From contig OX359245.1 of NCBI GenBank assembly GCA_947179485.1, forward strand, positions 50,207,067 through 50,271,066: a DNA stretch of 64,000 nucleotides, written 5' to 3'. Under the pieces are notes generated by a model. It saw only the letters and a program-made list of their open reading frames with translations, did not search any database and was not told the origin of the DNA. This stretch comes from Allacma fusca. Taxonomy: Eukaryota > Arthropoda > Collembola > Symphypleona > Sminthuridae. Shown piece by piece: positions 1-64,000 of this stretch (its first letter is position 1; every line of letters begins with the position of its first letter). Position numbers and translations under genes: made by a program.

Positions 1-344
1 AACTTAGCTCAACCAATTCATGTTAGTATCGCTATCCCTATTGTGGGTCAAAATCAGATCTGCTATTTTTTAAATTACATCAGGATGCCTGTAGGTGGGT
101 TGACAAAAAGTAAATTTTAGAATTGTTGTAAAATTAATCTGATATTGCGGCTTATACTAAATATGTTTTTTTTAATAATAAAATGTTGTGAAACATAAAG
201 GCTATATATCATTTTCTAATTTTTAAAAGGTACCATTTTCATTTCGTAACCTATGCTTTTTAAATGGGATCTCCAATGAAAATGGTACTTTTTAGAATTT
301 AGCCAACGATATGGTGCTTTTAAAATGGTAAAATAAACAATTAA
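1..344. other. AT-rich spacer with a small hairpin
   Basis: No gene is seen. Bases about 226-290 form an imperfect inverted repeat, with GGTACCATTTTCATTT on one arm and AATGAAAATGGTAC on the other. This could be a tiny foldback element or chance in AT-rich DNA. Confidence 0.35.
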
Positions 345-545
345 AGCAGACAAAATGTTTGTCACTCAGTCTTGTTTTGAAATTATCCTAGTTAGTTTGC
401 ATTATGCTGGACAACTTTACTAAAATAATTATACCTGGGCACAAAATTTTTGAATGAACGCTTTGATTCTAGGAAAAGACTCGTTTCAACATTATGACAC
501 TAGTATTGTTGCAAGAAAGACTAACTATTTTCAGTCTTCGAGTGT
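345..545 (+). repeat. Left arm of island inverted repeat
   Basis: Shares GAATGAACGCTTTGATTCTA and CAACTTTACTAAAA with the reverse complement of the right arm. The similarity runs about 150-200 bp with scattered differences. Confidence 0.6.
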
Positions 546-1076
546 AATTTCAATATATTCATGACAGTGACCCTCTCGCTAAAGTCGAGCACCAGTGACG
601 AATTATTTTTTAAATCAAGTAGGCTAATTATTAATATGGTTAAACGAGCCAGTCAAGTATATGCACGTAAGTTTAGGCTATATTTTGGAGATTTTGTTCA
701 CGTGGACGTGAAACATTTAGGCACGGCTTACAAAAATTGAGAATTACAAAAAATGTAAACATACATATGTACTTAGGTTCTTGATTGTTACTTGGTTTGA
801 ATTTTTTGACCAAGGAAGGTTCAAATTGTTTGCACGATGCAGAAAGCTATCAATGCATGACATCTACATCATTTTAATGAATTTAATGTCTTACATGCGT
901 TTATGGACGATTTACCCAAAGTTTGAGTTTAATGGTGTTGATTAAAGGATGACGATTGTTCATATCAGCCACACTATCCTCTCTACTAAGTTGAAAGAGT
1001 GGGACGTCTTCGTCTACGTCTTCGTCTTGGTGTAATACGGATTTGAGATTCAAATTTACGCGGGCTTTATTTTTTG

Positions 1077-1958
1077 AATGGATATTAAAAATTCTTAATA
1101 ACGCACGAGCATAAACAGCCATCGGCTTCGCCAATGGAAAAAAAACAAAGCCGCTGAGCTTCGGCCCAAAGCTAAAAATACTAATCATTATTTAATAGAA
1201 TATTTTTTTATTTTTTAATCTTTATTAGACTTCGCGCGAAATTCAAAAAGTTTATGACACGGCCAAATTATTGCTTCAAGGATTTTTTGTGCTTTTTTTG
1301 GCAATACGCTCTTTTACTTTTTGTACTAATTTTTAAATTAGATGTAGCTTTCTTATTGGCTCGTGGATTTGGCGCGAAAATTCAAAAAGTTTATGACATG
1401 ACCAAATTATTGTATAAAGGACTAGCACTGCACAGCCAGCTATTGCTGGCTTCGAAAGGGGTAATAGATACATATAAACATTAAGGTACGATACAGAGAA
1501 GGGGCTAACGGTTTAATCGGGTAGTATTAAAATATTCTAGGCAAAATGATGCGGATAATGAGATGCATAAACAAACTTCGGCTTCGCCAATGAAAAATAC
1601 GTACACGCCAATTGTAAATACATGCATATCACATACCACAAATAAACCGGGTAGTTAGCCGTTAAGGTGTCTGGTACTTTCAAGTACAAACCAATAGGAG
1701 TTTTTATCCTTTAAGAGGGAGAGCTTTAGATTAGAGATTAAGATTTAAATATCGTCAAATTATGCTATCAGATAGGGGATCAAATCACAGCCGAATTGGT
1801 GGAACCCTAATTCCCAAATAACATCACCGACGTAGTCCGTGTGATACGCCAGTATTAAAATTATATTGCCGAAATATTTTTTTTTCGTTTAGAATATTTT
1901 TTGAACGACCTTTTATTCTAAAATACAATTTCGTATGATTATAATCTAACATTACAGA
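1077..1958 (+). repeat. 882-bp direct repeat, left copy
   Basis: This stretch recurs directly at 11600-12481 with the same length, and every line I compared is identical. The two copies abut the outer edges of the Ty3/Gypsy LTRs, so they sit where a target-site duplication would. Internally it holds two diverged tandem segments starting near 1230 and 1367 that share AATTCAAAAAGTTTATGACA. Confidence 0.85.
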
Positions 1959-1959
1959 C

Positions 1960-2486
1960 ATTATGGGGGGAAATATAGCTCAGAAATGAGGAAAAGAAAA
2001 TTAAAGGAATAAATAGGAAATAGTGGAGAGAGATTAAATAAGGAAGGAATGGAGAGTTAAAAAATAGTGAATGGGGGAATGTGCAGCAGGCAGAGTGTAC
2101 ACACTTTGCTGTGAGAGAGAGATGGGTCGATGGCTGAGGGAATAAGTGCGTTATGTACGATAGTAGATTTACTCACAGGATATAATTTATTCTTGTATTG
2201 TGCGTGTGTAAAGGCTACATGGTTTCCTATCTGAGGTCTTTCTTGGTCTCTGGCTCGGGATTCTCTCGTCTCTCTGAGACTGGAGAGGCTGGGGTTTATA
2301 TAAGGAGGTGAGCACTTATGAGCCAACCTCTTGGAATATTTCCTACATTATTCTGACCAATAGAAATGTACTAAACAAAGGTACCTAATGCATTTTACAG
2401 AGGTTACATGACATATATGTACATCAATGTTGCAGTATGGAATATTTTAGCTTATAATCATTTCTAAAGCCAATAAGGGCTTAACA
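1960..2486 (-). repeat. Ty3/Gypsy 3' LTR
   Basis: A 527-bp direct repeat of 11075-11600. The element is on the minus strand, so this left copy is the 3' LTR. Confidence 0.88.
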
Positions 2487-3709
2487 TTCATTGGATTGAA
2501 GGAAACGATGACCGCATCGTTGGAAAAATATTTTTTGTGATGGTTTCCGAGTCATTCCGAACGAATGTGGGTGAAGAGCGGTTTCTGCCTTCTGTTGCAG
2601 TCTTGAACTTGAGATTGACTTTTTCCTAGGTAGACATCTTTGCAAAGTTTTTAACATAGGGATTTACTTTTAAATTCGTAAAAATTCCCTAGAAAATACA
2701 ATTTTAAAGCGATTTTGGTGCCGTAAACTGCACTAGGAAGGGGAAAATTATGTCCCCATAATTTGTGGAGTACAAAATACAAGAAAGTGATTATACAGGG
2801 TGAGTAAAAACATTTTTTGGTGGGAAGTTAAGCATAAAACATGAGTGTGAGTGAGTGAAAAAAGATATAACAGAGAAATTTTGTGTGTTTGATAGTTCCT
2901 AATTGGAAGGGTCGATAAATATTGGAGTGATCATTTCCTTTAGTTATCGGGGAAAAATACAAGGCCTTGAAGGAAAAAATAGAGTAAGTGTTAACAGAGT
3001 AAATAAAGTTGTGTATTATAAGAGTGGCATAAATGAGTATAATGTGTGTACAAATTAAAAGCAATAAGGAATAATTATATTAAACATAAATTCATGAAAT
3101 TTGAAGGCGCCGTAGTGGATCCAAGAGTTTTATAGCTGCTAATTCAGGGAGGAGGAGATGTGGAGATTTCTTCAGCTGGAGTTTTCGGAGGATAATTCTG
3201 CAGAATGTAAATTGTTTCTAGAACTCAAAAATATTCATGAATTAGTGTAAGCTTGTGACAATCAAATGTTAATCCTGTATTTGTGTATTTCTACAGGGTG
3301 ACAACAATTTTGTGATTCTGAATTCATCGCTCATGGGTAAAGTGCAAAAGTGAAATTGATAGTAGTTGTTAGGATAGGGCGAAGGGTCTGCAGGCTGGTA
3401 CCCTTACGGTCTGTAGATCCAGGGAATTTATCTATGATGCCGGTTATGGTGTAATGTGATTTTTTTCTTGCATTATGAGCACTCAGTACTTGTGGGTCAA
3501 TTTTTTTTAATTGTTTATTTGGTTTGAAGTGCTCCGCGGGACTCGGCAACCTTTGCCCGTTCATGGTATTTGAGTGTTGAATAATGCTGGTCGAGACTAT
3601 TACATCTGGGGCTAAGATAAATGACCGAGAATGGAATTTTCTTGAGTTCCATAATTTTTCTTTTGAATTCTTGTTAATGTTCTCTTGAGTGTAGTAATGT
3701 CGAACAAAG
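2487..3709 (-). other. 3' untranslated part of the Ty3/Gypsy element
   Basis: About 1.2 kb between the pol stop and the 3' LTR. The short frames here show no recognisable domain, and nothing resembling an envelope gene was found. Confidence 0.6.
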
Positions 3710-6700
3710 TTATGAGCAGCGAACAAGCATGGAATGGAATAAATTTTCCACTGCTTGTATATTATGTCGTGTAGACCTTCGGAATTCGTTATCTTGTCGA
3801 GTGTGAAAATCCGAGGGGATTATTTTTTGTGAATCCTCTTCTAAAATTTGTTGTTGAGTCCTACGGACTCGTTTTGGATGGAGGGTAATTGATTCTGATT
3901 GTTGTAAATTAGCACTCAATGGTTCATTATGATTTGATAGTGCCGTAGATTGATCAATTATTGTAGGTAGGTCAGGTGTCGACTCTTTAGAAGGGTTGGA
4001 TTCCAATGGGGGAAGGTTACCTCTTGGGGGAGGGGGGCCTTCCATAGGGGGAGGGGTTTGGGTGGGGCCCTCGGGATCGTGAGGTCCTAGAGGGGTCACG
4101 CCCGATTTTTCTTCCTCTAAAGACTTAGTAAATTTTTCAGGGTCAGGTGAGGTCACAGGACCTGTAGAGTCAGAAGGAGCTTGTGTCAAATCTTGTAAAT
4201 TTGTGAACTGCTCTGGATTCGGAGCTTGTTGTGTTGTACTCAATAAAGATGGTAGTTGTAACCAGTTTTGTCTGGCATAATACTTTTTGAGTCTTGATAC
4301 ATGTACGGTCATGGTCTTCATATTGTTGCCAGTGGAACCTCGGATTGTATAATTAACTGCAGATGGAATGTCAATTACGCTGAATGGACCTTTCCAACGA
4401 GGAAGAATTTTTGTGCTTATTCCCGGCTGAATGGAAGTGTGCTCTAAGAGCACATTATCCCCTATTTCATATGTAACCGTGCGTTTACTTTTGTTAACTC
4501 GGGCAGCATATTTTTCTCGATGACGTGTGAGAATATCATGTGTTGTTTTCCATAGTGTGTCCATATTTTGAATATTTTGGTGTTCAGGGGAAAACGTGGG
4601 GAAGGCATTTCGAAGAGGAGTCCGAGCATTGAATCCGTGGAGAAGGAAGAACGGGGTGTATCCATGAGAAGTGTGTTGGGTGTTATTTAAATGAAAGGTC
4701 AAAGCGGGGAGTGCTAAGGGCCAGTCAGTTTTAGCTTCAGCAGTGTACATTGCTATGGCATCACCGAGCGTCTGGTGGGTCCTTTCCACGAGCCCCTGGC
4801 TCTGTGGGTGGAATGCCGTTGAGTATTGCATGTTAAAGTTGAATATTTTGGATAATTCCGAGAGAACTGAGTTATTAAATTCGGTGCCTTGATCTGTTTG
4901 GATAATTTCAGGTAGGGAATATAAACAGGCTAGTTTATTTAAGATAAAATTCGCAATTGTTTTAGCATCAGCTATGGGGACGACGTCAGTGACTAAAAAT
5001 TTAGTCAAGTAGCAGATAGCTGTAATGATGTATCTCGGGCGGCCGGCTTGATTTGTGAGGGGCCCCTGAATGTCCATCTGGACTCTCTCAAAAGGGCGGA
5101 GTGGAATTGGTATATATTGAAATTCTCCGGGCTGTTTTTGTCCTCTGGGAGTTTTACGTTCTTGACAAATGGGGCAGGATTGAATAAATGTGTGAATGTC
5201 TTTGGACATTGTCCTCCAGTAAAAACTTGTTTGTAGCTTCCGTAAAGTTGTTGTGTGGCCCATATGGCACACAGAATTGTGATGTTTTTGAATTATGTCA
5301 GGGACCATTTGCTTGGGAATTACAATGAGGGAGGCTTCACCTTGTTTGGAACTGTATTTATATAAAATACCATTAATTAGCGTATATTTTGATTTCAACT
5401 TCCAAGTTGTAGGTAGTTTAGTAATGATTTTTGCTACGGTTGGATCATTCATCTGTTCTTGTTTGAGGGTAGAAATGCTAATAGCATTAATGGACAAGCA
5501 GGCATCATTGTCAGTTTCGGAATGGTCAGGTTCCCCAAATGGGTAGCGACTGAGGCAGTCAGCCACACGATGTGTAGTGCCTTTAACATATTGTATGGTA
5601 ATGTCATAGGGCATGAGTAATAACTGAAGGCGTTGAAGTTTGGGATCTAACTCATCTTTTGTCCTCATTATATAGCAGAGGCTATGATGATCGGTACGAA
5701 CAGTGAACGGAATACCTAAGAGGTATTCCTTGAGTTTCATAGTAGCCCAAGTGATGGCTAATAACTCTAGCAGGCGAATGTTATATTTTTGTTCATACCG
5801 ATTCAATTTTCTACTGAGGAAATATATGGGGTGTTCGTGTCCGTCAGGTTGAAGCTGGGTGAGATAGGCGCCGATGCCGAGTAAAGATGCATCCGTGTAT
5901 AGGAATGTAGGTTTATTGGGATCATAGTGTGCTAGTACAGGTTGACAAAGGAGAAGGTTCTTCAAAGCCTCGAATGCTTGTTGACATTCTTGTGTCCATT
6001 CGAAGGGTACATTGTGTCTTGTTAGTAGCCGTAGTGGGGAAGCAATTTGAGCAAAGTGAGGGATGAAGCGTCTAAAAAAGTTGGCCATGCCTAAGAATGA
6101 CTGGACTGATTTGACATCATGTGGAGGTGGCATGTTTCTTATTCCAGCTAGATTTTCATTGTAGGGCTGTATCCCGTAGGATGTAATCGTGAATCCGAGT
6201 AAATGTATTTTTTGAAAGCCAAATTTGCATTTAGTAGGTTCGAATTTTAAGTTATGCTCATTGAAGCGGTCAAAGATTTTTCTGAGTTTGCTGATATGGT
6301 CGTCTATCGTCTGGCTGGCGACGACGATGTCGTCTACGTATGCCATTGCAGTGGAGTATTTTAAATCCGATAAAATGACATCTATAAGACGGCAAAAATG
6401 TGAGGGGGAATTCTTCGTGCCAAAAGGCATCATGCGGTATTGATATTGACCATCCTTGGTGATAAAGCTGAGCTTCTCACGGGAGTTTTTGTCCACTGTA
6501 ATTTGGTGAAAACCTTGGGCGAGGTCTAAGGTGCTAAAGTATTTATGGTTTTGCATTCTCCTCAATATTTCATCAATGCATGGAAGGGGCCAATGCATGG
6601 CCTTTGTTAATTTATTCAAAGATCTAAAGTCAATGACCATTCTGGGTTTTCTTATGCCGTCATCGTTAGGTTTTTTGAGGATAATTATGACAGGGCTGGT

Positions 6701-8449
6701 AAAGGGGGACGTGGATGGTTCAATGATGTTGTTGTGAAGTAGTTTCTGTACTTCGGCATTAATAATCTGGTCCTGGAAAGCTGACGTCTTATACGCTTTG
6801 TGAGTTACTATTTTGTGTTGTTCTAGTTCCACTGTAAATGGTATTGTGTCGCATTTGCCTAACTCGTTAGGTTTAAAAGCGAAGGAGGTACGGTATTCTT
6901 TGAGTAAATTCTTGATTTTGGTCGTATCATCTGCGTTGAGCTCGGGGTTAATTTTAAATGAGGCAACTTCGTTGTCAAGTTGGGAGTTATCAATGGCGTT
7001 GATTGGGATGGGAGTCATAGAGTTGTCATAATAGTCTAAAGGAGTTATGTGACCTAAGCCGAGGCCGTCTGGTAGAGTAACGGGAATATTGGTGGGATTA
7101 GTGACAAGAAAAAATTTAGAAGTGGGAGACAGGATGGAGTGTGGAGCGAGAACATGATAATCATTGTAAAGAGAAGGGTGAGGTTGAAAATACATTGGAA
7201 TATTTTCTTCGCAGGGATGAAAAGTCGGAATTGCAACATGAGACCTAGGGCCAATAACTTGAGTGCCTAGGATTCTTAGCACATGATTAGGTTTGGTGTG
7301 TGATACACACAAAATGGGAAGAGTATTAAATGTGGTTGATTTGGGAGGTATAGTAGGGTGGCAAGATGTAGAAGTGGGCATAGTTTTGATAGTAGCTCTG
7401 CGAGAAGTGGAAATTCTACGACGATTTGGGTTCGATGACCTATGGTAGTATCCACGTTCAGACTCATCGGAGGTAGTATCTATTGTAGTTGAATAGTGCT
7501 GCATTGGTTGGAAATATTTTTGTCCATGGGAAGTATTATTTTTCTTTGTGGAAAGGGTTTGAGATGAGTTGTCTGTAAAAGTGGGAAGAGTTTGTGTTGA
7601 GGAAGATCGTCGAGCAGATGTGGAGTGTTTGTTGGAAGAAGTCAGAGAAGGGTCAACGAATGGTGTTTCCTGTCCATTGTTTGAGTGTCGGTGAAGCGTA
7701 GCGTTCGTGGGTCCCGAGGTTGGGTGCAATGACTTGTTGGAAATTGGTTCTTTGGTTATAGCAGCCTGTGGAAGTAAAATTGGAAGTTCACTTTGGTCAT
7801 GGAAGGCCTTCTCATGTTGGAGAACCGTGTGTATAAGGGGAACGTGTCCCGTGAATTTATTCCAGAGTGTATTTGACGTAGTGTTTATGATGAACCCTGT
7901 CTTTGAATAAAGAAAGTCTGTACCGAGAATACAGTGGAGAGCAGTTGATGGAGCTACAATGAAGGGATGGTTGAAAGTGCATTGACCTATCTTGAACTTG
8001 ATGAGGGCTATGCCGTTGTTCTGCATGGAACTTCCACTAGCGTCTACAAGCCTGATTGTACTCGGCATTATTCGGGATCCATGTGGTACATATGAAGGAT
8101 GAATAAGTGATGCTGCAGCTCCTGTGTCGATGAGACACGGGAGTTTGTGGCCATGGATGTGAATGATGATTTTTAAGGAGCATGAGAGTGAATAAATGGA
8201 TGTTGGAGTTGCAGACAGTGTAGAGATGGTGGGAATTATTAATGTCGGTTGGAGGCTTGAGTGTCTGGAGCTGGCAATGCTCGTAAGTTGCTTGTGGGCA
8301 GGCCTAGGGCAGCCTGCCCTGGCGAGTTTAAATTCTGACTTTGTTGTTCTCGTTGTTGTCGTCTTGCAGCAAGGAAATTGCCATAATCTGTATAATGCAT
8401 GGGGAGATGCTGACGACAAAATTTTGTCTGATGACCGGGTCTGGAGCAT
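3710..8449 (-). CDS. Ty3/Gypsy pol polyprotein
   Basis: A single open frame of about 1,579 codons. Domains in order: aspartic protease (LIDTGAAASLIHPS), reverse transcriptase (YVDDIVVAS), RNase H (LYTDASLLGIGAYL), HHCC zinc-binding integrase N-domain (HHNSVCHMGH with CPIC), and a DDE integrase core with the downstream GLVERTHQTL motif. A proline-rich tail follows. The protein copies and integrates the element. It overlaps the end of gag in another frame. The element looks whole. Confidence 0.9.
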   Translation of the reverse strand: MLQTRSSDKILSSASPHALYRLWQFPCCKTTTTRTTKSEFKLARAGCPRPAHKQLTSIASSRHSSLQPTLIIPTISTLSATPTSIYSLSCSLKIIIHIHGHKLPCLIDTGAAASLIHPSYVPHGSRIMPSTIRLVDASGSSMQNNGIALIKFKIGQCTFNHPFIVAPSTALHCILGTDFLYSKTGFIINTTSNTLWNKFTGHVPLIHTVLQHEKAFHDQSELPILLPQAAITKEPISNKSLHPTSGPTNATLHRHSNNGQETPFVDPSLTSSNKHSTSARRSSSTQTLPTFTDNSSQTLSTKKNNTSHGQKYFQPMQHYSTTIDTTSDESERGYYHRSSNPNRRRISTSRRATIKTMPTSTSCHPTIPPKSTTFNTLPILCVSHTKPNHVLRILGTQVIGPRSHVAIPTFHPCEENIPMYFQPHPSLYNDYHVLAPHSILSPTSKFFLVTNPTNIPVTLPDGLGLGHITPLDYYDNSMTPIPINAIDNSQLDNEVASFKINPELNADDTTKIKNLLKEYRTSFAFKPNELGKCDTIPFTVELEQHKIVTHKAYKTSAFQDQIINAEVQKLLHNNIIEPSTSPFTSPVIIILKKPNDDGIRKPRMVIDFRSLNKLTKAMHWPLPCIDEILRRMQNHKYFSTLDLAQGFHQITVDKNSREKLSFITKDGQYQYRMMPFGTKNSPSHFCRLIDVILSDLKYSTAMAYVDDIVVASQTIDDHISKLRKIFDRFNEHNLKFEPTKCKFGFQKIHLLGFTITSYGIQPYNENLAGIRNMPPPHDVKSVQSFLGMANFFRRFIPHFAQIASPLRLLTRHNVPFEWTQECQQAFEALKNLLLCQPVLAHYDPNKPTFLYTDASLLGIGAYLTQLQPDGHEHPIYFLSRKLNRYEQKYNIRLLELLAITWATMKLKEYLLGIPFTVRTDHHSLCYIMRTKDELDPKLQRLQLLLMPYDITIQYVKGTTHRVADCLSRYPFGEPDHSETDNDACLSINAISISTLKQEQMNDPTVAKIITKLPTTWKLKSKYTLINGILYKYSSKQGEASLIVIPKQMVPDIIQKHHNSVCHMGHTTTLRKLQTSFYWRTMSKDIHTFIQSCPICQERKTPRGQKQPGEFQYIPIPLRPFERVQMDIQGPLTNQAGRPRYIITAICYLTKFLVTDVVPIADAKTIANFILNKLACLYSLPEIIQTDQGTEFNNSVLSELSKIFNFNMQYSTAFHPQSQGLVERTHQTLGDAIAMYTAEAKTDWPLALPALTFHLNNTQHTSHGYTPFFLLHGFNARTPLRNAFPTFSPEHQNIQNMDTLWKTTHDILTRHREKYAARVNKSKRTVTYEIGDNVLLEHTSIQPGISTKILPRWKGPFSVIDIPSAVNYTIRGSTGNNMKTMTVHVSRLKKYYARQNWLQLPSLLSTTQQAPNPEQFTNLQDLTQAPSDSTGPVTSPDPEKFTKSLEEEKSGVTPLGPHDPEGPTQTPPPMEGPPPPRGNLPPLESNPSKESTPDLPTIIDQSTALSNHNEPLSANLQQSESITLHPKRVRRTQQQILEEDSQKIIPSDFHTRQDNEFRRSTRHNIQAVENLFHSMLVRCS

Positions 8450-10875
8450 CGTTCACAAATAACTGTAGAGGCAGTTGTCTGTCCTTGTGGTTGGGCATTA
8501 ATGGTAGGGCATTGTCTACCTATATGGCCAGGCTTGTTGCATCTGTAGCATACTATAGGATTTGAAGGATTGGAATTTTGTCCTTGTGCAAAGTTGGATG
8601 AGTACTGTCGTCTGGGTTGGGGCATCTGGTTGGAGACAGCCATTATAGCTGTATTTGTATTTTCCAATTTGTCGAGCCTTTCTAGAACGGCGTCGAGCTT
8701 GTCAACCAAACTTGATGGAAGCTGTGGAGTAGCAGTAGCTTGTTCTTGTGGATTTTGAGGTGCACAGGTTTCATATGCCTTGAGACCATCGAGTAAATGG
8801 GCGAAGTTACGGATTTTTGCATTGTGCCGCTGAAGAAAGATCTTCACCGTTGGATCTAACTTTTCCTTTATGGACTCCACTGCTGTAACTTCTGGAAAAT
8901 TGTTCCAATCGGAACCAGCTGCAGCCTTAACTCTTAGCGCAAACATGGTGGCAGTTTCTGTGGCGTACTTTGTCATTGACAGAGCATTGAGTATTTTCGT
9001 CTTACTGTCTGGTACGTCTTTGGGAATGTTGTTTAAGATGTCATCGCAAAACTGGGCATATGTTTTGCGCTGTGTAGAGCGTAAGTTACAATAATGGTCG
9101 AGGTAGTTTTTTCCAGTTGGTGAGGCATCTGATATTTGATGTTGAATGTATGCTTTCTTGGTAGCGTCATCAGCATTAAATGTTGCAAAGAAAGAATTGC
9201 AGCGTGAGAAGAATTTTCGGATATTGTCAGATGAGAGCTCCGAAGGGGAAAATTTTGGTTTATCAAGTAGGAATCTATTATTGTCCATGATGGGTTGAGG
9301 TGCAACGGGAGGAGGAATAGGAGAGATGGATGGAGTTGGAGATGAGGCTCGAGATGAAGTTGTAGAAGAGGAAATACTATTTGAAGCTGTCGTAAAATGA
9401 AGGGATTCTGAGTCGGAAGTAGAATCGGAATCAATGTCAGGGTTAGGAGGTGTGATGTGGATATTATAGAGTGGATTATCGTCGTCAGGAATTATAATTG
9501 TGGGTTCGGCAGGGTCAACTTCTGTAGGGTTATTGGATTGGTTTGGATTGAATGGAGGATTCTCGGGAAGAGAGGAGGATGATGGGATGGACAGAAGATG
9601 TGGATGTTGGTGGGTCGCCGCGGAAATAAATTCTTGTGGCAAGAGAAAAACAGCTTCTCTATATGCGTCAGAAGATGTGAAAGGGAAGTTGGAAAGAGTG
9701 ACCTTATTGGTTAGGTTATCCTCGGCAACAAGGTTGAGGTAATAATCTAGTGTCAATTGGTGAGTAATGTCTTGGTTTTGTCTTTGTAAGGTTTTGAGCC
9801 GGTCGGTCCAAGAATTGATGAGGGGAATTAAACTATAAAATTGCGGTGCAGAAGGCGTAGGAGTGTTGTGGGAGAGGAAAGAATGAGATGCAGTCGCAGT
9901 GGACGTTGTGGGAATTGCTGTGGATGTAGTTACAGGTGTGAGGAGATCTGTTGCCAATAACGATTCGTGTATGTCTTGAAGCTCTTCTATTAATGACGTG
10001 TGTTCGGTGGTGTGCGTTTGCCAATTTCGAAAGATGGTAATGATTCGTGCAACAATACGGTTGAAACTTGCTCGGGTGTTTAGGAAGCTAAGGTCGGGTG
10101 TTAGTGCTGTCGCTAAGTTGAGGTCTCCCAAAAGTTGTTGATAATAGGGGTAATTTACAAGGCTGGTTCCGGAGTGATCACGCTGTTGTTTGGATTGGAT
10201 TCTATCCACAAATTGTTGGGCAACTTCCTCGAAATAATTGTGGTTGTTGAATAGACGAACAGTTTGGGAATTGGTGGTGGATGGGGTGGCAATGATAGTA
10301 TGCTCAGAAAAATTAAAATTTTCTCTTACAGTTTCTGTTGTAACGGCCAAGTTGTTATCAGGATCATGTGGTCCAGTAGAGATGGCGGGTGTGGAAGTTC
10401 GAGACGGGTTAAATGACCTGAAGTCGTCGGGCGTTGTTGGTGGTTCGGGAGTCGGGCCTTCCGTATTTTCTCCGTCCGTGCTCGGTGGAGTTTGAGCTCG
10501 TGTGTCGTCCGGTATGGGAATTACAGTTGTCTCGTCCAAGGTTGTGGAGGTGTCCACGGACCGTGGAATACGGCTTCGTTGTTTGTACAGTACGTCAAAA
10601 TCCGCGGCGGTGACGGTTTCTGGTAAGATGTCCGTGTTGAGATATTGTGGTAGTTTTTGACGAAAGAGTTTATAAAATCGGAACTGACGGATAGCTTTTT
10701 CTACAGTTAGGTGGGGATACTTGTTTAAAGCTTCCGTTTGCTCTGTAGAACTAAGATCTACTTTGTTGGCGTCACTTTGGAGAATGGCAATATAGTTTAC
10801 GTTATTATACCGAATAAACTCGCTGCGTGAGTTTAATTTTACAACTCTTATGAGTCGTATTTCTCGTCGAGACAT
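8239..10875 (-). CDS. Ty3/Gypsy gag-like protein
   Basis: A long open frame of about 880 residues from the first ATG (10875); the frame itself is open slightly further upstream. It encodes the structural protein of the retrotransposon. Two CCHC zinc knuckles lie near the C terminus (CYRCNKPGHIGRQC and CERCSRPGHQTKFC), which bind nucleic acid in this family. A Ser/Thr/Pro-rich, probably disordered middle separates an N-terminal region from the capsid-like part. It overlaps the pol frame at 8239-8449, which fits the frameshift read-through the family is known to use. Gag is unusually long for Ty3/Gypsy. Confidence 0.85.
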   Translation of the reverse strand: MSRREIRLIRVVKLNSRSEFIRYNNVNYIAILQSDANKVDLSSTEQTEALNKYPHLTVEKAIRQFRFYKLFRQKLPQYLNTDILPETVTAADFDVLYKQRSRIPRSVDTSTTLDETTVIPIPDDTRAQTPPSTDGENTEGPTPEPPTTPDDFRSFNPSRTSTPAISTGPHDPDNNLAVTTETVRENFNFSEHTIIATPSTTNSQTVRLFNNHNYFEEVAQQFVDRIQSKQQRDHSGTSLVNYPYYQQLLGDLNLATALTPDLSFLNTRASFNRIVARIITIFRNWQTHTTEHTSLIEELQDIHESLLATDLLTPVTTSTAIPTTSTATASHSFLSHNTPTPSAPQFYSLIPLINSWTDRLKTLQRQNQDITHQLTLDYYLNLVAEDNLTNKVTLSNFPFTSSDAYREAVFLLPQEFISAATHQHPHLLSIPSSSSLPENPPFNPNQSNNPTEVDPAEPTIIIPDDDNPLYNIHITPPNPDIDSDSTSDSESLHFTTASNSISSSTTSSRASSPTPSISPIPPPVAPQPIMDNNRFLLDKPKFSPSELSSDNIRKFFSRCNSFFATFNADDATKKAYIQHQISDASPTGKNYLDHYCNLRSTQRKTYAQFCDDILNNIPKDVPDSKTKILNALSMTKYATETATMFALRVKAAAGSDWNNFPEVTAVESIKEKLDPTVKIFLQRHNAKIRNFAHLLDGLKAYETCAPQNPQEQATATPQLPSSLVDKLDAVLERLDKLENTNTAIMAVSNQMPQPRRQYSSNFAQGQNSNPSNPIVCYRCNKPGHIGRQCPTINAQPQGQTTASTVICERCSRPGHQTKFCRQHLPMHYTDYGNFLAARRQQREQQSQNLNSPGQAALGLPTSNLRALPAPDTQASNRH

Positions 10876-11074
10876 GGGTTTTCTGGAGGAAAAGTGAGGA
10901 AAGAGTAGGAAAATTTGGGCAGGGCCTCCGGCAGAGGCGGACGCCACAAAGATTTTTTGTAAGAGTTATTACACAGGAGCACACTCGCAGAGAGGTAAGG
11001 AGAACGCCTATATCCTAATTAACAAATTGAGAATATAGGGAACGCCGCACTTTCACCATGTTAAGTATTATTTG

Positions 11075-11600
11075 ATTATGGGGGAAATATAGCTCAGAAA
11101 TGAGGAAAAGAAAATTAAAGGAATAAATAGGAAATAGTGGAGAGAGATTAAATAAGGAAGGAATGGAGAGTTAAAAAATAGTGAATGGGGGAATGTGCAG
11201 CAGGCAGAGTGTACACACTTTGCTGTGAGAGAGAGATGGGTCGATGGCTGAGGGAATAAGTGCGTTATGTACGATAGTAGATTTACTCACAGGATATAAT
11301 TTATTCTTGTATTGTGCGTGTGTAAAGGCTACATGGTTTCCTATCTGAGGTCTTTCTTGGTCTCTGGCTCGGGATTCTCTCGTCTCTCTGAGACTGGAGA
11401 GGCTGGGGTTTATATAAGGAGGTGAGCACTTATGAGCCAACCTCTTGGAATATTTCCTACATTATTCTGACCAATAGAAATGTACTAAACAAAGGTACCT
11501 AATGCATTTTACAGAGGTTACATGACATATATGTACATCAATGTTGCAGTATGGAATATTTTAGCTTATAATCATTTCTAAAGCCAATAAGGGCTTAACA
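11075..11600 (-). repeat. Ty3/Gypsy 5' LTR
   Basis: A 526-bp partner of 1960-2486, lying upstream of gag in the element's own orientation. The near-identity to its partner implies a recent insertion. Confidence 0.88.
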
Positions 11601-12481
11601 ATGGATATTAAAAATTCTTAATAACGCACGAGCATAAACAGCCATCGGCTTCGCCAATGGAAAAAAAACAAAGCCGCTGAGCTTCGGCCCAAAGCTAAAA
11701 ATACTAATCATTATTTAATAGAATATTTTTTTATTTTTTAATCTTTATTAGACTTCGCGCGAAATTCAAAAAGTTTATGACACGGCCAAATTATTGCTTC
11801 AAGGATTTTTTGTGCTTTTTTTGGCAATACGCTCTTTTACTTTTTGTACTAATTTTTAAATTAGATGTAGCTTTCTTATTGGCTCGTGGATTTGGCGCGA
11901 AAATTCAAAAAGTTTATGACATGACCAAATTATTGTATAAAGGACTAGCACTGCACAGCCAGCTATTGCTGGCTTCGAAAGGGGTAATAGATACATATAA
12001 ACATTAAGGTACGATACAGAGAAGGGGCTAACGGTTTAATCGGGTAGTATTAAAATATTCTAGGCAAAATGATGCGGATAATGAGATGCATAAACAAACT
12101 TCGGCTTCGCCAATGAAAAATACGTACACGCCAATTGTAAATACATGCATATCACATACCACAAATAAACCGGGTAGTTAGCCGTTAAGGTGTCTGGTAC
12201 TTTCAAGTACAAACCAATAGGAGTTTTTATCCTTTAAGAGGGAGAGCTTTAGATTAGAGATTAAGATTTAAATATCGTCAAATTATGCTATCAGATAGGG
12301 GATCAAATCACAGCCGAATTGGTGGAACCCTAATTCCCAAATAACATCACCGACGTAGTCCGTGTGATACGCCAGTATTAAAATTATATTGCCGAAATAT
12401 TTTTTTTTCGTTTAGAATATTTTTTGAACGACCTTTTATTCTAAAATACAATTTCGTATGATTATAATCTAACATTACAGA
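11600..12481 (+). repeat. 882-bp direct repeat, right copy
   Basis: This is the direct partner of 1077-1958 and starts at the outer edge of the right LTR. The sequence that follows (from 12482) differs from what follows the left copy, as expected if one ancestral segment was doubled around the insertion. Confidence 0.85.
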
Positions 12482-13759
12482 ACTTCTTTAAATACACAAT
12501 TTGATACTTGTACTCTCGAACCTAGAAAGCGCGTTTAGGAGAGTGTAAAGATCTAAAAGTATTCTCTCATCGTCAAATTCTAGTATTAAGAAAGCCAAAA
12601 GCTTTTGTAAAGACATTAATAATTTTTACCGTGGCCATAACCCTTAAAATAGATTTGTTTGATAATTACGCGTGCAATCTGAGGACAGTCGTTATTATAT
12701 TTTGTACCCTGGTCCGGCCAGGGTGAGGCACCCGGTAATCCACCCCTGACTATATATTACAATAATTAAAAATCCAGCAAATTCCGTAACTTTAAAAACA
12801 CAGTTAATTGTGTATGTACCTTCACCTTTGCCCATTATTTTTCTTTGTTCGGTAGTATCAGTTACAACGACCTTGATATTTTATTTAGACAACCCTCGAA
12901 AAAACTGCATACAGTTGTTCATGTGAAAATAAATGCCAACATAATCAAATCTTTGTCCCTGACATTTACTGCCTTTGTAAAGCACTCTAATAGGAAACTG
13001 TCTTCTTTTTAATATAAACGGGTAATCACTGCTTATTTTTTTATAAAGGTAGCCCGTGACAATATTACCGCTCTTGCTATTGTATAATGCTTTGGTATGC
13101 CTTTATGGTAATTTGTACTCGCGAACCTATAAAGCGCGTATAGAAGAGAGAGGGAAGTTTTGAACTTGTCGCCTCATCACGCAACTTTTATAGTTTAGTG
13201 ATATTGAAAAAAATAAAATTAATATTATTTCATTATATTATTATCTATAAAAATTTCATCCTTTCTTCTAAGTTGAAAGAGTGGATAGTTTTAGTGATGG
13301 TAAAATTCAAATTTTTGCGCGCTTTATTTTTTTAAGTGAATATTAAAAATTCTTAATAAAACATTGAAAAAAATAAAATTAATATTATTTCATATTATTT
13401 TTATTATTTATAAAAGTTTCATTCAAAATAGAAAACGATAGATGTTAAAAATAATTCGAAATAATTTCGAATAATTATTATTAAAAATCTTTTCACATTA
13501 AATTTTATGAATTCGAGTTTCAAATTTACGCACGCTTTTTTTTGCTCAGCCATCAATAGCTTGCTAAATACATTATTGCAATAACTATTTTTAAAAACTT
13601 AAAAAAATTAAAGCATTACACCATAGCAATTGCACGGTCAGCCGTCCTCCACCAAGACGGCCCACTCTTTCAAATTAGGAGAGATAATTATTTTAAAAAA
13701 TAATTAAAGCAAAATTAAATTAAAACATCATATTACCGTACGTTAGTCTACACTTTTAC
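12482..13759. repeat. Repeat-rich right part of the island
   Basis: Outside the helicase relic this stretch is built from diverged duplications. The block beginning ACTCTCGAACCTAGAAAGCG near 12512 recurs near 13119. The block with ATTGAAAAAAATAAAATTAA near 13204 recurs near 13365. Part of 13265-13370 is a diverged direct copy of 975-1105, just left of the 882-bp repeat. No functional gene is seen. Confidence 0.5.
12780..13080 (-). pseudogene. Helitron/PIF1-type helicase C-terminal relic
   Basis: The reverse complement reads in one frame as FILKRRQFPIRV, then KCQGQRFDYVGIYF, then NIKVVVTD after a stop codon. This resembles the last helicase block of PIF1 and Helitron Rep-Hel proteins, where the family has a Q-FP(I/L)..A, (S/K)QGQT(F/L)..VG and LYVALSR..(N)I/LKV order. 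The LYVALSR segment is scrambled and a stop interrupts the frame, so this is a decayed fragment. Helitrons are rolling-circle DNA transposons; eukaryotic PIF1 itself is less likely given the repeat context. Confidence 0.6.
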
Positions 13760-13937
13760 TAGGGTTGTGCAGCTAGCTATTGCATACAACAATGAAACGC
13801 GTCTTTCCCTAGAATCAAAGCGTTCATTCAAAACAGTTTGTGGCCAGTTCTAATAATTTTAGTAAAGTTGTTCAGCATAATGTATATTAACTAAAATAAT
13901 TTCAAAACAAGGCTTGCTGACAAACATTTGGTCTGGC
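13760..13937 (-). repeat. Right arm of island inverted repeat
   Basis: This is the reverse-complement partner of 345-545. It ends at GACAAACATTTGGTCTGG, beyond which the match with the left side stops. Confidence 0.6.
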
Positions 13938-14912
13938 GAAGCGCTTTTTTATCTTTGGTATTCAGGAGTTGCATTATTTTTTGCTGGCTTGGACAGAATT
14001 AAGTTGAACACTTTTGGTTACTATAACTTAAGCCTGTTCAAGTTAACAAAAAAGAAAAACACGTGAAAAGAAAAAACATTGCTTTGATTTTTATTTTAAA
14101 ACATTTTTTTGCATAAATGAAACAAAAAATGGACCGCTTTTGCTTCAACATGGCATGTACATAAGGACGACAACCCGATGAAGCTTTTATTAAGAAGGAT
14201 AACCCGAAATACACAAACCCGTGTAAGAAAAATAATATAATTATTATAGCGAAATGACTTTTCAAGCCGCTATTAATTTTTGTGATCTAATATTTCATAA
14301 GATTGCCATCATACCCGTAGCCTTATATTCCAGTTTAGAGCATTTCAATCAAATTGGAGTAAAAAAGCTACACGTAACAACAATTAGCTAAAGAAAAAAT
14401 CCAATACTATTCTAACATTTAATTACAAAGCGTTTCCTATCAAAAATCTTACCCAAGTCACCTTTACTGGATTTATGTATATATACGTTCTATTTCATCA
14501 TAATTACGCTTTCTGCAGCACTCTGAACGAGGGAACTCATTGGACAGCAATCCTACCTTTCAGGCTTGAATTGTTTAAGCGTAATGTTGTCCTTGGGCAA
14601 TGGTCAAAACTTCGAATATATTTATTGGATTTAGTTCAGACTTAAAGCGCAATACCCTCAGGATAGCCAATAACCGTCATAATAGCGTATGGTTAAAGAC
14701 GTGCGTGATTGAAACAATCAAGTTAATCGCGTTGCTTAAATTAGTTAATACGTAAATGATTTGTAAGATTCCTCGCTTTTATGCACCATATAGACAAATT
14801 TCAAGTGCGATTTTCTTTCAGCAAAATCCTTACATGTGTTAACACTTGCTAAAAAAAGAGAATCCCTTTGTGTTGTGAGTTCGCTTCAAATTACAAAACA
14901 CATTTTTTCAAA
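13938..14912. other. Intergenic, upstream of chemoreceptor gene 1
   Basis: AT-rich DNA without a recognisable gene or repeat. It should hold the promoter of the chemoreceptor starting at 14913, but I cannot point to a definite TATA box or initiator. Confidence 0.4.
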
Positions 14913-16243
14913 ATGCTTACTCAAGCCACATTTGTAGGATTTCGATATTTGTTTAAAATGTCTTTTTTCACGGGTTCGCTACCTTTCAAATGGAATTCTA
15001 CTGCTAAAAGGCTTAACACTAAAATAACCTTGATTCACCTTTTATACGCAATGACGGCACTAATGCAAATTGGATTTTACAGCATATACGTTTTTGTGAT
15101 TTTTGCATACGGAGTTGCTCAAAACACCAGAAGCACATCACTGCTTGCAATTGACTTCTTATTCGCATCGGGATGCTTTTTCCAAGCGATATTACAATTA
15201 GGAATTCTCCTCAACAGGACAGAACTCACAAACCTTCTCAATGCTACATTTGTACATGACCAACAACTTCATGGTAGATAAACATCATGCCAGCCAACTA
15301 TTCGCAAAATAAATTAGAACAGAGGCTGTTAAAAAATGACAAATAATTATGTTTTTGTAAATAATTGCAGATTATTACGGCGGAAAATTGAAAAAGCTAA
15401 AGACGGATGGTTGCGATTACATAGTTTGGATTCTCACGCTGCAAACCTTCAGCTCTACTTTTCTTGTATGGTTAATATTCTGCACAGATATGGAAAACAC
15501 TCGTTACCTATATGCGTGGATACCTAAGGCCCACCGACCCTGGCTTGGGACCATTTGGTTAATTTTGGAAATACGAGTATACGTGTCAACTAGCCTAACG
15601 TTCTCTTTTGTAGTGTCATCTATCATCACATATGTCAACGTCAATAACTTTTGGGTACAGAATTTAACAAGGTATGATGAATAAGGCATTTCAACAACAT
15701 TTAAAGATTTTCCCGCGAAAAAATTTAAGAAGGGATAATTGTTGCTTCATGGTGAAATTACGAATCAATTTTAGAACAAACTTGAAGATTCTGGATTCAC
15801 ACGTCACATTCAGAGACGCTTTAAAGTATTATCGGAAACTACATTTGTTAAACATTCATTTTAATTCCTCCATTTCCATGATAATATCAAATTTCGTGGT
15901 TTTTTGCATCTGCTACCCTGCGGTTTGCATGTACGTTAGTGTAAAGCTACATGATAAAATACCAATTTTTATTTTTGGAATGTTTCCGCTATTTACGATT
16001 ATAATGGTCATAAGCACCGCATTTGTGTTTACCAAACTGGGACGGGTTAATGTGATTTCAAAAGATTACATCAAGTCATGGACGCATGGAATACAATTGT
16101 CAGCAGAAACGAGAAAATCGCTGAATGCGATGGCGCCCCTAGTAATTAGAATTGGAAAAATTGAGTACTTCTCCCCGACAACGTTTCTTGCAACATTGGG
16201 GGTCATGTCCAATATCACAGTTACCTCGATAGTGATACGCTAA
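14913..16243 (+). CDS. Gustatory-receptor-like 7TM chemoreceptor, gene 1
   Basis: Three exons join in frame: 14913-15273, 15371-15671 and 15775-16243 (phase 1 then phase 2 introns, GT-AG), giving 376 residues. That is normal for arthropod gustatory receptors (about 350-450), which are ligand-gated cation channels in sensory neuron membranes. Seven hydrophobic segments are visible, three or so per half, and the last one ends in SPTTFLATLGVMSNITVTSI. The insect TM7 signature TYxxxxxQF is absent, so this is a divergent lineage. The start was chosen at MLTQATFVGF because no ATG lies upstream in frame and the paralogue at 23558-24936 starts at the same place. Exon boundaries are conserved in that paralogue, which supports the model. 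The ligand is unknown. Confidence 0.8.
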
Positions 16244-18256
16244 CTACTATTTCAATTCGACGTATTGTCTGCAGTTAGTACTTTAGCTGTATAAATAATT
16301 GCGCGGGACGCGTGAATACAATGTATTAGCAATACAGAATACAATGTAAAAAATTAAAATGAAGCTTTATGGAGTGGAAGTTTTAGTTATTCATATAGCG
16401 TCAAAAATGTCTTAAAATGTTGTGAAGTAATTATTAAAAACATTTATTGGAAACAAGTGTTACCATATTATTTTAATTGAATGAAATCCATGTAGCTTAA
16501 AAATAATTTTGGGTGTAAATTAAAATAAACTTTATTAGGATAACAAGAAATTTATGTAACATGGTTAAGCTAATCAAGACTCTATGTATAATGAAACATG
16601 TGTGTTTCCTTTTAAAAAGGAACTAGTTTCTCTTCAAAGTTTGCATAAACATGTAATGTACATTTGTATAATTATATAATTGATCATGTATCTAAACACA
16701 GTATACAATTGTTTCCAGACTGAAATGCGCTTAAATTTAATGAATCCAACATTAAGCAATTTGTGCGTACTAGATAAGTTATCACCGTAACGATATGTAT
16801 ATACGTACTATTAGACACACATTCAAGCGAAATATGTACATACGTTCACGTTGAGTTCAATCGACAGTTGGAAGTTGGAGTACTGGTCGCCTTTACAGTT
16901 GAGAAAAAACCTAAAATAACCGTATTTCAATTCCGTAAACCATTTTCAAATAATTTTTCAAAGCCGGGGGTATTTTTATGGGCAGGTGCATTTCAAATAT
17001 TTACAGGTACAATACTTTGAACTAATTGAAACACTGACTAACACTAGTTCACATTTAGAAGAACATATTCCTCTACAGCTGTGACTAAAGAACCATTTTA
17101 ATAATCATTAACCTATTTGAGGTAATGCAACAAATGTCAATACCACTAGTAATTATTACTGATCATGTGCCATCCGTTACCTGGTTCTGTTCTCGTAACT
17201 TAAATCTACGTAAAATGTCATTCAATTTAACAGGTTTACCTCATACTTACGATCTTACCAAGGTAACGCCGTCTAACGTAATAATGAATACATTTTACTA
17301 CATTCAGAACAATACTCACGAAAATAAATTAAGCCAAGCCTTACAATAAATAATTCGGAAGCGGAACGGTTTCATATTAAACAAACTCCTTTTCAGTCGA
17401 TCATTTAATCTGAAATCCCTTATTGGCAATAACCCATAATTATTAGATTAACAACGGCCCAGATTATTGGGGGTTTGATAGTTTGTAATCAATGTCAATT
17501 TTTGGTTTCCAAACCCTTCGACAGCTATTGACAGATATGTTGACAACAATGACATTGTTTCTACTGCTGTCTATTTATAGTAAGAAAAAGATGTGAAAAC
17601 TCGTCTGTTAAAATAAAATTGGATTGAGAAAATTGTCTAAATCTGATTACTCAAGAAATTAATTTAGGCATTCAATGATTCCTTAAGCCGCTATTCGAAA
17701 ATTTATTGTGACATGAACTTAGTATCGAAAACCCTCTTGATTAAAATATTATTACGGTGACCAATTATCCTTTACACACGCAACTTAAGGAAAACTTAAA
17801 GACGGCTTTGATTAAAAAAACTACTATATAAGTACGTAGCCAACACATTTGTATATGTAATACCGTTTTCTCTTTTCGTACATGCAGTCACCGCAAATAT
17901 AATTAACGCTTACTGCTTTATTAATTGTTAAGCCTTAAACTAAGTTTCATTGCCTGGACTACCCATGATTAGATCAGTGCAATGCTGATTATTTGGTTAA
18001 CGATTCAACTCAGGTTTCAGTTTGTAACCAATATGAACCCTTACGTTTGTTCCAAAAGCCAGGGATGCAATATCGGAGAAATACAAATTCCGACTCGAAT
18101 TACAATGTCTGTTTAAATTTAATTTCGATTTAGATTCGGATTCCAAAGCATCCAAATAATTAATTTTTAATTCCGATAACAATTAATTCAAATGTTTTTA
18201 AATAATTCCGATTCCAATTTCGTTCTAAGTATGTAACTAATAATTGTAGCGTACAA
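16244..18256. other. Intergenic, no gene seen
   Basis: AT-rich DNA with short frames only; the 75-codon frame at 17125-17349 has no recognisable domain. A patch near 18000-18230 repeats the word AATTCCGAT in varied form. No transposon end was identified here. Confidence 0.4.
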
Positions 18257-19474
18257 TCCTTTATTATTATTGAGCACTTCTGTTGATTTAAACCTTCGCG
18301 CGTTTGTAGTACAATTCAAACCTTCGCGGCTTATTTCACGAATTCAAACCTTCCCGGCTTATTTCACTATATAGCAAGCCAAGCCGGTATGTACTATATT
18401 ATTTCACTATATAGCCAAGCAAGTCGGTGGTATACACAACAACCAGAGAAGCACAGCGGGCTGAAACTCTGTCGCAGAGGAGAGGTTTTTCAGCTCGCTC
18501 AGCTCGCTTTGCTTCTCGGCATTTACCAACTGCTTGCAGCATACTGGAAGCTCGCAATATTTCGCCATTTTAGGTTATCACTTAACAGCGCTAACCATAA
18601 TTATTATAAACATTAGACATAAATCATCGAATTTGGATTAAATTAAGACTGGTAGTGAGAAAAACTACGTTCGGTTACAATACTGAATAAATTGATAAGA
18701 GGAGAATTTTAATGTCTGAACTTAGTTCACATTCGTGTGGGATTCTTATTAGGAAGAATAATTACAAGGCTTAGCATCCAGAGTTTTGATCTTTATATCC
18801 CTAAAAATATCATTAGGAAGTAAGGATTGATTTGTAGGAACCATGGACTTTAGTAACTATAGCAAGTTAAATGTGTTGCGCTAATATGAAATCCTTTCAT
18901 TTTGTCTATTTTAAATAATCAGTGCGTCCAGTGTCTGAGGCTTCAGTTACAATATTTCGGTACAACGGATCTATATACGAATTATAATAACATAAAAAAT
19001 CATATTTGATCAGCACGTTGTGCTGATCCACTAAGGGTTGAAGCACCACACAGTGATGCAACAGCAAGGTTTAATAACGACGTTCGTATTAAATTGATCA
19101 AGCGAATAGTTAAATTCCATGTGTATAGCCAAATATTCAGTTTGAGAGAAAACTTTAGTGGGCCGGAAGCTGTTGCCCCATAATATTTTGAATGAATAAA
19201 TAAAATAATTATATATATTATATATATATTATATATATTATTAATATTATAAATAATATGAATTGCCAACTACCTATATAAAAACGAATTGTTAGTCTTA
19301 CAGTTAATAGTTCACGTCTTATATGAGATTACTTAGCCTAACGAAGCGGGATATTAATATTAAGCCTTCTCGACAGGCCTTGATACGAGATCTATTGCCA
19401 TTTACACTTTTATTATTTACACTATTTATTTACACAAGCAATTGCTCCTGTGCGAAGCACGGGGCTTTTACTAG
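18257..19474 (+). mobile_element. Non-autonomous Helitron, unit 1
   Basis: Starts with TCCTTTATTATTATTGAGCA after an A and ends with CTAG before a T. Just before the end is the hairpin CCTGTGC-GAA-GCACGGG. TC at the 5' end, CTAG at the 3' end, a subterminal hairpin and insertion between A and T are the hallmarks of Helitrons, and there is no terminal inverted repeat. It is 1,218 bp long and encodes no helicase, so an autonomous relative must have moved it. A TATATAT-rich microsatellite lies near 19210-19260. Confidence 0.8.
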
Positions 19475-21902
19475 TCCTTTATTATTATTGAGCACTTTCT
19501 CTGATTTAAACTTTCGCGGCCTTGGCGTTACAATTCAAACCTTCGCGGCTTATTTCACGAATTCAAACCTTCCCGGCTTATTTCACTAAGGTTTATTTCA
19601 CTATATAGGAAGCCGGTATGTACTATATTATTTCCCTATATAGCCAAGCAAGTCGGTGGTATATGGAAGAAGCCGAGAAGCACAGCGGGCTGAAAGCAGG
19701 GCTCTACAGTCTTCGGTTTGATCAGTCCGAGTCCTCCATCAGTCCCATGTCTCATTCTGCCAATCAGTCCCAGTCAGTTTTGTATCCCAGATCTATCAGT
19801 CCCTATCAGTCTCAGTCCTGCTAAAAGTCCTTGCCAAAAGTCTCAGTCAGTCCACAAATGTATATTAATGTATTTAAGACTGCCAGAGCTCGCATAACGT
19901 TGAAAACACATTGAAAACGTTCAATTTCGACAACTATGTTCCTATACACCCAGAAAGAAAATCGCCACTAATTGAAATTAGTTTATAATTTTCCAACCTA
20001 TCCATTGCAGTTAAATTGGTGCAGGTTTAGTAATTTGGAAAAATAACCGTTCGGTACAAGAATTCAATATAGAGGTCATGAAAGGGACAAGTGATGGTGG
20101 TTATTTGGAAAAATGAAATGATAGAATTACTTATAATATAATAAAACTTCAAAAAAATAATTCGGCTCTCTTTGTAACAAATTCAAACAGATTTCCAGTA
20201 AACATTTACAATATACGACAACTAATTGTAAGTTGAATACTTGAGGAACAGAATGGTCTGCGAAGCATGATTACATCAGAAGGATTTAATTCAGTTTCAC
20301 ATATCGGAAAAAGTTTGAATTAATATTTCATTTTTGAATATTTAATCAAATTTTGGCCTTATTAAAAGTCAGTCACATCAGTTCATTACATACACTGATA
20401 CTGCACTTATAGAGTTATAATTTTAACGTTGCCCCTCTAATTGTAATTTATCATTATTTATTATGAATAATGCACCAGAACGTGGGAACTCAATTACTCA
20501 AGTGATTTGTACAATGTGGTGCGGGTGCGGGCCAACTAACACAATATCTTTGTTAAACAATAACGACAGGTGGAAGCCATAGTATAGCTGGAAAGAAGAG
20601 ACCAATGATAAAAATTAATTTAATGAAACGTATAGGAAATACCCTGCCACTTTGATTTGTCCATGCGATTTTTAAAGCTCAGTTCAGTACTTGCACTCTT
20701 GCACATGCTTGAGCTCATTAGCAGTGCTCATATCAGTCCCAGTCAGTTTTGGCTATGAAATTCTTAAAAAGTCTTAAAAAATAGGACTCTGTATCAGTCC
20801 CAGTCAGTCGCAGTCTTCAGTGAGTCCTATGATCTACCCACTCAGTCTTTCCCCTGAGTCCAAGGCTGTAGAACCCTGGCTGAAAGCTGAGACTCTGTCG
20901 CAGAGGAGAGGTTTTTCAGCTCGCTCAGCTCGCTTTGCTTCTCGGCTATATACCATTCAACTGATTGCAGCCTACTGAAAGCTCGCAATATTACGCCATT
21001 TTAGATTATCACTTAAAAGCGCTAATCATAATTATTATAAACATTAGACATAAATCATCAAATTTGGATTAAATTAAGACTGGTAGTGAGAAAAACTACG
21101 TTCGGTTACAGTACTGAATAATTTGATAAGAGGAGAATTTTAATGGCTGAACTTAGTTCACATTCGTGTGGGATTCTTATTAGGAAGAATAATTACAAGC
21201 CTTAGCATCCAGAGTTTTGATCTTTATATCCCTATAAATATCATTAGGAAGTAAGGATTGATTTGTACGAACCATGGACTTTAGTAACTATAGCAAGTTA
21301 AATGTGTTGCGCTAATATGAAATCCTTTCATTTTTTTCTATTTTAAATAATCAGTGGGTCGAGTGTCTGAGGCTTCAGTTACAATGTTGCGGTACAACGG
21401 ATCTATATACAAATTATTATAACATAAAAGATCATATTTGATCAGCACGTTGTCCTGATCCACTAAGGGGTGAAGCACCATACAGTGATGCAACAGCAAG
21501 GTTTAATAACGACGTTGGTATTAAATTGATCAAGCGATTAGTTAAATTCCACGTGTAAAGCCAAATATTGAGTTTGAGAGAAAACTTTAGTGGGCCGGAA
21601 GCTGTTGCCCCATAATATTTTGATTGAATAAATAAAACAATTATATATAATATATATTATATATATTATTAATATTATAAATAATATGAATTGCCAACTA
21701 CCTATATAAAAACGAATTGTTATTCTTACAGTTAATAGTTCACGTCTTATATGAGATTACTTTGCCTGGCGAAGCGCGATATTAATATTAAGCCTTCTCG
21801 ACAGGCATTGATACGAGATCTATTGCTATTTACACTTTTATTATTTACACTATTTATTTACAAAAGTAATTGCTCCTGTGCGAAGCACGGGGCTTTTACT
21901 AG
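19475..21902 (+). mobile_element. Non-autonomous Helitron, unit 2 (tandem)
   Basis: Begins immediately at the CTAG end of unit 1 with the same TCCTTTATTATTATTGAGCA start, and ends with the same hairpin and CTAG. Without the hAT MITE at 19697-20878 it is about 1.24 kb, matching unit 1. Head-to-tail arrays are expected when rolling-circle replication runs past a terminator, though unequal exchange could also produce them. Confidence 0.8.
19697..20878. mobile_element. hAT MITE inside Helitron unit 2
   Basis: An insertion of 1,182 bp with near-perfect terminal inverted repeats (CAGGGCTCTACAG on the left, CAGGGTTCTACAG as the complement of the right) and an 8-bp target duplication GCTGAAAG at 19689-19696 and 20879-20886. 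CAGGG ends plus 8-bp duplications define hAT. Both subterminal regions repeat the word AGTCCCAGTCAGT. No transposase frame is present. Confidence 0.88.
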
Positions 21903-23557
21903 TTTTTGTTATTGTATAAGTCATTCGACCACGTCATTTGAATTGTTTATTACTTGAACAAACAACACGTTTTGCAAGGATTTCTCCGGTAAGCGACCTC
22001 TGTAATCGTTTAAAATGAAACTCAATGCAGAGAAGTCTTTCCAAAGTTACTGGAATGCTTAAGATAACAGAAGCTACTTGCTGGAGAATGCCAGAAAATT
22101 CTGAATCATTCCACCAGGGGTCGGATTTTTGTGGGAAGAGGGGAAGATTCTTCCCAGGGAAAAAATTTTTCTAGCAGTGAAATACCCAAGGGAATGGGAT
22201 TTAGTATGGAATTGAAATTGTTGAAGACCACCCTACAGGGACATACAAATTAGTAGGGAAATTCACAAATAATTTTTCAGGAAGATTTAAAAAAATTCGA
22301 CCGCTGCATTTCACCAATTAAACAAATTAAATCTTGTCCTCTGTGCGCCCCATCGTTCTCCCACAGAGTTCTTTGGAACATGTAATTATTTCATTTTGAT
22401 TTTCTTTGTATTTTTATTGCAGTCGTAGTAATGATGAACAAATTATTCTGCTTTTCTTTTAATTTTTATTACTACCATAAGGAATAATTTTCAACCCTGC
22501 CCAAAGCCACTTCAGATAGGCACAAAAACAAATTTTCCAAGTAACTTTCACAAATTTGCTATTTGAGTCTTATTCGAACGCAAGCCGTTTAATATCAATT
22601 AAAAAATTTCTTCAGGTTTCTAATTGAATATTTTATTTCATTACGTTTTGTTTGCAAAGATTATTTAACTTTTACTACCAGAAACTTACGCAAAAGATTG
22701 ATCTATTTTCGTACAGTCAATTGCCGTATTATCGCAAGAATTTAACCCTCAAGAGCACTTCATTCGGAATTGCAAATACTCGTGAATATTTAATCATAGA
22801 AGAGGTAAGGGAGCATGAAAACCTTTTTGTGGTTTGGATGCTCCAGCATTTATGCTAATGTTGTAAGCGATTCATGATTGTCTTCGTGAATTTTTAATTT
22901 TCCTAAACATTCGATTATACCATTGGACGGGTCTCTGACCAGCAATGTTATACCTTTTGCTCAGAGGCACTGTTAATCAGGTACCCATAATGGCCCACAG
23001 ATAAAAAATTGTTTTCTTTCATCGATTATTGTAATTCGGTTGTTAACTTCCGATATCCGCCTTGTAATATAGCGTAATTTCAAGGAGTTCATTCAAGTTG
23101 AAACAAAATCGCAGTTAGTGTTTTACCTTATACAATTGTTTTAATTGTATGAGCAAAACCCCCTAAACAGACGAATAAGTAGCATTTTAAAATTAAATGC
23201 AGTTTTATTTCAGTGTAGCTCCAATTTTAACATCAATGGTGTTCTAAGTAATTAGCTTTTAAGCTTCTTTGTACCAGTTGTATCCGTTTATTTTAATTAA
23301 ATGACCACAACAAAACATAAGTACGAGGATTGAATCGAGCAATCTGTAAACTTAAGATGATTTACATTAAGGTCTCGTAAGCAAACACACATTGAAATCA
23401 TGGCACTTTCATACATTCACGAAAAACGAGAAATAAAAACAGTATTTTTGATTTAACAATCAACTTTGAAAGTAATAGCTTCACCCCGTAACTATTTTAA
23501 TGGAGCATTTTAAGCCCATTTTCGTTGCCAACCTTTAAACAGTTTAAATAAAACTGA
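21903..23557. other. Intergenic, no gene seen
   Basis: AT-rich sequence between the Helitron array and the 3' end of chemoreceptor gene 2. Short frames only. The patch 22130-22300 is locally richer in GGGAA and TTCCC words, but I could not define an element. Confidence 0.4.
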
Positions 23558-24936
23558 CTACCCAAGAAGAATTGAGGTCACGGTAATATTAGTCATGACC
23601 CCTAAAGTTGCGAGGAATGTTGTGGGGGAAAAGTAGTCAATGCTTCCAATTCTAATAACTAATGGCGCCATGGCCGACAGTGACTTTTTCAATTCCGGTA
23701 TGGTTTTTGCTCCTCGCGCCCAAGACTGAATATAGTCTTGAGCAATCGCGTTCACCATTCCAAGTTTCGTAAATACGAAAGCTATGCTGGCAACCATAAC
23801 AATTGCAAATACTAAAAATGTATCTGAAATAAAAATTGGAATTTTATCATGGAGTTTGACAACATTGTAAATACAAATAGCTGGGCAAATCACACTTAAT
23901 CCCAAATAACCAGGAATTATTATCATGGCGCTGCAGGAATTGGCATGAATGTTTAACAGCCGTATTTTCTGATAATTCTTCAAGGCATCCCGAATCGTGG
24001 CATGTGCATCCAGCTTTTTCATGTTTGCTCTAAAATGTTTGATAACACTGCTTAAACATATCTACTGATCTTTGTATAATGCGATAATGAGAAAAAATGT
24101 GCTTGTGCTAATTCGAGATTATCTTGCCTTTTCAAATTTTGAACCCAGTAATTGTTGACGTTGACGTAGGCAATTAGGTATAGCACAACAAACATGAAGG
24201 TGGTGCAGTTAGCCACATAAAACCTAATTTCCTGAACTAACCAAACGACACCCAGCCCGAGTCGATATGCTTCATTTATCGATACATAAAGGTAACGAGT
24301 GTTTTCTGTGTCTATAAAAAAAATTAATATCATAAGCAGAGTAGCGTTGAAAATTTCAAGTGTGAAAATCCAAACTATAAAATCCACCCCATCCGTCTTT
24401 AGCTTTCTCAACTTTGGGCCGTAATAATCTGGAATAATTTAGAAAGCATACGACAGATGAATTTTATCTCCATTTTAATCCCAGACAGTTCCAGAATTTT
24501 GTCATCTCGGTCAATCATGCACGTTTAAAATATTATTTTTGTTGGATTGTTTGTTGGGACAAACAATGCATTTACCATTAAATTGTTGATCAAATTCAAA
24601 TGTAGTATTCAAAACGTTTTTAATTTCTGCCCGGTTCAGGTGAATTCCCAATTGAAATATCGCAAGAAACATGTACCCTACTGAATACAAAAAATCTATG
24701 GCTAAGTAAGACACACTCCTATTTTTGTTAATGACTCCATGAGAGAAAATTCTAAAGATGTAGAAACTGTAAACTATAAATTGCACCGGTGTCGTCATTG
24801 CGTAGATCAGGTGACACAAATTTTCCTTGGGCTTCAACCTGTTCGTGGTAGAATTCCATTTGAAAGGAAGCGTACCAGTGAAGTACGAAATTTTGAAAAA
24901 ATATCGAAATCCAACAAATGTGGCTTGTCTTATCAT
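23558..24936 (-). CDS. Gustatory-receptor-like 7TM chemoreceptor, gene 2
   Basis: A paralogue of 14913-16243 on the opposite strand. The exons, in coding order, are 24936-24576, 24428-24128 and 24029-23558, giving 377 residues. The first intron is GT-AG. The second uses a GC donor in the context AAAAG|GCAAGA, the usual form of rare GC-AG introns; gene 1 has GT at the same place. Shared blocks include QATFVGFRY, LPFKWNST, KLKTDG, TRYLY, YVNVNN, AMAPLVIRIG and SPTTFLATLGVM. Seven hydrophobic segments are seen and the frame has no break. The start MIRQATFVGF was chosen because no upstream in-frame ATG exists. Its likely role is a sensory cation channel with unknown ligand. Confidence 0.8.
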
Positions 24937-25446
24937 TTTCGGTGGCAACGTTCGCTGATTGTCAGAGAATTTGTCGTTTGATTTGTGGAATCTCAAATGG
25001 ATTATTTTTTTTGTGCTGGATATTTATTTGCTGTGAATTATTTGTTTTCTCCTTACTTGGAATTAATTTTTTTGCAATATACGTAAATATCATCCAGACA
25101 ATTACACCCATACACGTAACGTAAGGGAAACCTTAGGAAATATGTATTCTGAAGTTAAAATAATAAGGCATAATAAAAAAATAATAAGCGCTGCCACACT
25201 CGAGCTGATATAATCATAACTTGGGCAATTATGCACGCAAAGTCTAAAGTAGCAATATTCAATTACAACATTAAATTCTAATTGAACAAAAAACAATTAA
25301 AGTGTTTGGTCAAAGATTTAAGAACTGAAATTAGATAAAGACACATAGCTAACTCAAATCGAAGTAAAGCGGGCCCGTTTAAGCATTTTCGTTCGAATAG
25401 TTTTCAAACAAAGTATGCATAAAAGATACGCTCTCGAATCAGAATT

Positions 25447-25505
25447 TCTCTAATGTGGCTCATTTTATCATTTTTGATAGCAACATTCATCGATTGCAAG
25501 GGCAA
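25447..25505 (-). pseudogene. Decayed first-exon start of a third chemoreceptor copy
   Basis: On the plus strand, 25452-25500 resembles 24918-24965, which covers the start codon of chemoreceptor gene 2. On the minus strand it reads M-I-K-stop-A-T-L where gene 2 reads M-I-R-Q-A-T-F, so the frame is broken. The plus-strand reading of both copies also starts MWL(V/I)LSF and looks like a signal peptide, but that is probably a by-product. Confidence 0.5.
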
Positions 25506-26146
25506 TGAACACGACGTTGGATTGATTTTCTGTGCTAATTGCGGAGAAGTGAAGTAATTTGTATTGCAAGATGTATGAATAATTTTTTGAAGATTACGCT
25601 TTTACACCTAATATGAAGGGAGTAACCATTAGAAACGTTCAGGTCAATAAAAATAACTTGGCAATGACGTAAGCGTGACTGTTGCAATTAAATATATTTT
25701 GTTTTCCTACTGGGTCTGTTAGGAAATCTGAGGAGAAAGATATAAATAATTGGCAGGGTTGCTGGTTTATTTGATTATAATTTTTTGGATTTAAATCAAC
25801 ATTTTATGGTTTTAATTATAATTTTATTATACGATAGAATTAATTATCATACAAACATTTTCGATTTTAATTTTCTTAATAGTATTGTACAATGTTGGCA
25901 ACAATAAAACTTGAACAATTAGTGAAAATATTATCAGAAAATTGCAAAGGCAAGCCAACTAATATAAAATGCAAAGCTGGTTGAAGATCAATTCGAAATA
26001 TCAAAAGCACTTTTTTTTAAATTGCAGCAATTTCGCATTGAGTTTTGTTTTTGAAGTCAAACTCTGTGTAGGGCAAATGCCAACTGTCTCATTTGGAGTT
26101 TTTTTGCTAATAAAAATATATTAAAAGATATATATAATTATCTAAA
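25506..26146. other. Intergenic, no gene seen
   Basis: AT-rich sequence without a recognisable gene or mobile element. Confidence 0.35.
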
Positions 26147-26708
26147 TTATTTATTACCCATCGCATTATATATACCCATTTGCGTTTGAAGATCAATTAG
26201 TTTCTGCTCTTCTTCTGTTCTCACTTTCTGTTTGCGCTAAAATAATTTTAGTTAATAAAAATCATCTAACAACAATTAATTCTAGGGAAAATGTAACTAA
26301 GCTAATATGTATAAAAGGAACGCCATCTAAGTGGAAACCGCAGTACATATAGGAAATTCATTGGTTAAAGTGTAATACGAAAATTCTGTACATAGTGGGG
26401 TGGCGGTCTTCCTATGCTTGACTTATGAAATTTCAATAAAAAACTAAACCTTTAAAAGTGTTCTTTTAACAGAAATACCGTGACAATTGTTTAGACGCAA
26501 ATTTGGAAGAATGGGACATGCAATATTTATTTTACCTCTAGTTCTACGGGCTGATAAGCGAAATGTTCTACATCTTGTAAATACTTAGTGATGTGGGGCA
26601 TACTAAAAGATGCGATATTTTGTAGTAATTCAATTTTCTTTAAAGATCTTCACCTAGTCCAAGCTACTACTGATTTTAATACAGTTCTGTGGGCATCTTT
26701 TGACGGAT
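26147..26708 (-). pseudogene. Two-exon coding remnant of unknown gene
   Basis: Two exon-like blocks on the minus strand, 26708-26536 and 26236-26147, have good splice signals (TTACAG before the first, GAG|GTAAAA after it, TTTTAG before the second) and join in phase 0. The second reads RKQKVRTEEEQKLIDLQTQM and ends GIYNAMGNK-stop; the first includes MPHITKYLQDVEHFAYQPVE. One in-frame TGA lies early in the first block. I do not recognise the protein. More diverged copies of the first block lie at 37604-38661 (split by a MITE) and about 60693-60862, in inverse orientation. It could be the tail of a real gene with a sequence error, or a remnant. Confidence 0.5.
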
Positions 26709-27090
26709 CTGTAAGTTTGCAAATTAATTTGGTTTCTAATCGAAAACGCTACTAGATTTTTATACTCGTCATAGAAAGTACACAATATCAAATGCGCTCT
26801 AGCACTCTAAATTACGCACTAAGGTGTCTTACATTATTGCATATGACGCACCGCATGTAAACGAATATGGATAACGTACTCAGGTACGAGTATAGATATT
26901 TACTACACTGAGATACCCTTTTATGGGTACAATGTTCGAGTATTTTTGGGGTACGGGTACAGTGTGGGCAAATGTACATGATTTCAGATTGCATTACGGA
27001 TATGCGTGTGAAAAATTTGTACCCGGATGATCGGGTATAGGTACGTGCAGAGGTCGGAAATTTGTAAATCTCCCTGGAAGATTTTTTCAA
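26600..27090 (-). repeat. Inverted, diverged copy of the duplicated segment
   Basis: The reverse complement matches 37300-37690 (copy 1) and 60400-60780 (copy 2) over several blocks, among them ATCTCAGTGT, CGTTATCCA, GCGTTTTCGATTAGAA and CTAGGTGAAGATCTTTA. It is clearly more diverged than the two tandem copies are from each other, so it is an older, inverted duplicate. Confidence 0.7.
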
Positions 27091-27795
27091 AATTTTCCCT
27101 GCTGATTACGGTGTCACTGTTGAAAGTGGGTTTAAAACTCCTTGTTGACAAAATGTTTTCCGTAATACACCTCAACAAATTCAAAATACCCTGCTGAATA
27201 AAAGGTCAACGAATTTTAAAATCCCTGCTGACAATATTTGTTTTCCGTAAAACACCTCAACAATTTCGAAAATCCCTGTTTGTAATCTCGTTTGAAAATT
27301 TCAAGACTATAAACCTAAATCACTCAATTCACAAAATAATAATAAAATTAAAACAGTCGGACCAGATAAACATGCTCCGCTCATTGCAGACCATTTTGTC
27401 CAAACATTAGTGGTGGTGATTTAATTGACGCAAAATGCCAACCAATCAGCATTTATTCCTTGCTATATATTAAAATATGTACCTGAAATTACCTCTTTTG
27501 GCTGACGTTCTTGGGATTACTAAACGGGACCCCATTTTTTTAAATCACTTAACATTGTTATCCATTTTTGGCAATTCTTCACCAACGCCAGCTCCAATTC
27601 ACAATTCAGGGGGAAAAAACCCTAAAAGTGAGGAATCGTTTATTTTCTTCTGCCTCAAAAAGTATTTCAATCGCCATCATCCCTTATATGTGCTAAGCGA
27701 CAAGAGAAATGTAGATAAAAATATGTATATGTCGACAATAATGTACATGGTACAATATTATAACACGTGCCAATGACAAAATCTCAACAAGGTGG

Positions 27796-30700
27796 CTAGA
27801 CTTTACTCCAAACTTGTTTGATCATGTCCGACCCCATTTCACCAATCATTATTGTAGGTGCATTGGTATTGGCTGTAGTTACAAAAGGCATAATCGAGGC
27901 ATCAATCACTCTCAAATTCTTTGTGCCAATCACTCTCAGCTCGGAATCCACGACAGCTTCTGGCGAACCAAGCTTCCCCATTGCACAAGTTCCCAAGGGG
28001 TGATAGAGCGTCAGCGTAAAATGTCGGTGATAACATTCCCAGTAGGCGTCACTTTTGAACGGAACGTGTTCACACCCTGGAAAAGAAACGTTGAGCAAGG
28101 CTGCATTCAAGGCTTTAAATGTTGGCGCGTTCTCCACCAACTCCACAGCCCACTTGGCTCCCTCCACAAGCACCTTCAAGTCCAGCTCATTTTCAAAGTA
28201 TTTGGGGTCAATTAGAGGGGGCTTACTATAATCCGTACTTTCCAGCTTAATTTCACCCCTTGAGAAGGGATGCAAGGCAATGTTCATTATTTGGAAAGAC
28301 TCCTTGTGTTTCCCTTGTTCTAAAAATTTTTTTAATACACCTTGTTTGATGTTAAAACCGTCAGTGAAAACATTGTCCATTTCACGGAACCAGTGCTGCG
28401 GACAAGTTCAAGTAATACTTGAGTTTTCAAGTCAAGTTCAAGTTCGGGTCAAGTTCAAGTAGGACAATATTTTTACTTGATTCTCAAGTCAAGTTCAGGG
28501 TCAAGTAATGGAAAGAAAAAACTTGACCATGAACTTGAGATTTCATGGTCAAGTTCAAGTAATTTTAGATTGCGTATGCCAGTCCATTTTATAAAGGTCT
28601 TGTTTACCAGACGTTGTTCATTGTTAGTTGTTGCAGCGGCCTCTCCATGAAATGAAAGAATTATTTTGATAATTTATATTGTTGCTTAGAATTATTATTT
28701 TCAACTTGCGTAAATAAATTCCAATATAAATTGAGCTCGGATGGCTCTTTACAAAAAGCGTTTAATAAATAAGTAAATACTAGTTTATTAAATTTTAAAT
28801 TTAGAGTTCTGGTAATGCCATGAAATGCTCGTCAGGTATACAGTAAAAGTCCGTTATAAGTGCGCAGCTTATAAGGAATGTATGAATATCAGGGATGCAT
28901 TTGATTGACCCCAACTTTCATTTACACAATGCTTTAGACGTTTTGTATAAGGTAAATTCCTATATAAATTATATACTCCCTTATATCAAACTTTTACTGT
29001 ATTCAGTATACGCTCAAATTTGTCCTCGAATGGTTTTAAATAAAAAGTAGCAGTAAAACTGTTTTCTGAATGCGTTTTGGTTTTCAGTCTGAAGGAAATA
29101 ATTTGCTACAGCAAGTTCGACAAGTTATTGTGGCCATGTTTAATTTTTTGTGATACTTAACTTGAATTATCAAGTTCAAGTCGCGTTCAAGTCATGGTCA
29201 AGTCAAGTTCAAGTCAAGTTTGGAAATTTAACTACTTGATCAAGTTCGGGTCTTACAAAAGTTACTTGATTACTTGAACTTGACAAGTCAAGTAATTACA
29301 CGAACGCGAGTTATCAAGTTCAGGTTGTGTCTTGAAAATTACTTGAAGTTTCGTGGTCAAGTCAAGTTCATGGTCAAGTTTTCAAATTACTTGACCCGAT
29401 CGCAGCACTGCACGGAACACACTTTGCGCGAACAACATGTGCTGTATATCTGGCCAATCCGTCATACCTTCTGAACTTTTCCCGATCGGCGAGACCATAA
29501 ATGTTGAAGCTATGCAACCCATGGTCGTCAAAGAGCCAGTATCATTGTAAATGTATTCGGCTATACTTGATAAATTCAAGTCTGTATCCGCATTGATACC
29601 AACTTGTTTATTAGTAATGAATGGGCCTAAGGACGATGTCACGTGATCCTGCAAATTTTTCCCCACAGGTAAGTCCGACAGAACTGGCAACTGCAATGAT
29701 GCGAGGTGCTCCTTTGGGCCGATTCCCGATAACATCAGTATTTGTGGGGAGTTGACAGACCCTGCTGACAGAATTACCTCCTTTGACGCAAAAGCAACTT
29801 TTTTATGGCCATAACGGAAGTACTCAACCCCCACGGCGCGACTATCCGGTCATTCGAATACTACCTACATAAAAATTCCAGGTATTCACACTCATTACAT
29901 TTAACTGTTCCTGTTACTGTGTACATATTGTAGCCAGATTAGAATCCCTGGAATCCTTTGCAAAATCTAGAATACCTTGGATACTTGCGAAAATTTGCGA
30001 ATGTTTAGATTAGTTCTGTTGATGATGGGCAGAATAAATGCATGATAGGTGTCGTGACGCCTGCCATTTCCGTCCTGTGTGGTGGGATTAAAAGAACAAC
30101 CTGTAGAATTAATTAACTAATTTTATTTGCAATCACATGCAGTTAATTTCCTTCATAGACATTTCCTCTCAAATTAATTCCCCTTTATATGTGCATGGTT
30201 AATGCCTCTACTGAATAACTATATAAGAAATGCACTGCACACTCTGAAGTAAACTGAAGCCCAAATGTGTACCTTCAATGAAATCAGCATTCAAGTCTTT
30301 CATAGGAATACCCATTTCTTTAACTGCTTTACAATATAGATTTATATTTCCTGTGTAGACCGGTTCAGTCACGTGTAAATATCCGTCCTGGGAATGGAAG
30401 CGTTCTGAAAATCAACAACAAGAGAGGAAATTGAAGTGCAAATGTTTAACAGTGATTTTTGCGTTACAACTTCCGTACCAGTACACCGAACCCGTATCTT
30501 CAGAGGTACACGAAGGTACCTCTCAAAAGGTACCTTTGTACCAATTTCGTTTCATCTACATTTTTGTTTCTACAACTTGATAGGGCTGCCGCGTTTTAAC
30601 ACTCAAAATTAAAAATTACCGCTAAATGTAGTTTTTTTGTACTAACATACGCAAATATAATTTGTACTGGAACTACTGCTACTTCTATAGAGATTAATAG

Positions 30701-31991
30701 GCAAAATATCTTACACAATAACAACTGTACACCTATTGAGTTTTCCAGTTTTAGAAGTATACAACATTTGAAAAAAAATTAAGAATAAATTTTCTTTCTT
30801 TTGTGCTTACAAATTTACTGCACTTGTTAAGACAACAGAATTCGCCTATACAATGTCACACAAGTGAATCAAATAGCGCCTAACATCTCATGGTGATCAA
30901 TTTCTTGCTTACAGAGATTTGTGATGACGAGTGCCATTCATCCTGCTTTATAAGGAAAGTACCGATATTTTAAATAATCTTTAACAAATTTTACCATTGT
31001 ACCACTTCCCACTGTAATTCTCCGATTTTTTAAACATTTTTAAGACATTCTCGTAGTTCCATATAGGATTTCCTGTCACGTTTGCCCATCTTTCATAATC
31101 CTTCCTATGACCCCTTAAATACACGAGAAAATTCAAGTTAGTGCTCCCACCTAGTGAACGTCCGCGTGGCCAGAAGCTCTTCTGTAATTGTATATTAAAC
31201 AGTATATGTATATTAAACATTATATAATTGTCACTATATATTAAAAACCATTACAAAGTGGTCATTGTTCGGTATGCTAAAATGAAAAAATTCGGGGAGA
31301 GGATTTGACCATGTCACTATAGAGAAAAACCATCTTAGAGGGAACCACTATAAATAGAGAGTACTGTACATCAAATTTTAAAAAACTGTCCTTGCAGCTA
31401 TTGTAATACAATGTTGGGAGTCACTGTACGAACAAAATCTGGGAATTAAAATCTGGGACGTTGATTCTGTTTCAAGAGTAAAATTAGTGTGTGGTGTCAA
31501 TTGCATCCTTACCTGAGAATTCATTGCCAGACAAGCATTTTTCTGAGGCACAGTATAATAGCTCCAGTCAGCATGCGGCATGTTCAGCAGGGTAGGGGTC
31601 AAAAAAGGCACACTGTGCAATATATTCGGCACCCCGCCAGACTCTAAAACCAGCACGCTAAAATTCTCCGACAATCGATTTGCCAAAACTGCTCCTGCCG
31701 ATCCCGCTCCAACTATGAAAATCCAGTTTCATTCTAATATTATTTCCGAAAATATTCAATAATGGATGAATAGAAATATGTGTAGATTCATATACGATTG
31801 ACTTGTAAATTCTGAACATTGGGATTACCGATAATAAAGTCGAATGTTGCATCAGTGTTCCAAAATGTAGTGAAAAAGTTCATAGAATACTCGTACAAGT
31901 GGTTCACTCTAAAAAATGTGGGTATACCCAGAATTGCAAAGCCAATTGAAAGTGTTACTACCCCTGAAGTGATGGATTTTATCACGTCCAT
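27796..31991 (-). pseudogene. GMC oxidoreductase, copy 1 (dead)
   Basis: It has the same six-exon structure as the intact copy at 56131-59625: 31991-31829, 31712-31513, 31181-30995, 30404-30273, 30100-29985 and 29864-27796. Splice sites and phases are conserved. Two lesions kill it: a TGA at 29850-29852, four codons into the last exon where copy 2 has GGA, and a 1,020-bp hAT MITE (28391-29410) in the same exon. The FAD motif VGAGSAG and the GMC signature region GGSTNLNFLVYLRG are still legible, as is the C-terminal YHPLGTCAMG. A truncated product without the substrate domain could still be made, but it would not bind substrate in the usual way. Confidence 0.85.
28391..29410. mobile_element. 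hAT MITE in the last exon of GMC copy 1
   Basis: Ends CAGTGCTGCG and CGCAGCACTG are perfect inverted repeats over 10 bp. The 8-bp target duplication CACGGAAC lies at 28383-28390 and 29411-29418. Copy 2 has the uninterrupted site CACGGAAT at about 56717. Most of both halves is a minisatellite of TCAAGTTCAAGT-type words in opposite orientations, so the element can fold back. No coding capacity is seen. Confidence 0.9.
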
Positions 31992-33534
31992 TGTAGCGGG
32001 TATTGCGTTCAAAATCTAGCTGCAAATTTTAAATGTCGGCCCATCAAGGTATTATTCTACAGTACGTACATAGTAAATGTTGAAATCCCTAGTTTGTATC
32101 AGTATACTATAAAACATGTATGTGATGCTTGTAAGGCTTCCATCTGATAGGATATCCGAAATTTCGGATCGGGTACACTACTTATCCGATCCGAACACAA
32201 CCCGATCGGATCGGCCCCTTATCCGGTCATCGGATTTTGGATCGGTTCGGATCACATATAATAAATGTCGGATAATCCGACGGATATCCGAAATTCAAGT
32301 TTGTAGCGCGTTCGAGCGACCAATAAGGGGACATACATATATAACGTTATCACTTTTCGTCATAATTTAGACCCATGTACCTTTTGGTTACCATTGGTTA
32401 GCTTTGAGGAAATAGACACCTACTGCTAACGTTAGCATGCACAAGCCAAACCGCACCAAAATTTAAAATTATGACACTGCAATTTATTTTCTCAAGCCCC
32501 ATACAAACCACTGCTGCCCGCCAGGCTACCTAGTCAAATCTAGTCTATACTTTGAAGTTTAGACCCGCACTAGTCCAGTCAAGTCAAGTCAGCTGCATGT
32601 TTAAGTAGCAATGGACTAGTATAGCCTCTTTCTGTTCACCAATTATAATACTGCTTTAACACCTACTTGGTTTATTTGGGTAGGCTTCCTTCCACACTTT
32701 TCGCAATTTGTTTTACAAAGAGTGCTTCTCAGTTGTGGTTATTTTGGAGTTGACCCTTTTAGGTACTAGCCCAAATTTTTATTTCTGGCGTACACAATTT
32801 TAGTAAAAGATTTTTATTAATTAAATGAGACAATGCCACTTAAAGTTGTCTCTATCTCAGCTAATGTACACACGGATTACAATGATGAATATGAATGTAA
32901 CGAATGTAAACGGTCCATTAACCAAGGTCTATTGGCACACAATGATTTGCTCCCGGTCTTTGTTTGTAGTTTCTCATTTTATTATAGATAGCCCAGTCAC
33001 TGAGTACAGTTTGATATGAAAAGTTGGTTTTTGGGTGCATTCAATGATAACGTTATAATTCTTCTCAATGACCCATGTATACAGTTACCATGAGTTAACA
33101 TTTTCAATTTTGACGACCCACCCATATGATAACTTTCTATGTGTATGTCCCCTAAGAACAAAGTATGCAACTACAATTTGTCCAAGGAGTAACATTGCCG
33201 CTTTTTACGTGTTTTCTTAATAATTCTGTGCTTCAAATATACAGCGGTGTTTGTAAAGTTTTTCTTCAGTTTGTACGTAATGTATGCAAAACACTGATCG
33301 GCAAAATTTTTGAACTCGATCTCGCACTCAAGAGTTCTAGGAGTCTCTAAACGGCACTCAGAACTCAATCAGGAACTCAAATTCGGAATCAAACAAGAGC
33401 TCGCACTCGCACTCATGAGTGACCATGATGAAATCTTGCACTCAAACTCGCACTCAGGAACTCTCAGTAACAAATTAAAATTAGCGCCATTTCAAGGAAT
33501 CCGCCAAAGAATAAGGCATACCCTAATTCCTAAC

Positions 33535-33860
33535 GACACGAATCTAACGACTAACGATCAGTCTCTAACGACTAACGACTAACGATCACTAACGACTAAC
33601 GATCAGTCTCTAACGACTAACGACTAACGATCACTAACGACTAACGATCACTAACGACTAACGACTAACGATCACTCTCTAACGACTTACGATCACTCTC
33701 TAACGACTAACGATCACTCTCTAACGACTAACGATCACTCTCTAACGACTAACGATCACTCTCTAACGACTTACGATCACTCTCTAACGACTAACGATCA
33801 CTCTCTAACGACTAACGATCACTCTCTAACGACTAACGATCACTCTCTAACGACTTACGA
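33535..33860 (+). repeat. TAACGACTAACGATCACTC minisatellite
   Basis: About 320 bp of tandem units built from CTAACGACTAACGATCA with variable CTCT spacers. It forms the left arm of the MULE-like element, with the inverse array at about 35515-35660. Confidence 0.9.
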
Positions 33861-33998
33861 TTTCCCATAACGACTATAGATAACTCTCGAACGAGTAACA
33901 ATGAGTATCTAACGGGCAACCAGGAGTCTCTGACGACTAGCAATGAGTTTCTAACGGGTAACAATGAATTTCTAACGACTAACAATGAGTGTAATGAC

Positions 33999-34184
33999 TG
34001 TGGCTCCTTTTCGGGACGGGACGTCCCGAGGTTGACGGGACCGGGATCGGGACAGTTTCGGGACAAAATGTTTGTCCCCATGTTATTTCGGGACTGAATC
34101 GGGTCGAACTTTTTTGTCTCGAGGAATTCGGGACGGGACAAAATTGTCGACGTGACAAAAACATTGTCCCAAGTAGAAGCCCTA
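33999..34184. mobile_element. Small hAT MITE nested in the left arm
   Basis: Ends TGTGGCTCC and complement TAGGGCTTC, with 8-bp near-duplication GTAATGAC and GTAACGAC on the flanks. The 186-bp body is made of GGGAC and GTCCC words, giving strong self-complementarity. Confidence 0.65.
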
Positions 34185-34199
34185 GTAACGACTAACAAC

Positions 34200-35057
34200 T
34201 AGTGTTTCTTGTCAATTGAAAGTTAACCGCAATTACTAGTTATACATTGCAATTACAAAAACATTAAATACTCGCAATTACCGGTTAAGCACAACTGAAA
34301 TTGCAAGAAATTCAATTACATTACAAGTGCTTGCACTGCAAAAAGTTGCAATTTAAAAAACATTTTTCAAGTTAATTGCAACTTGCAACCGTTTCTAATT
34401 TGAGTGCAAAATTTTATAAAATGTATCAATAAGTCACTGCGCTCTAATAACATAATAAACACGTGTATTGTCTCAGCGGGAGTAATTACTGTACTGACTG
34501 TTCAATTTCGTCGGTGAAGGGGCAAATTGTTGAACTGAATTTTTGATAAGCTGATCAAAATGTTCCCATTGGCACAAAATTATAGAAAATATTTTAAGGA
34601 TTGTAAAGACATGTTGAACGATGAAATTTTACAATATTTTAGCATTGGAAGCTTTGAGGGAAGGCAATTTCATTTGTGCATCTCTGTTTCATTGTGCATT
34701 GCGTCCAGATTATTTTCTTTAATACGCTTTGTTTAATTTAGTGAAACAGCATGCATATCATTTTGCTACCAATCAATGCACAGATCATTTTGTCTCTTCC
34801 CCGACGATTTATAGTGTGTATCAGTTAACTTGCAATTGTACTTGTCGGTGCAATTACTTGCAAATGTTCTTGCAGTTGCCTTACCAACTACAAGTAACTT
34901 ATGAACTAATTGCAAGTTTAACTTCGGTTATTTGCATGATTTAATTGCCGCATTTTAGCAAGTACCAGTTACAGTATTACTCGTACTTGCATTAACAATT
35001 TCTAAATTGTAATTGCAAGTTCGGGTATTCCCAATACTTGCACCGACGGAAACACTA
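34200..35057. mobile_element. hAT MITE nested in the MULE-like element
   Basis: Inverted ends TAGTGTTTC, flanked by the 8-bp target duplication CTAACAAC at 34192-34199 and 35058-35065. The duplicated site is itself a minisatellite word of the host element. The body is rich in TTGCAATTAC words. It contains a foldback element at 34509-34806. Confidence 0.8.
34509..34806. mobile_element. Foldback MITE, CGTCGGTGAAG family (member 1)
   Basis: Begins CGTCGGTGAAGGGGCAAA and ends with the complement of CGTCGGGGAAGAGACAAAAT. The same family is seen as a longer copy at 53681-54525. It is non-coding. Confidence 0.7.
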
Positions 35058-35514
35058 CTAACAACTAGTCTCAGGAATAACAATGACATTTGATTAATGA
35101 TAACCCTATGACAACTACCGATCAGTCTACCGATCATAATACAACTACTAACAATCACACTTACTATTGCGCGAACAAATTTACTTAAACCCGACCATGA
35201 ATATCTCCAGTTCGTGGTCAAGTATAGCCCAGTACGTACCTACACGCGATCAAGTACTACGGTTCAAATAAATTATTATTACTTGAATTCGAACATGACT
35301 AGCAGATAAAGTCATATTCAAGAACATGAATACCGTGAGGTTACTCGAACAGTTATTATTTTGAAAACAATTACTCTAACTGAGAATATGAATTTATATG
35401 GTACATGCATACGATGAAATTCAGAAGTATAAATATATAGAAATGCCCGTATATCTTCGAGTGGCAAAATTTGAAGGACATATTATACGATATACAATAC
35501 TGATTGTTAGTAGC

Positions 35515-35665
35515 TAGAGAGTGATCGTAAGTCGTTAGAGACTGATCGTTAGTCGTTAGTGATCGTTAGTCGTTAGTCGTTAGTGATGGTTAGTCGTTAG
35601 TCGTTAGTCGTTAGTCGTTAGTCGTTAGTCGTTAGTCGTTAGTCGTTAGTCGTTAGTCGTTAGAT
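35515..35665 (-). repeat. Inverse GTTAGTCGTTAGTC minisatellite
   Basis: Tandem TTAGTCG units, the complement of the array at 33535-33860. It forms the right arm of the MULE-like element and is shorter and more uniform than the left arm. Confidence 0.9.
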
Positions 35666-37076
35666 TCGTGTCGTTAGGAATTAGGGTATGCCAAAAAATA
35701 ACGCTGAAGCCGTCCACTGTACTGACGATAGCTCACACTTTTAGCGGAAACGAAATCATCAACACGCTAAATTCAGGCAAACTGTACTGAATTTATAAGT
35801 GCAGATGGGGGCAACATGCATTCCGCTATGGAATATATGAGTTCCAAATACTGCCCTCACACTCTCGCTCAATGACGGTAATCTATTTTTATGGAACTCG
35901 GCCTCACAAACTGAGTTCTGCTCAGAATGCCGCGGGTCTCACACTCGGCACTCAAATTTTGAGTTCTGAGTGCGAGTTGAATGCGAGCTTTGCTCTCAAA
36001 ACTCGTGAGTGCGCCGATCAGTGATGCAAAAATAAATAATATTGTGATGTACTAAAAAGCTAATGCATTTTTGCAGTGAAAATTCTTAACACATTTTTCA
36101 TCATCCATTGGTATCAATTCGGATTATTTCGGATATACACGGGTCGGATCGGATAATGCACTTATTCGATACGAAATTTTTGGATCGGAAACGGATGAAT
36201 AAAATGGTTATCCTAATCCGTAACGGTCGGATCGGATAATAAGAAAATTTATCCGTAAATTTCGGTTCGGATCGGATTCGGATCGAATACTCGATTTATC
36301 CGATGGAAGCCTTAGATGCTTGCATAGGACAATTGACAAACTTATTGTTTGTTTGCTCAGAGACAATAATTCATTAGTGCACGCGGATATTTGTAATAGG
36401 AAATATCATTCGAATGCTAAATGGGGGAAGCTGGCGAAAATATTACTTTCAGGTATATTTTCGGAAACATATATTTTAGTATATTTCGGGAAACATATGT
36501 TTTAGTAAATTTTGGGAAACATATATTTTAGAAAATTTTAGGTACTCGAATTTTAGGAATACTGGCTCGAATTGTCTGAACAAGGCAAGGGAATGTGACA
36601 AAACAGTTGAATCCTTCTTATTGTATTGACGGTTTTATGGCTATGAAAGAAACCATACGTACCTACAGTGTCCGTGAAAATTGGTGCAGTCAAAGTTGAT
36701 GCTGATAATGTAGTTTCCTCTTTTCTGTAATCTTAAATCTTTCAAGTACTGACTTCGTGTAAAATTAAGAGCCGTGTTCACACGGTAAGCTGATAGCCAC
36801 AGAAAGTGTATTGAAAAAATTCGAAATCAATTTTGCATAAACTCTGGTCTATTGTATTTGGTATAAAAGCGCATAATCTCGTAACATGATTTAAGCATCC
36901 CATTGCAGTGAAACTCAAGCAACAAAACAGTGCTCGGCACGAGTACGAAAAATTGGTACCCGTGCCCGTATATGTACCCAATGTGCGGGTATTGCAATAT
37001 CTGGTATCGGTACCTTTAGCCATACCCGAGTATCCGGCTTCAAATTTTTCATACCGGTACCCGCAATGTGAACTGA

Positions 37077-37372
37077 AACAATGTAGATGTACCCGCATTG
37101 TACTCGCACCCGAAAGGTACTCGAAAATTGCACCCATACTCGGATATCTCCTCTTACTCCTTTGTTCCGAACGGTGTCAGTTCAAATGTTCCGATGTCCC
37201 GACAGCCGGAACGGAACCGGGAACAATATTATTTGTAGGTTTCGGAACGGAACGGAATTTCCTACGGAACAAAAATTTTGAACACATTGGAAGCTCTAAA
37301 ACAATGTACATGTACCCGCATTGTACTCGCACCCGAAAGGTACTCGAAAATTGCACCCATACTCGGATATCT
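37077..37372. repeat. MITE flanked by 75-bp direct repeats
   Basis: Bases 37077-37151 recur at 37298-37372 almost unchanged. Between them lies about 145 bp of self-complementary sequence rich in GTTCCG and CGGAAC words. Copy 2 has only one version of the 75-bp block (about 60400-60474) and lacks the insert. The arrangement resembles an insertion with an oversized target duplication, or insertion followed by repair synthesis. Confidence 0.7.
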
Positions 37373-37603
37373 CAGTGTCATACCCATACTCGTACCCGGG
37401 TACGTTATCCACGTTTGTTTATATTCAACAGTACGTTACATGTAAGTAATAATGTATGACACCATAGTGTGTAATTTTGACAAGCTATACAGCGGTATTT
37501 GATTTTGCATGCTTCAATTATTGAGGAATAGAAAAAACTAGAAGCGTTTTCGATTAGAATTAAAATTGATTTGCGCAATTACTTGCAGATCCATCAAACA
37601 TTA

Positions 37604-38661
37604 CCCACAGAAGTATATTAAAAATCAAAAGTACAATAGACTAGGTGAAGATCTTTAGAACAAATTGAATTACTACATATCATACTTGCAGCCGTTCAGT
37701 TCATAAAGTGGTAAACTGAACTGAACTAGCCCTTATTCTTATTGTTTTTGAATGAACTTGAACGAACTAGCTAAATGCAAACTTTTGATTGAATGAACTT
37801 GAATTGAACTCAGAAGAACTTGTTTTGAATGTGAACGAACGTTCATCATACGTTCAAGTGACGCAAATTGAACTGAATTGAGCTTAAGAATCAGGGTTTG
37901 AATATAAGTTCATATAATCATGAACACAAAACGAATATTATACAAAATATCTCTAAATTGTATGATTTTTTTTGTAATCTTAAAAGATAGCACCCAGGTT
38001 TTTGATAATACATTTCAATGACATTAAATTACAAATCAATCAAATTGCTTACATGTAAACAGATTTTTACATTCAAGAACGAGTATTCAGCACGTTTTGG
38101 CCGAAGTTATATGAATTAAAAATCCTAATAATTGTAAGCATAGTTATATGATTTATTAATTTAGAAGCGCTTGGCTTTTTCACATTGATTGTTTATCAGA
38201 AAGCTCAAATTCAAAACACCGGAGTTTTGAAACCAGTTATTTAATCAGTCATTTAGCAAAAAAATCTTGCTTCAGTCAAAGCTCCAAACTATAAAAATAA
38301 AAATAAATGTCACTTAAATATATCGTAATTTACACGCTAATGACAGATAAAGTGAACTGAACTGAACGGCCGAAAAGTATATAATGAATTGAATTGAACT
38401 TTGAAAAAATACTGCAAGAATTAACTGAACTGAACGTAACGACTGGAAAATACGCAGTGAATTGAATTGAACTAGGACAGGATTTTAACAAAGGGAAAAG
38501 AACTTAACTGAACGGCACGAAAAATTTTGGGATGTGAATGGAACTGAATTTGAACATTGGACCAAAACTGCAAGTATGCTACATATTATCAAATCTTTTA
38601 GTACGCCACACATACACAAAGTATTTACAAGTTGTAGAACCTGTCCCTTAACATAGAAAGA
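37604..38661 (+). pseudogene. Decayed exon copy, split by a MITE (copy 1)
   Basis: Starts after the acceptor CTTGCAG with ATCCATCAAAC and ends at GTGGAG before GTAAAATAAG, matching the exon block 26708-26536 on the other strand. A hAT MITE (37681-38578) interrupts it. The reading frame is lost by small changes. The gene of origin is unknown. Confidence 0.6.
37681..38578. mobile_element. hAT MITE in copy 1
   Basis: Perfect 11-bp inverted ends CATACTTGCAG and 8-bp target duplication CTACATAT at 37673-37680 and 38579-38586. Copy 2 has the empty site CTACATATTATC at about 60776. The interior is full of GAACTGAACTGAAC words. It is non-coding. Confidence 0.9.
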
Positions 38662-39801
38662 GTGGAGGTAAAATAAGTATTTCATTTCCCAAGGTTTAGT
38701 TTTGTGAAATTTCAAAAGTAAGGTTCCCTCCGCTATATTTAAAAACCGACAGAAGTTTCCAACGCACGGGCATAATGGTATGCAATTTATCCAAATGTCT
38801 TAATTCTCATCGTGTCTAAATACTTGGGTGTAATGGTTGCGGGTACGAGTAATTGACCCGGTTATAACCGTACCTGGCGGGTATATACCCATTTTCAAAT
38901 CCTTTTACCCGTACCCATACCAGTATCCGAAATATTGAGCCGACTAAAAGCGTACCCGGGTAGCACCCGAAATTGTTCGGGTAAACTAAATCGGTACCCA
39001 GGTAGTACCCATACCCATACTCATAACCGTTTACTCGAGTATTACCCATACCCGTACTGAGCACTGCAACAAAACCCACTATCTGTATCCAACTGCGTCA
39101 GTGCACTGTTTATTTTTCTTACAAACATACATATGCACATTTGAAAAAAAAATCTAAATGTATGGTTTTTGTGTGTACAACTAGCAAGATTGCACTATTA
39201 GCATATTTTGATGTTGAAATAAGGTTTAAGACGAGCCAACAAGGATAGGGCCGACTGTACCGAAGAGTTTCTGCACTACTGCTATGATATTATATTTCTT
39301 AAAGGAAGCGAGGGAGAACTAACTTTAAAAAACTCGTTAATAAGAATATTGACTTTTAAATTGTGTAAAACAATTTTGATAGCTCATTTATACTTCGGCA
39401 TGTTTTGCATTCTGTATTTAATCTTCCAGCTAGAATGACATCATTAAATAGCAAACCAAGAGTAGTGAAAAGCATAGCTATTGTTCTGAAACTTGTATGA
39501 ATGTTTTGCAGTGACCTTCCATAGCGTTGAGACTCCTGTCCGGACCAAAAGCTCTGTTCTGGTCCACACTGGTACCAACGTTTAGATGAATAAAAATGGT
39601 CTGTGTCAAATTTATACTGTACCAGCGAATCTGTTTCTTTTTGGACTAGACCATAATAATAATATAAGATAAGAGACCGTTCCTGTACAGGGAAGACGTC
39701 GGACCAAAGATAGGCCTTTTAATAACCCGAGCCTATATCCCGCCCATGCCAGTGCTAATCATGTGACCCTGCCTATCCGCCTAGAGTAAGAGGGTTGTAA
39801 T

Positions 39802-42800
39802 TAGTGATGTACAAGTCACGACTGACTGACTGCTTCAGCAAAGACTGACTGATGAAAATAACTTACTTTGGACTGAATCAAAATATTTGGAGTGAGACTG
39901 AGACTGACTGGGACTTAGAAGTTTATATATGAAGACTGATACGGACTCACAGTTGATATCATAACAATGAGAGACCGTACGACATCTCTATACGTAACAA
40001 AACACTGCTGCAGCAAGGTCTGCGCCGAAATACCACGTTTCGTAGCATGTTGTTGCATGCAACGGAAAAATTTCTACAAGGCATGTAGAAAAAACAATTC
40101 ACCTACATCTGCCCTACACGTTATTGCAATTCTAAATGAATTTGAAATATCTTCGTTCTGAAATATTTCACCAAAAACAAAAATGAGTTCACAAAATCGC
40201 CAAGTATTGAATTTAAGCAGCGAAGAGGAAACCGGTGATTTAGCCGAAACAGAGGGTCAAGTGTACGAAGAATTCTCTCTTCCCAATAAACGTGCTCGGC
40301 TGTCACGTAAGTACATAGCATGACTTATAATTAATGTGTAAATGTATTTATCAATGCTACAAAGTAAGAGAGCTGGTAGGAATTGAAATTTGGAAATTTG
40401 TACAAGTTATATATAAAATATTTTGTAGATTCCAAAAGGCTATCGCAAAGAACTCTTCAGGAATGTTTTGCTTCCCAGAGTCAGAAAGGTAAAACAAGCA
40501 GATAGGAACGAGCATACTTAGAACGTATTTTATTTTAACCATGATATTATATTATAGCTCCAACTGAAGATCCGGATGGTGCGTCAGAGCGATGTATAGA
40601 TTCTGCAGTAGTTAATGACTGTAAGTTTTTATAAAGGAGTAACATTAGTGAAGAATAAGGAATGTTCAATAATGGGAATTAGTTGTAAGTGCCGATACTT
40701 TTTGCAGTCGCTGATGAACCCAACAATATTGGTTCGACAGGTCGAGGCACAGAACCTGCAGTACCAAAGCCTAAAATTGCAAACTCGGCGGTTTGGAAAT
40801 ACTTTCACAAGCGAGCAAATTTAGGCCAAAGTGTTTGCAAGTATTGTGAAAAAGTTGTCCAATCGACTAATGCAACTAATGCGAAACGCCACCTGAAAAT
40901 CTGTCAGCCGGATAAACATGCAACAGTCGTCCTTGATGATAATAAATCCCGGAGCAAGTACACAGTTAAGCTTACGTCTTTGAGTTTTTCCAAATACTAT
41001 GAGGTAAATCATCCCAAACAGCTCAAATTTCGAAAAGAGCTAGCTGCGATAGTGTCCGGAACAACGATTACAGCCTCATCATTGTGTACCGAAGAAGTTC
41101 GAGAAGCTTTCCATGCTGCGGATCCAAAGCTGCGTGTACCACATCGAAGTACAATAAATAAGGACTCAAAAGCATTGGTGTCAGACAGTAAGATGAAAAT
41201 AATGAAAATGCTTAGAAACATCCCTCGGATGACAATTTCATCGGATATTTGGACCAAGCGTGGGCAGACAAGCAGTTATCTTGGGGTCACATCAACATTT
41301 TATCACCCGAAACTTGAAAGAAAAGTTAATGTGGTACTTGGAGTACAACAATTTGAAACAGTTACCCATAATGTAGATGATATTGTACGCGAAATGAGAA
41401 AGGTACTTGCCAAATTCGGAATTCAACCTCAGCAAGTATTCAGAGCAATGACAGATGGAGCGTCAAACATGATATGCAGTCATCGGAAAGAAAATGAAAT
41501 ATTTGTGAGAGAAGAGCAATATGAGAGGAGATTGGAAGAAGAGTATGATTCTATGGACTCGGAACCTGAAGTTACCAGTGAAAGGCAATCAACTCTTATT
41601 GGTGCTGTTGCAGACAGTGAAAGTTCAATAATCGAAAACTCAATGAATCCGTGCTACCGTCGACTAACTTGCTTCATTCATACTACCCTTAATTGCCTGA
41701 AGATATTTGACGAAGACACCAGAATGAAACCATTTATCAAACGAGTGAAAGAATTAGTATCTATATTTAAGCATTCTCATGTGCTTACTGAAGATTTGAT
41801 TAAACTTTGCAATGTTGGTCTGATTTCGTTTATAGATACACGATGGAATTATGTTTACAATGTTTTGGCCAGACTGTCAAGAGTTAAAATATCCATTGAG
41901 AAGGTTTTGAAAGCACATAAGAAGCATGTGTATTTACTTAGTGGCGATGACTGGAATCTCCTCGATAATACTGTCGAATTTCTAAAACTCTTCAGCGATT
42001 GCACAAATATGTCCTCCAAAGAGAAAGAAGCGGTTTCATCGGAAGTAATTGTAACAATTATTTCCATGTATAATCATCTTGATTCTTATGAAAACCACGA
42101 TTATCTTGGCAGCGTCGCTAAAGAAATAAAAACCAACATAAAAACAAAATTTTCACACTTCTTTTATGACAAGCCAGGCGCAAAAGAATTTGAAGGAACG
42201 TATCTTGTGGCAACATTATTGGACCCTCGATATAGATTGATATTGCCTACCTCGCAGCGATTACTTGCGCGTGAATTTCTCTTAAAAGAATATAATCTAG
42301 TAGCACCATCGCCACCGCCAAATGATTCTGAACGGCTGCAAAGATTTAATGAACGACCTCATACTTCTCAAGCTAAGTTTCCTTTCCGTAAGTTCCGTTA
42401 ACGTTTTCATAGTCAAGGTACATTTATTATGGACGGATGTGTTCATCCTCATGTACTGTCATAAAACTCAATTATAATTAATTTTTGTATAATTATTGCA
42501 GTTCAGCAAATGAAGGAAGCGTTTGTACGTGAAATGGACGACTCCATACCTGGGGGCAATAAATTTCAAGCTGAGCTTGACAGGTACATCAACTGCACCG
42601 AATACGACTCCTTGCTTGAATCTGACGACGTGTTTAAGTTCTGGTCAAATAAACAGGATGAATATCCTTTATTGAGTCCTTTGGCACTTGATTACATTTC
42701 AATTCCCCTCATCATCAGCTAACGTCGAACGAGTATTTTCCCGTGCTGGTATACTTACTATCGGAATCAATAATCGACTTTCCGATGAAAATCTGGAGGA

Positions 42801-44216
42801 TAAGGTTTTGTACAGCAAGAATCGTAAGTTGTTGAAGGATTTAGAATTCAGTGATGACTAGAATCTGTACTAATTAGTGCAATCAAATTTAAGGCACAAG
42901 AAATTTGACAGTACATTTAAAAGGTACATTAAATGTTCGTTCGCATTTACAAATGAGAAATTACTTTTACTTATGTTTATTTTAGACGTGTAAAGATGTA
43001 TGTAAGATGTGTGTCAGGTTTATGAGATGGCAGTACATTTCTAAGGTAAATAAAATGTCCGTTTATACTAGATTAGATTTTAATTTTAAATTCCTTGATT
43101 CTTACTGACGGAAAAATGAAGCCTACAAGAAATACCAAGTTTTTCCACCAATTCTACACTCAAAGGGAAACAAGTATTTAAATAAATAACGGGTTTAAAA
43201 AGCATTGACCGTTGTACATGGGAATTTGTAAACTGTTGTGTTAGACATATACGTGATTAGAAGAATGGTGTAATAAAAATGTGGGTCCCTTTTCTCATTC
43301 CCATAATTCCACCAAGGGTTCTATTTTGAATGGACAGTGAGTATAATGCCGTAACGGATCTGTTTAAAATTTATTCTGGTTCTGAAGGTCAACAAGAGGC
43401 GGTACTACATTAGGAATGAGAAAATTGTATGGCTGTAGAAACTATGGCTAATGTAATAATTATTATTAATTACTTGAAAATAAAATAAATAAATAAGAAC
43501 TAATATTAAATATTATGGGGAATGTTCCCCTGCCAATAATAACAGCTTGTTGTTACAGAATTGATGGGGAACGAGATTGTATAAAGTTATCAAAGGAGTG
43601 AGATTAAAGCGGTTGTTTACAAAAAACGGCAGTCTCCCTAAAGCTTTCGAAAATTATTAAGGAGCCTAGAAATGTACATAGGAAACGCTTTGGGATAAAG
43701 AATTTAGGGTCAGTTGGGCTTGAAATTCATTTATTGGACGTACCCATGCTAATTAAATCTATACTCATACTCTCGTGGAAGAAAATAATCCACAGGTATA
43801 GTTTCTCCTGCTTAGTAAGTACTTTTAAATTAAGCGTGTCCATCATTTTAGTGCATTTTTTGAATACCAAAACACAATTATGTTGGCTCAAATATTTTGC
43901 TTTCAATAATCTCGTTTACCACGTTGAAATTTAAGGCAATCAAAGGAGACCGAAATTCTTGTCATTCGAATACTTAAGCACAATATTTAAGCCAACATGA
44001 TTGTGTTTTGGTATGTAAAAAATGTAAAAATGTAAAAATATGTAAAAGGCGCAATTACAAGACTGACTGACTAGACTGAGTCCGAAACTTTATAAAGTAT
44101 GGACTGACTTTGACTCAGCATTAACGAGTCCTGGAAGGAAAAAAACTGACTTTAGTAAGGGGTTGGAGAGACTGTGTACGACTTGGACTGAACTTTCACG
44201 ACTTTGTACAACACTA
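39802..44216 (+). mobile_element. hAT transposon, nearly intact, nested in the larger hAT
   Basis: Ends TAGTGATGTACAAGTC and, complement of the right, TAGTGTTGTACAAAGTC. The 8-bp target duplication GTTGTAAT lies at 39794-39801 and 44217-44224. It is 4,415 bp long. Subterminal zones at both ends are full of GACTGACTG words. It encodes a spliced transposase (40183-42861). Near 43862-44018 a pair of complementary arms (CCAAAACACAATTATGTTGG and its partner) forms a hairpin of about 160 bp, possibly a tiny MITE. Confidence 0.92.
40183..42861 (+). CDS. hAT transposase with BED zinc finger (one frameshift)
   Basis: Five exons join in frame: 40183-40306, 40429-40488, 40558-40620, 40708-42387 and 42502-42861, all with GT-AG introns, about 760 residues. 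The N terminus is acidic (LSSEEETGD). A BED-type zinc finger follows (CKYCEK through RHLKIC) and binds the transposon ends. The RNase-H-like catalytic core follows (MTISSDIWTKRGQTSSYLG, FRAMTDGASNM, CFIHTTLNCL, FIDTRWNYV). The hAT dimerisation tail carries SSANVERVFSRAG. The frame shifts by one base near 42706, just before SSANVERVFS; everything else is open. Either this copy is very recently dead or the shift is a sequencing or assembly error. Confidence 0.88.
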
Positions 44217-44224
44217 GTTGTAAT

Positions 44225-45122
44225 TACAACTCCCGCCTTTTAAGTGGCTGGAGAAGCTATCAGACTTCTCGCAACCCACCCCAGCCTAGGGAGCATTCAA
44301 CAATTATGTCATCAAATTTTGCCTAATTTAGGCCCCGTACCCCCCCTTAAATCACTACACGTGATTATCGAGCGAGCCCCCCACCCCTATAATGACATCA
44401 TTCACTGATATCCTTGGTTGCACGTATTGACCGCTAAAATTGAAATTGAGACTGCACTAACGGCTGCTCTAAAGAAATTTATAACTTCTAACTTCAAAAT
44501 TATGACTAAAAAGCAGTAAAAAATAACTACGTAAATTCCCTAAACCTACGGCATACAGAACTTCGAAAAATACATTTCGCGCGTATGACATTACTATTTT
44601 ACTCAATGTTATTTATGAATTAAGCAGCGTCAATATGTGACGTCATTATCCGCTGGACCCCTCTACCCTCTACGTCATTGTTTGTCAACATTTTTGGGGT
44701 CCCATCCCCCCTTTTCGTGGTGACGTAATATTTGAATGCTCCCCTATGCATCCAAAATAATGCCTGCCTAGACGGATAAGGGAAAGGCCAAACGTCCTAT
44801 AGCCTATATCCATTTGCCTAGATGAGCATAAGCCTATCTTGCCTACTTACAAATACACATCCAAACAATCGCCATTCCGTGTACACAGAAGTTCACCAGT
44901 TGATGGATTCCATTCCAATTCCAAGTCACACGTATGCATCTGTGTCCGATTGAGTTACTGGGACAAAAAAGTTTGCCAGATAAATAAAAAACATTTCACA
45001 ATTTGGTGTCACAATTCTCTCACATTCAATGTGAAAGAATAGCAAGCTTTTCGGTAGTAACAATAATTCGACAAAAATGTTTGTCTTAAATCCGAAAATA
45101 AATTTTCAAAACTTAACCCAGC
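44225..45122. other. Left subterminal region of the larger hAT
   Basis: Non-coding stretch between the nested hAT and the exonuclease pseudogene. It carries several GCCTA/TAGGC words (44283-44340 and 44750-44845) like those at the right end. It probably holds the promoter of the exonuclease gene. Confidence 0.5.
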
Positions 45123-46301
45123 ATGAGCGAACAACAAGCAGGTCCGAGTAAGAAAAAGCAAAAGTCCAATGAATACTTCCATGCTGTTAGGAAAAGCCAA
45201 ACGATTTTCGATCAGAGTGGACTTCCTCGTCCTCAGGAAGAGTATTCTGGCTTAAAATATCGAACTGGACAGATTAATGCTGGATGACTGGAATTAACAA
45301 AATCTCACTCGGATTTATTACCGGAACCAGTCCCGTTATTTATGTTAAATCCCAGATTTAGTTCAGCCGAACTTCAAAAGGAAAAAGATTTAAATTTTGG
45401 TGATCTAAGCCCCAAGTGGATTTTAAACAAGGTGGACTTCATGGACTTTTTGCAAAAAATCCGTCGCTGCTAAGAATTTTCTTTGGATACGGAGGGACAT
45501 AACAACGATTCTAAATACGGTGAGAACTGAGCAGAATACTACATTTATGCATTGACAATAAAGATTGGCTGAACTGTTTGGAAAAATTTGTAGGCCAATT
45601 TTTTATCACGCACAATTTTTGTATAGGATATATCGCCGTTTTACAAATTGGAACTTGGGAGTATGGAGATTTTATTCTTGGAGCATATGAATTTCACGAT
45701 GACATTGTGGAATTTCTCAAACCAATTCTCGAAGATCCGAATGTTCTGAAAGTCATTCACGGAGGAATGAATGACGTTTTATGGCTTCAACGAGATTTCG
45801 GGATCTTTTTGCGGAGGCCTCTTGACACTCAGATCATGCATGAAGTTCTTACTGGGGAAAGTAAAAACTCATTCAAGAATTTGGTTCGTCGGTATAAGCC
45901 CAACTTGGTCAACTTGTTGAAGGAGGAGACACTGTCAGATTGAAGGCTTCGACCGGGAAAAGGACTGAGTTCTGCACAAGAGATTTACGCAACATGCGAC
46001 GTTCATGTTCTATTAAGAATCATGGATCAATTACGCTTGGAGGTATGTTAGTAGTAGCTCCAAATTAAAAATTAATTTCGTTTGAATTTGTATTTTTAAA
46101 CCCTTAGCCTGGCTTTGATATCCCGTTATACAAGTTATGACAAGCTAGCTTGTCAATAAACGAATCAAAAACAATTATTCAGCAAACGGGATAGTTCAGC
46201 ATTTTAATAATGTAAGTTTATAGTTTCAGAGTAAGTGCTTTAGACGAATGCTGGAATCGTTTGAAAAGTTTGAAAATTACTTCAGAGGAAAACTTTTCAA
46301 G
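45123..46301 (+). pseudogene. Rrp6/EXOSC10-like DEDD exonuclease carried by hAT (decayed)
   Basis: The reading resembles the catalytic domain of Rrp6/EXOSC10, the nuclear exosome 3'-5' exonuclease. All three exonuclease motifs are legible: D-x-E in LDTEGHN (about 45486), Exo II in KVIHGGMNDVLWLQRDFGI, and Exo III in IYATCDVHVLLRIMDQLRLE. So the catalytic D, E, D, D and Y positions survive. The start MSEQQAGPSKKKQKSN is basic. Exon 1 (45123-46042) contains several stops and at least one frame change; an intron of 187 bp (46043-46229) follows, then an open exon 46230-46301. Because introns are present it is not a processed copy. It lies inside the hAT bounds, convergent with the transposase, which implies gene capture. 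Rrp6 HRDC sequences are not seen. Confidence 0.72.
46139..46154. repeat. Palindrome GACAAGCTAGCTTGTC, copy 1
   Basis: A perfect 16-bp palindrome inside the intron (46043-46229) of the exonuclease pseudogene. The same 16 bases recur at 48482, 49122 and 50035. Confidence 0.95.
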
Positions 46302-47005
46302 GTGCCCCAACCTACAGCAGCTCCAACAACAATATATTTGTATATAGTTTCAATAACATTACATGATGAATTTATTTAATTGTCCAGAGTGTTCCAAAAT
46401 CGAACTTCATTTTACCGAGTGTTCTAGTGATTAAAATCCTTTTTAAATTTGGTTCAACCTGACACTGCCACACAGCTTGAGGAGATAGCTTCTTTATTTT
46501 TAATAAATGTAATTATCCATGCAAACATTTGCTCATTCAGAATTTTCGAAGGAATTCTTTATTTTTGCATGTGAATGTAATTAGTGAGAAAAATTCTGCA
46601 ATAACGAAATGATACTTTGAATCAACAAATATTGTAAAATCAGCTTTTACCATAAAATCTCCACGATCTTGTGATGCAGGGATCCACCGTAGCTTCAGGA
46701 AGCTATTTCTGGGGTAAAATTGTCAGTAATTTAAGGATTAACGACGGGCCCCACGTAAACAATTTCGATGAAAAAATTTTTTCAGACCATAATAGGTACT
46801 TGGAAGATATTAAATAAAAATTAGGGAAATTGTTTGTATAAGTCTCATATGAAGTCTCATGAATTTCCTACAATTTTCCTAAAGCAATTCTTTGCCACTC
46901 CGTTCTTGACGATCTGGCGAATTGTTGAATCGTAAATTTTGCGGCTGAATCAATTAAAATTCAAAAAATTTGTAAAATACATCTGTTGAAACAAATTAGG
47001 AATTA
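46302..47005. other. Interior of the larger hAT, no gene seen
   Basis: AT-rich sequence between the exonuclease pseudogene and a minus-strand exon. It could include further decayed exonuclease exons, but I cannot recognise any. Confidence 0.35.
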
Positions 47006-47228
47006 AAAATGGAGTGTAGAACGGCTATTTTTAGTAAGTTCGGCTTGTCGGTTATGCAACCTCTCCACGTCAGTAATCATAGTGTACTGTTCAGAACTGC
47101 TATGAATAATCTTGGAAATGATTTCAGTAATTAATTGTTTCGACGTTTCGTACTCGTCGAAGCCTCTTAGATAATGTGGGAAATCGACTTCAACCTCTTC
47201 AAGAAGGTCAATGGCAATAATTTTCTGA
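47006..47228 (-). pseudogene. Unidentified exon inside the larger hAT
   Basis: The minus strand reads through as KIIAIDLLEEVEVDFPHYLR, then GFDEYETSKQLITEIISKII, then VERLHNRQAELTKNSR, ending at a stop. A TTTTTCAG acceptor precedes it. It lies downstream of the transposase stop in the same orientation. It may be a last exon of the transposase transcript or part of a third passenger gene. I do not recognise the family. Confidence 0.4.
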
Positions 47229-47959
47229 AAAATAAATACTTTGAAGGGTGGGTGGCTATCATACTTTATTTACAAATTATTGATTCTAAAAATATTTATA
47301 CAAGTGCATCGTTGTGGTAGCAAATTTCATAGGGATTAAAACTTCGGGGAGCTGAAAATCAGCGCAGGGTCAACATTGTGGTGTGAGGAGCTAACAGCGT
47401 GAGGTTAATTGAATGAAAGTTTATTGGCGTGGCAATTGTTTCTGAAATTTACGCCTAATATTAAATATGTGTAATTATATGTATGTTTCAACGCCGTACA
47501 AATTGCATGAATACTCTTCTGCATAACCATATTATATGTGATCTCACCTTCATTTGCACAAAATGAATTCTCAAAGTATTAACCAGATGATCTAACGTTC
47601 TTTAATATTCTCTATTTTATTGCACATACGGCTTATGATGTATCAAAATGAGTGTTCAATTTAATTCCTCAAATATATTTATTAAATGACAATTTTGCAT
47701 TCAGTTATTCAAAACCATTTAACGGCTTTTGGTTTGATAATCCCAATTAATTAATATTCTTCTTTTTCAATAATCAAAGCAATTATTGGTTCTTCAATTC
47801 TTTCTTAATACAGCAATTAAAAGTTTTAAAAATTCAAACAATCCAATACTAACCGTTTTACTAATCTTAACGTTTATAACTTTGTTGTGCACATTTGTAA
47901 AAATTTTGGACAAACGTTTTTGTCATTTTGCACCCTTTGAAATACTCAATTCATTTTTA
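47229..47959. other. Interior of the larger hAT, no gene seen
   Basis: Very AT-rich sequence between the unidentified exon and the end of the transposase pseudogene. No coding signal is seen. Confidence 0.35.
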
Positions 47960-48481
47960 CGAAACTCTCGGTAAATCAAAAGCCCCTCGATGGTCTTTGT
48001 CCCCAAACGGGCTCTCCTTGCTCTGTTAAGCGACCCGGTAATGGAGAAAACTCTCTATAGAAGAAGATGCCGGAAATCCTAGATATTGTTTCGCTAATTT
48101 CCGCAACATAGGGTACGTGTTCTCCTCCATTAGTTTTTGGTAGTAAGTGAGAGGGTTGGAATCTCCTGGGCAACGTTTTTGTTTTAAATATTCTTCTATT
48201 TCATCTTACAATTGAGATACTTCGGCATCGTTGTCGCTAGGAATAAAACTTGACAGAAAATCCATTTTGTTGCGTTTGGGTGAACTTCTTGCGTCAGTTT
48301 GTCCTGCTGGTACTTCGATAAGTTGCACAGCAGCAGTTTTGGACTTTTCTTTTAAATGTGTCGATACCAGTATATTTTTAACCCTTTCAACAGATGGTAC
48401 ACACTCCTTGAGCTTATATGTCTCTGGTAGTGGAACTGTAAATATTATAGTTTTTAGTTTAGCTTGAAGGATTTATTTATA

Positions 48482-48497
48482 GACAAGCTAGCTTGTC
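48482..48497. repeat. Palindrome GACAAGCTAGCTTGTC, copy 2
   Basis: Identical to the copy at 46139. It lies in the last recognised intron of the transposase pseudogene. Confidence 0.95.
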
Positions 48498-49121
48498 AAA
48501 AGTTGCAATTGTTTCTCATTACGTAATTGGATTATAATGAAGTTTTCCAAATACTTTTAAATGATGTAAGTTGCCAGCGTGGATCCAAAACCGTAACCAA
48601 TATGTACGCCTCATTCCCGAAAACTTCCCGTAGACACTTTCGGGCTCCTCGTCCGGAGTAATTGAATTGTTCTTGTTCGCCAAACCGTTCCGTTATTGTG
48701 AGACACAAACTAGTCCTAAGTACCGACATATATCCGTCTCCACACTGCACTGCTGCACATTATGTGCAATTAAAAAATTCCGTTAGTAAAATTGTGGTAA
48801 ATTAAATCCGTTTATGTAGTTTTGTTAATTTCATTATAAAGAATAGACCATACGTTTGTATGAGTAATTATGCCAAGAAGTACGGACGTTGATGTGACCC
48901 CATCCTCTTAAAGTTAATTGGTTAGATCTAAAAACGGAGTTAGCAGTTTACTCAGATGAACGAGGTCCTTATCCAGCTCAGGGGATATGAGATCTAGAAT
49001 TACCAAAATGTTCCTTCTCGATGGATCTGCATGTGCTTTCTCCAGAATGCTGTTTACACTCCCAATCAAGTTTTAATAACAATCATCAGTTAAAACTGCT
49101 TACATAAAAATAAAACTAATA

Positions 49122-49137
49122 GACAAGCTAGCTTGTC
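49122..49137. repeat. Palindrome GACAAGCTAGCTTGTC, copy 3
   Basis: Identical copy in the transposase intron 49050-49159, about 25 bp from its donor site. Confidence 0.95.
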
Positions 49138-50034
49138 ACAATAATAAAATTGTAAATACCTCAAGAAGACGCTTGAGGGAAAAATGAATGTCATTCCATC
49201 GCGTATCACCGATTTTGATTAGTCCTTTTGTCGTCAGTTCCACCTATTTAGAATGCCAGAACGACGACATGCTGAAAAACGCGGTCAACTTGTTGATGTA
49301 TGAAATTATTTGCTGGCACCGCGGATGTTTCTTCGGGCATTCTTTAACTACAAGCTGCAAGGCATGGTTTACACAACCTAATGGAATTAACTCTTGTTTG
49401 GACCAATCACATATATTTTCGTAACTTGCTTCGCATTCTTCCTCTAATGCAGTCGGGTTTTGGGCCTCGAATTCGTCCTCATTGAAGTCAGTATATTCCT
49501 CCCAATTAATATCATCCTCTACTTGCTCTTCATCATGGTCTGATAAATCATCTTCATCATGGATGGCATCCTGGTGGATATCCTCTGGCTTTCCAAAAGC
49601 TCCTACATCCCCTTGTGCATTGTCCGTCATGATAAATCCGATCTAAAAAAGACGATTCTCGCCTGGAAGAAATTTGATTTTATTGTATTACACAAATTAA
49701 TTATTTTTACCTGGTCAGGTTTGATGCCATGGTTTAAAGAGATTTCATCCAAGAATGCTTTGCGAATGTTTTCTGCTTGCTTTCGCTCTGAAAACTCGAA
49801 GAATCCGATCGTGAAGTTATTAATTTGCCAATTGTTGTCAATGAAATGCACCTTAATACCCATCACGTGTTTGTTGCTTCGGCTTTTCCACAAGGCAAAG
49901 GAGAAATGTATTGTTGAATCTCTGACTTTGTGAAGGCGACTTGCGTTTATCTTTGCCAACCTGATTATTTCGAAATGTATTGAAAATTATCATAGGTTAT
50001 GTATTTAAATAATGAAGGCAATTTATTTTTTACG

Positions 50035-50050
50035 GACAAGCTAGCTTGTC
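50035..50050. repeat. Palindrome GACAAGCTAGCTTGTC, copy 4
   Basis: Identical copy in the transposase intron 49961-50081, about 30 bp from the donor. Confidence 0.95.
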
Positions 50051-50676
50051 AATTCAAACGAAAATAAACCAGAAAATAAACCTTTTGGTTTCCTGGCTGA
50101 TTCGGCGACTGAGTTGTCTTCTTGAAATCAGCCGGACGGATGAGTTCAGGTGTCTCGTAAATTTCATGAATATAGGATTATCGACGAGATTTAGAGGCAT
50201 ACCACCTATGCAAACCAAGTCCATTAGGTCGGTGACAAACTGAATTTGCTTTTGATTACACTGTTTATAGGAATTTTTATTTGAGAACCTTTCAATCTTC
50301 TTTTCATGAACAAGATATATATTTTTTCTGCAGCTGCCTTTCGTCGATACGAGAAGTTTGACTTGGGTATTACATGGACACGATACTGTTCAAATTTAAG
50401 ACAAATGAATTCTATTGGCAAAATGTCCATTTCATGGCAATCAGATTGTGCTAAGACTTTTATCATTTAATATGAAAGTTGAATCCCATTATTACCAAAT
50501 GATCGATGCGGCTATTCCAGCCATTCTTGGAGTTGTAGATCCTCGGCTCAGCGTTTTTCGTCATGCAATCGTCATGCAAACACTTTATTGTGATTCCTGT
50601 CTTTGAAACCTCGTGGATTTCAAAGTATTTCTGTAAATCTTCAGGAACTTTAATAGGTTCATTTATGGACATTTTG

Positions 50677-50692
50677 GACAAACTAGTTTGTC
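50677..50692. promoter_or_regulatory. Variant palindrome GACAAACTAGTTTGTC before transposase ATG
   Basis: A perfect palindrome differing from the others by one symmetric base pair. It sits 4 bp upstream of the transposase ATG at 50672, so it could act in transcription or translation of the transposase, or as a transposase-binding site. Confidence 0.7.
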
Positions 50693-51290
50693 ATAAAATG
50701 GTAATAAATATTGTGGTCGAATACTCAATACCGTCCACTTCGAAGGTTTTAATTCTGTAGCTAGTAGCTATAGTAATACAATTCCAGGTTCCACGGTCAC
50801 AGAAAGAAATAATAGAGCAGTTCAAATCAGAATTTAAACAGAACAAAATGGAGAACGTGATATTTCCTTTTTTTGAAACGAAGTCTATGCCATCGATGTA
50901 TACGTTAAATGTACATCATTCATAAAGTACAAAGAAACTCATGGTGGCCGCTAGTCTGAAAACAATCGCATGAAGATTGTAGATATAGCTCAAGTGTATA
51001 TAGTACTCTCGAGCACAACTCGTAATCAAGCAAGTATGTAACCCTACCTTAAAGGATATCACATGCAGATCCCTTCCCATTAACTTCCCAGCCTAGTGAA
51101 TGTAATGTAACATGTGCCTATGTTGCACAGTTTCCCATATACAATTGTGAATGAGCCTACAATTAGCTCACTAGCCCATACACTACGTCTTGCCCATCCT
51201 AGATCCGTGCCTATATTTTCCCATTTTCTGAAGCATCCTAAAAATTTTGCCTATAATCGAGCCTAGATCTAGGCAAGGGGCCCACCTTTG
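50693..51290. other. Right subterminal region of the larger hAT
   Basis: Presumed transposase promoter region and right end. GCCTA words are dense at 51085-51280, ending with the palindrome GCCTAGATCTAGGC at 51263-51276, just inside the terminal inverted repeat. Confidence 0.55.
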
Positions 51291-51315
51291 CGTCGGACTA
51301 TTCGTCGAACCGATT

Positions 51316-52956
51316 GGGAAGTGCCGTCATCCAAAAGTTTTGCAAATTACGACTGACTGACTGGATGATCATTCGTCGTCACATCGAAGGCTGAATGACT
51401 GTATATGACGTCATATATATGTGTATGTACATATGGGTATAATATAATGCCATAGGACGCTTTATTATTTAAAACTGCGTTCGTTTGCAAACTAAATATT
51501 AATCATAAGCAATTAGCCGTCTTTGTTTACCTCGATTTTATCGTCGAGATTTTGTTATTGGCCATCGGTAATAACTATAATAAAATTAGCAGATTAACAA
51601 TGACTTGTACTGTGTACAAGTGAGAAACAAAAATCATCAGTTACTTGTACTAATTCATAGGTAAACTCATATAGATCAAAGGTAATTTGAAGTGGGTCGC
51701 TCATTCGGTCAATAATTTTGTAACGAACACATTTTACAGTAGAAAAACAATTTCACCTGTAAAATTTTGAAAATCAACTTACTCCTGTTTGTGCCTTAAC
51801 ACTTCATATAAACAAAATCACAAAGGGCTGGAGTGGGGTATTGTGATAAAATATGCGGGACAGAAAAGGTAACTTGCCAGGCAATTGGCGTATACGTAGG
51901 TTTTACTTAAAAGCATTTTTAATTAGAAAATTCACTCAAATCGCACGAAATAGCTTTTCGCAACATCCAATCATTGGTGCTAATTATTACAGTTATCAAT
52001 TGTAAAAAATTATGAAGTCACAATAGATGGCGAGATTATTACCTTACACTACTGTAAGAATGTATAAGAAATGTGCGTTTATATGGGACATATACTTTTC
52101 CAAGGATAGATGGATGACACTACCTCCTTTAAAATCAATACTTCTGACATTTTAGATAACGTGTCCACGTGGAAATGTCGAATTATCTAGTAATTCGGTA
52201 ATTACTATTCTGATTGTAGACAAGAAGGAATTAATGATATTTGAAACTATAGCATGATTTAGTGGGCTAGTATTTGATAATATGGGTATGCACTAAGAAC
52301 CATTACAGTTATGCACAGTTTGTTAAGTCTTGACTGTGCCACCTGTCGATGGTGCAGGTATTAGCAGGTGTTTATATGTAACCATTTTGGTTTCATTGGA
52401 AAGAATATCTATACAACAGACGGTATTTGTTGGAAGATCGGTTCAGTCGTATGATATGAGGAAATATAAACAGGACATATGTACACAAATGCTTATACAT
52501 ACTTCTCCGACAGGTGACGCAGTCGATGTTTTTTGTATAACTTTTAGTTTACAAGATGCGTCAATAAAGCCGCACACATTTCAAATTAAAATTTTTATAG
52601 CACAATTTTAATTCACCGTTACTTAAATTGTGTTGGAACTGTCTGTTTTAAAAAACTAACATCAGTTACTCTGTCCCGTGTATTATTTATTGATATAACT
52701 CTTTGCTGTGACTTTGTGAATTATTGATGTTGTCATGTCATTGTTGTATTAATGATTTTGGATGATGAAGTCGATAATTAAACTTACGAATTCGCACGGG
52801 ATTTTATGTAAGGAGTAACAAAGGATCTGGGTTAAATAGATGCGGAAAAATGACGTCATGTTTTGGAAAAGGGACTGAGTGAGTACGTTATGTTAAACCA
52901 TGCAGAGACAATATGACCGACTGACAAAATGCATGACGTCATTTGTGGCATATCCC
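51316..52956. mobile_element. Insertion with GGG ends and 3-bp ATT duplication (PIF/Harbinger-like?)
   Basis: Copy 2 reads GAACCGATTCTTCTG at 61885 with no insert. Copy 1 has GAACCGATT, then 1,641 bp beginning GGGAAGTGCCGTCAT and ending TATCCC, then ATTCTTCTG. The 3-bp target duplication and GGG(A) ends fit PIF/Harbinger, but the inverted repeat is short and imperfect. No transposase frame is seen; short frames inside are not convincing. Confidence 0.6.
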
Positions 52957-53154
52957 ATTCTTCTGAAAATGATACCTCAAGAGTATGAAGTGTTAAATGT
53001 GCTTTGTTCAGCCTCCGAATCAAGCCCAGATTCAAATACGCAATTTTGCTCAGATACTCTTTTGAAGCAACATTACATTCAATTTTTGCCTGCATTAAAG
53101 TTACTATTTGTACATGTATGTGTATCAGACTATTTTCTCCACTTTAGTTCAAAG

Positions 53155-53273
53155 CTGGGTTGGATTGGTTTAAACCAAACGGTTTTTTATAAAAACCAAA
53201 AAAAACTGGTTTAAAATAAAAAACCTGGTTGTTTGTTTTTTTTGATAAAAAAACAAAAAAAAAACCAACCCTG
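53155..53273. mobile_element. Tiny hAT MITE (119 bp)
   Basis: Begins CTGGGTTGG and ends CCAACCCTG. Flanks GTTCAAAG and GTTCTCAG are a decayed 8-bp duplication of the copy 2 site GTTCACAG (62067-62074). The interior is runs of GGTTT and AAACC words able to pair. Confidence 0.75.
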
Positions 53274-53346
53274 GTTCTCAGAAAAAACAATAAAGACAAA
53301 TCATTGATTTCCCAATTTTGTATCAAGGAACCTGATAGATAACGCC

Positions 53347-54610
53347 GTAGTAATAAATGGGCCTAATTGTAAGCGTGATAATGTATTAAATAAGGGCAAA
53401 AGTATTCACCTTTTAACACAAGGATTATATTTTATTCGCAGCAGCGTTTCGAGATTTTACTCTTCGTCAGGCAAATGATGTACTAGTATTGTAGTAACAT
53501 TAAATACATTACAATCAATAAAATTTCAAAAATTGAAAGTATTGATTTTTCGATTATCATAAATAACTATTACTATTTTTTTAAATATGAAATAGTTAAG
53601 CCATTAATTTTTTTTATTTTATGTATTTATTGTTTTTAATTAATGCACCTAAGCAATTACATTTGTAATCACTTATATATCGTCGGTGAAGAGGCAAAAT
53701 GATCTAGGTGCATGATCGATTAGAATCAAAATGATCTACGTGCAGTTTCACTAAAGGCAAAATGATCTACTTGCATTGAATTTTAAAAGCAAACTGATCT
53801 AGATGCAGCTTTTCCTAAAAGCAAAATGATCTAGATACAAATTATAATGAAAACAATATAAGTAAACACATTCTAATGCCGGTGTACAAAAATGCGAGGT
53901 ATTCAAAATCTTTTATATATGCATTTAATTCCCCAATGCCTCCATTTCTTTCTTTCAGTAACATTGAAAAAAAAGTCGTCAATTATGATTTAACATTTGA
54001 AAATGATTCCGAATGTTATGATAATGGTGATGATCGTAAAATACGATTTGAAAAAACTCCACGTTGAGAATTATTAAAGGGAAAACCAACTCAATGTGCA
54101 CACTAACACATGAGCTTACTGTGATTTTGATTCGTCTTTTAATTCGTCGATTTTAAAATAAATGAATGTTGCAGTTTTCGTAACTAAAAATGTATTAGAT
54201 GCAAAAAGTGAAATTAACTTTAGTTGCCGGAATGATCCTTAGTAATAGCAAACCCTTCAGACAATATTAACCCACAACCCTAGGTCAATTACAGTCATGG
54301 TTAGCCCTTATAAGCCACGTGTCCTCCTTACAGATGCTATTTTTCTCACAAAAAAAAAATAGACCAGCACTTAGATCATTTTGCTTTTAAGGAAAATTGT
54401 ATGTAGATCAGTTTGCTTTTAAAGAGGCTTGCACCCAGTTCATTTTGCCTTTAGGGAAAATGTTATGTAGATCATTTTGATTCTAATCGATTATGCACCT
54501 AGATCATTTTGCCTCTTCACCGACGATATATCTATAGAAAAATAATGTGAATCAATTCGTAGATACACATTCATCATAACAAAACATGCGGGTATTGTAA
54601 CTTAAATCCT
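53347..54610. mobile_element. Insertion block with a long foldback element
   Basis: Copy 2 goes straight from AACGCC to ATAGCGAAATTCG at about 62135, while copy 1 has 1.26 kb in between. The core, 53681-54525, is a foldback: each arm carries tandem units of GCAAAATGATCTAGGTGC type and ends in CGTCGGTGAAGAGGC. The left part (53347-53680) includes GCGTTTCGAGATTTTACTCT followed by TCGTCAGG, a motif style seen near the ends of some retroelements such as Penelope-like ones; I cannot assign it. The block may be two insertions. Confidence 0.65.
53681..54525. mobile_element. Foldback MITE, CGTCGGTGAAG family (member 2)
   Basis: Arms 53681-53850 and 54362-54525 are inverted copies sharing CGATTAGAATCAAAATGATC. 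The length is 845 bp. The frame between (53876-54067) has no recognisable domain. Confidence 0.8.
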
Positions 54611-55001
54611 CTAGCGAAATTCGAATTGCAACTGTGATTATGGTGTCACTCTTGAAAGTGAGTTTAAAATTTCTTGTTGACAAAATGTTTTCCGTAATAC
54701 ACCTCAACAAATTCAAAATACCCTGCTAAATAAAAGGTCAACGAATTTGAAAATTCCTGCTGAAAATATTTGTTTTCCGTAAAACACCTCAACAATTTCG
54801 AAAATCCCTGTTTGTAATCCCGTTTGAAAATTTCAAGACTGCAAACCTAAATCACTCAATTCACAAAATAATAATAAAATTAAAACAATCGGACCAGATA
54901 AACATGCTCCGCTCCTTCCAGACCATTTTGTCCAAACATTAGTGGTGGTGATTTAATTGACGCAAAATGCCAACCAATCAGCATTTATTCCTTGTTATAT
55001 A

Positions 55002-55793
55002 CAGTCGACTCTCCTTATAACGACATCAATAAATCTCCCAAAAAGTGACGTTATAAGGGAACGACGTTATAGAGGCACATCATATAAATAACGGTTTAAT
55101 TGCAAATTTAGTTGAATTGGAGTCATGTTTTGTTTCATGTATGTAGCACATACTATATGTCTACGTAGAATGAGAATAAAAATGAATAATATTAATAAAT
55201 AAATAATAATATTTTTCGAAGTTTCTCACGCCACAAACACCTTCAAAAACAAAGGTCGGGATTGAATAAAGTGTTTTCTGAATCTCAATAAGACACTTCT
55301 CAGAACATTTACAAAAGTTTTCAAACAGTGAAAATTGTAATTCTGTTATAACTATGAATGCCTGTTCTTTACTGGATACGAAAATAAATCTAAAAGCTTG
55401 GAAATGTGGATTTTCCTGGATGGGTCTTAATCAATGTCTTTAACCACGCTTGAACATGTATTTACATTAACACGTTCCTTCCAGTCTTTTTTAACGTCGC
55501 GACAATGTAAGCCAATGCAATTATAGTGAAACAAGAATAAAAATAACTTTAAAATTACAGCACTAGTATGTTATTTAGCTAAGTTTGGCGCGTTGTAACG
55601 TCAACATGACTTTATAAGGGTACGCTTTTCACCCTACGGCTACACAAAAAGCGACTTTATAAAAGAACTGACGTTATAACGAGTGACGCTATAAAGGTAG
55701 AAATTATCATATAATGTAGCTTGGGAGGAACCCAGGATGACTTTATAGGGAGAGTGACTCTATAGGGAGCGACGCTATAAGGAGAGTCGACTG
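55002..55793. mobile_element. Tc1/pogo-like MITE in copy 2
   Basis: Ends CAGTCGACTCTCCTTATAAC and, as complement of the right, CAGTCGACTCTCCTTATAGC, with a TA target duplication. Copy 1 has the empty site TATATATTAAAATATG at 27464-27479. The TA duplication and CAGT ends fit the Tc1/mariner superfamily, pogo/Tigger-like. The interior repeats ACGTTATAA words. No transposase is seen. Confidence 0.88.
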
Positions 55794-56130
55794 TATTAAA
55801 ATATGTACCTTAAATAAACTCATTTGGCTGACGTTCCTGGGATTACTAAACGGGACCCCATTTTTTTAAATCACTTAACATTGTTATCCATTTTCGGCAA
55901 TTCTTCACCAACGCCAGCTCCTAAGGGAATTTTGACAATTCAGGGAAAAAATCCCTAAAAGTGAGGAATCGTTTATTTTCTTCTGCCTCAAAAAGTATTT
56001 CAATCGCCATCATCCCTTATATGTGTTAAGCGACAAGAGAAATGTAGATAAAAATATGTATATGCCGACAATAATGTACATAGTACAATATAACAACACA
56101 CGTGCCAATGACAAAATCTCAAAAAGGTGG

Positions 56131-59100
56131 CTAGACTTTACTCCAAACTTGTTTGATCATGTCCGACCCCATTTCACCAATCATTATTGTAGGTGCATTG
56201 GTATTGGCTGTAGTTACAAAAGGCATAATGGAGGCATCAACCACTCTCAAATTTTTCGTTCCGATGACTCTCAGCTCGGAGTCCACGACAGCTTCTGGCG
56301 AACCAAGCTTCCCCATTGCACAAGTTCCCGCGGGGTGATAGAGCGTCAGCGTAAAATGTCGGTGATAACATTCCCAGTAGGCGTCACTTTTGAACGGAAC
56401 GTGTTCACACCCTGGAAAAGAAACGTTGAGCAAGGCTGCATTCAAGGCTTTAAATGTTGGCGCGTTCTCCACCAACTCCACAGCCCGCTTGGCTCCCTCC
56501 ACAAGCACCTTCAAGTCCAGCTCATTTTCAAAGTATTTGGGGTCAATTAGAGGGGGCTTACTATAATCCGTACTTTCCAGCTTAATTTCACCCCTTGAGA
56601 AGGGATGCACGGCAACGTTTACTATTTGGAAAGACTCCTTGTGTTTCCCTTGTTCTAAAAATTTCTTTAATACACCTTGTTTGGTGTTAAAATCGTCAGT
56701 GAAAGCATTGTCCATTTCACGGAATACACTTTGCGCGAACAACATGTGCTGTATATCTGGCCAATCCGTCATACCTTCTGAACTTTTCCCGATCGGCGAG
56801 ACCATAAATGTTGAAGCTATGCAACCCATGGTCGTCAAAGAGCCAGTACCATTGTAAATGTATTCGGCTATACTTGATAAATTCAAGTCTGTATCCGCAT
56901 TGATACCAACTTGTTTATTAGTAATGAATGGGCCTAAGAACGATGACACGTGATCCTGCAAATTTTTCCCCACAGGTAAGTCCGACAGAACTGGCAACTG
57001 CAATGATGCGAGGTGCTCCTTTGGGCCGATTCCCGATAACATCAGTATTTGTGGGGAGTTGACAGACCCTGCTGACAGAATTACCTCCTTTGACGCAAAA
57101 GCAACTTTTTTATGGCCATAACGGAAGTACTCAACCCCCACGGCGCGATTATCCGGTCCTTCGAATACTATCTATATAAACACTCCAGGTATTCACACTC
57201 AATACATTTAACAGTTCCTGTTACCGTGTACATATTGTAGCCAGATTAGAATTCCTAGAATCCTTTGCAAAATCTAGAATACCTTGGATACTTGCGAAAA
57301 TTTGCGAATGTTTAGATTAGTTCTGTTGATGATGGGCAGAATAAATGCATGATAGGTGTCGTGACGCCTGCCATTTCCGTCCTGTGTGGTGGGATTAAGA
57401 GAACAACCTGCTGAATTAATTACTAATTTTATTTGTAATCACGTACAGTGAAGTTCCTTCAGAGAGGTTTCCTCTAAAATTATTTCCCCTTTATATGTAC
57501 ATGATTAATGCCTGTCATGAATTACTATAAGAAATGCACTGCACACTCACAGTTAAACTGAAGCTCAAATATGTACCTTCAATGAAATCAGAATTCAGGT
57601 CTTTCTTGGGAATACCGATTTCTTCAACTGCTTTACAATATAGATTTATGTTTCCTGTGTAGACCGGTTCAGTCACATGTAAATATCCGTCCTGGGAATG
57701 AAAGCGTTCTGAAATGAACCAATAAGAAAGGAAATTGAAGCGCAAATTTTGACAGGGATTTTTACGCTACAACTCCCGTACCAGTATCTTCAAAGGTACA
57801 GGAACCTCCCCGAAGGTACCTTTGTACCAATTTCAATTCTTCTACATTTTCGTTTCTGCAACTTTATAGGGCTGCCGCGTTTTAACACTCAAAATTAAAA
57901 ATTACTGCTAAAAGTAGTTTTTTGTACCAACATACGCAAATATAATTTGTACTGGAACTATTGCTACTTATATATAAATTAATAGACAAAATATCTTACA
58001 AAATAACAACTGTAAAGTGTACACCTATTGAGTTTTCCAATTTTAGAAGTATCCAACATTTAAACAATAATTAAGAATCAATTTTCTTTCTTTTGTGCTT
58101 ACAAATTTACTGCACTTGTTAAGACAACAGAATTCGCCTATACAAGGTCACAAAAGTGGATCAAATAGCGCCTAACATCTCATGGTGATCAATTTCTTGC
58201 TAACAGAGATTTGGGTTGTCGAGTGCCATTCATCCTGCTATTCATATTTTAGAAGTAAAGTACGGATATTTTAAATAATCTTTAAATATTTTTACCATTG
58301 TACCACTTCCCACTGTAATTCTCCGATCTTTTGAACATTTTTAAGACATTCTCGTAGTTCCATCTAGGATCTCCTGACACGTTTGCCCATCTTTCATAAT
58401 CCTTCCTATGACCCCTTAAATACACGAGAAAATTCAAGTTAGTGCAGCCACCTAGTGAACGTCCGCGTGGCCAGAAGCTCTTCTGTAATTGTGTATTAAA
58501 CAATTTATATTAAACATTATATTTTAAACAATATATTTTAAACAATATATTTTAAACAATATATATTAAACAATATATATTAAACAATATATATTAAACA
58601 ATATATATTAAACATTATATTTTAAACAATATATTTTAAACAATATGTATTAAACAATATATATTACACAATATATATTAAACAATATATATTAAACAAT
58701 ATATATTAAACAATACATATTAAACAATATATATTAAACAATATATATTACACAATATATATTAAACAATATATATTAAACAATATATATTAAACAATAT
58801 ATATTAAACAATAGATATTAAACAATATATATTAAACAATATATATTAAACAATATATAATTGTCACTATATATTAATAACCATTACATGTTCAGTCTAT
58901 GTCCGGTATACTTAAATGAAAAAATTCGGGGAGACGATTTGACTATGTCACTATAGAGAAAAACCATCTTAGAGGGAACCACTATAAATAGAGCGTACCG
59001 TACATCAAATTTTAAAAAACTGTCCTTGCAGCTATTGTAATATGATGTTGGGAGTCACTGTAAGAACAAAATCTGGGAATTAAAATCTGGGACGTTGATT

Positions 59101-59625
59101 TTGTTTCAAGAGTAAAATTAGTGTGAGTTGACAATTGCATTCTTACCTGAGAATTCATTGCCAGACAAGCATTTTTCTGAGGCACAGTGTAATAGCTCCA
59201 GTCAGCATGGGGCATGTTCAGGAGGGCAGGTGACAAAAAAGGCACACTGTTCAATGGATTCGGAACCCCGCCAGCTTCTAAAACCAGCACGCTAAAATTC
59301 TCCGACAACCGATTTGCCAAAACTGCTCCTGCCGATCCAGCTCCGACTATGAAAGTCCAGATTTATTCTAATATTATTTCGGCCAATATTCCATAATGGA
59401 TGAATAGAAATGTGTGTAATTCATCTACGATTGACTTATAAAATTCTGATCAATGGGATTACCAATAATAAAGTCGAATGTTGCATCAGTTTCCCAAAAT
59501 GTAGTGAAAAAGTTCACTGAATAGTCGTACAAGTGGTGCGCTCTAAAAAATGTGGGTACACCCAGAATTGCAAAGCCAATTGAAAGAGTTACTACTCCCG
59601 AAATTATGGATTTTATCACGTCCAT
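56131..59625 (-). CDS. GMC-family FAD oxidoreductase (glucose-dehydrogenase-like), copy 2
   Basis: Six exons, in coding order: 59625-59463, 59346-59147, 58482-58296, 57708-57577, 57407-57292 and 57171-56131. All introns are GT-AG and the frame is open to give 612 residues, the usual length for arthropod GMC proteins. Residues 1-25 are a hydrophobic signal or anchor. The FAD-binding VGAGSAGAVLANRLSE starts near residue 55. GMC signature 1 (WPRGRSLGG through NFLVYLRG) is near 125-145 and signature 2 (GSVNSPQILMLSGIGP) near 300. The catalytic His is in YHPAGTCAMG (about 545), and the partner Asn in TANTNAPT (about 590). It probably oxidises a sugar or alcohol outside the cell or in the secretory route. 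The substrate is not readable. The GGCTN in signature 1 has Cys where copy 1 has Ser. The start was chosen at the first in-frame ATG. Confidence 0.9.
58500..58860. repeat. AAACAATATATATT minisatellite in GMC intron 2
   Basis: About 25 tandem 14-bp units with small variants, lying between exons 2 and 3 of the intact GMC gene. Copy 1 has only two or three such units (31196-31235), so the array grew after the duplication. Confidence 0.95.
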
Positions 59626-59758
59626 TGTAGCGGGTATTGCGTTCAAAATCTAGCTGTAAATTTTAAATGTCAGCACATCAAGGTATTACTCTACAGTACG
59701 TAGTATATGTTGAAATCACTAGTTTGTGTCAGTATCTGTATACTTAAAACATTTATGT

Positions 59759-59774
59759 GATGCTTTGATGTTTG
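59759..59774. other. Probable hAT excision footprint
   Basis: Copy 2 reads GATGCTTT then GATGTTTG where copy 1 carries GATGCTTG on each side of the hAT-like element 32132-36314. Two adjoining target copies with a change at the junction are the usual scar after hAT excision. Confidence 0.65.
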
Positions 59775-61874
59775 CATAGGACAATTGACAGTTTTATTGT
59801 TTGTTTGCTTAGAGACAATAATTCATTAATGCACTCGGATATTTGTAATAGGAAATATCATTCGAATGCTAAATGGGGGAATTTAGCGAAAATATTGCTT
59901 TCAGGTATATTTTGGGAAACATATATTTTAGTAAATTTTAGGTACTCGAATTTTAGGAATACTGGCTCGAAATGTCTGAACAAGGCAAGGGAATGTGACA
60001 AAACAGTTGAATCCTTCTTATTGTACTGACGGTTTTATGGCTATGAAAGAAACCATACGTACCTACAGTGTCCGTGAAAATTGGTGCAGTCAAAGTTGAT
60101 GCTGATTATGTAGTTTCCTCTTTTCTGTAATCTTAAATCTTTCAAGTACTGACTTCGTGTAAAATTAAGAGCCGTGTTCACACGGTAAGCCGATAGCCAC
60201 GGAAAGCGTATTGCAAAAATTCGAAATCAATTTTCTTTAAACTCTGGTCTATTGTATTTGGTATAAAAGCGCATAATCTCGTAACATGATTTAAGCATCC
60301 CATTGCAGTGAAACTCAAGCAACAAAACAGTGCTCGGCACGAGTACGAAAAATTGGTATTATACTTCAAATTTTTCATACCGGTACCCGCAATGTGAACT
60401 GAAACAATGTACATGTACCCGCATTGTACTCTCACCCGAAAGGTACTCGAAAATTGCACCCATACTCGGATATCTCAGTGTCATAACCATACTCGTACCC
60501 GGGTATGTTATCCACGTTTGTTTATATGCAACAGTACGCTACATGTAAGTAATAATGTATGACACCATAGTGTGTAATTTTGACAAGCTATACAGCGGTA
60601 TTTGATTTTGCATGCTTCAATTATTGAGGAATAGAAAAAACTAGAAGCGTTTTCGATTAGAATTAAAATTGACTTGCGCAATTACTTGCAGATCCATCAA
60701 ACATTACCCACAGAAGTATATTAAAAATCAAAAGTACAATAGACTAGGTGAAGATCTTTAGAACAAATTGAATTACTACATATTATCACATCTTTTAGTA
60801 CGCCACACATACACAAAGTATTTACAAGTTGTAGAACCTTTCCCTTAACATAGAAAGAGTGGAGGTAAAATAAATATTGCATTTCCCAAGGTTTATTTTT
60901 GTGAAATTTCAAAAGTAAGGTTCCCTCCGCTATATTTAAAAACCGACAGAAGTTTCCAACGCACGGGCATAATCGTATGCAATTTATCCAAATGTCTTAA
61001 TTCTCATCGTGTCTAAATACTCGGGTGTAATGGTTGCGGGTACGAGTAATTGACCCGGTTATAACCGTACCTGGCGGGTATATACCCATTTTCAAATCCT
61101 TTTACCCGTACCCATACCAGTATCCGAAATATTGAGCCGACTAAAAGCGTACTCGGGTAGCACCCGAAATTGGGTAAACTAAATCGGTACCCAGGTAGTA
61201 CCCATACCCGTACTCATACCCGTTTACTCGAGTATTACCCATACCCGTACTGAGCACTGCAACAAAACTCACTATCTATATCCACCTGCGTCAGTGCAGT
61301 TTATTTTTCTTACAAATATACATATGCACATTTGAAAAAAAATCTAAATGTATGGTTTTTGTGTGTACAACTAACAAGATTGCACTATTAGCATATTATA
61401 ATGTTGAAATAAGGTTAAAGGCGAGCCAACAAGGATAGGCCCGACTTTATCGAAGAGTTTCTGCACTACTGCCATGCTATTATATTTCTTAAAGGAAGCG
61501 AGGGAGAACTAACTTTAAGAGACTCGTTAATAAGAATATTGACTTTTAAATTGTGTACAACAATTTTGATAGCTCATTTATACTTCGGCGTGTTTTGCAT
61601 TTTGTATTTAATCCAGCTAGAATGACATCATTAAATAGCAAGAGGAGTGAAAAGCATAACTAATGTTCTGAAACGTGTATGAATGTTTTGCAGTGACCTT
61701 GCATAGCGTTGCGACTCCTGTCCGGACCAAAAGCTCTGCTCTGGTCCACACTGGTACCAACTTTTAGATGAATTAAAATGGTCTGTGTCAAATTTATACT
61801 GTACCAGCGAATCTGTTTCTTTTTGGACTAGACCATTAATAAGACACCATTCCTGTACAAGGAAGACGTCGGAC
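59775..61874. other. Copy 2 spacer, no intact gene
   Basis: Matches 36323-39704 of copy 1. It contains the GTACCCG-word repeats (60325-60510 and 61015-61260) and the decayed exon block at about 60693-60862. Short frames are not conserved with copy 1. Confidence 0.55.
60693..60862 (+). pseudogene. Decayed exon copy (copy 2)
   Basis: Uninterrupted version of 37604-38661: CTTGCAG acceptor, ATCCATCAAAC start, and GTGGAG before GTAAAATAAA. It matches the exon block 26708-26536. Stops interrupt the frame. Confidence 0.6.
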
Positions 61875-62170
61875 TATTCGTGGAACCGATTCTTCTGAAA
61901 ATGATACCTCCAGAGTATGAAGTGTTAAATGTGCTTTGTTCAAGCCCAGATTCAAATACGCAATTTTGCTCAGATACTCTTTTGAAGCAACATTACATTG
62001 AATTTTTGCCTGCATTAAAGTTACTATTTGTACATGTATGTGTATCAGACTATTTTCTCCCCTTTAGTTCACAGAAAAAGCAATAAAGACAAATCATTGA
62101 TTTCCCAATTTTGTATCAAGGAACCTGATAAATAACGCCAATATAGCGAAATTCGAATTGCAACTGTGAT

Positions 62171-62665
62171 CCATCTGTGATTTTCAATTAAGAAACGTTC
62201 TGAAATGCAACAGTGATAATTAAAGATGAAGAAAATAGTTTATAGCTAATTCTGTATTGTAATAACTATTAAAGACGCCTGGTAACTTGTATATTATCAA
62301 TAAAAAGCTGCTAAAACTCCTTGCTGCTTAAAAAGTGTGGAAAATTAACCAAATATGATAAATAAAGAAGCTGACTTGAAACGTCAGATTCCAAAAAATA
62401 AAATCGAGGACGTTCGCTTTAAGCCGCAAAAGCAAACACCAGGTCTACCGCACATTCGGAAATCCCAATCTGCAGCTTCGCCCAGAAACGTTTATAATAC
62501 TGATATATAATATTCTTAACTACTTATAACGAGCTAAAATATACATACAAGAAAGAAAATGATTTAAGTGTCGGGCATTTGTAGGAAAGTACGTACGATA
62601 TAGTACAGTACTTTACGTATTATGATTAGCATTACCAGTGCCGCCCGTATAGCACTCGGTCCATG
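62171..62665. other. Unique sequence right of the duplication
   Basis: AT-rich, no gene or repeat recognised. Confidence 0.4.
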
Positions 62666-62669
62666 CATT

Positions 62670-63164
62670 TGATATTAATTTCCCTATTTCTATTGTTTTG
62701 CGTAATGTTTATTTACCTTTGTTACCCTATCTCCCACTTTACATTTATTGTGAGGATCGGAGTAAGTATGTACTCACATGTATTATGCGAGTTAGTAGGT
62801 CCAGGACCTACTCATTTAAATTTATTGAGTAATTTCAGGAATCATTTTTATTATGATATGGTATTCCTTTGTATTTATATGGGGTTAGGAGCCCCTTTGA
62901 CCACTATTTGCAATAGTGGCTACTTTTAGGGAATCACTGCAATTTCCAGGGTATAAAAACCCTGCAAAACACAAGCCTATTATCCACTAATCTTTTGGTC
63001 CTTGTAGTGTTCAGATCCCTTTTTGAGACCTGTGGTGTAACTTGTATCAGTCACCACTCCCCTTTTATGTTATTGTAATATTTTGTAGATGTACTACGTT
63101 GTATTACATATGTATTAGTACACTTTTCTTGAAATAAACTTTATTTAATTGTTTTTGTTATACA
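62670..63164 (+). repeat. Probable solo LTR
   Basis: Starts TG, ends CA (ATACA), and is flanked by CATT at 62666-62669 and 63165-63168, a 4-bp target duplication. It holds a TATA box (GGTATAAAAACC, about 62951) followed downstream by AATAAA (about 63133), in the order expected of an LTR promoter and polyadenylation signal. No internal retroelement sequence adjoins it. It is a fossil; the family was not determined, and it is unlike the Ty3/Gypsy LTR at 1960-2486. Confidence 0.5.
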
Positions 63165-63168
63165 CATT

Positions 63169-64000
63169 ACATAATTGAGAATCTCCGAGGACACATTATT
63201 ACCTGCATCCTACTTACATACATATATCTTTGTACAGATATATATTCCATACCTGAGTACCTACCCTATACCCATTATCTCTCTTTGTTCATAGAGTTAA
63301 CTCTGTTGGTTTTCCACTTGTTAACTCTAACCGTTTTCTGACCAACCCTATTTTGTATTATTACCTTACCATACCTTGCCATCTATCTTTGCCTTCCCTT
63401 CCAAAGTGCTCTGAAGTACATATTAGCTTGTTGCTAGTACTTGGTCCAGACTCCATCCGACATAAGTTTGTTACTTCAAAATAAATTTTCGGAACTATAA
63501 ATCCGATTTACCATTTCAGAGGAACTTTCTTTCTGATTCAGTCTGTTCTTTGAAATCCCTGTAAATTTAAGCGGACGCGAAGTGATTTCCTTAAATTGAA
63601 AAATAGAATTTTTTGAACTGAATCCATTTATTCTGAAATTTGAGTAACCAAACTGAAAGGTTCAAATTTAACTTTTTCTAATATAAAAAATAAAATATAC
63701 CTATACAGATATTTCCACCTGCTTAACCAATGTACAAAAATTGACAGTAATTGTGCAACATTATGGAACTAACTCTGACGAATCTGTGGGAAACCTTGCT
63801 CAAAATTAGGACCTTAAATATTTTGATCGTTGCCTTTCTATAAGATTGCGTAGGGAAAAGGGAATTGCACCAGTTACACCACCCCAGGGGAAAATAAATA
63901 GGTAGGGCATTGGAAAATTTCCACATTGAAAACGTTTACACTCAACCGTTTCCAGTTTATAACCACAATAAAACCTTGCATTTGTCTACAAAAGCTACTT
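63169..64000. other. Right-hand end of window, no gene seen
   Basis: AT-rich sequence with some CT-rich words (TTAACTCT near 63297 and 63321). No gene, repeat or transposon end is recognised. Confidence 0.4.

Follow-up and report, generated by a model that had tools for sequence, protein, structure and literature searches.

The window analyzed here, a 64,000-nucleotide stretch of the Allacma fusca genome, contains a hAT transposon (family A) with two broken genes, one for an Rrp6-like DEDDy exonuclease and one for the element's own transposase, and nine palindrome copies (Table 1). It belongs to a two-gene transposon lineage and is itself dead. The outer bounds proposed in an earlier note on this DNA are borne out by matched ends, an 8-bp target site duplication (TSD) and an empty site. 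The left end CAAAGATAGGCC (39705-39716, plus strand) and the right end CAAAGGTGGGCC (51279-51290, minus strand) are the only perfect matches to CAAAGNTNGGCC in the window; allowing up to one mismatch gives five matches against 2.4 expected, so the motif by itself is no proof of element ends. Inside these bounds lies an unrelated hAT with its own TSD, GTTGTAAT, at 39794-39801 and 44217-44224; no family palindromes were found in it. A MITE-like piece sits to the left of the nuclease gene. The convergent gene arrangement described in the earlier note is correct for the minus-strand transposase of the outer element but not for the plus-strand ORF, which belongs to the nested hAT.

Table 1. Features of the family A element and its target site in the window
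Feature	Position	Strand	Details
Outer hAT transposon (family A)	39705-51290		11586 bp, nested insertions counted in; terminal inverted repeats, 8-bp TSD, empty site
Left TSD of outer hAT	39697-39704		CGTCGGAC; single copy at empty site
Right TSD of outer hAT	51291-51298		CGTCGGAC
Empty target site	61867-61874		Tandem-duplicated locus; one CGTCGGAC between both flanks
Nested unrelated hAT	39802-44216	+	ORF 40689-42401, zf-BED
MITE-like insertion	44289-44743		26-bp inverted ends, 85% complementary; CTA at both flanks
Rrp6-like DEDDy exonuclease gene, broken	45123-46318	+	
Nuclease exon 1	45123-45519	+	Splice sites judged by eye
Nuclease exon 2	45627-46042	+	Splice sites judged by eye
Nuclease exon 3 remnant	~46230-46318	+	Splice sites judged by eye
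hAT transposase gene, broken, multi-exon	47926-50672	-	tblastn with open C10 transposase
Degenerate palindrome	44962-44977		161 bp 5' of nuclease ATG; C10 counterpart site exists
Palindrome GACAAAAATGTTTGTC	45070-45085		53 bp 5' of nuclease ATG; 52 bp in C10
Degenerate palindrome	45554-45569		Nuclease intron 1
Palindrome GACAAGCTAGCTTGTC	46139-46154		Nuclease intron 2
Palindrome GACAAACGTTTTTGTC	47909-47924		3' end of transposase
Palindrome GACAAGCTAGCTTGTC	48482-48497		Transposase intron 6
Palindrome GACAAGCTAGCTTGTC	49122-49137		Transposase intron 4
Palindrome GACAAGCTAGCTTGTC	50035-50050		Transposase intron 2
Palindrome GACAAACTAGTTTGTC	50677-50692		Immediately 5' of transposase ATG

The window nuclease carries in-frame stops at 45285, 45471 and 45941. 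Its third exon, judged by eye, ends abruptly near 46318, and the later exons present in an open relative on C10 were not found in the window copy. The DEDDy motif residues are present, exons 1 and 2 and a remnant of exon 3 can be read, and PF01612 matches 45524-45943 (1.5e-16), in agreement with the exonuclease motifs and intron reported earlier; over 140 aa, positions 45626-46045 share 64% identity with the open C10 nuclease. The suggestion that a whole nuclease is carried holds for relatives of this element, not for the window copy, which is broken and lacks its 3' exons. Pieces of the window transposase are 45-74% identical to the open C10 transposase by tblastn.

The nuclease arrived with the transposon, as had been proposed, and the same convergent pairing recurs in other elements of the genome. 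We rejected a separate insertion: the only inner insertions seen in the outer element are the nested hAT and the MITE-like piece, no extra target duplication was seen around the nuclease, and a 2.57-kb derivative with ends of the outer-element type and the TSD ATCTGCGT contains nuclease exon 1, which also counts against it. Across the 393-Mb A. fusca genome, the C10 relative has the TSD GGTGCAAT on both sides, an open seven-exon transposase and open nuclease exons 1 to 4, with exon 5 supplied by annotated protein P0001. A convergent nuclease and related transposase also occur at C9, and partial relatives lie at C5:52.45M and C1:55.03M. A second hAT family (B) has the same convergent two-gene layout with a nuclease about 32% identical; two copies are 98.9% and 99.5-99.6% identical to the family B reference copy, and TSDs (CCCAGATA, GCGTACAA) were read at both sides in two of three copies. 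The layout recurs in a non-hAT family (C) with the 2-bp TSD TA, two copies of which share 99.9% identity across the 3.8 kb that was aligned for comparison. A further nuclease-bearing element, at C8:21.24M, has no transposase ORF of at least 110 aa, and two more loci show palindrome spacing near-identical to it. These additional copies, among them one with both genes open, refute a single-locus accident.

Between the window and C10, pS is saturated (0.84 for the nuclease, 0.80 for the transposase) while pN is 0.26 and 0.22, respectively, indicating that both genes were retained jointly under constraint. Between C9 and C10, dN/dS is ~0.46 for the nuclease and ~0.35 for the transposase. Families A and B have the 8-bp TSD and short inverted ends of hAT elements, and the hAT C-terminal dimerisation domain (PF05699) is matched in both (4.9e-15 for C10, 3.7e-13 for family B); zf-BED is matched in family B (2.4e-7), and the family A transposase has no Pfam zf-BED match. 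Family C is tentatively classed as CMC-like (CACTA/Mirage/Chapaev) from matches of its transposase to DUF4218 (1.4e-4) and Transposase_21 (0.061) that both lie below the cut-off; the longer, 399-aa family C ORF gave no Transposase_21 match, and family C gave no match to hAT transposase.

By sequence, the element nuclease is predicted to be an Rrp6/RNase D (DEDDy) type 3'-5' exonuclease with an HRDC-like region and a zinc knuckle, to which family A adds two CCCH fingers in a region resembling CPSF30. PF01612 matches it at 5.3e-33, and residues D122, E124, D182, Y253 and D257 are invariant among families A and B and amphioxus EXOSC10. The HRDC scores all fall below the cut-off of 23.8 bits (family B exon, 23.5; P0011, 16.8; family C, 13.8), with no HRDC Pfam match in the family A nuclease; PMC2NT (PF08066) gave no match in the C10 nuclease or P0011. 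The top PDB chains and folds are those of Rrp6/EXOSC10. We built the tree against host EXOSC10 that the earlier note had called for. The element nucleases form one clade outside the EXOSC10 proteins with only moderate support (60/88 and 87/86 in two trees), and the branch separating the two sets has support of 99/99. Joining the family A nuclease with host EXOSC10 in one group was rejected (p-AU 0.00016), and recent capture from that gene was rejected on this ground. A search of 5.8 billion proteins returned close nuclease matches only from A. fusca, the remainder being distant exosome or RNase D proteins; the search finds only proteins with 5-residue words in common and may therefore overlook distant relatives from other springtails, and the transposase was scored among the best 7992 candidates by shared words. 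A viral source was also rejected, with 61 pattern matches but no relatives by tblastn in a set of viral contigs that may omit records very near the window's genome.

Each family has a palindrome or hairpin peculiar to it, placed 5' of both genes, within many introns and at 3' ends. Two hAT families and one non-hAT family of A. fusca thus far share both the nuclease lineage and this type of palindrome layout. The palindromes, which the earlier note did not mention, lie mainly in UTRs and introns, and not every intron has one: they occupy 7 of 10 introns in C10 and 3 of 8 in family B (5 of 8 if degenerate copies are counted). In C10 the 3'-end palindrome falls within the last codons. The exact family A 16-mer occurs at 12 sites genome-wide, every one in three elements. 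Corresponding family A sites are identical at all 16 positions in five of nine cases; their flanks align at 38-68%, compared with 47% for unrelated pieces. The exact family C 18-mer occurs 46 times genome-wide, 45 of these within nine clusters with a nuclease match. Family B has seven hairpins with the loop TCTAGT, against none in 200 shuffles, and no CTAG-centred hairpins were found in ~81 kb of neighboring DNA; three more, slightly imperfect hairpins lie in a minisatellite between its genes. The hairpin arms in family B vary between sites yet remain paired. Before the nuclease gene, B and B2 differ by a paired change from CAAAAC/GTTTTG to CAAAGC/GCTTTG; covariation counts are partly circular because the sites were picked as palindromic.

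We consider it almost certain that the anatomy of these elements consists of a convergent transposase and DEDDy nuclease with family-specific palindromes. The nuclease and palindromes most likely work as a single module on the nucleic acid of their own element, probably RNA. This module together with the anatomy is the best explanation overall, and we would place it somewhat short of even chances. A possible mechanism, put forward tentatively, is that the nuclease, an exoribonuclease predicted to be of the nuclear-exosome type and equipped with nucleic-acid-binding fingers, would target transcripts of its own element, marked by the palindromes; transposase RNA might thereby be limited or shaped, or shielded from host silencing. 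The roles raised in the earlier note, evading RNA surveillance or helping element replication, are likewise conjectural.

The strand evidence bears on this mechanism. TCTAGT is on the plus strand at all seven family B sites, regardless of gene direction; intron 1 of the transposase holds a reversed site both in B, where it is degenerate, and in B2. In B and B2 the plus strand forms the stabler hairpin at six of seven transposase sites, for which it is the antisense strand, and at two of five nuclease sites, for which it is the sense strand. Were hairpins acting in each gene's sense RNA, the sense strand should fold better, and the counts oppose this. Strand bias and hairpin stability point instead to one DNA strand or an element-long transcript. 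G-U wobbles are mixed on the two strands and do not favor RNA over DNA.

The palindromes may instead be double-stranded DNA sites for the transposase, through its BED finger, or for some other dimeric protein of the element, and so govern transcription or transposition, with the nuclease trimming DNA during transposition; we think this rather unlikely. The near-perfect two-fold symmetry of the family A sites, with a mostly symmetric CTAG center, and the gene-independent plus-strand orientation in family B are consistent with it, as are reports that Hermes BED domains cooperatively bind a quasi-palindromic repeat (PMC10368747) and the proposal of the KolobokD authors that its nuclease trims DNA (PMC9587614). 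However, arms that vary but stay paired are unneeded for sequence-specific dimer binding, the palindromes lie within and around genes rather than at the extreme element ends, and the CCCH fingers and Rrp6 type favor RNA.

The silencing-related roles of the exonucleases MUT-7 and Nibbler offer a model of counter-defence in which such a role is turned against silencing: the nuclease would destroy or trim host small RNAs or their precursors, and the palindromes would only regulate expression. Nibbler and Exd1 do appear among the fold matches, and the C8:21.24M element and its two similarly spaced loci fit such a role, but Rrp6 outranks both proteins in sequence and fold, and family-specific palindromes are left unexplained, making this quite improbable. 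Very unlikely, in our judgment, is that the palindromes are a by-product unlinked to the nuclease, such as splicing aids or insertion relics: they do lie mostly where sequence is free, but they are conserved above their flanks, family-specific and co-located with nuclease loci genome-wide, and they are absent from the nested nuclease-less hAT (the sole control transposon) and the remaining window. Finally, hATs are known to capture genes and the window nuclease is broken, but a host exonuclease piece captured once and carried without a role is scarcely credible, being already contradicted by the family comparison, with the nuclease in three families, a constrained protein, young copies with open frames and a rejected grouping with host EXOSC10.

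Returning to the nuclease-palindrome module, a wider reading of the sequences, which we hold to be doubtful, is that unrelated superfamilies share a portable self-tagging device: an Rrp6-like nuclease and a family-specific hairpin code. The code would occupy most non-coding gaps of the element's genes, and the nuclease would distinguish its own nucleic acid from that of the host and of rival elements. If so, an element that keeps nuclease and palindromes but no transposase ORF would indicate selection on the module for its own sake.

A literature search found no description of a transposon-borne exosome-like nuclease with a palindrome module. The A. fusca hATs share with Hermes, Ac and Tol2 the 8-bp TSD, short inverted ends and C-terminal dimerisation domain, and in family B the BED finger. 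These well-known members, to our knowledge, encode only a transposase; the A. fusca elements differ in their second, convergent gene and internal palindromes. The nuclease resembles Rrp6/EXOSC10 in its DEDDy residues and fold, and probably in an HRDC-like region following the exonuclease domain, but it is mobile, lacks a PMC2NT match, has extra CCHC and (family A) CCCH fingers, and lies across the 99/99 branch from EXOSC10 proteins. Egalitarian, a host transport adaptor, offers another likeness. PDB titles list structures of this DEDD-fold protein in complex with RNA stem-loops, including one of the I-factor, and such binding of short RNA elements by an exonuclease fold is analogous to the putative hairpin binding of the element nuclease. 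KolobokD, KolobokE and KolobokP are likewise DNA transposons of eukaryotes that carry an additional nuclease, in their case a DEDDh type similar to exuperantia, TREX and ERI1, with a Kolobok transposase and TTAA targets (PMC9587614). The A. fusca elements instead combine palindromes and a hAT or non-hAT transposase with a DEDDy nuclease of Rrp6 type that has zinc fingers and an HRDC-like region. Membership in KolobokD is excluded by the DEDDy residue Y253, the hAT transposase and the 8-bp TSD.

Cut-and-paste transposons are thought to require little beyond a transposase. The long retention of an exosome-type nuclease by hATs and a non-hAT family, together with element-specific palindromes, suggests a nucleic-acid control module. 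If this is correct, DNA transposons would operate nucleic-acid control of their own, and these elements, whose young copies put experiments within reach, would provide a model, open to direct test, for the way in which a DNA transposon controls or conceals its transcripts.

The hAT element proposed in the earlier note at 39705-51290 was borne out by both ends, the 8-bp duplication CGTCGGAC and the empty site at 61867-61874, and its two genes do converge, with the transposase on the minus strand and the nuclease on the plus strand. A nuclease is indeed present in this outer element, but the description of it as whole did not hold for the window copy, which has three in-frame stops and lacks the later exons. 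The long ORF at 40689-42401 is part of a second, nested hAT and not of the outer element. Elsewhere in the window, a segmental duplication in several pieces (27103-39704 and 54635-62139), the source of the empty site, carries genes that we take to be GMC-oxidoreductase-like. ORFs of 1580 and 908 aa at 3710-10965 (minus strand), presumably those of a Gypsy-like LTR retrotransposon, are flanked by direct repeats (1077-2486 and 11075-12481) that are 99.8-100% identical with their two halves in permuted order. A presumably chemoreceptor-like gene pair (14853-16243 and 23558-25023) is inverted relative to each other, with DNA ~67% identical.

Features of the window element and its relatives (unprefixed coordinates, window; C-prefixed, contigs of the 393-Mb Allacma fusca genome)
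Feature	Position	Strand	Length	Ends	Duplication	Remarks
Nested second hAT	39802-44216				GTTGTAAT	unrelated to outer element
Outer-element transposase	pieces 50672 to 47926	minus				broken
Outer-element nuclease	45123 to ~46318	plus				broken
Family A, C10 copy	C10:56695239-56705388		10150 bp	CAAACATGGGCC/GGCCCATCTTTG	GGTGCAAT	
Family A member	C5:52.45M					pieces of both genes, convergent order
Family A member	C1:55.03M					pieces of both genes, convergent order
Family A deletion derivative	C8:16.47M		2572 bp	both	ATCTGCGT	nuclease exon 1
Family A member	C5:0.999M					nuclease start close to one end
Family A member	C8:50.47M					nuclease start close to one end
Family B reference (hAT)	C8:25823173-25830056		6884 bp	CACTGCTGCCC	CCCAGATA	
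Family C reference	C12:21702029-21710796		8768 bp	CCCACACCATGG	TA (2 bp)	

The earlier note had proposed asking whether other copies carry the nuclease and whether any keeps both genes open. The nuclease was seen in the C10 and C9 copies and in all five further family A members of the table; C8:15.28M was another match in the nuclease protein search of the genome. Two annotated A. fusca (springtail) proteins match the C10 and C9 copies. The C10 copy has both genes open: a transposase of 7 exons and 730 aa, and a nuclease open over exons 1-4 (493 aa), whose fifth exon was taken from the annotated protein P0001 and is also visible in C10 DNA. Splice sites were read by eye, and the nuclease agrees with the annotated protein except around exon 1-2; 442 of 474 P0001 residues are letter-identical in three blocks, and splice choices and the last exon account for the others. 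In the C9 copy, the nuclease has a stop and the transposase is frame-shifted; its right end was looked for and not found. Between window and C10, synonymous sites are saturated (pS of 0.84 for the nuclease and 0.80 for the transposase), with pN of 0.26 over 269 nuclease codons and 0.22 over 689 transposase codons, a few of which may derive from the nested hAT. For C9 against C10, dN/dS is about 0.46 (nuclease) and 0.35 (transposase).

Two other families carry a related nuclease. In family B, it is ~32% identical to that of family A and the transposase pieces are 26-38% identical; the genes again converge, and Pfam assigns both hAT and BED domains to the transposase. Two more copies match the reference copy at 98.9% and 99.5-99.6% identity, and the one of these that was read at both flanks has the duplication GCGTACAA on both sides. 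The nuclease of subfamily B2 (C10:56.25M, protein P0011) is 59% identical to that of family B. In family C, tentatively CMC-like, the nuclease converges with a gene on the opposite strand whose product is weakly similar to DUF4218 and tnp2. Neither similarity reaches the cut-off, and that to tnp2 was not seen with the longer ORF; a hAT transposase query found no match in the element. A second copy is 99.9% identical across the 3.8 kb compared, and another, at C5:44.06M, has nuclease and transposase pieces 98% identical. A third copy, ~97-98% identical where compared, is missing an internal 4.6-kb stretch and has therefore kept the nuclease and lost the transposase part. At C8:21.24M, a 4.4-kb element with related ends has the nuclease and no transposase ORF of at least 110 aa; near-identical palindrome spacing recurs at two more loci. 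In stretches L062 (884-5302) and L063, nuclease-bearing elements with no transposase ORF of at least 110 aa have part of a small ORF (~130 aa) in common. Stretch L038 has a perfect inverted repeat at 3578-3644 (33-bp arms, 1-nt centre), placed between the two family C genes.

The tree against host EXOSC10 (C12:11292108-11293669), also proposed in the earlier note, placed six element nucleases in one group (87/86, not starred), apart from seven EXOSC10-type rows set off by a 99/99 branch. This tree omits four long or odd rows of a first tree (L036, Theileria and two RNase D), in which the element group had 60/88. A clade of the family A nuclease with host EXOSC10 was rejected (p-AU 0.00016). 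By eye, introns 1 and 2 have matching positions in all three families, and a CCHC knuckle is common to their nucleases. An exonuclease-like domain also occurs in open frames of 539-561 aa at C8:42062297, C10:51162562, C1:27530404 and C5:52206359, possibly another mobile nuclease lineage; the one that was read (C8:42062297, L036) has a CCHC knuckle too and looks catalytically degenerate. An Rrp6/RNase D-like gene at C1:60852464 (L037) groups with the metagenome protein P0014 (99/98, 100/99) and not with EXOSC10.

Each family also carries short palindromes. A search of the 393 Mb for the family A 16-mer GACAAGCTAGCTTGTC gave 12 sites, four apiece in the window element, the C9 copy and the C10 copy, and no site for its reversed control. 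The family A unit, GACAAN-N4-N'TTGTC, has fixed spacing. At all 21 sites listed the sixth pair is paired, as A-T, G-C or T-A; because sites were picked for pairing, the counting of pairs is partly circular near the centre. C10 sites lie upstream of both genes, in seven of ten introns and at the 3' end of the transposase, within its last codons. Nine window sites correspond to C10 sites (five at 16/16, four at 13-14/16), with flanks of 38-68% aligned identity, where unrelated pieces average 47%. A tandem minisatellite (L005 3544-3915) some 2 kb to the left of the C9 element has units like GACAGNTTAGTTTGTC, resembling the family A palindrome.

Family B has seven hairpins in which a TCTAGT hexamer is enclosed by perfect 6-13-bp arms that vary in sequence by site; they lie before both genes, in three of eight introns and after both genes (0 in 200 shuffles; no CTAG-centred hairpin in ~81 kb of neighbouring DNA). 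Degenerate hairpins lie in two more introns, and a minisatellite situated between the genes adds three that are slightly imperfect. By their position relative to the genes, five sites can be matched between B and B2, with a paired change in both arms before the nuclease and another at the outermost pair after the transposase. In family C, the outer arms around the core CAACACACATGTGTGTTG are variable yet mostly paired. This 18-mer occurs genome-wide at 46 places in ten clusters, its reversed control nowhere. At eight of the clusters (42 sites) the protein search gave nuclease matches, weak at three (E about 0.002), one of which was confirmed at 1.9e-47; the ninth (3 sites) has a nuclease by tblastn, and the tenth is one single site. 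The nested hAT, the only nuclease-less control of this kind, has none of the family palindrome types. Fairer evidence than the pair counts comes from the conservation of sites at corresponding places, from co-location across the genome, and from a loop that stays constant while the arms change.

The C10 nuclease has a PF01612 match (5.3e-33) and CCCH fingers by Pfam. A CCHC knuckle was recognised by eye, and exon 5 encodes a further, second CCCH finger; an alignment of three sequences retains all DEDDy residues. Among solved chains, EXOSC10/Rrp6 come nearest to P0001, whose finger region matches CPSF30. An AlphaFold2 model of P0011 (mean pLDDT 60; ten-residue blocks at 69-92 in residues 81-190 and at 62-81 in 191-280) has Rrp6 as its best PDB matches. 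DNA transposons with an accessory nuclease are already known: PMC9587614 describes a DEDDh exonuclease in KolobokD and other nucleases in other Kolobok lineages, whereas the springtail elements carry an Rrp6-type enzyme in hATs and a non-hAT family. Our literature searches returned no Rrp6-type nuclease in hATs, none shared with a non-hAT family and no such palindrome layout.

A constant loop with changing arms would suit recognition of a hairpin, and the exonuclease type and zinc fingers would suit RNA as substrate. Against action on sense RNA, the asymmetry seen in family B keeps to a single DNA strand through both of its convergent genes. On balance we hold action on RNA, in the element's own transcripts, to be most likely but unproven, with the palindromes acting as DNA sites as the main rival.
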